Shown: piece after piece, positions 1-33,316 of the stretch | How the letters are laid out: every line of letters starts with the position of its first letter | Position numbering within the stretch: the first letter of the stretch is position 1 | Program-made: the position numbers and the translations under genes | Notes under the pieces: generated by a model | Databases searched by the model: none | What the model was told of the DNA's origin: nothing | The model's input: the letters and a program-made list of their open reading frames with translations, nothing else | Source: Planctomycetaceae bacterium | GTDB lineage: Bacteria > Planctomycetota > Planctomycetia > Planctomycetales > Planctomycetaceae | Length of the DNA stretch: 33,316 nt | Reading direction: 5' to 3' | Assembly (NCBI GenBank): GCA_020850695.1 | Contig: JADZEF010000119.1 | Span: 1 to 33,316, forward strand

Positions 1-1774
1 AAGTCGCTTCGGTAACGCGGATAATGAGGAAGTCCTGATCCTGTCGAATGTGGAGGACGGGACGATTGAGGAATTCCGAGGTGTCCCCTCGCTCGACCTC
101 GACGAAGACAATCTGCATGTCGCCGGGAATGAGATGATTGGAGCGGATCTCCATGGCCTTGTCCGCGAGGGATCGGTTGCTCGGCCGATGAGGAATCAGA
201 ATCGGAATTCCTGATTCGACCATGTCGAGCCAGACCATTTCGTCCGCCTTGTCACCAAAGCGGAAGCCGTCAAAACGGATTTCGAAGGCCCGCCAGTAAC
301 GCGACCAACCGGCGATCGCCAGGGTGCCGAAAATGAAGCAGCTGGCAATTTTTACGCCGTCAGGCCGCTCCCAGATATTGGCTGCCGTGGTGTAGACGAA
401 CACCACCGTGACGAGGCCGAAATACGCAAGCATGAACCGGCGTCGCACGGACCTGACCCTGGCCCGCAAGACATGCACAAAGGACCCGACGCACGCGCTC
501 GTCATCAGCACCAGCACGCCCGTCGCATAGGCCCCCCCTTGGGCGGCGACGTCGGCCTGAAAGATCAGGGTGACGATGAGGTTGATTGTCGTGAAGGTCA
601 GAACGAGCGGGCGATACGCGGCGGCCCATTCCGGGGCCATGCCGTAGCGCGGCAGGTAGCGCGGGACCATATTGAGCAGACCCGCCATGGCCGAGGCTCC
701 CGCAAACCACAGGATCAAGATCGTGCTGAGGTCATAGATGGACCCGAAGATCGGGCCGAAGAGGGGACAAAGCGGAATCGGGCTTTCGCCGTGAGCCAGA
801 TAGGCCAGCGCGCGGTCAACCGCCCGACCCTTGAGCTCTCGTCCTTCGTCGTCGAATTTCACATGCCCCAGTTCGTCCTTCTCGACGTGAAACTCATGCG
901 CCGGAATGAGAGTTCCCGTGCCTGTCACAAAGGCCGACCCCAGGAGGAACACGGACATGATCAGCGCTGCGGCGATGAGCAGCTTGCGGGTGTTCGCGAT
1001 GCGCCCCTTCTCGTTCGCGGGGTCTTCGGAAGTTCCTGTCACCAGGTGAATGTGTAGAACCCCGGTTTCAAAGCCTGACATTCCGAGTGCGAGCTTCGGG
1101 AAGATGATTGCCGACAATCCCACCGCAACCCAGAGTCCGGTTCCGCTGAGGGGAGCATGCGCGATCTGATACTGGCCAGCCAGAACCGACTGAGACCACT
1201 GTTGAAGCAACGCGGGTTGCGACCAGAGTTGCATCAATCCTGCGCCGACGACCAGGAAACTCAGTGCGAGGTAGGTTGTCACCAGGACCGTGGCCACGCC
1301 GACGACTTCGTCGTATCCCTTGAGGAACAACCCCCCCAGCAGAACGAGAAGGAACATGGTGACGGCGACCTGTCCCTGCATCCAACCGGGCGCGTGTCCG
1401 GCGTAGATCGGGTTGCCGATGAGGTGGGCGGCCGCATCCGCTGCGGAGAGGGTCTTGGTGACGACGAAGTCAGTCGCGGCGAAGCCGATGAGGACGAGCA
1501 CGACGATCTTGCCGGCCCAGCCGCGGAACAATTGCTCGATCATACCGACCGAGCCGACACCATCGGGCGTTTTGCCCGCCACGAAGAAATAGATCGGAAG
1601 CGCTCCGAAGAGCGTCACCATCACCAGAATGAGCGTTGCGACGGGCGAGAGTAACCCCGCTCCCTCAAAGGCGATGCTCGGCTGATAGCCCAGCGTGCTG
1701 AAATAGTCCACCCCACACAGGCACATGATCAAGGGCCACACATAGTGGTGGCCGCCACCGGATTCTTTGCTCAT
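1..1774 (-). CDS. APC-family amino acid permease (partial, runs off window)
   Basis: The frame is open without a stop from an ATG at 1774 to the left edge (591 codons), so the C-terminus is missing. The protein begins MSKESGGGHHYVWPL and continues into hydrophobic segments such as TLILVMVTLFGALPIYFFVAG and VAVTMFLLVLLGGLFL, with many further membrane spans. The early stretch VDYFSTLGYQPSIAFEGAG resembles the first helix of APC-superfamily permeases, where the broken helix binds substrate. After the last membrane span there is a soluble C-terminal part of at least 80 residues. An in-frame stop at 1787-1789 just upstream fixes the start near 1774. Only a weak AAGG lies before it. The role is inferred to be uptake of amino acids or related solutes in the inner membrane. 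The substrate cannot be read from the sequence. Confidence 0.8.
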   Translation of the reverse strand, partial: MSKESGGGHHYVWPLIMCLCGVDYFSTLGYQPSIAFEGAGLLSPVATLILVMVTLFGALPIYFFVAGKTPDGVGSVGMIEQLFRGWAGKIVVLVLIGFAATDFVVTKTLSAADAAAHLIGNPIYAGHAPGWMQGQVAVTMFLLVLLGGLFLKGYDEVVGVATVLVTTYLALSFLVVGAGLMQLWSQPALLQQWSQSVLAGQYQIAHAPLSGTGLWVAVGLSAIIFPKLALGMSGFETGVLHIHLVTGTSEDPANEKGRIANTRKLLIAAALIMSVFLLGSAFVTGTGTLIPAHEFHVEKDELGHVKFDDEGRELKGRAVDRALAYLAHGESPIPLCPLFGPIFGSIYDLSTILILWFAGASAMAGLLNMVPRYLPRYGMAPEWAAAYRPLVLTFTTINLIVTLIFQADVAAQGGAYATGVLVLMTSACVGSFVHVLRARVRSVRRRFMLAYFGLVTVVFVYTTAANIWERPDGVKIASCFIFGTLAIAGWSRYWRAFEIRFDGFRFGDKADEMVWLDMVESGIPILIPHRPSNRSLADKAMEIRSNHLIPGDMQIVFVEVERGDTSEFLNRPVLHIRQDQDFLIIRVTEAT

Positions 1775-2413
1775 TCGACCTTCGGCTCACTGATTCCCGA
1801 CACCGGATCCCTAGGAAGAAAGCGGGAATCCCGAGGCAAGGCGGGCAAGAGAACGACGTACGACCCAACGGCGGCGATCCGGTTCTGATCCGAATCCGCC
1901 CCGTGCCTGACGGCTCTTCCTGCGATATCACCGCGGCATCGCTGAGGCAAGACGCGCTCAGCCCCGATCGACATGGAAGCTGCGCTGAAAGTAGAGATCT
2001 GCGCGAGTCTATCCCGACTTGGTGTCCAACACCACATCGGAAGGGGCGATCGTATCGTGTTCGAGGGGGAAGGCCCGAGCGGCGTCGCGGGTGACGATGA
2101 AAGAAACATCGAAAAGCATTTCTGAGGGAGCGCGGCCTCTTCAGAACCGAGCACGTGTTCATTCCAGATGCCACGCTAAGGCGGTCGTTGTTCGACCGCT
2201 GTATCCCTCAGAAAAGCAAGTGACCGATCTCGAGAAGCATCCTTACCAAGAGATGAGCGCGGCAATCGTTGCCGCAGGCGGGACGCGCGAGTCCGGATGC
2301 CGAGGCGCCCTTCAGCACCTCGGAAGATGATCTGGCGCAGATCAGATCCCAGGGTATTCCATTCGAAATGCATACGTTCGGCGTCGCGCAAGAAGGCAGA
2401 TGAGGGCTGGTGA
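1775..2413. other. gene-poor stretch, nothing recognised
   Basis: No gene could be supported here. Several short frames are open on both strands, but none resembles a known family. A 36-codon minus-strand frame (2009-2119) reads plausibly as protein but has no ribosome binding site and stops on both sides, so it may be a remnant. The stretch lies between the permease start and a broken phosphotransferase gene, and decayed sequence is the likeliest content. Confidence 0.5.
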
Positions 2414-2710
2414 TCAGTGATGGTTGCAATCGTCGCGGACCAGCACCTCGGCTCTCTTAAGGGCAAAATCCGTATACGCCGGCTCGCTGGCCCGGCACCA
2501 GAAGGCGAAGTGAAGGTAATTCAAGACCTCGCGGTAACGCAGAGCCTCGGCATCGTAGGCCGCATGCCGGCGGTAGCCGTCAAGAACCGCTGCTTGTTCA
2601 TCCACGTTGTTCAGGAACGACGTTCTCGCCCGAGCACCCAGGCGAGGTCATATTCCCCCCAGCCGACGCCGGCGAACTCCCAATCCAGGATGCCGGAGAC
2701 CTGCCGCTCG
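2414..2710 (-). pseudogene. aminoglycoside phosphotransferase (APH)-family remnant, truncated and frameshifted
   Basis: Read on the minus strand from about 2708, the translation gives QVSGILDWEFAGVGWGEYD followed by LAWVLG. This matches the C-terminal lobe of APH/choline-kinase-like phosphotransferases, where the Asp of the ILDWE motif is a metal ligand. The frame stops at 2611. The continuation is in another frame (SFLNNVDEQAAVLDGYRR, then YLHFAFWCRASEPAY) and ends with TGA at 2414-2416, so one frameshift lies near 2615-2640. The N-lobe and the catalytic HxD loop are absent. The remnant begins within a few bases of the palindromic repeat at 2712-2784, so the truncation point and the repeat edge coincide. 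About 100 codons remain. It is not expected to be functional. Confidence 0.7.
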
Positions 2711-2711
2711 T

Positions 2712-2784
2712 GGACGCTTCGGTGAAATCGCCCGAGGTTCGAAGGTTTCGCCGCCCGTCGGGCGTGAACACCGAAGCGTCCAAC
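2712..2784. repeat. palindromic repeat, copy 1 (13-bp inverted ends)
   Basis: The ends are a perfect 13-bp inverted repeat: GGACGCTTCGGTG at 2712-2724 and CACCGAAGCGTCC at 2769-2781, followed by AAC. The left arm continues GAAATCGCCCGAGG and the right arm is preceded by GTGAA. The same layout recurs at 26840-26911. A stem-loop of DNA or RNA can form from the ends. It abuts the truncated phosphotransferase remnant. Confidence 0.75.
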
Positions 2785-3224
2785 AAAGGCGACTCTATTA
2801 CGCCAAGCTTCCGTCCGCCGAACGGCCAGACTCACGTGCGGCGGAGCGCTTGCTGATCGACAATCGCAGTAGGTTCCGTCGGTTCGTACGAGCCGGACTG
2901 ATTCATGGACACCCACCCGATCGGTTACCCCACCCTCGCGGCATCTGCCGTTGCGATCGAACCTCCAAGCCCACTGACGATAGGATATCGGAAGTCGCTG
3001 TTCAATTTCAGATGTCGGGAAGTTGATCGGTACGATCCGCGGAAGCCATACCCGAATCCGCTCGCCCGCGGCGTGAATGTTGAACCGGGAAATCAGCGAA
3101 ATTGGCTCCATCCGCGGAACGAAACGGCATCGGCAAGTCGGGTGGAACCGCGGGCTCGATCATTCGGGTACGATGACTCCATCGCTCGTTCTCCGGCATT
3201 TCTCCGTCGGAGCGACCGTTCGGC
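2785..3224. other. gene-poor stretch, nothing recognised
   Basis: About 440 bases between the palindromic repeat and the stop of the secreted accessory protein gene. Open frames on both strands are short, overlap each other and show no family resemblance. No convincing terminator or promoter was seen. Confidence 0.4.
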
Positions 3225-4316
3225 CTACGGCGTGGGTAATTGGCGTTCGTAGCGGATGCTGATGGAGTCGCGCTGGGCGCCGATGTAGCGATCGACAACT
3301 TCCGCCTTATCGATGATCCGGTCGCCGCGGCCGCTCGCCTTGGTTCCCTTTTCGTCCGCGGGGCGCTTCGTATCATCCTCCCACGATGCGTGAAACAGCG
3401 TGTTGATCACTCCGATTTTCTCGTCGTGGGAGAGTTTCTTGTCCGCCGCGGCGCTCTTCGGGAACTCGACCGACTTGAACTCGTCGGTCAACTCCTCGGT
3501 GATCTTCCAGCCGAGGACGTCGTAGTGGCTTTTGGGCGGCACGATCCAGTACATCGGCTGCTCTTTGATCGTGCTGAACTCGAAGACGCTGAGGCCGTCG
3601 ACCGTGACGTGCACCGCCGCCTCAATGTCGCTGTCGTTGTAGAGCCTGATCGCATACACCTCGTCGCGGTGGATCTCCACGAACGGACGACCGGATTCGC
3701 GGCCGACCTCTACGCCGCGGGGCGCGTAGGCACCCTCCTTCTTGATCCGGATCTCGACGGCATAGGGGGAACTCGCCGTGGTGCGGATCTTTGTTCCCTC
3801 GACCTTCACCTCCGGCTTGTTCTCCTTCAGTTTCGCGTTGCGCGTCCGGTCATCGGTGCCGGGTGGCGTGCTGATGTTCGTGTTGAGCAGGGCATGCGTG
3901 GCCGACTCGCCGAAGATGAAGCGGTTCTTCCTTCCCAATTCCACATCTTCGCGGTCGACAAACCGCAGCATGACTTCCGCACCCACCTGCTTCGTCTCGG
4001 CCGACTCGCCCCGGAGAATCAATCCCTGGATCTTGAACTGGTAGTTCTGACGGCTGAGCGTGAGATTGGTGGTCTTCAGAGCCTTTTCCAGAGCGGTCGT
4101 CAGCCGCGAACCGCTACTGCCTTCCAGTGCCGGATCCGCCTTGAGTGTGTCGAGAAAGATGGCGTTGGCGTTCCGGTTTGCAGCCTCTTTGACGATGTCG
4201 GCCGCCGCGTCCTTCGCCCAGGCGTCAATGGACTCGAAGTCAGCCCAGGCGTTCGTCGTCCCCAAGGTCCCCATCACAATGCCCACCGAGATACCGAAGC
4301 GTGTCCACAGCGTCAT
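3225..4316 (-). CDS. secreted protein with planctomycete caspase-associated beta-rich domain
   Basis: The protein has 363 residues from the ATG at 4316, which is preceded by GAGGAA at good spacing. A GTG 21 bases upstream would also be in frame but lacks such a site. The N-terminus MTLWTRFGISVGIVMGTLG followed by TTNAWA is a Sec-type signal peptide, probably cut after AWA. Residues of about 25-150 are a mixed domain rich in charged residues. From about 205 there is a beta-rich region (GRPFVEIHRDEVYAIRLYN, then EAAVHVTVDGLSVFEFS, then YWIVPPKSHYDVLGW). I recall this type from planctomycete loci carrying caspase-like genes, but I cannot name a Pfam family with certainty. It lies 73 bp downstream of the cytochrome-like gene, probably in one transcript, and both are divergent from the caspase genes. 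A periplasmic or surface accessory role is inferred. Confidence 0.65.
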   Translation of the reverse strand: MTLWTRFGISVGIVMGTLGTTNAWADFESIDAWAKDAAADIVKEAANRNANAIFLDTLKADPALEGSSGSRLTTALEKALKTTNLTLSRQNYQFKIQGLILRGESAETKQVGAEVMLRFVDREDVELGRKNRFIFGESATHALLNTNISTPPGTDDRTRNAKLKENKPEVKVEGTKIRTTASSPYAVEIRIKKEGAYAPRGVEVGRESGRPFVEIHRDEVYAIRLYNDSDIEAAVHVTVDGLSVFEFSTIKEQPMYWIVPPKSHYDVLGWKITEELTDEFKSVEFPKSAAADKKLSHDEKIGVINTLFHASWEDDTKRPADEKGTKASGRGDRIIDKAEVVDRYIGAQRDSISIRYERQLPTP

Positions 4317-4389
4317 GTCGAGTTCCTCACAGGTCACAGGCTTGGTTGCCTGGTCAGGGAAAAAGATGTAGCGGGATCACTCAAGACGA

Positions 4390-6174
4390 TCAATTGACCG
4401 GCACTTCACCCCGGCCGAGGGATTGCCGCACGCGCTGAAACAACGAGAAGCTCTCGATCGCCTCCCATTTATCGCGCTTGATTGTTCCCGGCGCGGGCGC
4501 CGCCAGTGGCCCCAGACCGTACTTCAGGAGTTCGGTCTTGTTGCGAATGACGATCTTCAGTTCCTCGCGCCCGGACAGCGAGAGTTCGAGCGCCACCTCG
4601 TGGGGGCCAAGATCGGTCTGGTAACGCTCCGCAACGCGGCCCACAGGCTCCGGAAAGCTCACAATCGACCTCTTCGCGTCCTCCCCGTTCTTCAGAAAGG
4701 GCCCGCACACCGCATCCAATGCGGCGACGAACCGCGCCCGATCCTGGTCGACGAGCTTCCGCATGACGTCCCGCGGCGGATAGAGATCCCTGATCTTTCG
4801 CAGTGCTTCGCCGCCGAGCGCGTCGGAGGTCCGGACGTCGTCCTCGAAGCCGATCATCCCCTCGCGGTGGCAGTTCATGCAGCTCAGGCCATTGATAATC
4901 GCCGGCAGTCCGGAGACGGCCGAGCGGTCGAACACGACGTCCGCCGGGGCGAAGTCGTCCAGGCGGTTGCCCTTCGCATCGACCAGCAGATAGGCCTGCA
5001 GCCCATTCGGCAGGCTGAAGATCAGCTCGCCACCGTCATGGTCGAATGCGAACTTCGGGTGCGGGTTGCCGTCGAACTTGGGACCGAGCGGAAACCGAAT
5101 CAGGTCGCCCCGTGCTTTCCGGGGCTTGAAGTCGTAGCTGATCCACCAGTACCCGCCGCTCGGCAGCTCGTGCCGCTCGAGGAGCCGGTTCTGCTTCGAC
5201 ACTCCCGACTGGGCGAACCCCGCCCGAGCCAGCAGCTGGCGGTCGGGCGTCGTCTGTACGAAGTTCCGTTTCCAGTCGAGATGGATGTGGGAATCCTTTT
5301 CCAGCTCCGACAGCGTCTTCGGCATCCCCAGCAAGTCGTGGTAGAGCGGCGGCCGCGTCGCCGTGACGATGAACCAATCCCCCCGCAGCACCAGTTGCTG
5401 GCCGTGCCCCGCCAGACGTTTGACGCTCTTGGCCAGTTCGGCGATCGTCTCGTCGCGAACCTCATCAAACGCGAGACCGTACGGGTGCAGTTCCGTCACT
5501 TTCCGCCAGAGCGCCGGCTTGTCCCAGCCAAGCTTGCGGAGATCGATGAAGAAGACGCTTTCGTGTGTGCCCGGCACCGGCTGCGGAAGCACGGTGGCCC
5601 GCTCCCAGGACATGCTGTTGATGGCTTTGGCCAACGCCGCCCGGTGCAGCCGCAGCTCGTCTTCGCCGATCTGGTCGTTGTTGTGCAGGTGGGCGAAGCT
5701 GAAATAGCGCAGATGTGGGGCCGTGTTAGGGTTCACTGTGCCCAGGTGGGCCTCGATTGATTTGAGGATGGTTCGATCGTCGACCGGTTCCACCTCGCGG
5801 ACTTTCCACGCCGGCGCGCCGGCGGCGATCCACTTTCGCAGCACATTCTTGTGTTCCGGCCGAAACGACTTCGCCTGAGCCGAACCGCTCTGCGGCATGT
5901 AACCGCTCTCGACATACTGCCACAAGAGCGAGTCGTCGGGCTTCCCTGGCATGACAAACGGCAACTCGGATCCTCCTCGCGCCGCCACTAGATTGCCGTG
6001 GTTCAGGACCAGGATCTTGCCGCTCTGCTGTCCGCTCCCCCCGTGACAGCTGTGGCAGGCCTCCTTCAGCAGTCCATAAGCCTGCCGCGCCAGCTCTTCC
6101 TCTTGGGCATGGACGGTCGCCGCACTGAGTGCCAGACCCAGCCCCAACTGCCAACACAACCTCAGTCGCATCAT
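4390..6174 (-). CDS. secreted cytochrome c-like protein with two CxxCH motifs
   Basis: The protein has 594 residues and a signal peptide (MMRLRLCWQLGLGLALSAAT, then VHA). Two haem-binding CxxCH motifs are visible: CHSCH at residues 40-44, close to the mature N-terminus, and CMNCH at 432-436. The region after the first motif (LVAARGGSELPFVMPGKPDD, then LLWQYVESGYMPQSG) is typical of planctomycete-type cytochrome c domains, where gaps between haem and a carrying domain are common. The long middle region is unidentified. GGGGAG precedes two adjacent ATG codons (6174 and 6171), and the second is better spaced. Covalent haem attachment in the periplasm is expected from family knowledge. The redox partner is unknown. 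The gene is divergent from the caspase-SUMF1 gene (296 bp between starts) and probably co-transcribed with the downstream secreted protein. Confidence 0.75.
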   Translation of the reverse strand: MMRLRLCWQLGLGLALSAATVHAQEEELARQAYGLLKEACHSCHGGSGQQSGKILVLNHGNLVAARGGSELPFVMPGKPDDSLLWQYVESGYMPQSGSAQAKSFRPEHKNVLRKWIAAGAPAWKVREVEPVDDRTILKSIEAHLGTVNPNTAPHLRYFSFAHLHNNDQIGEDELRLHRAALAKAINSMSWERATVLPQPVPGTHESVFFIDLRKLGWDKPALWRKVTELHPYGLAFDEVRDETIAELAKSVKRLAGHGQQLVLRGDWFIVTATRPPLYHDLLGMPKTLSELEKDSHIHLDWKRNFVQTTPDRQLLARAGFAQSGVSKQNRLLERHELPSGGYWWISYDFKPRKARGDLIRFPLGPKFDGNPHPKFAFDHDGGELIFSLPNGLQAYLLVDAKGNRLDDFAPADVVFDRSAVSGLPAIINGLSCMNCHREGMIGFEDDVRTSDALGGEALRKIRDLYPPRDVMRKLVDQDRARFVAALDAVCGPFLKNGEDAKRSIVSFPEPVGRVAERYQTDLGPHEVALELSLSGREELKIVIRNKTELLKYGLGPLAAPAPGTIKRDKWEAIESFSLFQRVRQSLGRGEVPVN

Positions 6175-6470
6175 CGATCTCCCCGTCCGAAGGACGCGAA
6201 CTTCTGTTCGAGGCGTGGGATTCGCCCACCGCGATTCCGTTCCGACGCTCTCCTGCTCAAGCCCTCACGGACGATTGGCCGCCGCGTTCCCGCAAAACTC
6301 CGGAATTTTTTCAGAAACTCCGAGAAAGACTTGGAACAAGAGTCGCCCGGGGCCGTGCAGGTGGGGTGAGGGCGGAGCAAGTGTTACTTGAGGAGGCAGT
6401 CGCAAATCCGCGTCTCGCCTTGTTATCGCTGGTTCGCACGGTTCGGTGGAACGTCGTCCTGAGGTCTCCC

Positions 6471-8351
6471 ATGCTGCGATTTACCTTTCTTTCCTGTCTG
6501 GCACTGGCTGCATCACATTCGTCTCCCGCGTTTGCCGAGGGCCGCAAGCTGGCGCTCCTGGTGGGGGTGGAGAAGTATCAGCATGCGAAGCTGGATGACC
6601 TGAAGTTCTGCGGGGACGACGTGCAGGCGCTCGAACGGCTGCTCACCCCCCAGGGCTTCCGCTGCGTCGTGCTGCGCAACGACAGCAATCCGAACGCGGC
6701 CCAGCTTCCCGAAGCCGCACTGCCCACGGCGGCGAACGTCAATTCCGAGTTGAGGAGGATGCTCGAAGGGATCAATAAGCAAGACCTCATCCTCGTCGTG
6801 CTGACGGGTCACGGCCTGCAACCGGCCGGCGATTCGCAGCCTTACTTCTGTCCTGAGGATGCGAACCCGGTCGTCAACATGAATGCGAATGGGGGCCAGA
6901 AGCTGGCGCGGCCCGAATCGCTGATCGGCATCGGCACACTGCTGACGCAACTCGATCAGAGCGGCGTCGGCCATAAGCTGGTGCTCGTCGACGCCTGCCG
7001 GAACGCGCCGCAGTTGAAGGGGATGAAGTCGGGGGTGGACCGGATCGCTTTCCAGTTGCCCGACCAGTGTGGCCTGCTCCTGAGTTGCTCCCAGGGCCAG
7101 TTCAGTTTCGAGAGCGAAAAGCTGGGCTCGTCGGGCCGCGGCGTCTTCCTGCACCATGTGATCGATGGCCTGGAAGGAGCCGCGCAGGATGACGACGGCA
7201 TCGTGACGTGGGACAGCCTTGTCGCGCATGTCCGCCGTACCATTCCGAAGACCATGGCGAAGGTGTTCGGCCCAGACGTCAACGCGAGACAGACGCCGCA
7301 CCAGATCGCCAATCTGGAGGGCACGCCGGTGCTGGCAACGCGGGTCAATCTGCCGCCCCCGCTGTTCGATGCGACGAAGGGTAAAACCGCCGCGGAAGCG
7401 AAGGCGGCCCAGGATGCTTGGGCGAAGCACCTGAAGACGAGCGTCGAGATTGAGAACTCCATCGGCATGCGGATGACGCTGCTTCCGCCCGGCACCTACA
7501 AGCGGGGATCCACTCCGGCCGACATTGACGCGGTGGTCTCGCTCGATGCGACGTTCAAAAAGGAATCCAGCGACGACGAGCAGCCGCAGCACACCGTGCG
7601 TTTGACGAAGGCCTTCCGGCTGGGCACGACGGAGGTGACGCGGGGGCAGTTCCGGCGGTTCGTGAACGCAACGGGATATGTGACCGAGGCAGAGAAGGAC
7701 GATGGCGGCTATGGGTACAACGTGGCCGAGGGGAAATTCGAGGGGCGCGACAAGAAGTATCACTGGCGGAACACGGGGTTCGCGCAGACGGACGAGCACC
7801 CCGTGGTGAACGTGACGTGGAACGATGCGAAGGCCTTCGTGGACTGGCTGAGCAAGGAGGAAGGAAAGGAATACCGTCTGCCGACCGAGTCGGAATGGGA
7901 GTATGCCTGCCGGGCGGGGACGACGGGAATGTTTTCGGGCGGGAACACGTTCGACGTTCTGGACGGGATCGCAAACATTGGAGAGCGGTCGACCAGGCAG
8001 ATCAAGGGGTACGACCAGTCGTATTCCTATTCAGGCTTCGACGACGGCTACCAGTTCACCGTGCCGGCGGGAGAATTCAGAGCGAACGTATTCGGACTGT
8101 CGGACATGCACGGCAACGTGTGGGAGTGGTGCGGCGATGGGTACGACGCGAAGGAGTACGCGAAGCATGCCGGAGGGATCGTTGAGGATCCCAAGGGTCC
8201 GTCGGCGGAGACCTCATCCCGCGTGATGCGGGGCGGGAGCTGGGACGTCACGCCCGGGTACTGCCGGTCGGCGTCCCGGTTCAGTTACTCGCCGGGCGAT
8301 CGGCGTAACCACTTGGGGTTCCGCGTCCTCACAGTCCAGTCTTTCCGCTGA
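6471..8351 (+). CDS. secreted caspase-like protease fused to SUMF1/FGE-like domain
   Basis: The protein has 626 residues from the ATG at 6471, preceded by GAGG. The open frame extends 114 codons further upstream, but the signal peptide (MLRFTFLSCLALAASHSSPA, then FA) fixes the start here. Residues 24-290 form a peptidase C14 caspase-like domain. The catalytic His is H114 in VVLTGHGLQ and the catalytic Cys is C176 in LVDACRNAP. From about residue 329 a SUMF1/formylglycine-generating-enzyme-like domain follows (NSIGMRMTLLPPG, YRLPTESEWEYACRAGT, MHGNVWEW, RVMRGGSW, HLGFRV). Of the two copper-binding cysteines of human FGE (C336 and C341), only the second seems to have an equivalent (CRSASR). The domain is therefore more likely a lectin-fold binding module than an enzyme, by inference. 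A close paralogue lies 195 bp downstream. Substrates are unknown. Confidence 0.88.
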   Translation: MLRFTFLSCLALAASHSSPAFAEGRKLALLVGVEKYQHAKLDDLKFCGDDVQALERLLTPQGFRCVVLRNDSNPNAAQLPEAALPTAANVNSELRRMLEGINKQDLILVVLTGHGLQPAGDSQPYFCPEDANPVVNMNANGGQKLARPESLIGIGTLLTQLDQSGVGHKLVLVDACRNAPQLKGMKSGVDRIAFQLPDQCGLLLSCSQGQFSFESEKLGSSGRGVFLHHVIDGLEGAAQDDDGIVTWDSLVAHVRRTIPKTMAKVFGPDVNARQTPHQIANLEGTPVLATRVNLPPPLFDATKGKTAAEAKAAQDAWAKHLKTSVEIENSIGMRMTLLPPGTYKRGSTPADIDAVVSLDATFKKESSDDEQPQHTVRLTKAFRLGTTEVTRGQFRRFVNATGYVTEAEKDDGGYGYNVAEGKFEGRDKKYHWRNTGFAQTDEHPVVNVTWNDAKAFVDWLSKEEGKEYRLPTESEWEYACRAGTTGMFSGGNTFDVLDGIANIGERSTRQIKGYDQSYSYSGFDDGYQFTVPAGEFRANVFGLSDMHGNVWEWCGDGYDAKEYAKHAGGIVEDPKGPSAETSSRVMRGGSWDVTPGYCRSASRFSYSPGDRRNHLGFRVLTVQSFR

Positions 8352-8545
8352 GCCAAGCGAAGAAGGGAGGGAGGCGCGGGAGCGGAAGTCGAACGGGCGC
8401 GTGCCGGAGGCCCGCCTGTTCGCACTGAAGCGACCCGCCGACCGGGTGAGCCGACGCACGTCTCAATTCCGATGTTGATTTGTTGGTCCGGATTCTCAAA
8501 GACGTGCAAACCGATTTCGAATTGAGTCCACGAGGAGTTGCCAGA

Positions 8546-9616
8546 ATGGATCGCGCGATAATCGGCTTCCTGATCGCACTGTTGTCTTCTCCCGCCGGCC
8601 TCCCCGCCGCCGAGGGCCGGAAGCTGGCTCTGCTGGTCGGCGTCGAACAGTACGATCATTCGAAACTGGGGCTGCTGGATTTCTGCGGCGACGACGTCGC
8701 CACTCTGGAAGCGGTCCTGACAAAACAGGGCTTCCGCTGCGTGGTCCTGCGGAACGAGAAGAAAGACCCGCAGCCTGACGCAAACACACCGCCGACGGCG
8801 GCGAACATCAACCGGGCACTGACAGCCCTGCTGGAGAAGGTCACACGCCACGACCTGATTCTCGTCGTGCTGACCGGGCATGGCCTGCAGCCGATCGGCG
8901 AGACACAACCCTATTTCTGTCCGCAGGATGCAAACCCCGGCGTCGTGCAGAATGTCCAGGGCAAACAGACGCTCGTCAAGCCCGACAGCCTGATCGGAAT
9001 CGGCACGCTGCTGGAGCGACTGGACCAGAGCGGCATCGGGCACAAGCTGCTGCTGGTCGATGCCTGCCGCAACGCGCCGCAGTTGAAGGGGATGAAGGCG
9101 GGCGTGGACAGCGTGGCGTTCGAGCTGCCGGAACAATCCGGGCTTCTCTTGAGTTGTTCGCAGGGACAGTTTTCCTTCGAGAACTCAGCTCTCGGCAAGT
9201 CGGGCCGCGGCGCGTTCCTGCACCATGTGATTCTGGGGCTGGAGGGAGAGGCGGCCGACAAGTCGGGCCTGATCACCTGGGATGACCTGACCTCCTATGT
9301 GAAGAAGGCTGTGCCGAAAACTGTCACGGCGCTCTACGCGGGGACGGATGTGGATGCCCATCAAACGCCCGAGGGAATCAACCGGCTGGCGGGTTCGCTC
9401 GTCCTGGCGCGACTGACGCCCGTCGTTCCCCCCCTCACAGAAAAGCCGAACCTGCCGCCGCAATTGTTCGACGGGAAACAGTGGAAGCCCGTTGGAACCC
9501 CCAAGAGCGGACAGGAATGGCTGGATTATCTCAATCCACCGAAGTCTCCCGACGGTCTGGCGAGACGTGCACGGTCCGATTGGGCCAACTATCTCGGGCG
9601 ACCAGAACAAATCTAG
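8546..9616 (+). CDS. secreted caspase-like protease, split from its SUMF1 half by an in-frame TAG
   Basis: The protein has 356 residues from the ATG at 8546, which follows an AGGAG. A signal peptide (MDRAIIGFLIALLSSPAGLP, then AA) leads into a caspase-like domain that closely follows the upstream paralogue. H112 (LTGHGLQ) and C174 (LVDACRNAP) are the expected catalytic pair. The frame ends at TAG (9614-9616). Without that codon it would read directly into NSLGMKLRLIPPGEY, the start of a SUMF1-like domain, exactly as in the paralogue (there IENSIGMRM). The TAG therefore sits where the paralogue has a Glu codon, one base away from GAG. The caspase part itself looks intact and may still act alone in the periplasm. 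Sequencing error is an alternative explanation. Confidence 0.8.
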   Translation: MDRAIIGFLIALLSSPAGLPAAEGRKLALLVGVEQYDHSKLGLLDFCGDDVATLEAVLTKQGFRCVVLRNEKKDPQPDANTPPTAANINRALTALLEKVTRHDLILVVLTGHGLQPIGETQPYFCPQDANPGVVQNVQGKQTLVKPDSLIGIGTLLERLDQSGIGHKLLLVDACRNAPQLKGMKAGVDSVAFELPEQSGLLLSCSQGQFSFENSALGKSGRGAFLHHVILGLEGEAADKSGLITWDDLTSYVKKAVPKTVTALYAGTDVDAHQTPEGINRLAGSLVLARLTPVVPPLTEKPNLPPQLFDGKQWKPVGTPKSGQEWLDYLNPPKSPDGLARRARSDWANYLGRPEQI

Positions 9617-10494
9617 AACTCTCTCGGCATGAAGCTACGACTGATCCCGCCAGGCGAGTACAGCAGGGGGTCATCCGCGGCGCAAGTCAACAAGACCCTC
9701 CAGTTGGACTCGCAGGTGAAACGCGAGAACATCAAGGACGAACAGCCACAGCACCTCGTTCGGATCACGAAGCCGTTCTACATGGCCGAATGCGAAGTGA
9801 CGTTAGGCGAGTTTCTGAACTTTTACCACGATGCGAAGTACAGCATCGAATGCGAGCGCGACGGCGCGGGCGGTTGGGGCTACGGCGACCGGCAGTTCTC
9901 TCAGAAGCGGAATTACGTCCCCTGGGACTGGGGGCATCCAGCGCAGTCGATGAATCATCCGGTGGTGAATGTTTCGTGGAATGATGCCGTCGCCTTCTGC
10001 GAATGGCTTGGAAAAAAGGAAGGTCGTACTTATCGCCTTCCGACTGAAGCGGAATGGGAATACGCCTGCCGAGCCGGGACGAGAACGCTGTTTCAAAACG
10101 GAGACGACCCGGAAGCATTGATTCGGATTGCAAATATCGCCGACGCGGATGCCCATCAGGCGTTTCGCCAACTGAATGCGATCCGCGGTCGGGACGGATA
10201 TGCCTTGACTGCGCCTGTCGGACGCTTCGATGCGAACGGTTTCGGAATGCACGACATGCACGGCAACGTTTGCGAGTGGTGCTCCGACCGTTATTCCTCG
10301 AATGAATACTCGCGTTATGGCGGCGACGTCGCGATTGATCCTGTCGGTCCCTCAAAAGGCGAGGTTCGCGTCATCCGAGGGGGGCATGGGATATCAGTCC
10401 TGCGGAATGTCGATCGGCCCTCAGGCATGCCGAAAAGCCCGATTTTCGCACTCTCAATGTGGGCTTTCGCGTTGTTGCTGGTATCGAGAAGTAA
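9617..10494 (+). pseudogene. SUMF1/FGE-like domain cut off from the upstream caspase, with a -1 frameshift
   Basis: The same frame as the upstream caspase continues after its TAG with NSLGMKLRLIPPGEY, HPVVNVSWNDAVAFCEWLG, YRLPTEAEWEYACRAGT and MHGNVCEWCSDRY, all standard SUMF1-like motifs. At the run of six G (10379-10384) the expected RGGxW motif is lost. One base back, the frame gives AWDISPAECRSALRHAEK and then NVGFRVVAGIEK, ending at TAA (10492-10494). That is the proper end of the domain. In the unshifted frame the reading runs on to 10744 as unrelated residues. An internal ATG at 9629 could start a separate protein, but I see no good binding site. Two lesions in one gene favour decay. 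The loss of one G from seven could also be slippage or an assembly error. Confidence 0.7.
10379..10384 (+). other. run of six G at the frameshift point
   Basis: This homopolymer lies exactly where the SUMF1-like reading frame must move by one base to restore the family's C-terminal motifs. A seventh G would restore the frame. Confidence 0.7.
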
Positions 10495-10559
10495 AGACAC
10501 TGTCGTCCTGTACAAGAGCCTGATTCGGCCCGAGTCCCTGAATTCAGCAGGTAAACCGT

Positions 10560-10866
10560 ACGCGTTTGTGAGGAACACGTTCGACCGCTTCATGTCGCGA
10601 TGGACGAGCCCGAGCTTATGGGCCGCCGCGAGGCCGAGGGCCGCTTGGCGGACCAGCTCGCACGATTGCGGCACGGACTGGGAGCCTCGCTCTTCGATAA
10701 ACTTCAAGAGGTCAGTCCTGTTGATCCAGTCCATGACAAGGTAATGCAGTCCCAGGAACTCGCTGGCGTGCGTTGCCCGCACGACATGGGGGCTGTCGAC
10801 CTTGCCCACTGCTTCCACTTCCCGCTCGAAGCGCGCGACAAGCCCCGCGCGCCCAGGCTCCTGCAT
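10560..10866 (-). pseudogene. Ser/Thr protein kinase remnant (truncated at both ends)
   Basis: The minus-strand translation contains ARFEREVEAVGKVDSPHVVR, then LHYLVMDWINRTDLLKFIEE, then ELVRQAALGLAAAHKLGLVH and RDMKRSNVFLTN. These are the alpha-C to catalytic-loop portion of a Hanks-type kinase, including HRDxKxxN. They follow the kinase at 27763-32658 closely (FEREMEAVGRLDHPAIVRA and so on). The glycine loop and VALK lysine upstream are missing, and resemblance stops right after the catalytic loop, before any DFG. The sequence after that point runs into the 3' end of the caspase/SUMF1 gene on the other strand. It is a fragment and not a working kinase. Confidence 0.7.
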
Positions 10867-10915
10867 GACGATCGACTGCTATTCGGTTTGCGGATGGGCA
10901 GTCAGAGAACCAAGG

Positions 10916-11344
10916 TCACTGTGCAAGTTCAATTCGAAGGGTGGAGCTGCCGCTTGCGGGGATCACCTGGATCAAACCCGACGACTCGCTATTGGAGTAT
11001 TTCGTCAATCCGGCCTGCGGCCTGGATGGCACTCGGACGGGCACTCGACCGCTCGCTGGTCGTACATGAGCCGAGGCGGGAACAATGGCGATGCGGTACT
11101 CGCCTGGAATCGCGCCATCTCCGGTCTCGTAGGTCGACAGTCGGAACTTTCCGTCGGCGTCCGTGGTGGCGTGGGCTGCAGGGCCCCCCTTCGACTTGAA
11201 GATCACGCTGACATTGGCGAGCGGCTTTCCGTCGGCAATAACGACCCCGGAAGCCGGAACCGTTGACGCCCTCGCGGGCTGCGTGCTTCCGCAGCCCGGA
11301 AACATCGTCAGAGTCAACAGAATGATCGAAATCTCTGCCCGCAT
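10916..11344 (-). CDS. lipoprotein with carboxypeptidase regulatory-like domain
   Basis: The protein has 142 residues. The ATG at 11344 follows GAGGAG at good spacing. The N-terminus (MRAEISIILLTLTMFPGC) ends in a lipobox-like FPGC, so lipid attachment at Cys18 is expected. The rest is a small beta-sandwich of the carboxypeptidase regulatory-like type: ASGVVIADGKPLANVSVIFK, then TTDADGKFRLSTYETGDGAI and PGEYRIAIVP. In Planctomycetes such lipoproteins often follow DUF1559 genes, as here, where the DUF1559 stop is only 43 bp upstream. The two are probably co-transcribed. A surface or periplasmic structural role is inferred. No catalytic residues are visible. Confidence 0.75.
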   Translation of the reverse strand: MRAEISIILLTLTMFPGCGSTQPARASTVPASGVVIADGKPLANVSVIFKSKGGPAAHATTDADGKFRLSTYETGDGAIPGEYRIAIVPASAHVRPASGRVPVRVPSRPQAGLTKYSNSESSGLIQVIPASGSSTLRIELAQ

Positions 11345-11387
11345 CGAGACAGCTCCTCAGGCAACCGGAACGTTCGCTTCCGCGCGG

Positions 11388-12419
11388 CTACTCGTACCGG
11401 ACGGTTTCGCCGCCGCTGATTGTTCCCAATGCTCCCCAGATGCCATACGGGCTCTGACCGACCGGAGCGAAACTCGCAGTTCCCCAGATCCAGAGATCGC
11501 GATCCTGTTGCCCGCAATGGATACTGTCGCCGATGAAACGGACCGCTCCATCCGCAAGGAGAGCGTGGATGCCCCCGGTATGCATGCTGGCGGCGGTCGG
11601 AGTGCAGAAGCAAGGGGGCGAATTCGGGGGAGCAATGCTCGTGAACTGCAGGTAAGGCGACCCGTCCGCCCAGGCGTCCCCCCTCAGATTGGTGACGTCG
11701 GAAGTCCACCGCTGCGTGCCCGGATCAAAGTACTGGAGACATTCCTCCGGAGTCGAGGTCACCACGAGCGAAAGATGACCGATATCGTTTGAAGCAGTCG
11801 GCCAACGGATTTCCGCCATGGCGATCGTGTTGCTCGTTCCGTCGGTGATCTGTGCCATGTTGACCCGGCTGTTCCACCCGAACATGCCGCGCGGCGCGAC
11901 CCCCACCAAGCCGAAGTCGGGATTTGGATCATCTCCAAGAGAATAAGCGTAGGAGATCTTTCCAAGTCCATCATTCAAGAGATGAGACGTCTGCGACGGA
12001 CATAAGAAAACCGCCGGTTGAGCCTTCCAGGGGGGATAGTCCAAGTCCCAGGGATAAGGCCCCATCGGAGGATAAGAGACACTTCCCACAGTCAATGGAG
12101 ACGAGATCTGGTTATAGAGAGGTTGCTGGTCCAGATAAGGGAGCAACTGCACTGTCGCACTTTGCGACGTGCCGTTGCTCAACTCGGTCAGAGATTGCGT
12201 GCCTCCCGCGCCATAGGGGAATACGTTGTGCGCATCGTGATAATTATGAAGCGCTAGCCCGAACTGCTTGAGATGATTGCGGCACTGGGTGCGGCGCGCC
12301 GCTTCGCGCGCCGTCTGTACGGCGGGCAGCAGCAGTGCGATCAGAATCGCGATCACCGCGATCGACACCAGCAATTCAATCAGTGTGAAACCTGCGCGCG
12401 CCGGCCGTCGAGTTTCCAT
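11388..12419 (-). CDS. DUF1559 protein with type IV pilin-like N-terminus
   Basis: The protein has 343 residues. The N-terminus RAGFTLIELLVSIAVIAILI is a prepilin-type cleavage and methylation signal, with cleavage between Gly and Phe and Glu5 of the mature protein present. AREAARRTQCRNHLKQFGLA follows, then LHNYHD, the standard start of DUF1559 (SBP_bac_10). The end holds the family's usual GGIHALLADGAVRFIGDSI. These proteins are greatly expanded in Planctomycetes and are thought to be exported by a type II/IV-like system. Their function is not established. GGTGGGGCAAC precedes the ATG. The gene is divergent from the WD40 kinase, with 182 bp between the starts. Confidence 0.88.
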   Translation of the reverse strand: METRRPARAGFTLIELLVSIAVIAILIALLLPAVQTAREAARRTQCRNHLKQFGLALHNYHDAHNVFPYGAGGTQSLTELSNGTSQSATVQLLPYLDQQPLYNQISSPLTVGSVSYPPMGPYPWDLDYPPWKAQPAVFLCPSQTSHLLNDGLGKISYAYSLGDDPNPDFGLVGVAPRGMFGWNSRVNMAQITDGTSNTIAMAEIRWPTASNDIGHLSLVVTSTPEECLQYFDPGTQRWTSDVTNLRGDAWADGSPYLQFTSIAPPNSPPCFCTPTAASMHTGGIHALLADGAVRFIGDSIHCGQQDRDLWIWGTASFAPVGQSPYGIWGALGTISGGETVRYE

Positions 12420-12601
12420 GTTGCCCCACCTGCCTAGACACGGACACCTGTAGGGTTTTTACAGCGAGGATTTGCCAATTGCAATGTGGCATTCACCGCC
12501 GCACACCGCGAAGAAGACGGTGCTCGCGGGTGTTGCTCCTCGCTTGCCGCGGCATTAGGCTCTTGTCGAGGAACCTCCCGAGTCCTTTTCCTGGCGGAAA
12601 T

Positions 12602-15600
12602 ATGATCTCTGTCCACGACTTCGCCGCTGCCCTCAATGCGGTCCGGCAAGGTTGCATCTCGCTCGACCAACTTGACGAAGTGGTTCGAACAGAACCATCG
12701 CTGGAATCGGGAATTGTGGACGCGTTGACTCGCCGAGGGCTACTGACGTCGCCGCAGGCCGAATCGCTGAGGTCGCAAGTCCAAGGCAGTCCATCGGCCG
12801 GCATTCGAACGGCCGAGGCTGAGTTGCGTACCGGGGGCTTTGATCCCGGCAATTCGCCGTCGATGCAGGACGTCGATGTTCGACAGATTCTTAACGCGCT
12901 CCTCGAGACCGAAGGGAGATTGGGACTCTCGAACACGGAAAATCGGGAGCGTTCGAACGGAGATTCTGCTTCTAGTTCGGCGCAGGGAGGTTCCCCATAC
13001 GACGACTGCCGCGGACGCTACTTGGTTAGAGAGACGATTGGCGCAGGAGGGATGGGCATCGTCTGGCGCGCGTTTGATCCTCTCCTGGGCCGGGACGTCG
13101 CACTCAAGGAGATTCGGACGGACAATTCCGATCGGGGGTTGCGACAGCTCCTGCGAATGGAAGCAAGGATGGCCAGTCACCTTGAACATCCTGGAATCGT
13201 GCCGATCTATGACGTCGCGGATGACGCGGAAGGAAACCCCTACTACGCGATGCGTCTGGTCGAAGGGGATCGACTGACTGATGCCATCCGAAGACTTCAC
13301 TCCCAGACGTCCGAATCCAGCGAGTTTGCATCGCAGAGGAACGGATTGCTGCGGCGGTTCTGCGCGGTGTGTCAAGCGGTCGCCTATGCCCACTCGCGGG
13401 GTGTCATCCATCGCGACATCAAATCGGCGAACATTGCCCTGGGCGCCTTTGACGACGTCCAAGTGCTGGATTGGGGACTGGCCCGCAAGGACGGCGTTTC
13501 TGTCGAAGGGGACACCGGCCAGGATGAACCGTCGCGGGCCCGACTCTATGACACGATGCCGGGAACGCGGAAGGGGACGCCGGCCTACATGGCTCCGGAG
13601 CAGGCGCTGGGGGACGTGGCTGAGATTGGTCCGCGGACCGACGTATATGGCCTCGGCGCTGTTCTTTATGAGATCCTGACTGGTCGGGAGCCCTTTCCGC
13701 GTCCGGATCTCTCACTCAAGTCAGAATCCACAGCCGACGCCGTGGAAGCCGTTTTCCGGCAGATCGTCGAAGAGGGGCCGCTTTCTCCCCGACGGGTTGG
13801 CCCGGCCGTTCCCGCAGCGCTCGAGGCAGTCTGCATGAAGGCCATGGCGCGAGCGCCGCAATCGAGATATGCCTCGCCAAGCGAGCTTGCGGCCGACGTG
13901 AGCGCCTGGATGGAAGACCGTCCCACGACGGCCTACGTCGATCCCTGGCGAACGCGCATGCGTCGATGGGCGTCTCGTCACCGGACTTTGGTTGCCAGCA
14001 CGGGCATTGGAAGCCTCGTGCTGATCGTGTCGCTGGCCGCCGGCATTGTGCTTCTGAACCGCTCTTACGCCTCCGAGCAGGCGGCCCGCGAAGATGCGGA
14101 CCAGCGACTGTTCGCCTCACAAATCAAGGTCGGTTTCGCCACCTGGGAAAAGGGGCAGGTCTCGGAGCTCAATTCGCTCCTCGAACGTCTCAGTACGAAC
14201 TCTTCCGAGACCGAAACCTCTCCATTCGAGTGGCATTGCCTCGACGCTCTGAGCCGGTCAAGCGAACTCAACTCGCTGCCCGGCAACCGGGGTGCCGTCG
14301 ATGCCCTGCTCGTTTCGAGAGATGGGACCCGCCTCGTAACCCTGTCGCAGGCCAAGGCTGCCCCCTCGGTGGTTGGTCGCTCGAGTGCGTCCGGCAAGTG
14401 CATTGCGGAAGTCTGGGACCTGCCGAATCGACGATTAATCGCTCGCAGTGATGAAGTCCCTGCCTCGGCATCCGCGGCGATGACACCGGATGGGACGGGG
14501 CTGTTGCTCGGCGGGATCGATGGAATCGTGCGGCGATGTTCGCTCGACGACCTTCAAACGTTTGAAACCTGGCCGGAGGTCACGGCACCGCTGGGGGGGC
14601 CGGGAAGTGCGATTTCTGCTTTGACGATCTCTCCCGATTTTGCGCGGGTCGGGATCGTGCGCGTCGATGGAAGCGTGGAAATCTATGATTGGGTTGCGGA
14701 GACGAGGATTGCGTCGAGTGCACCGATGGGAGCGGGCGGCGCTGTGGACTCGCGCGAATTCGGCATTGTCTGGACTGCGAATGACCAATATCTGGTGACC
14801 GATCGACGGAGCCGCGGTTGGTTTCATGCGCTTGATCCTCAGGCCGTCCGATCGGTCAATTTCGGGGAGATCGGCGCGGCTTGTCTTGATCTCTCCGCGG
14901 ATCTTCGGGAGTTGATCCTTGGGGGAAGCCACGGCCAGGTGGCACTGCGCGACGTCGACACGGGAAAGACTCGACGGACGCTTGAGTGCGGACGCGAGAT
15001 CGTGCAGGCGGTCCGATATTCCCCCAAGGGGAGTCGAATGGCGGCTGGAGGCGCCGATGGCATCGTGCGAGTGTGGTCCGGCGTCGAAGGGCGCCTTGTT
15101 GCCGAGTTTCGCGGACACCGTTCCAGCGTGCGATCGCTGATCTGGCTCACCGAGTCGACGCTGATCTCGGGCGGTTCGCAGGGGGAGATCATCCTTTGGG
15201 ACTTGAGCAGCCCTGTGGAACGAGAGATCGTCCAAGACCTCTCACGTACGGTCGCTGATCTTGTGGAACTGCCGGGACGAGGGCTGGCGGCCGTCGCTCT
15301 CGATTCCGATCTCCAGTCCGAAGAGCCAGGAGAGGTTGTGCTCCTCAACCTCGAGGACAAATCCAGAATTCCGTTGTCACTTTCCCATGGAGAATCGATC
15401 GGTTCCGTGGCCTGGTCTCCGGACGGGCGATGGCTGGCTACCGGCACGGACGGAGGGAGTCGCACGATGGCCGGTCGCGGCGAGTTCTGCATCTGGGACA
15501 GCGTCTCGGGCCGGCGGGTTCGAACGCTCGGACGATATGCCGGATTGGCGGGAGTGGTTGCCTTCTCGGCGGATGGACGGCATGTGATCGGAGTCCATGG

Positions 15601-17317
15601 AAACGTCATTCAGGGATCGGTGAGGGTCCGCGTCTGGGATACGGAGACATGGGATTCCTACGAACTTCCTGACGGTCCGCCAAGCGCGGGATTCATCTCC
15701 TACGCCGCCATCTCGCCGGACAGTCACTGGCTGGTGATGGGGACGATGTCGGTTTCGAATCCCACGGAACCGGGAACGCTGCTCGTCTGGGATCTGCGGA
15801 AACGTGTCTGGCATTCTTCCGGCACATCGCTCGCACAGAACGTCACCGCACTGCAGTTTTCGCCTGACGGACAGCAGGTGATTCTGTCGACCGGCCTGCT
15901 CGGGGATCCTGCGGCGATCGATGGAGCGATCGAGATCCGGTCGATCCCGGACTGTAAGCAGCTGTCTCGACTGCAGGATCGCGGAACCGGAGCCTGCTAT
16001 TGTGCGGCCATGTCCCCCGATCAGCGCCTGGCTGCGGGAGCATCGTTCGACGGCACAGTTCGGCTCTGGGATCTGGCGTCGAAGACCATCGTGCGAAAGG
16101 TGCCGGCGAGCCTCACGAAGAGCAACGAAGCAGCGACGCCGGCGAACTGGATCGATTTTGATCCGGAGGGGAAGTGGATCGCAATCTCGGCGACGGACGC
16201 CGTCACGGGAAAGCATCCCGCCGGAAGCGAACTTCGCATTGTCGAAGCGGCGACCGGACGAGTGGCCAGCACGCAAACCATTTCGTCGACCGTCTTCCAG
16301 TGCCTCTTTTCCACGGACGGCAAGAGCATCGCCCTGGCCGAGGGAGATCACGCGAACGTCAGCCGGATCACGCCGCAAGGAACGCTCGAGCCAGCTCAGA
16401 GCCCTGGCTATCCGAGGGGGAACCCCGCCAGCCATCAAGGGCGAGTCGGCGCTGTCGCCGCTTCTTCGGATGGAAAGTGGCTCGCCACTGGAGGTGAGGA
16501 CGAGGAGATTCGACTCTGGAAAGTCGACGAGGTGGTTCGAGACCCCGCACGATCGATCCCGTTGCGACTCAGGGGGCATTCCTCGTCGGTTTGCGATGCG
16601 TGCTTCAGTCCGGATTCGCGCTGGCTGGCGTCCGTTTCCGGAAGCCTGACGAACGCGGCCGTCGGGAAATCCCGAAACCGCGAACTGATTCTGTGGAGCA
16701 CCGCCGAACAGAAAGAGTCGACCCGCCTTCCGCTCGGGGATGCTCAGCTTTGCCGTCTTGCGTTTCTGGATGACGAACGTATCGCGGTCGCTGTCTCGTC
16801 CCCTCCCGCTCGACCGGGCGGCGGTTGCGAGGTTCACATTCTGGGTCTGCCGACATTGCACAAAATCGCACGGATTCGAGGACCGGATTTCGACTCCATT
16901 ACCTGTCTCGCCGCCCGCCGTGGCGGGAATGAACTCGCCTTTGGAGTCTTCGGCCGCCAGCTGTTCACCGCCCCGACCTCGGGAGCCGAACCGGCTCGCG
17001 AACTGGGAAGAATGTCGCAGATTCCCACCGCCATCACCTATTCGCCCGACGGACGGACGATTGCGGCGACAGGAAACCGAGGCGAGCTGGTGCTGTATGC
17101 GGCGGCCAGCCACCAGGAAATGCTGTCGATGCTGTTCCATCGGGAGGCGTTGCAGTGCGTGGCGTTCTCGGCGGACAGTCGGCAGTTGCTGCTGGGCGGG
17201 GCCGCTCCGAACGACTTCGGCGGCGAACTGCATCTCTGGCCGCGCCGGCCAGCGGCGTCCCCCTGGACCTTGCCGAACTTGAAAGAGCCGTCTCCCCTGG
17301 TGAGTCACGCTCCATGA
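12602..17317 (+). CDS. transmembrane Ser/Thr protein kinase with C-terminal WD40 repeats
   Basis: The protein has 1571 residues from the ATG at 12602 (GGCGGA upstream). The frame is open for 41 codons further, but those codons read as non-coding. Residues 1-60 form a small helical N-terminal region. The kinase domain spans about 140-440: glycine loop GAGGMG (147-152), VALK Lys169, Glu187, HRDIKSAN (His270, Asp272), and DWG at 290-292 in place of DFG. GTPAYMAPEQ marks the activation segment end. A membrane helix lies at about 463-486. The remainder, over 1000 residues, is a series of WD40-type blades (for example SPDGRWLATG, DGTVRLWDL, DGKWLATGGEDEEIRLWKV, SPDGRTIAATG), enough for about two beta-propellers. 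The kinase faces the cytoplasm and the propellers lie outside, by inference. Its stop overlaps the ECF sigma gene start, so both are likely one signalling unit. Confidence 0.9.
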   Translation: MISVHDFAAALNAVRQGCISLDQLDEVVRTEPSLESGIVDALTRRGLLTSPQAESLRSQVQGSPSAGIRTAEAELRTGGFDPGNSPSMQDVDVRQILNALLETEGRLGLSNTENRERSNGDSASSSAQGGSPYDDCRGRYLVRETIGAGGMGIVWRAFDPLLGRDVALKEIRTDNSDRGLRQLLRMEARMASHLEHPGIVPIYDVADDAEGNPYYAMRLVEGDRLTDAIRRLHSQTSESSEFASQRNGLLRRFCAVCQAVAYAHSRGVIHRDIKSANIALGAFDDVQVLDWGLARKDGVSVEGDTGQDEPSRARLYDTMPGTRKGTPAYMAPEQALGDVAEIGPRTDVYGLGAVLYEILTGREPFPRPDLSLKSESTADAVEAVFRQIVEEGPLSPRRVGPAVPAALEAVCMKAMARAPQSRYASPSELAADVSAWMEDRPTTAYVDPWRTRMRRWASRHRTLVASTGIGSLVLIVSLAAGIVLLNRSYASEQAAREDADQRLFASQIKVGFATWEKGQVSELNSLLERLSTNSSETETSPFEWHCLDALSRSSELNSLPGNRGAVDALLVSRDGTRLVTLSQAKAAPSVVGRSSASGKCIAEVWDLPNRRLIARSDEVPASASAAMTPDGTGLLLGGIDGIVRRCSLDDLQTFETWPEVTAPLGGPGSAISALTISPDFARVGIVRVDGSVEIYDWVAETRIASSAPMGAGGAVDSREFGIVWTANDQYLVTDRRSRGWFHALDPQAVRSVNFGEIGAACLDLSADLRELILGGSHGQVALRDVDTGKTRRTLECGREIVQAVRYSPKGSRMAAGGADGIVRVWSGVEGRLVAEFRGHRSSVRSLIWLTESTLISGGSQGEIILWDLSSPVEREIVQDLSRTVADLVELPGRGLAAVALDSDLQSEEPGEVVLLNLEDKSRIPLSLSHGESIGSVAWSPDGRWLATGTDGGSRTMAGRGEFCIWDSVSGRRVRTLGRYAGLAGVVAFSADGRHVIGVHGNVIQGSVRVRVWDTETWDSYELPDGPPSAGFISYAAISPDSHWLVMGTMSVSNPTEPGTLLVWDLRKRVWHSSGTSLAQNVTALQFSPDGQQVILSTGLLGDPAAIDGAIEIRSIPDCKQLSRLQDRGTGACYCAAMSPDQRLAAGASFDGTVRLWDLASKTIVRKVPASLTKSNEAATPANWIDFDPEGKWIAISATDAVTGKHPAGSELRIVEAATGRVASTQTISSTVFQCLFSTDGKSIALAEGDHANVSRITPQGTLEPAQSPGYPRGNPASHQGRVGAVAASSDGKWLATGGEDEEIRLWKVDEVVRDPARSIPLRLRGHSSSVCDACFSPDSRWLASVSGSLTNAAVGKSRNRELILWSTAEQKESTRLPLGDAQLCRLAFLDDERIAVAVSSPPARPGGGCEVHILGLPTLHKIARIRGPDFDSITCLAARRGGNELAFGVFGRQLFTAPTSGAEPARELGRMSQIPTAITYSPDGRTIAATGNRGELVLYAAASHQEMLSMLFHREALQCVAFSADSRQLLLGGAAPNDFGGELHLWPRRPAASPWTLPNLKEPSPLVSHAP

Positions 17318-18054
17318 GCAACGAACCCGAACATTCGCATCTCAGTGCGATGGACTCGACCCGCTGGTCCGACGTCATGTCTCCCCAGGACGAACAACTT
17401 CCGCCACATATCCGTCGAGCGCGCCTCGAGCGGTTCTTCCACCGGTACTCGAAAGCCGTCCGAAAGTTTCTGGCGCGGCTTCTCATGTCTCACCCTCAGC
17501 GTTCGGAACTGACGGAAGAGTGCTACCAGCAGTTCGCCGTAAAGTTTCTCGAGGGCCGTTTTTCGCAGTGTTCGCCGGATGAGTCGGGCCGTTTCCGGCA
17601 TTACCTGAAGGCGACACTGCGGAATCTCGTTCAAAATGTGTATCGGCAGAAGTCGACGCAGTCCCTCGATGTGGGAACCTTCGAACCGGCCGTCACGTTC
17701 CAGACGGATGCAGAGTCGGAACTGGAGACGATTCTCAGGGATGACTGCCTCCGGACGGCCATGGAGCGATTGAAGCTGGACGACGATCGTCAGGGGACGG
17801 CACTGCATCGCGTCCTGGAGATCCGGACGAAGTCCCCCGCGGCCAGTTACGATCAACTTGCCTCGCTGGTTTCCGAATCGTTGAGGAAGGTTGTGGATGC
17901 CGGATGGGTTCGTAAACGGGTCCATTTCGCGCGGGACCGCCTTCGCGATTACATCCGGGATGAAGTGGCTGCGACTCTCAGCGTTCCGACCTCCGAGGCG
18001 ATCGACGACGAATTGGCCGTGCTCGGGCTGCATCGGTATGTCGCCAGGACTTGA
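17314..18054 (+). CDS. ECF-type RNA polymerase sigma factor
   Basis: The protein has 246 residues. The ATG at 17314 overlaps the kinase stop as ATGA, so translation is probably coupled. The N-terminal part (DSTRWSDVMSPQDEQLPPHI, then LERFFHRYSKAVRKFLARLL) and the middle (LTEECYQQFAVKFLEGRF, then SGRFRHYLKATLRNLVQNVY) match the sigma-2 region of planctomycete ECF factors, with the RxYL/LRNL helix that contacts promoter DNA. The C-terminal helices (YDQLASLVSESLRKVVDAGW, then VRKRVHFARDRLRDYIRDEV) are a plausible but divergent region 4. In this phylum kinase/ECF pairs are common, and the kinase is thought to control the sigma factor. That link is an inference here. Its promoters cannot be predicted. 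Confidence 0.8.
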   Translation: MSNEPEHSHLSAMDSTRWSDVMSPQDEQLPPHIRRARLERFFHRYSKAVRKFLARLLMSHPQRSELTEECYQQFAVKFLEGRFSQCSPDESGRFRHYLKATLRNLVQNVYRQKSTQSLDVGTFEPAVTFQTDAESELETILRDDCLRTAMERLKLDDDRQGTALHRVLEIRTKSPAASYDQLASLVSESLRKVVDAGWVRKRVHFARDRLRDYIRDEVAATLSVPTSEAIDDELAVLGLHRYVART

Positions 18055-18085
18055 TGAGCCCGACCGCGCTTCCGCGACTGACCTC

Positions 18086-18118
18086 TGATCTGTCCAATCT
18101 CGTGATCTGCCAATCTCG
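18086..18118. repeat. two-copy imperfect tandem repeat between convergent genes
   Basis: TGATCTGTCCAATCTCG (18086-18102) is followed at once by TGATCTGCCAATCTCG (18103-18118), differing by one missing T. It sits in the 70-bp gap between the ECF sigma stop and the DUF1559 stop. No function is suggested. Confidence 0.6.
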
Positions 18119-18124
18119 ATCGAA

Positions 18125-18982
18125 TCACTCGAGCGGAACGAGAACCCTTCCGTCAGCCCGGTCAGCCAGCCGTTGGAAGAGGCCATAGTCTTCGGCCGCT
18201 TCCGCGGTGGAATTCGTCTCGATGTTTTCCGAAAGAAAAACGACTCGGCCATCGCACAGGACGAAGTGCGCCCCGCCCGAGTGGCGGCTGCTGAATCCGC
18301 CGTGCCCCAGAAGGCCCGGCGCCGCATTGATCCGTGGGCCGGCGGCCGCCGCGACGGTGCTCCGCATTCCGAAGGCGGCGCACCAGACCGTCTGACCGGT
18401 CGAGTCTTCTGCGGGCTCATCCCATCGTCGCTCTCCCGCGGCAATCGTGTTGGAGAGCCCGTCCGCAACATCCGTCATGCGAACGCGGCTATTGCCGAAC
18501 ATGATCCCCGTCGGATGGGTCGTCGCTCCAACGAACGCACCTGTTCCGTACGAGGCCACGTAGCTCGAAGTTCCCATCAGCAGGTCGCCATTCTGCCATT
18601 GTGCCGGACCCGCGTCGGATGGACAGCGATAGGCGTCCAGCATCACCTGTGCGGGTGAGGATGCAGCGGATAATTCGGCGCGAGCATTCGCCCGCAGGTG
18701 GAAGTCGATCGATCGGAACAGCGGCGACTGCTCGATTTCCGGCAGCATAAACGCTCCCCAGGCGTAGTCATTCTGCTCAATCCATCCGGAAGGGAAGGTC
18801 GTTCGGGTCTCATGGTAGTTGTGAAGCGCCAGTCCGATCTGTCGGAGCTTCGATCGACACGCGGTGCGTCGGGCAGCTTCTCGGGCCTGCTGCACGGCGG
18901 GCAGAAGGAGTGCGATCAGGACCGCGATGATCGCGGTCGAAACCAGGAGTTCCAGAAGGGTGAATCCACGGCGGCGGAACAT
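18125..18982 (-). CDS. DUF1559 protein with type IV pilin-like N-terminus (second copy)
   Basis: The protein has 285 residues. It begins MFRRRGFTLLELLVSTAIIA and continues VLIALLLPAVQQAREAARRT, the prepilin-type signal joined to the DUF1559 start. The family landmarks LRQIGLALHNYHE, the cysteine pair region AYRCPSDAG, SNTIAAGERRW and GGAHFVLCDGRVVFLSENI are all present. It is shorter than the paralogue at 11388-12419 (343 residues). It lies downstream of the lasso operon on the same strand, but a strong terminator at 19021-19051 separates them, so it is probably transcribed on its own. Function is not established for the family. Confidence 0.87.
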   Translation of the reverse strand: MFRRRGFTLLELLVSTAIIAVLIALLLPAVQQAREAARRTACRSKLRQIGLALHNYHETRTTFPSGWIEQNDYAWGAFMLPEIEQSPLFRSIDFHLRANARAELSAASSPAQVMLDAYRCPSDAGPAQWQNGDLLMGTSSYVASYGTGAFVGATTHPTGIMFGNSRVRMTDVADGLSNTIAAGERRWDEPAEDSTGQTVWCAAFGMRSTVAAAAGPRINAAPGLLGHGGFSSRHSGGAHFVLCDGRVVFLSENIETNSTAEAAEDYGLFQRLADRADGRVLVPLE

Positions 18983-19020
18983 GAGCGGCCTCCAGGCAGG
19001 AAAGCGAAGCGAAGGGACGG

Positions 19021-19051
19021 AAAAACCGCGGCGGGACCTTTTCCGCCGCGG
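19021..19051 (-). terminator. intrinsic terminator of the lasso-peptide operon
   Basis: On the minus strand a perfect 9-bp stem CCGCGGCGG / CCGCCGCGG (arms at 19043-19051 and 19026-19034, 8-nt loop) is followed by TTTTT (19021-19025). It lies 27 bases after the stop of the last gene of the run and before the next DUF1559 gene. Confidence 0.85.
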
Positions 19052-19077
19052 GGCGCAGGGACAACGTCAGATGGATC

Positions 19078-19494
19078 TCATTGCACGGTTTTGATCGTCG
19101 CCTTGCGGTTCTTGCCCGAACTCTCCCAGTCTTTCTGCATGGAGACGGCTTTGTTCAGGTCGCGCATCGGTCCGACCTGTCCGCGCGTGATCCATTTGTC
19201 TTTCACACGCTCTTTGTAGATGACGAAGTAGGACGGAGCCGTCGTCACTTTGTAGGGGGCTTCGACCACCTTGGCTCCTCGTTCCTTCTTGTCCTTCAGC
19301 TCATTATCGAGCGCCTTTTCCGCTTCCGACTTGTAGCGAAAAGGGCCGCGAGTGATGTACTTGAGGGGCTGCGACGACTTCGTGAAGCTGATCTTGTAGT
19401 ACCATCCGGGTTCAGTCTGGGCCTGGCACGATTCCGCCTTCAGCGAGAGGAAAGCGGCCGACAGGGCGATCAGCAAAATGGCTCGACGCGACAT
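19078..19494 (-). CDS. small secreted protein with a duplicated ITRG motif
   Basis: The protein has 138 residues from the ATG at 19494, which follows GGAG at good spacing. The open frame continues 59 codons upstream, but the signal peptide MSRRAILLIALSAAFLSLKA (cut near CQAQ) fixes this start. The mature part is basic and holds two similar halves: YITRGPFRYKSEAEKAL and WITRGQVGPMRDLNKAV, each followed by a charged helix. This looks like an internal duplication of a beta-alpha unit, loosely like SPOR-type repeats, but I do not recognise the family. It is the last gene before a strong terminator, 192 bp after the lasso cyclase stop, so it is probably read with the lasso operon. Binding or immunity outside the cytoplasm is possible but unproven. 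Confidence 0.7.
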   Translation of the reverse strand: MSRRAILLIALSAAFLSLKAESCQAQTEPGWYYKISFTKSSQPLKYITRGPFRYKSEAEKALDNELKDKKERGAKVVEAPYKVTTAPSYFVIYKERVKDKWITRGQVGPMRDLNKAVSMQKDWESSGKNRKATIKTVQ

Positions 19495-19686
19495 GGAACG
19501 TGTCTCCAGAGGGGAATCCTGGGCAGGCGGCCGCGTGCGTCTCGCACAACTGTTGAATCGCCGCTGCTCGATATCCCTCATGCTCACGTCCCCGGTTTGT
19601 TCCGCGACTTCCCGCAATTTTCGAAAGATCGCCGAACGAACCCGACCGATGGTTTCGCGGACGGTCCTCACTCCGCTCAGCGAGAG

Positions 19687-21381
19687 TCACCGGCCTGGAA
19701 ACTGCTTGGACCAGGCGATCATGGCCAACGACAGATTCAGGCGAGCCCCGATCACCGCATCGCCGATTCCGCCGGCGTGCTCGCGAACACAATCTTTCAG
19801 CATCCGGCGGTCGAAGATCTCGTCGAGCGGACTCTCCTCGTCCAGCCACGCGGACAGGCGGCTCAGATTCGCCGACAGACCGGCCGAATAGGCGTCGTTG
19901 AAGGAAATCTTGACCATTCGCGTCCGGATGACTTCCGGAAGGGCCGACCCCATGGCCGCGGCGAGCAGAGGCTTACGCACGCCCGGCGTCCGCTTGTATT
20001 GTTGCGGCACGCTCAGCGCCCACGAGAGGACGCGGGTGTCCAGAAACGGTCTGGAAACCGACAAGCCACAATCCTGCCCCAGATGCCACGCACCCCAGTC
20101 GCCCGCAGCCCGATTCAGGCTCTCCAGATCGGCGGCCCAACGCAGGGACGCTCCCTTCGGCACGTGACCAACACGGCGTCCCCGAGCTTTGAGGTCATGC
20201 CGACTCGCGAAGTCCTTTCGAATCCATGGAGGCACGTCGGCGTCGCGGCGCGATGGCAGAAGGGGTTTCACCGCGAGTTCCCGGAACACACTCCAGGGGT
20301 TCCGCAGCGTGGCACGAGCATAGCCCTGCGCCCGCCGGAACGCCGCTCGCACATCTCCTCGTCTCAGCAATTCCGCCACTTCGCGCGGAGGTCCCTCAAG
20401 AAACTCATCGGCCCCTGCGCCCGTCAGCAGCACCGTTGCGCCGGCTCGCGCGGCCGATTCCAGCAGAGTTCGTTCCGCCGCGATCCGAAACAAGCCGGCA
20501 TGCGGTTCGCCGTGACGCGGCAGCGCCCGCCGAAACCAGTCAAAGTCGAGCGTGGTCTGGCCGTCGATCAGAATTCCCTGTGCCCGGGGCAGCACCTCCG
20601 CCACCGTCCGGAGATAGGGGGTTTCGACTTCAAGCGCATTGCCTTGATAGACCAGAGACGTTGTCACGAGCGAGTCGGCCGACTTGTCCGCCAGAATCGC
20701 AATCGTTGAGGAGTCCATCCCTCCCGACAAGGTCACTGCGGCGCGGTGGCCTCGGCAGCGAATTGCCACGGCCTCCGTCAAACGGGACTTCAGTTCGTCT
20801 GCGGATTCTTCGAACGAAGTCCTGGCCGCGTCCGGATCGATCCGTGTCTCCCAGTCCCACCAGCGTTCGCGGCGCGGCTCGTTCCGAAGCGAGAGCGTCA
20901 CCGTAGTGCCGGGCCGGACGCGTGAGACCCGCTCCCAGGCGGTCGCTTCCGACGGGATTTCCGAGAAGCCCCCGGGGAACGCAAGCATGTCGGCGAGGAA
21001 CTCGCCGTTGACCCGGAGTTCGCCGTCGCAGGCCTCCCGGGCGGACGTCGCGACGCGCCAGCCGCCGCGCAACGTCCGCGCGTAGAACAGCGGAACGGCT
21101 CCCAGGGGGTCACGGGCCAGCAGCAGGTTGCCGTTGCGGCCATCCCAGACGACGGCTGCGTACTCGCCATAACAGTCGAGCGCTGCAGGGCCGATCCTCC
21201 GATAGGTTGTGCCGAGCGACTCTGAGGTCGAGCTTGCGGCAGGTTCCGAATCGAAGAGTCGGCCAATGACGTAGACAGTCACCAGACCGTCACTCCAGCA
21301 ACTCGCGGCGCGAAAATCTGCCGGACTTACCACGTGCACAGAGCCGTCGACCTGCAATTCAATCACGAGATTCTGCGGCAT
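19687..21381 (-). CDS. lasso cyclase, asparagine synthase-like (C protein)
   Basis: The protein has 564 residues from the ATG at 21381, which overlaps the B gene by 23 bp. A longer frame to 21477 lies fully inside B. The N-terminal part resembles the class II amidotransferase fold (LDCYGEYAAVVWDGRNGNLL, then ARDPLGAVPLFY), but the N-terminal catalytic Cys is absent (MPQN), as expected for lasso cyclases that do not hydrolyse glutamine. The ATP-binding PP-loop is SGGMDSS at residues 219-225, and LLTGAGADEFLEG matches the later nucleotide-site motif of the family. Family knowledge says this enzyme adenylates a side-chain carboxylate of the core peptide and closes an isopeptide ring with the N-terminal amine. 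Its place directly after precursor and B gene supports this over plain asparagine synthesis. Confidence 0.85.
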   Translation of the reverse strand: MPQNLVIELQVDGSVHVVSPADFRAASCWSDGLVTVYVIGRLFDSEPAASSTSESLGTTYRRIGPAALDCYGEYAAVVWDGRNGNLLLARDPLGAVPLFYARTLRGGWRVATSAREACDGELRVNGEFLADMLAFPGGFSEIPSEATAWERVSRVRPGTTVTLSLRNEPRRERWWDWETRIDPDAARTSFEESADELKSRLTEAVAIRCRGHRAAVTLSGGMDSSTIAILADKSADSLVTTSLVYQGNALEVETPYLRTVAEVLPRAQGILIDGQTTLDFDWFRRALPRHGEPHAGLFRIAAERTLLESAARAGATVLLTGAGADEFLEGPPREVAELLRRGDVRAAFRRAQGYARATLRNPWSVFRELAVKPLLPSRRDADVPPWIRKDFASRHDLKARGRRVGHVPKGASLRWAADLESLNRAAGDWGAWHLGQDCGLSVSRPFLDTRVLSWALSVPQQYKRTPGVRKPLLAAAMGSALPEVIRTRMVKISFNDAYSAGLSANLSRLSAWLDEESPLDEIFDRRMLKDCVREHAGGIGDAVIGARLNLSLAMIAWSKQFPGR

Positions 21382-22147
21382 GACCTCGAGGCCTTTCCCA
21401 CTGAGCAACGACCCGGAACTGGCGGCACACGTCGACGACGTCTCCGACGACGAATCCATTTGTTTCCACCCAGGCATGGGCCAGGAATGGCGAGGGCGAG
21501 ACCCCGACGAAGACCGTGGCGTCGAACCCCGCGGCTCTCAGGAGCAGCATTCCTGTCAGCGCGCGTTCCTTGCAGGAGACGGGGAGCGAAAAGTAGCGGC
21601 ACGAGCCATCCAGAATCGCCTCGTGAATCCCTTCGAGCGGAAGGATGCGCGGCACCGAAACGAGGACGCTCCAGCGCCGCTGCGTCGAAACGAAACCCTC
21701 CGCACGCACCGCCACCCACGCCAGTGACAGCAGCAGATTCACGGAACGTTGGAGACTCAACCAGGAGGACCGAACGACGAGCGACGCCAGACTCGCGCAG
21801 AGCCATCCGAGGGAAGCCGGAATGCGCTGAATCGCATTCCGGCGAAGCAAGCCTCTCTCCACGAGTTGCTCATCCCGCAGTCGGCTCTGGAGCGCCTGCA
21901 CGTCGCTGTTGGCCAGATCGCGGGAGATCCCGTATCTCGACACCAGGAACTCCACGGCGGCGGCCGAGCCCCCTTGAGCGGCGGCCTCCACGATCTCGCC
22001 CGCACATCCTTCGAGTTTGAAGAAGCCTCGATCGAGATCGCAGAGATAGCTGCCGACCGGCGTCCGGGAAAGGACGACGGCCGGCCCCAGCCGCCATCGG
22101 ATCGCAACCAGATCAGAAGCCGTCGAAATAGTACTGGCTCGGGCCAT
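21359..22147 (-). CDS. lasso-peptide B protein: PqqD-like RRE fused to B2 transglutaminase-like peptidase
   Basis: The protein has 262 residues from the ATG at 22147, preceded by GGAAAGG. It overlaps the precursor gene by 35 bp. Residues of about 12-100 are a PqqD-like RiPP recognition element (VAIRWRLGPAVVLSRTP, then LCDLDRGFFKLEGCAGEIVE), which binds the leader peptide. Residues of about 110-262 are the B2 domain, a transglutaminase-like cysteine protease: Cys192 in SCKERALTGMLLLRAAG, His225 in AHAWVETNG and Asp236 in VVGDVVD form the expected triad. The family removes the leader so that the cyclase can act. RRE and peptidase are in one chain, as in proteobacterial B proteins. Many actinobacterial systems have them as separate B1 and B2. 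The assignment is strong because cyclase and precursor are adjacent. Confidence 0.85.
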   Translation of the reverse strand: MARASTISTASDLVAIRWRLGPAVVLSRTPVGSYLCDLDRGFFKLEGCAGEIVEAAAQGGSAAAVEFLVSRYGISRDLANSDVQALQSRLRDEQLVERGLLRRNAIQRIPASLGWLCASLASLVVRSSWLSLQRSVNLLLSLAWVAVRAEGFVSTQRRWSVLVSVPRILPLEGIHEAILDGSCRYFSLPVSCKERALTGMLLLRAAGFDATVFVGVSPSPFLAHAWVETNGFVVGDVVDVCRQFRVVAQWERPRGHAAESRD

Positions 22148-22322
22148 CGTAGACCTTTCCAGAATAGTTGCCCTGGAGCCGGTCCAGGTCGCCGAGGGCG
22201 CGGACTTCCGGAGACCGATACTCCGAATTCCCGGCGGAGGAGGCCGGCCCCCCTGCAGAGGACAAGGGATCCGGCTGTTCGCTCCCGCTTCGCACACCGA
22301 ATGGACTGCTGACTTCGATCAT
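22113..22322 (-). CDS. lasso-peptide precursor (A peptide)
   Basis: The peptide has 69 residues. Its ATG at 22322 follows GGGAG at good spacing and lies 4 bp after the AAA+ ATPase stop. The leader contains YRSPEV (residues 35-40), matching the YxxPxL/V motif bound by lasso RRE proteins, then RALGDLDRLQ. The proposed core is GNYSGKVYDGPSQYYFDGF (residues 51-69): Gly1 would be joined to the side chain of Asp9, giving a nine-residue ring and a ten-residue tail rich in aromatics. The conserved Thr two places before the core is Leu here. If Gln50 is instead taken as the Thr equivalent, the core would start at Asn52 with an eight-residue ring, which is less usual. The reading is based on position and motifs. 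No product is known. Confidence 0.8.
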   Translation of the reverse strand: MIEVSSPFGVRSGSEQPDPLSSAGGPASSAGNSEYRSPEVRALGDLDRLQGNYSGKVYDGPSQYYFDGF

Positions 22323-22326
22323 CGCG

Positions 22327-23301
22327 TCACTCCCAGGAATGTTGCCGGGGCGCTGAGGCCATGGGTCCGACGACGTGCGCCCGCTGGACGTCATCGATGG
22401 CTTCGAAAAGTTCTGTCGTTGAGATTTCGGCCTGCTCGCCTGGCCGATCGGCCGCTTCGTAGAGCGCGTGGAGCGCGGCGTTCCGGATTTCACGTCCGAC
22501 AAGACCCTCCGAACGCTGTGCCAGTTCGTCCCAGGGAAGCCGGCCCCGTCCGGGCACTTCGAGGGGAACGTACATCTCCCATAGCTTCCGTCGTCCCGCC
22601 GCATCGGGCGGGAGAATCTCCATATGCAGAGGAATGCGCGACATGAACGCCGGGTCATAGTTCGACAAGAGATTGGTCGTGAAAATCACGACTCCCGTGC
22701 AGGCTTCGAGTTCGGTCAGCATCGTGGCCCGTGCCACGTTGACCGCATGGTCGGCGGAGTTGGTGACGTCCGACAGCCGTTTGCCGAGGATCGCGTCGGC
22801 CTCATCGAAAATGAGGACGGCTTCCGTATGTCTCGCCGCCATGAACGCCGCCGCGATGTTCCGCGACGTGCCTCCCGGATACCGCGACTCGATCTCCTCG
22901 TACTTCACGGCGATCAGGTGGCGACCCAACCGGGCGGCGATGGCTTCGCCCGTCAGGCTCTTGCCGACGCCGGGGGGGCCGTAGAGATTGACGATCGTCC
23001 GTCCTCCCGCGGGATCGACCTTGGCGAATTTCCAGTCTTCGTAAACGCGACGACGGACGCGAATCGACTTCAGAGCCCGGTCGATGCGGCGACCCGTCTC
23101 GGCGTTCAGGATCACCCCTTCCGGCGCGACGCGGGCCGGGCGAGGCGGAAACCGCTCCATCAACTCGCCAAGATCCATCGCGGGCCGCTCGGGATCTGAC
23201 GGCTTGCGGACCGGTTCCGGCGCCGGACGCTCACCGTTATTGCGGCGCGTCGATCGCGCCCAGGATTGATCTGCGGGAATGGGCTGGCCCAGAGTGAACA
23301 T
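22327..23301 (-). CDS. AAA+ ATPase, directly upstream of the lasso precursor
   Basis: The protein has 324 residues, and AGGAG precedes its ATG. Residues 1-60 are a proline- and charge-rich tail without clear fold. The AAA+ core follows: Walker A GPPGVGKS (108-115), Walker B VLIFDEAD (162-169), a sensor 1 candidate Asn210 (FTTN) and an arginine-finger candidate Arg222 (MSRI). The C-terminal helical lid contains GLVGREIRNAALHALYEAAD. This resembles the FtsH/spastin/CbbX-type clade of single-domain AAA+ proteins, which form hexamers that remodel or unfold protein partners. There is no protease domain. The 4-bp gap to the precursor gene shows they share a transcript. Its partner could be the M48 peptidase or one of the small membrane proteins, by inference only. 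Confidence 0.82.
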   Translation of the reverse strand: MFTLGQPIPADQSWARSTRRNNGERPAPEPVRKPSDPERPAMDLGELMERFPPRPARVAPEGVILNAETGRRIDRALKSIRVRRRVYEDWKFAKVDPAGGRTIVNLYGPPGVGKSLTGEAIAARLGRHLIAVKYEEIESRYPGGTSRNIAAAFMAARHTEAVLIFDEADAILGKRLSDVTNSADHAVNVARATMLTELEACTGVVIFTTNLLSNYDPAFMSRIPLHMEILPPDAAGRRKLWEMYVPLEVPGRGRLPWDELAQRSEGLVGREIRNAALHALYEAADRPGEQAEISTTELFEAIDDVQRAHVVGPMASAPRQHSWE

Positions 23302-23327
23302 GCGAGTCTCCTGCGAATGGTCAAGAG

Positions 23328-23732
23328 TCAGAATTGGATCAGAACGAGTTCGCTGCCTTTGCGAACGCCGGGTTGGACACGCTTCAGGTCATCCGTCGAA
23401 ACTTCGCAGTCCGTTTCAATCACATTCCGCAGGCCGTCATGGCCGACGGCTTCCAGTCGCACCCGCGAGACCTGCTGAATCTTCGCCGCGGTCCGGTCGG
23501 CAAGCCGGACCACGACAGCGACGATATGCGAGAGCGAGAGATGCCGGTTCTGCTGAATCCAGGGCTGGATGTGACGGTCATTGACGACATGCCACCAGTC
23601 CCAGAGCGGGGTCCCCGTCAGCCGCTCGACAATTCCCTTTCCCGTGGCCATCTCGACGCCCTTGTCGAGAAGAATCGCGCCGGCGACGGCTCCCGCCAGC
23701 GCGGCTAATGCTTGAAACAGTCCGCCAATCAT
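23328..23732 (-). CDS. small membrane-anchored protein of the lasso operon, unknown family
   Basis: The protein has 134 residues, and GAGGA lies before the ATG. The first 25 residues (MIGGLFQALAALAGAVAGAI, then LL) are an N-terminal membrane segment or uncleaved signal. The rest is a soluble domain of about 110 residues with HLSLSHIVAVVVRLADRTA, then VSRVRLEAVGHDGLRNVIET and a basic end. I recognise no family. The gene sits 26 bp upstream of the AAA+ ATPase and 30 bp downstream of the next small protein gene, so it is part of the same transcript. Unlike its three upstream neighbours, it lacks the [WY]E[QR]xPxxxR motif. It may be an assembly partner at the membrane. Confidence 0.6.
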   Translation of the reverse strand: MIGGLFQALAALAGAVAGAILLDKGVEMATGKGIVERLTGTPLWDWWHVVNDRHIQPWIQQNRHLSLSHIVAVVVRLADRTAAKIQQVSRVRLEAVGHDGLRNVIETDCEVSTDDLKRVQPGVRKGSELVLIQF

Positions 23733-23762
23733 GGGTCGATCCTCGAAAAAAACAGGCGGGAT

Positions 23763-24212
23763 TCAGAAATGCGCCGGTGCGGCGGCGTCGTAGACGACCC
23801 ACACATGTCGATCGTTTTCCGACGCGAGCCACCGCTCACGGATCGGCTGCGGAAGGCGCTCGTAGCCGATGTCTCGCGTGCAGCTCGACTGACGAAGCCC
23901 GTTCGCCGATTGCAGCCAGACATGCGTCGTCAGCCGCCTCATCGAAGGCCGCTGGTGTCGGGCCACTTCACATTCGACGCGGACCAGCATGCGCAGCGAA
24001 TCGTCGTGTGCATCGCCGGCGAGTCGCCGTTCGAGCATCCCTCGCAGTTGTTCCCGCGGCATCGCCACATGCGGGCGGAGCACGGTTTCCACGTCGGCGA
24101 TAATCTCATGAAAGAACGACTCGTCGTTCCGGCGTTCAGAACGCCGCCACCAGCATCGGGCGGCATAGCCCGCGGCCGCCGCCGCGGTCAGGAGAAACAA
24201 TTTGTCGGCCAT
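23763..24212 (-). CDS. small membrane-anchored protein with the operon's shared C-terminal motif
   Basis: The protein has 149 residues. GGAG precedes the ATG with a 6-base gap. A short N-terminal hydrophobic segment (MADKLFLLTAAAAAGYAARC) is followed by basic residues, which suggests an anchor with the rest in the cytoplasm. The soluble part has a helical stretch (FFHEIIADVETVLRPHVAMP, then REQLRGMLERRL), then a beta-rich end with THVWLQSANG and IGYERLPQPIRERWLASEN. The last piece matches the pattern seen at the C-terminus of the M48 peptidase and of the next upstream protein. No known family was recognised. Position and spacing (44 bp and 30 bp to its neighbours) place it in the lasso operon. 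Confidence 0.6.
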   Translation of the reverse strand: MADKLFLLTAAAAAGYAARCWWRRSERRNDESFFHEIIADVETVLRPHVAMPREQLRGMLERRLAGDAHDDSLRMLVRVECEVARHQRPSMRRLTTHVWLQSANGLRQSSCTRDIGYERLPQPIRERWLASENDRHVWVVYDAAAPAHF

Positions 24213-24256
24213 TGGAAGCTCCAGACAATGAAGGGAAGAAATCAGGAAGAGGGACT

Positions 24257-24757
24257 TCAGTTGGCGGTCTCGAGGACAAGGCTCTGCTCGTTGGCCCGGT
24301 CCTTGATGGAGTTCAAGAGGGACTCCTTCACATCGACTTCTGCGGTGTCCTTGCCCTGACGCACCATCTCGTCACGGACTCTTTCCGGAACCTGTTCCCA
24401 GGGGACCTCGTACTCTTCCGTTCGCACCCGCTGCTTGCCCGACTCGCGGTCGAGGAGATGGACCTGCCGCTTTTCCAGGTAGGACGTTGCCGACGTCTTG
24501 GAATAGGTGCTCTTCATCTTCAGGACCGACCCGGTCACCATTTTCCAGGCGCCGACGATGGCTCGACGCGAGGCGCAGGCCGGCTTGTCGACCCAGACGA
24601 GAAGCTTGGCGAAGGCGTCTCCGACGGAATTGCCGAGACACCGGCGGATGAAGGGAATGGCGCTTTTCGAGCACCAGTCGACGAGGTAGGGCCAGAAGAT
24701 TGACCCGAGAACCATCCCGAGAATCGTTCCTACAACGGCCACGGTGAAGGGATCCAT
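24257..24757 (-). CDS. membrane protein with the operon's shared C-terminal motif
   Basis: The protein has 166 residues from the ATG at 24757, which is preceded by GGAG with an 8-base gap. The frame continues to 24808, but without a good site. Residues 1-25 (MDPFTVAVVGTILGMVLGSI, then FWPYL) are a membrane span. A second mildly hydrophobic stretch with paired cysteines and basic residues follows to about residue 75. The C-terminal region has YLEKRQVHLLDRESGKQRVR, then YEVPWEQVPERVRDEMVRQG, and the latter matches the ends of the M48 peptidase (AWEQIPQCLREEMIHTGED) and the 149-residue neighbour. I do not know the family. It lies 78 bp after the M48 gene and 44 bp before the next, in the same run. 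Confidence 0.65.
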   Translation of the reverse strand: MDPFTVAVVGTILGMVLGSIFWPYLVDWCSKSAIPFIRRCLGNSVGDAFAKLLVWVDKPACASRRAIVGAWKMVTGSVLKMKSTYSKTSATSYLEKRQVHLLDRESGKQRVRTEEYEVPWEQVPERVRDEMVRQGKDTAEVDVKESLLNSIKDRANEQSLVLETAN

Positions 24758-24835
24758 CGTGAAGCTCCAGATTTTGGGAGAAGAAGTGACGGGAGATGTG
24801 AGGGTCAAAGTGATGCGTGGCGAACCCGCCAGACG

Positions 24836-26134
24836 TCAGGCGATCGCGCGGCTCGAACCGTTGGATTCGTAAAGCTTCCGGACGATGCGGTCCTCGCCGG
24901 TGTGGATCATTTCTTCGCGCAGGCACTGCGGGATCTGCTCCCACGCACCGTCGCAGGGAACGGGAATCCGCATTCCCGACAGTCGATTTCCATTGACGAA
25001 CTGCGCGTGGACCACGATCTCCAGTTCGGCTGCCGAGATCTTGTTGCAGTGCAGCTCGATCCGGCGGATCGCATCGAGCGGAGAACCGTTCGGGCGCTCC
25101 CCGGCATAGACCATGCGTCGAACCTGACGTCCGGCCTCGCGAAGCGGCACGTGAAATCGTTCGCCGGCCCACCGCGCCGTCGCCGTACAGGAGACGGTCG
25201 CCAGTTGCTGCACGGCGGGGTCCTCAGCCACCCATTCCGCCATGCGGTCCCGCTCCTCGGGAGACGCTTCGACAAGTTCGTCGAGGCACCCGTCCGAGAC
25301 CCAGCTGTTCAGCTCCGCTGCCCGCAACACCCAGTGCGGGTGCGTCATCAACAGGTTGTCCTGCGCATCCAGCAACCGGTAGACGACACTCCGATCTCGC
25401 TCGTCTTCGTAGGCCTCCGCCTGTTTGAGCAAGGCGTCCGAATCCAACTCGTGGAATAACCGGAAGGGAATGCCGGCGAGCTTTGTCATCGCGCGGAGCG
25501 CGGCCTTTTCGTCCTGGCACGCGAGCAACCCGGCCCGGTCCGCCGTAAACTCGCTTCGTCGCATCCAGGAGTACAGGACCGGCCCTAGGGTTGCGGTGGC
25601 CAGCATCCCTCCCAGCCCGAGGGTGAACTTTGAAAACTGTTCAGCACAATAGCGCAACTGCTGGCCCAGCGAGTGATAGACCGTGTGGCCGCACTGGAAG
25701 TGCCCGAGTTCGTGTCCGATGACGAATCGGAGCTCGTCGTCGGTCAGGAGGTCGACGCACCCTGTCGTCACGACGACCAGCGGCTGATCCGCTCCGGTCG
25801 TGTAAGCGTTCGCTCCGCCACTGACGACATAAAGTGGCGGAAGAGATTCCAGGTTCAGCGTCTCCGCGGCTTCCCGTGCGAGGCGATAAAGAGTCGGAAG
25901 GCAGCTCTCGGTCACCCGCACTCCATTGGCGAGCAATTGGAGTCGGTGAAGCCTGGCGTGATGGTCGACAAACCACGACACGAGCTTGTCCAACCCGGGG
26001 ATGGCGCCGAGCGTTGCCAGGTAGGAACGATCGGTGGGATGCTGGTAAACCAGCGGCTTGAGGCCGCGAAGCAGGGTTCGATCCGCGTTGGCCTGAGCCT
26101 CGGTGCAAGAAATTACGTCAAAGGTTGCGGGCAT
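24836..26134 (-). CDS. M48-family zinc metallopeptidase, first gene of the lasso operon
   Basis: The protein has 432 residues, with GGAG nine bases before its ATG. The zinc site is HELGH at 141-145 (VIGHELGHFQCGH), with Glu195 in SEFTADRAG as the likely third ligand, as in M48/HtpX-type peptidases. A hydrophobic segment lies at about 170-190 (FTLGLGGMLATATLGPVLYS). N-terminal to the site, TLNLESLPPLYVVSGGANAY fits the family's substrate strand. The last 130 residues are an added domain that ends in AWEQIPQCLREEMIHTGED, the motif shared with two downstream small proteins. It opens a run of nine genes that includes the lasso A, B and C genes. A part in maturation, immunity or quality control of the product is possible but not shown. 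Confidence 0.82.
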   Translation of the reverse strand: MPATFDVISCTEAQANADRTLLRGLKPLVYQHPTDRSYLATLGAIPGLDKLVSWFVDHHARLHRLQLLANGVRVTESCLPTLYRLAREAAETLNLESLPPLYVVSGGANAYTTGADQPLVVVTTGCVDLLTDDELRFVIGHELGHFQCGHTVYHSLGQQLRYCAEQFSKFTLGLGGMLATATLGPVLYSWMRRSEFTADRAGLLACQDEKAALRAMTKLAGIPFRLFHELDSDALLKQAEAYEDERDRSVVYRLLDAQDNLLMTHPHWVLRAAELNSWVSDGCLDELVEASPEERDRMAEWVAEDPAVQQLATVSCTATARWAGERFHVPLREAGRQVRRMVYAGERPNGSPLDAIRRIELHCNKISAAELEIVVHAQFVNGNRLSGMRIPVPCDGAWEQIPQCLREEMIHTGEDRIVRKLYESNGSSRAIA

Positions 26135-26225
26135 GGGGGCGTACTCCGGGGATGCAGGGTTGACGGCGTACTCTCATGCCGTCCTGCCTTCCCCCACGCG
26201 CTGCCCGCCCACGTGTTCCGCGGTT

Positions 26226-26504
26226 TCAGGAAATTTTCTTGACTGCTTTCTGCATTTCCGAACGTCGGAGGAGTTTCAGCACTTCATCCTGAAGCTTGAT
26301 GCGTTCCAGCCGCTTCAGATCGCGTAAGTCTTCGCGACTCACCGGCGATCGGAAAACTGGCGTGGTGGGGACGACTATCGGCACGCGGGACAGGAATGCC
26401 CGACCCCGTGTGGTCAAAGGCCAACGGTCAGGGAATGTGCTGGAGTCGCTACGGTTGGAGTCGATTCGAGTCGACGATCTCGGCGAAACGCGTGTGATTT
26501 GCAC
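26226..26504 (-). CDS. possible small protein, unrecognised
   Basis: A 92-codon frame with a GTG start and no clear binding site. The C-terminal half (SREDLRDLKRLERIKLQDEV, then LKLLRRSEMQKAVKKIS) reads as a charged amphipathic helix and looks like real protein, while the N-terminal third is Ser/Arg-rich and less convincing. It lies 91 bp upstream of the M48 gene on the same strand. It could be the first gene of that run, a remnant, or chance. Confidence 0.3.
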   Translation of the reverse strand: MQITRVSPRSSTRIDSNRSDSSTFPDRWPLTTRGRAFLSRVPIVVPTTPVFRSPVSREDLRDLKRLERIKLQDEVLKLLRRSEMQKAVKKIS

Positions 26505-27062
26505 AGGTGACCGATGGAACGGCGGGCGTTTCTTTTGGACGAATCGCCGGACTCCACGCAGAAGTGGCTTCGATAGATTTTCGGTTCGCAGGCTTGGCCG
26601 ATCGGACCGAGTGCGAGCGAACTGATCGGGCGCGGCGAAAGGGGACGGTCACCGATATCTCAGGCCTTGAATGAGCAAATCCGAGCTGGGCTCAGGCGTC
26701 CATAGGGGCCGCGTTCCTGAATCCGGCGAAGCAAGGGCTTACCGTCACTTCAAGAATCGAGCCGATAGTGCTGTCGCATGCGACTTGATTTCGGGCTTAG
26801 TGGAGTTGCAAACTCCTGCCTGGATCTCGGGCAGTGTCTGCACGCTTCGGTGAAATCGCCCGAGGCCGACGAATCTCGATGCAGCCGGTCGTGAACACCG
26901 ACGCGTGCAACGGCCAACACTTCGTCGATCCGGTCGTCTTTCGGTCTTTCGCAATCAGAGACGCGCCATCTGGTTCACCTAACCGCTTGAATTCGTCCCT
27001 CATGCTGAACAGAATCGCCACATCGCAAAGCAGCGATTTATTCAGGCTTTGGCACGTCAGCA
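26505..27062. other. intergenic stretch holding palindromic repeat copy 2
   Basis: No gene could be supported. It holds the palindromic repeat at 26840-26911 and a short hairpin near 26804-26818 (GGAGTT with AAACTCC around it). It is the upstream region of both the lasso operon (minus strand) and the ECF sigma gene (plus strand), so promoters for both may lie here. No consensus site stands out. Confidence 0.4.
26840..26911. repeat. palindromic repeat, copy 2
   Basis: GCACGCTTCGGTG (26840-26852) and CACCGACGCGTGC (26896-26908) pair with one mismatch and are followed by AAC. The left arm continues GAAATCGCCCGAGG and the right arm is preceded by GTGAA, as in the copy at 2712-2784. The second position of the stem is G-C in copy 1 and C-G in copy 2, so pairing is kept while the sequence changed. 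The loop sequences differ. Confidence 0.75.
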
Positions 27063-27626
27063 ATGCTCACTACGTCCATCCACTTACTGGAGCGGATGAC
27101 GCAGCCGGATGATCAGCCCGCTTGGGAACGGTTCGTCTCTCTCTACTCCCCGCTGATTTTTCGCTGGGGAATAACGGCCGGACTGTGTTCCGATGAGGCT
27201 TTTGATCTGGTTCAGGACGTGTTCGTCGTTCTGGTTCAGGAGCTTCCGTCGTTTCGATACGACCCGGAACGGGGAAAATTCCGATCGTGGCTCAAGGCGT
27301 TGGCGACTCGGCAGCTGTCGACGTTCCGCTCGCGCAGGACCCGCGAGGCCGGCTTGATCGGCGCTCAACACGATCTCGCCGACTCCACGGCCGATGCTGC
27401 CCTGTGGGAAGAAGACGAATACCGCGAGTACCTGGTGCGGCGGGCGTTGGCCATCATGCAGTCGGATTTTGAGGAGCTCACATGGCGGGCGTGCTGGCTG
27501 CACACGGTCAGCGGCCGCACCGCCGCCGAGGTGGGACGGGAATTAGGCATGACCGAGGGGGCCGTGTATGTCGCGAAAGGGCGGGTGCTGCGGCGTTTGC
27601 GCGAGGAACTGAACGGCCTGCTGTAG
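27063..27626 (+). CDS. ECF-type RNA polymerase sigma factor
   Basis: The protein has 187 residues. Region 2 is clear: PAWERFVSLYSPLIFRWGIT, then EAFDLVQDVFVVLVQELPSF and RYDPERGKFRSWLKALATRQ, the standard planctomycete ECF pattern. Region 4 follows with LTWRACWLHTVSGRTAAEVG and RELGMTEGAVYVAKGRVLRR, a helix-turn-helix for the -35 element. No strong binding site is seen before the ATG. The gene lies 136 bp upstream of a giant kinase whose first residues hold an anti-sigma-type zinc motif, so the pair probably forms a sigma/regulator unit. Which promoters it reads is unknown. Confidence 0.88.
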   Translation: MLTTSIHLLERMTQPDDQPAWERFVSLYSPLIFRWGITAGLCSDEAFDLVQDVFVVLVQELPSFRYDPERGKFRSWLKALATRQLSTFRSRRTREAGLIGAQHDLADSTADAALWEEDEYREYLVRRALAIMQSDFEELTWRACWLHTVSGRTAAEVGRELGMTEGAVYVAKGRVLRRLREELNGLL

Positions 27627-27701
27627 TGACGGACGGGCGGCGGACGAAATCTTCGAAAATCTCGCAAGATTTCTGTTGGGATTCGAGTCTGATGCCCCCA
27701 T

Positions 27702-27763
27702 AGGAGGTGAACTTCTTGCGATCCCACTTCCTTCAGGCCGTTTGCCGGACCCGAGAAACGTGA
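27702..27763 (+). promoter_or_regulatory. strong Shine-Dalgarno with a possible 15-codon leader peptide
   Basis: AGGAGGTGA (27702-27710) is the strongest ribosome binding site seen in the window, yet the kinase ATG is 53 bases away. Eight bases after AGGAGG a TTG (27716) opens a 15-codon frame (MRSHFLQAVCRTRET) whose TGA (27761-27763) overlaps the kinase start as TGATG. Coupled translation through a leader is one reading. A non-standard start for the kinase is another. Confidence 0.35.
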
Positions 27764-30700
27764 TGAACCCCACAAACTGCCTGTCCGAAGAGGTGCTGGA
27801 AGCGCTGCTGACCGGCTCCTTGCCGGAGTCCGAAGCGGGCCCCCACGAAGCCCATCTAACGGAATGCACCGTGTGTGCCCAGCGGACGCGGAATCTGCGG
27901 ACTTCTGACACGCTGGCGAATCTGCTGCCTCGGGCTCGCAACGTCCGCTGGACCGACGCGGACGATGCGGTCGCCCGACAGCTGGTCTCTCGACTTTCCA
28001 ATCGATCGCAGCTCCTGGCTCGCTCCGTTGTGGCGGAGGAAGTCCGCATGGCATCTGTTCCTCACCGCAGCGATTCTTCCGAAGTCGCGCCTGCAGCCGC
28101 CGCGCCGGATGCTGTGTTGCCCGGGCTGACCTCGTCCCTCACTCCGTCTGAGCCCACCGTCACACTTCTCTCAAAAGAACACTCGGCACCGTCCCTCACG
28201 TCGCACACCATCCTTCTGCAACCGGCTGAAGGGATGCAACTGGGTGTTTACAGGCTCGAGAAAAAGCTGGGCGAAGGGGGGATGGGCGCCGTGTGGAAGG
28301 CATTCCACGCCAAACTTAAGAAATACGTCGCATTGAAGGTTCTGCCGGCCCATCTGCTGCGAGATGCCAAGCTGGTCAGTCGATTTGAACGCGAGATGGA
28401 GGCTGTCGGCCGGCTCGATCATCCGGCGATTGTGCGGGCGATGGATGCGGGAGAGGTGCAGGGAACTCACTACCTGGTGATGGAGTACGTCGACGGGCAG
28501 GATCTCGGACAGTTGGTGGAGACTAAAGGGGCCCGCTCGGTGCGGGACGCCTGCGAGATCATCAGGCAGGCGGCAGTGGGTCTGGCCTACGCTCACACGA
28601 ACGGGCTCGTCCATCGCGACATCAAGCCGTCGAACCTGTTTCTCACGAAAGACGGGAAGGTCAAGATTCTCGACCTAGGGCTGGCGCGGCTTCAGGGGGA
28701 CAACCTCGCGGCCGATCCGGGGGCGGGGCTGACGGGCACCGGCCAGGTGCTAGGGACGCCCGACTACATGGCCCCCGAGCAGTGGGAGAACACGCACACG
28801 GTCGGCCCGGCCTGCGACCTCTATGCCCTCGGCTGCACGCTATTCTATCTGCTGACCGGCCGCGCCCCCTTCGGGGACGACAGGCATCAGACGCTGCCGA
28901 AGAAGATGATGGGTCATGTCCACGAGACACCCCCCGAGTTGTCCGCGGTGCGGGGAACTCTGATGGCCCGGGCGAAGAAACCGTCCGGAAGCCCGGCAGG
29001 CGAAGCATTGTCACCGCCCCACGATATTCCACCCGAGGTCGAGGCGGTCTACCAGCGGCTGCTGTCCAAGGAGCCGTCCGAGCGGTTCGCGTCCGCCGAG
29101 CAACTGGCCACTGCGCTGCTGGCCATTATCAAGGCAAAGAAGCCCGTCGCCCCGAGCAACGCGTCCCTCGATCTGGCGACCGGCCCGACCCCCGCCGAGG
29201 ACGCATCGCAGGCCCCCACCGTCCGGGCCGAAAAGCCGCAATCGGCAACTCCGTCGGCAAGCCGGCCGGCAGGCCCACCCACCCCGCCCGCCCGCAAGAA
29301 ATGGCTGGCGTGGGGAAGCCTCGGTGCGGTACTGCTGCTGGGCGTGATCATCATCACGATCCGGCACAAGGACGGGACGACGTCGAAGCATGAAGTCGAC
29401 GACTCGGCCGAAGTCAGCATCACTCGTAAACCCGGCGTCGCAGGATCTGATTCTGGCCCTCAACCCTCAACCAATAACCCTCAACCCGCCGCCGGCTGGC
29501 ATGGTTGGCCCGCCAATGCTCCAAAGCCCGCCATCGCCCCATTCGACGCCGCCCAGGCAAAGCGGCATCAGGAAGAGTGGGCGAAGTATCTCAACGTGCC
29601 GGTCGAGTACACGAACTCGCTCGGCATGAAATTCGTGCTGATCCCGCCGGGTGAGTTCACGATGGGCAGCACACCCAAAGAGATTGACGCGGCGTTCAAG
29701 GAAGCTGACCCGAACAACAAAGTCTGGATCGACCGAATTAAGTCGGAAGCCCCTCGGCACACGGTGATCCTCACGCAGCCGGTCTACCTGGGAGCGACCG
29801 AAGTGACGCAGGCGGAATATGAAAATGTGATCGGGAAGAATCCCTCTCATTTCTCTCCGGGAGGACCGGGAAAAGCGGCGGTTGCCGGAATCGAGACCGC
29901 CGAGCATCCGGTAGAGAAGGTGACTTGGAATGACGCAGCGGAGTTCTGCGCCCGGTTGAGCACGCGGGAGCAATTCAAACCGTCGACCGGCTACCGGTTA
30001 CCCAGTGAGGCGGAATGGGAGTTTGCGTGCCGGGCAGGAACGACCACGATGTTCTGGAAAGGGGATCGCGACGAAGATCTCGCTGAAGCGGGTTGGTTTC
30101 ATCGCAATTCCGGTGATCGGACGCATGCCGTGGGTGAACTAGAAGCCAATCCGTTCGGGCTGTTCGACATTCACGGCAATGTCGGGGAATGGGTGCAGGA
30201 TGCCTGGGACGCGACATGGTATGGCCAGTTCCAAGAGAAGCCCGCCATTGATCCGGTAAGCCCGTTTTCCGCCGGTGCCCGGCGTGTGATCCGGGGCGGC
30301 AGTTGGGGCAACTCCGCGTCCCTTTGCCGGTCGTCGAACCGCAACGCCCTTATTCCGACTGGTTACCACGACGGTGGATTCCGCGTGTCGCTGCCGGTCG
30401 ACGCCGTGCGGCAGGCGTTGAAGGTGGAGGGGCCGGCGATTCCAAAGCCGACCGCTGCGGTGTCCGTCCCTCGACCCTCATCTCTCGACCCTCGTCCCTC
30501 CTCTTGGCACGGCTGGCCGGCCGACGCACCGAAACCCGCCATCGCCCCGTTCGACGCCGCCCACGCAAAGCGGCATCAGGAAGAGTGGGCGAAGTATCTC
30601 AACGTGCCGGTCGAGTACACGAACTCCCTCGGCATGAAGTTTCGGTTGATCCCGCCGGGCGAGTACATACGAGGCAGCACGCCGCAGGAAATCGAACAGA

Positions 30701-32658
30701 CGCTCAAGTTGGTGCCGTTGAACGACACATCCTGGCAGGAGTTCGTGAAGAGCGAGAGGCCTCAGCACAAGGTGATCCTGACGCGGCCGATTTTTCTGGC
30801 TGTGACCGAAGTGACGCAGGCCGAGTACGAGAAGGTGATGGGCAAGAATCCGTCGTTCTTCGCCAAGACAGGATCAGAAAAGCAGTACGTCGACAAAGTG
30901 GAAGGGCAGGACACTTCCCGCCATCCCGTGGAGGGCGTGAGTTGGAACGATGCGGCGGAATTTTGCTCAAAGCTGAGCCAGAAGGAGCAGCGGGAACCGT
31001 TCTATCTCCGACGGGGCGAAACGGTGGAGCCGCTCGACGGCGCTGGTTACCGGCTGCCGACGGAAGCCGAGTGGGAATTCTCCTGCCGCGCCGGGACGGC
31101 CACGAAGTACTGGATCAGCGATAACGACCAGGAACTGTTGAAAGCCGGCTGGTACGGCACGAATTCCGGCGGGCGGACACACGCTGTCGGCGAGTTGAAG
31201 GCGAACCCGTTCGGACTGTTCGATATCCTCGGCAACGTCTATGAGTGGGTCCACGATGCCTGGGAACCGTCCTTCTATAGACAATTCGAGGAAAAACTTG
31301 CCATCGACCCGATCGCCCCTTTCTCGGCTGCCGCCCCGCGGGTGCGCCGTGGCGGTAGCTGGTTCAACCCTGATTTCCACTGCCGGTCGTCGATCCGCCT
31401 CGCCCGCGACCCGGCGGGTCATCACTGGAACGCCGGATTTCGAGTGTCATTGACTGTCCAATCCGTGAGGGATTCCTTGAAAGTTCAAGGGCCACCAATC
31501 CCAAAGCCGACTTCGCTCTCCCTCCGAACCCTCGACGCTCGTCCCGCCAGCTGGCACGGTTGGCCGGCGGATGCCCCGAAGCCCGCGATCTCTCCGTTCG
31601 ATACCACGCAGGCGAAGAAGCATCAGGAAGAATGGGCTGCTTATCTCAAGGTGCCGGTGGAGTACACGAACTCGATCGGCATGAAGTTCCGCCTCATCCC
31701 ACCCGGAGAGTATCTGCGGGGATGCACGGAGGAGGAGCTTCAACGCATGCTGAAGCTGCTGAGCTTCGATAAGTACTTTCAGCAGGTCGCTCGGGCCGAG
31801 GCCGTTCAACATCGTGTCGTTCTGACGAAGCCCATTTATCTTGGCATTCACGAGGTGACGCAGTCGCAGTTTGAGCGGGTGACGGGCCGCAATCCCTCCG
31901 CATTCGCTCGGGGCGTCGAGCCACCCGAGGCTGTCGCCACTGCGCCCTGGTTCAATCGGAAAGCCTGGGACGCCGTCGTCGGGAACCCGGAAATCGTCCA
32001 TCATCCGGTCGAACAGGTGACGCCGGAGGACGCCGACGAGTTCTGCGCCAAGCTCAATGAAAAGAGACCGCAGGCCGCGTCGAAGGCGGCATATCGGCTG
32101 CCGACCGAAGCGGAATGGGAGTTCGCCTGCCGGGCGGGAACAACCACTCCCTACTCGATTCAGATGGGCGAAACTCTTCCGGAAGTCGCACACTATGCGG
32201 ACAACTCCGCATTCCGGACACATGCCGTTGGAACCCGGAAGGCGAATGGGTTTGGACTGTTCGACATGCACGGCAACGTCTGGGAGATCACCAGCGACTT
32301 CTGGCACGATGCGACGTATCCGGACCTCGCCGGCGGCGGAGCGACCAATCCGCGTGAGTTGCGGTCGGCCTCCGGGGCGATGGTTCGTCGCGGCGGAGGT
32401 TTCGCCGATCAAGCCGACTTCCAACGTTCGGCCGCACGGACTTTTCATCACCGCAGCCAGAAGTTGTTTTCCATCGGCTTCCGCGTCACGCTCGAAATCG
32501 ATACCGTGGGAAGGGCGATGCAGGTCGAGAGGCCGGCGAATCCGAAAGTGACGTCGACATCGGAATCCGCTGTCGACGATGTTGCCGAGCGTACGGTGCA
32601 GCCGGGTGCGACATTGCAGGTCGAAGGCAAGGACTCTCGGGCGACCAAAGGCAAATAG
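27763..32658 (+). CDS. transmembrane Ser/Thr kinase with N-terminal zinc motif and three SUMF1/FGE-like domains
   Basis: The protein has 1631 residues from the ATG at 27763. A TTG at 27676 would add 29 codons. Residues 28-38 hold HEAHLTECTVC, an HxxxCxxC zinc motif of the anti-sigma (ZAS) type, fitting the ECF gene just upstream. The kinase domain runs from about 160 to 455: GEGGMG, VALK Lys192, HRDIKPSN (His284, Asp286), DLG at 304-306 in place of DFG, and GTPDYMAPEQ. A membrane helix lies at about 514-532. Three SUMF1-like domains follow, starting near residues 618, 953 and 1302, each introduced by a linker with WHGWPA.APKPAI and a helix ending EEWAKYL. The single Cys of the CRSS motif is kept in the first two and lost in the third (QRSAAR). 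The SUMF1-like part is probably outside the membrane and senses ligands. Confidence 0.9.
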   Translation: MNPTNCLSEEVLEALLTGSLPESEAGPHEAHLTECTVCAQRTRNLRTSDTLANLLPRARNVRWTDADDAVARQLVSRLSNRSQLLARSVVAEEVRMASVPHRSDSSEVAPAAAAPDAVLPGLTSSLTPSEPTVTLLSKEHSAPSLTSHTILLQPAEGMQLGVYRLEKKLGEGGMGAVWKAFHAKLKKYVALKVLPAHLLRDAKLVSRFEREMEAVGRLDHPAIVRAMDAGEVQGTHYLVMEYVDGQDLGQLVETKGARSVRDACEIIRQAAVGLAYAHTNGLVHRDIKPSNLFLTKDGKVKILDLGLARLQGDNLAADPGAGLTGTGQVLGTPDYMAPEQWENTHTVGPACDLYALGCTLFYLLTGRAPFGDDRHQTLPKKMMGHVHETPPELSAVRGTLMARAKKPSGSPAGEALSPPHDIPPEVEAVYQRLLSKEPSERFASAEQLATALLAIIKAKKPVAPSNASLDLATGPTPAEDASQAPTVRAEKPQSATPSASRPAGPPTPPARKKWLAWGSLGAVLLLGVIIITIRHKDGTTSKHEVDDSAEVSITRKPGVAGSDSGPQPSTNNPQPAAGWHGWPANAPKPAIAPFDAAQAKRHQEEWAKYLNVPVEYTNSLGMKFVLIPPGEFTMGSTPKEIDAAFKEADPNNKVWIDRIKSEAPRHTVILTQPVYLGATEVTQAEYENVIGKNPSHFSPGGPGKAAVAGIETAEHPVEKVTWNDAAEFCARLSTREQFKPSTGYRLPSEAEWEFACRAGTTTMFWKGDRDEDLAEAGWFHRNSGDRTHAVGELEANPFGLFDIHGNVGEWVQDAWDATWYGQFQEKPAIDPVSPFSAGARRVIRGGSWGNSASLCRSSNRNALIPTGYHDGGFRVSLPVDAVRQALKVEGPAIPKPTAAVSVPRPSSLDPRPSSWHGWPADAPKPAIAPFDAAHAKRHQEEWAKYLNVPVEYTNSLGMKFRLIPPGEYIRGSTPQEIEQTLKLVPLNDTSWQEFVKSERPQHKVILTRPIFLAVTEVTQAEYEKVMGKNPSFFAKTGSEKQYVDKVEGQDTSRHPVEGVSWNDAAEFCSKLSQKEQREPFYLRRGETVEPLDGAGYRLPTEAEWEFSCRAGTATKYWISDNDQELLKAGWYGTNSGGRTHAVGELKANPFGLFDILGNVYEWVHDAWEPSFYRQFEEKLAIDPIAPFSAAAPRVRRGGSWFNPDFHCRSSIRLARDPAGHHWNAGFRVSLTVQSVRDSLKVQGPPIPKPTSLSLRTLDARPASWHGWPADAPKPAISPFDTTQAKKHQEEWAAYLKVPVEYTNSIGMKFRLIPPGEYLRGCTEEELQRMLKLLSFDKYFQQVARAEAVQHRVVLTKPIYLGIHEVTQSQFERVTGRNPSAFARGVEPPEAVATAPWFNRKAWDAVVGNPEIVHHPVEQVTPEDADEFCAKLNEKRPQAASKAAYRLPTEAEWEFACRAGTTTPYSIQMGETLPEVAHYADNSAFRTHAVGTRKANGFGLFDMHGNVWEITSDFWHDATYPDLAGGGATNPRELRSASGAMVRRGGGFADQADFQRSAARTFHHRSQKLFSIGFRVTLEIDTVGRAMQVERPANPKVTSTSESAVDDVAERTVQPGATLQVEGKDSRATKGK
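29527..29630 (+). repeat. 104-bp internal repeat, copy 1 of 3
   Basis: Encodes the linker helix and start of the first SUMF1-like domain. It differs from the copy at 30535-30638 at three positions by eye, far less than the surrounding domains do. Confidence 0.8.
30535..30638 (+). repeat. 104-bp internal repeat, copy 2 of 3
   Basis: Same segment before the second SUMF1-like domain, about 97 percent identical to copy 1 by manual alignment. This suggests recent duplication or gene conversion. Confidence 0.8.
31582..31685 (+). repeat. 104-bp internal repeat, copy 3 of 3 (diverged)
   Basis: The same segment at the same register before the third SUMF1-like domain, of equal length but clearly more diverged than copies 1 and 2. 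Confidence 0.7.
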
Positions 32659-33062
32659 GCTAGGAAATGTCATCGAGTCAACGGGGCGCCGTCGCCGGTC
32701 ATGACGCGTGTCGACGTCTTGAGCTCGTCGCGGCAGGTCGTCCCTCTCGGCCGCAGTCCGCGGTCGACGTTTGCGCTGGCTGATCCTTCGGTTTTGCGGA
32801 CGCGTTGCCAGAGGACGTCGGGCGGGCCGGAACCGTCTTCAGCGATCTCGGCAGCAGGGCAGTGACGCGGGTGACCGGCGTATTGATCCGCCGGAAGACG
32901 TTGCAGGTGGGGACGAAATCGCTCTCGGTGAGACGAGACTGTCGCTCAGGCGGAGGTATGCCCTCGCGTCCAGCACCGTGCGGGCCCAGCGACCCAAGAC
33001 CGAAGCGGCCGAGGCGCGCGTGGTTCCCGAAGAGTTCCGTTCCTGGCGATCAGCGTAACCGT
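32659..33062. other. intergenic stretch between the kinase and the IS66 transposase end
   Basis: No gene was recognised. Open frames on both strands overlap each other and resemble nothing known. One end of the IS66 element should lie here, because the transposase stop is at 33063. I cannot place the terminal inverted repeat with certainty. Confidence 0.4.
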
Positions 33063-33316
33063 TCACGCCCCGGCGAGCAGTGAGGGGACGGGTTGACTGC
33101 TGAAGTGCGCCTGCAGGGCGGCAACAAGGTACTCGAAGCTGTTGCGTGATTGCCGGTGGCAGGTTTCGACGACCGTCAGGATCGCCTCTACGAAGCGGCT
33201 CCCCCGCTCGCTCTGCGTCCCGAACGACAGCTTCCGCCAGATCACCGCCGGGCGCAGGGCGCGCTCGCTGGCGTTATTGGTCGGCTCGACTCCTTCCACT
33301 TCCAGGAACGTCCACA
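33063..33316 (-). mobile_element. IS66-family transposase, C-terminal part (runs off window)
   Basis: The minus-strand frame open from the right edge reads TFLEVEGVEPTNNASERALR, then PAVIWRKLSFGTQSERGSRF and VEAILTVVETCHRQSRNSFE, ending LLAGA with TGA at 33063-33065. This is the conserved C-terminal part of IS66-family DDE transposases. The E in NNASERALRP is the last residue of the DDE triad by family knowledge. Only about 84 codons are in the window, so whether the element is complete cannot be told. The stop is followed by an uncharacterised stretch that may contain the element's end. Confidence 0.88.

What the first reader, a model, noticed from the sequence alone, without database searches (positions are those of the whole stretch)
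19021..26134. A complete lasso-peptide locus in a planctomycete, embedded in a nine-gene operon
Precursor, RRE-B2 fusion and lasso cyclase are adjacent and overlapping in the order A-B-C. They share one compact run with an M48 peptidase, three small proteins, an AAA+ ATPase and a small secreted protein, and the run ends at a perfect-stem terminator with a T tract. All inter-gene gaps from the M48 gene to the cyclase are under 80 bp or negative. Lasso loci with this gene set are not ones I recognise. The A, B and C calls rest on visible motifs. The link to the other genes rests on spacing and shared sequence.
Basis: partly seen in the sequence, partly recalled or inferred. Interest (0 to 1): 0.9.

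Follow-up and report, generated by a model that had tools for sequence, protein, structure and literature searches.

The report
Lasso-peptide genes behind a protease–ATPase module
A planctomycete carries genes that very probably make a knotted "lasso" peptide, transcribed behind a separate, conserved set of protease, ATPase and small probably membrane-bound proteins that elsewhere sits alone or in front of an unrelated antibiotic-type gene cluster.

Summary
On the minus strand, 19021-26134 carries M48 peptidase, three small proteins, AAA+ ATPase, lasso precursor (A), RRE-B2 leader peptidase (B), lasso cyclase (C) and a secreted protein. M48-to-C gaps are 78, 44, 30, 26, 4, -35 and -23 bp; a 9-bp GC stem plus T5 follows. 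A, B and C have a homologous set on a Nostoc plasmid; C groups with lasso cyclases. Both precursors lack the leader Thr(-2) present in all eight other precursors compared, and no exporter is in the run. The five upstream genes are a separate module: M48-sm1-sm2-sm3-AAA recurs in the same order in two other planctomycetes without lasso genes, once before two unknown genes, once before radical-SAM/NRPS genes. An AAA-sm1 pair occurs on Moraxella and Comamonas plasmids. M48's tail, sm1 and sm2 share a domain with no clear match in solved structures. So the lasso call is supported, but 'one nine-gene lasso system' is not: the upstream genes do not track A-B-C, and the secreted gene is doubtful. Best reading: a lasso cluster with a Thr(-2)-less leader, appended to a poorly described AAA+/M48 module that may protect or serve producers of unrelated compounds.

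The parts
24836..26134 (-). M48 (HtpX-like) metallopeptidase, 432 aa, zinc motif GHELGH and downstream Glu intact, C-terminal domain shared with sm1/sm2
   Evidence: Pfam PF01435 1.1e-24; 41% identical to G211 copy; alignment of three copies
24257..24757 (-). sm1: small protein with N-terminal hydrophobic helix and C-terminal shared domain, 166 aa
   Evidence: hydropathy; homologues in G211, G677 and next to AAA on Moraxella/Comamonas plasmids
23763..24212 (-). sm2: small protein with the shared beta-beta-beta-alpha-beta domain, 149 aa
   Evidence: AlphaFold model pLDDT 81; HHalign to M48 tail 93-94%
23328..23732 (-). sm3: small protein with N-terminal hydrophobic helix, 134 aa
   Evidence: hydropathy; positional homologues in G211 and G677; not shown to share the sm1/sm2 domain
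22327..23301 (-). AAA+ ATPase, IetA-like, Walker A and B intact, 324 aa
   Evidence: PF00004 1.6e-22; PADLOC IetA 1.5e-21; alignment
22113..22322 (-). A: lasso precursor, 69 aa; leader YRSPEVRALGDLDRL-Q, core (G)NYSGKVYDGPSQYYFDGF
   Evidence: sequence; homologous Nostoc precursor; register comparison
21359..22147 (-). B: RRE (PqqD-like) fused to B2 leader peptidase, 262 aa, Cys192/His224/Asp236
19687..21381 (-). C: lasso cyclase (asparagine-synthetase-like), 564 aa, no N-terminal catalytic Cys
19078..19494 (-). small secreted protein, 138 aa; membership in the operon doubtful
   Evidence: 192 bp after C; paralogue elsewhere in the genome with no lasso genes
19026..19051 (-). intrinsic-terminator-like hairpin with T5

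Best explanation
Two functional units share one probable transcript. Unit 1 (22327-26134) is a stand-alone accessory module: an M48 metallopeptidase, three small probably membrane-associated proteins and an IetA-like AAA+ ATPase. Unit 2 (19687-22322) is a lasso-peptide cluster: the RRE of B binds the YxxP leader of A, B's Cys-His-Asp site cuts off the leader, and C uses ATP to join the new N-terminus to the Asp of the core (Asp9 if the core starts at Gly, Asp8 if it starts at Asn), trapping the tail. With no exporter or immunity gene in the run, the most likely link is that Unit 1 protects the producer or handles the product at the membrane, and is not a maturation enzyme set. Shown: genes, families, spacing, homologous A/B/C set, independent recurrence of Unit 1. 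Inferred: co-transcription, cyclisation, and Unit 1's role, which is the weakest step (about 0.35 for self-protection or export, 0.3 for a conflict system with the lasso peptide as payload).
For: Unit 2: NF033537 over cut-off; RRE matches TfuB1 of 6JX3, E 1.5e-4; Nostoc plasmid encodes C (35.6%, 3e-86), RRE-B2 (7e-12) and an unannotated homologous precursor sharing Y..P, Q, acid-G-P and SQ-aromatic; C groups with B2-linked cyclases, 95/98 support, and is separated from the AsnB rows by a weaker branch. Unit 1: same five-gene order in G211 and G677 without A-B-C; absent from a genus-mate of G211. G677 copy lies just upstream of radical-SAM and NRPS genes on the same strand. AAA-A gap 4 bp.
Against: No transcript, peptide or mass data. 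The operon is seen in one genome only. C scores below every curated lasso cut-off. Leader lacks Thr(-2). Module copies without biosynthetic genes (G211, plasmids) show that it does not need a product to protect. M48 zinc ligands are lost in the G677 copy, so proteolysis may not be its general function.
Confidence: 0.5

Rival explanations
1. Conflict-system reading: the M48-sm-AAA genes are a phage-defence or stress-response module and the lasso peptide is its effector, made or released when the module is triggered.
For: AAA is closest to IetA in PADLOC; relatives lie in a phage scaffold and a Paraburkholderia plasmid beside ZorA/ZorB-like genes, beside a WYL regulator at the end of phage Mcat5, and on small toxin-antitoxin-carrying plasmids; patchy distribution; caspase-domain and kinase genes in the same window.
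Against: IetA score is far below the curated level for the real system (78 vs 510 bits); no S8 peptidase partner; no lasso peptide is known to me to act as an intracellular effector; Unit 1 elsewhere precedes NRPS genes.
Confidence: 0.3
2. Chance neighbours: A-B-C inserted behind an unrelated operon and merely uses its promoter; no functional link.
For: Only one genome has the combination; module and lasso genes occur apart everywhere else looked at.
Against: 4-bp AAA-A gap and overlapping A/B/C; two of three planctomycete module copies directly precede biosynthetic genes (small sample).
Confidence: 0.3
3. A-B-C does not make a threaded lasso but another leader-cleaved macrolactam or a linear peptide.
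For: No Thr(-2); C below curated lasso cut-offs; threading cannot be judged from sequence.
Against: Acid residue at the right core position in both the window and Nostoc precursors; B and C families; C grouping.
Confidence: 0.12

Closest known systems
Lasso peptide biosynthesis (A, B1/B2 or fused B, C; e.g. fusilassin/TfuB1, microcin J25)
   Same: YxxP leader, RRE plus B2 peptidase, asparagine-synthetase-like cyclase, Asp at core position 8 or 9
   Different: Leader has Gln (or Leu) where Thr(-2) was found in all previously reported precursors per PMC10368454, which itself reports Ile(-2); no transporter in the run; five extra upstream genes
Nostoc sp. ATCC 53789 plasmid lasso locus (NZ_CP046704)
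   Same: RRE-B2 fusion, closest C, homologous Thr-less precursor
   Different: B precedes A, a pentapeptide-repeat gene separates A and C, an ABC transporter is nearby, no M48-AAA module
IetAS anti-phage system
   Same: AAA+ ATPase of IetA type beside a peptidase gene
   Different: peptidase is M48, not subtilisin-type; AAA scores 78 bits against a 510-bit cut-off; three small proteins added
HtpX-type M48 membrane peptidases
   Same: HExxH and distal Glu, M48 core
   Different: far below HtpX cut-offs; extra C-terminal domain shared with neighbours; no strong transmembrane segment by hydropathy; catalytic residues lost in one copy
AAA-sm1 cassettes on Moraxella osloensis and Comamonas plasmids
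   Same: AAA next to an sm1 homologue and further small proteins
   Different: AAA first, no M48, no biosynthetic genes

Membership tests
Lasso peptide cluster | B2-type leader peptidase with Cys-His-Asp | tested here: met
   NF033537 54.7 bits over cut-off 33; C192, H224, D236 conserved with Nostoc
Lasso peptide cluster | RRE recognising a YxxP leader | tested here: met
   PqqD PF05402 over cut-off, 6JX3 TfuB1 match; leader YRSP
Lasso peptide cluster | Lasso-type cyclase C | tested here: inconclusive
   best NCBIfam model is a lasso-type macrolactam cyclase but below cut-off; groups with B2-linked cyclases, 95/98; split from AsnB less well supported, 83/91
Lasso peptide cluster | Acidic residue at core position 7-9 | tested here: met
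   Asp8 or Asp9 depending on cut site; Glu at the same place in Nostoc
Lasso peptide cluster | Thr at leader position -2 (usual, not strictly required: Ile/Val exceptions are published, PMC10368454) | tested here: not met
   Gln at that register in window and Nostoc, Thr in eight other precursors
Lasso peptide cluster | Threaded macrolactam product | not testable with these tools
   needs chemistry
IetAS defence system | IetA ATPase at curated score | tested here: not met
   78 vs 510 bits
IetAS defence system | Adjacent subtilisin-type IetS | tested here: not met
   only M48 in the run
HtpX equivalog | score above HtpX cut-off | tested here: not met
   42.7 vs 369 bits

The most novel reading that the evidence does not exclude
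M48-sm1-sm2-sm3-AAA is an undescribed, general accessory module that producers of chemically unrelated natural products place in front of their biosynthetic genes, built round a small beta-beta-beta-alpha-beta domain shared by the peptidase tail and the small membrane proteins, and acting in self-protection, export or triggered release.
Probability: 0.25. Interest if true: 0.8.

Novelty: new variant of a known kind. Interest (0 to 1): 0.6.

Why it matters
It gives a lasso cluster from a little-studied phylum, with a leader that breaks the Thr(-2) rule in the same way in a planctomycete and a cyanobacterium, so a second recognition code for leader removal can be tested. The upstream module, found before lasso genes in one genome and radical-SAM/NRPS genes in another, would be a handle on how producers tolerate or release such compounds when no exporter gene is at hand.

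Tried and rejected
Transfer of the operon as a unit: no relative of B in 98 relatives and only generic AAA in 120 family genomes; the three weak hits are in large proteins of other loci, one beside tail-sheath genes. AAA or small proteins beside other planctomycete lasso loci: none. Other M48 relatives as module members: twelve loci fetched, no AAA. Phage-borne copies in IMG/VR of B or M48: none by pattern scan, a weak test. Gemmatimonadota search for the AAA: nothing, uninformative. Fold match for the sm2 domain: Foldseek best E 0.13, VIA best Z 4.2, no usable match; this does not show a new fold. Planktothrix, Synechococcus and Streptomyces small proteins beside the AAA look alike in layout but do not align with sm1-3. 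sm3 as a member of the shared domain: not supported. Rfam, tRNA: none.

Full report
Anatomy. The window is a whole contig (C121) of an 8.6-Mb draft genome. Nine minus-strand genes run from 26134 to 19078: M48, sm1, sm2, sm3, AAA, A, B, C and a secreted protein. M48 to C is compact: gaps 78, 44, 30, 26 and 4 bp, then overlaps of 35 and 23 bp. The secreted gene starts 192 bp after C and is followed by a hairpin with T5. No sigma-70-type promoter was found in the region, which says little in a planctomycete.

The lasso genes. B is an RRE fused to a B2 peptidase: PqqD and Transglut_core3 in Pfam, lasso_biosyn_B2 above cut-off, and TfuB1 of PDB 6JX3 as the best solved RRE relative. C is an asparagine-synthetase-like protein without the N-terminal Cys of the glutaminase site; its best NCBIfam model is a lasso-type macrolactam cyclase, below cut-off. 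The nearest relatives of B and C found on plasmids lie together on a Nostoc plasmid. Between B and C there, an unannotated ORF encodes a precursor homologous to A. In a tree, window C groups with the Nostoc and a Streptomyces cyclase, both beside lasso B2 genes (95/98 support), while two AsnB rows fall elsewhere; the branch that separates the two sides has 83/91 support and several rows are long. Together this makes a lasso product likely, about 0.85; threading is not testable here.

The leader. In the window and Nostoc precursors position 16 is Gln and there is no Thr. Either Gln replaces Thr(-2) and the core starts NYSG (ring to Asp8), or one residue is missing and the core starts GNYSG (ring to Asp9, Leu at -2). 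I cannot decide between them. PMC10368454 states that Thr(-2) was found in all previously reported precursors and describes Ile(-2) as the first validated exception, so this is a further variant of a known theme.

The upstream module. The same five genes in the same order occur in G211 (M48 41%, AAA 46% identical) and G677 (with two sm1 copies), planctomycetes of other families. Neither has A-B-C in the stretch read. G211's copy is followed by two unknown small genes. G677's copy is followed on the same strand by a radical-SAM protein, a second radical-SAM protein and NRPS adenylation, carrier and condensation domains. The AAA was found at this closeness in 2 of 392 sampled phylum genomes and 2 of 378 class genomes, own genome included in each count, and is missing from a genus-mate of G211. 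With n = 3, the module's placing before biosynthetic genes is suggestive only.

Shared domain. The C-terminus of M48, sm1 and sm2 share a domain: profile comparison gives 94% probability for M48 tail-sm2 and for sm1-sm2 and 42% for M48 tail-sm1 (two-sequence profiles gave 93, 84 and 56). AlphaFold gives beta-beta-beta-alpha-beta for sm2 at good confidence and the same order of elements for the M48 tail at low confidence. No solved structure matched convincingly. Proteins next to an AAA relative on Moraxella and Comamonas plasmids match sm1 (93%), so AAA-sm1 is wider than the M48 or lasso link. The M48 zinc site is intact in the window and G211 but lost in G677 (HExxH to RExxH, distal Glu to Ala).

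Context of the ATPase. Its PADLOC match is IetA, but it is far under the curated NCBIfam level. Relatives lie beside ZorA/ZorB-like genes, beside a WYL regulator in phage Mcat5, on small plasmids, and in a Lactobacillus plasmid run with an AMP-binding enzyme and a hydrolase. This favours an accessory, mobile, conflict-type family, but membership of IetAS was tested and not met.

Verdict. The lasso call stands. The claim of one lasso system of nine genes does not: five genes are an independent module and the ninth is doubtful. How the module serves the lasso peptide, if it does, is open; I lean to producer protection or membrane handling over a payload role, without strong evidence for either.

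Limits. Genome searches were sampled; the only broad genome-collection scan with B found one weak relative; cyanobacterial genomes beyond plasmids could not be searched.

Noticed in passing
window 8480-10744 (+): Caspase-domain protein (Peptidase_C14) followed 12 bp later by an FGE-sulfatase-domain protein; a pairing of types seen in bacterial conflict systems.
   Followed up: no
window 12479-17317 and 27063-32658 (+): Ser/Thr kinase-WD40 fusion, and an ECF-type sigma factor next to a kinase with three FGE-sulfatase stretches.
   Followed up: no
L153:12510-14396: G677 M48 homologue has lost zinc ligands (RELGH, Glu to Ala): a probable pseudo-peptidase kept in the module.
   Followed up: partly
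L111:10323-10502: Unannotated lasso precursor on Nostoc sp. ATCC 53789 plasmid, between B and a pentapeptide-repeat gene.
   Followed up: yes
L145:5755-10927 and L074:5416-10346: IetA-like AAA, a ~420-aa protein, a ZorA-like and a ZorB-like protein in a row, in a phage scaffold and a Paraburkholderia plasmid: a possible Zorya-like variant.
   Followed up: partly
L043:10347-11211 and L048:8989-9944: Tandem precursors beside lasso-type B2 genes with leader ...LTG and a core starting Gln without an acid at 7-9: perhaps not lasso peptides.
   Followed up: no
L058, L060, L062, L064, L065: Precursor-like ORFs with a doubled EPKLT motif (FAEPKLTFIEPKLTKHGDATKIT) beside B2 genes in several planctomycete genomes.
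   Followed up: no
L141:9409-9939: Paralogue of the window's secreted protein in the same genome, after a kinase gene and with no lasso genes on its contig.
   Followed up: partly
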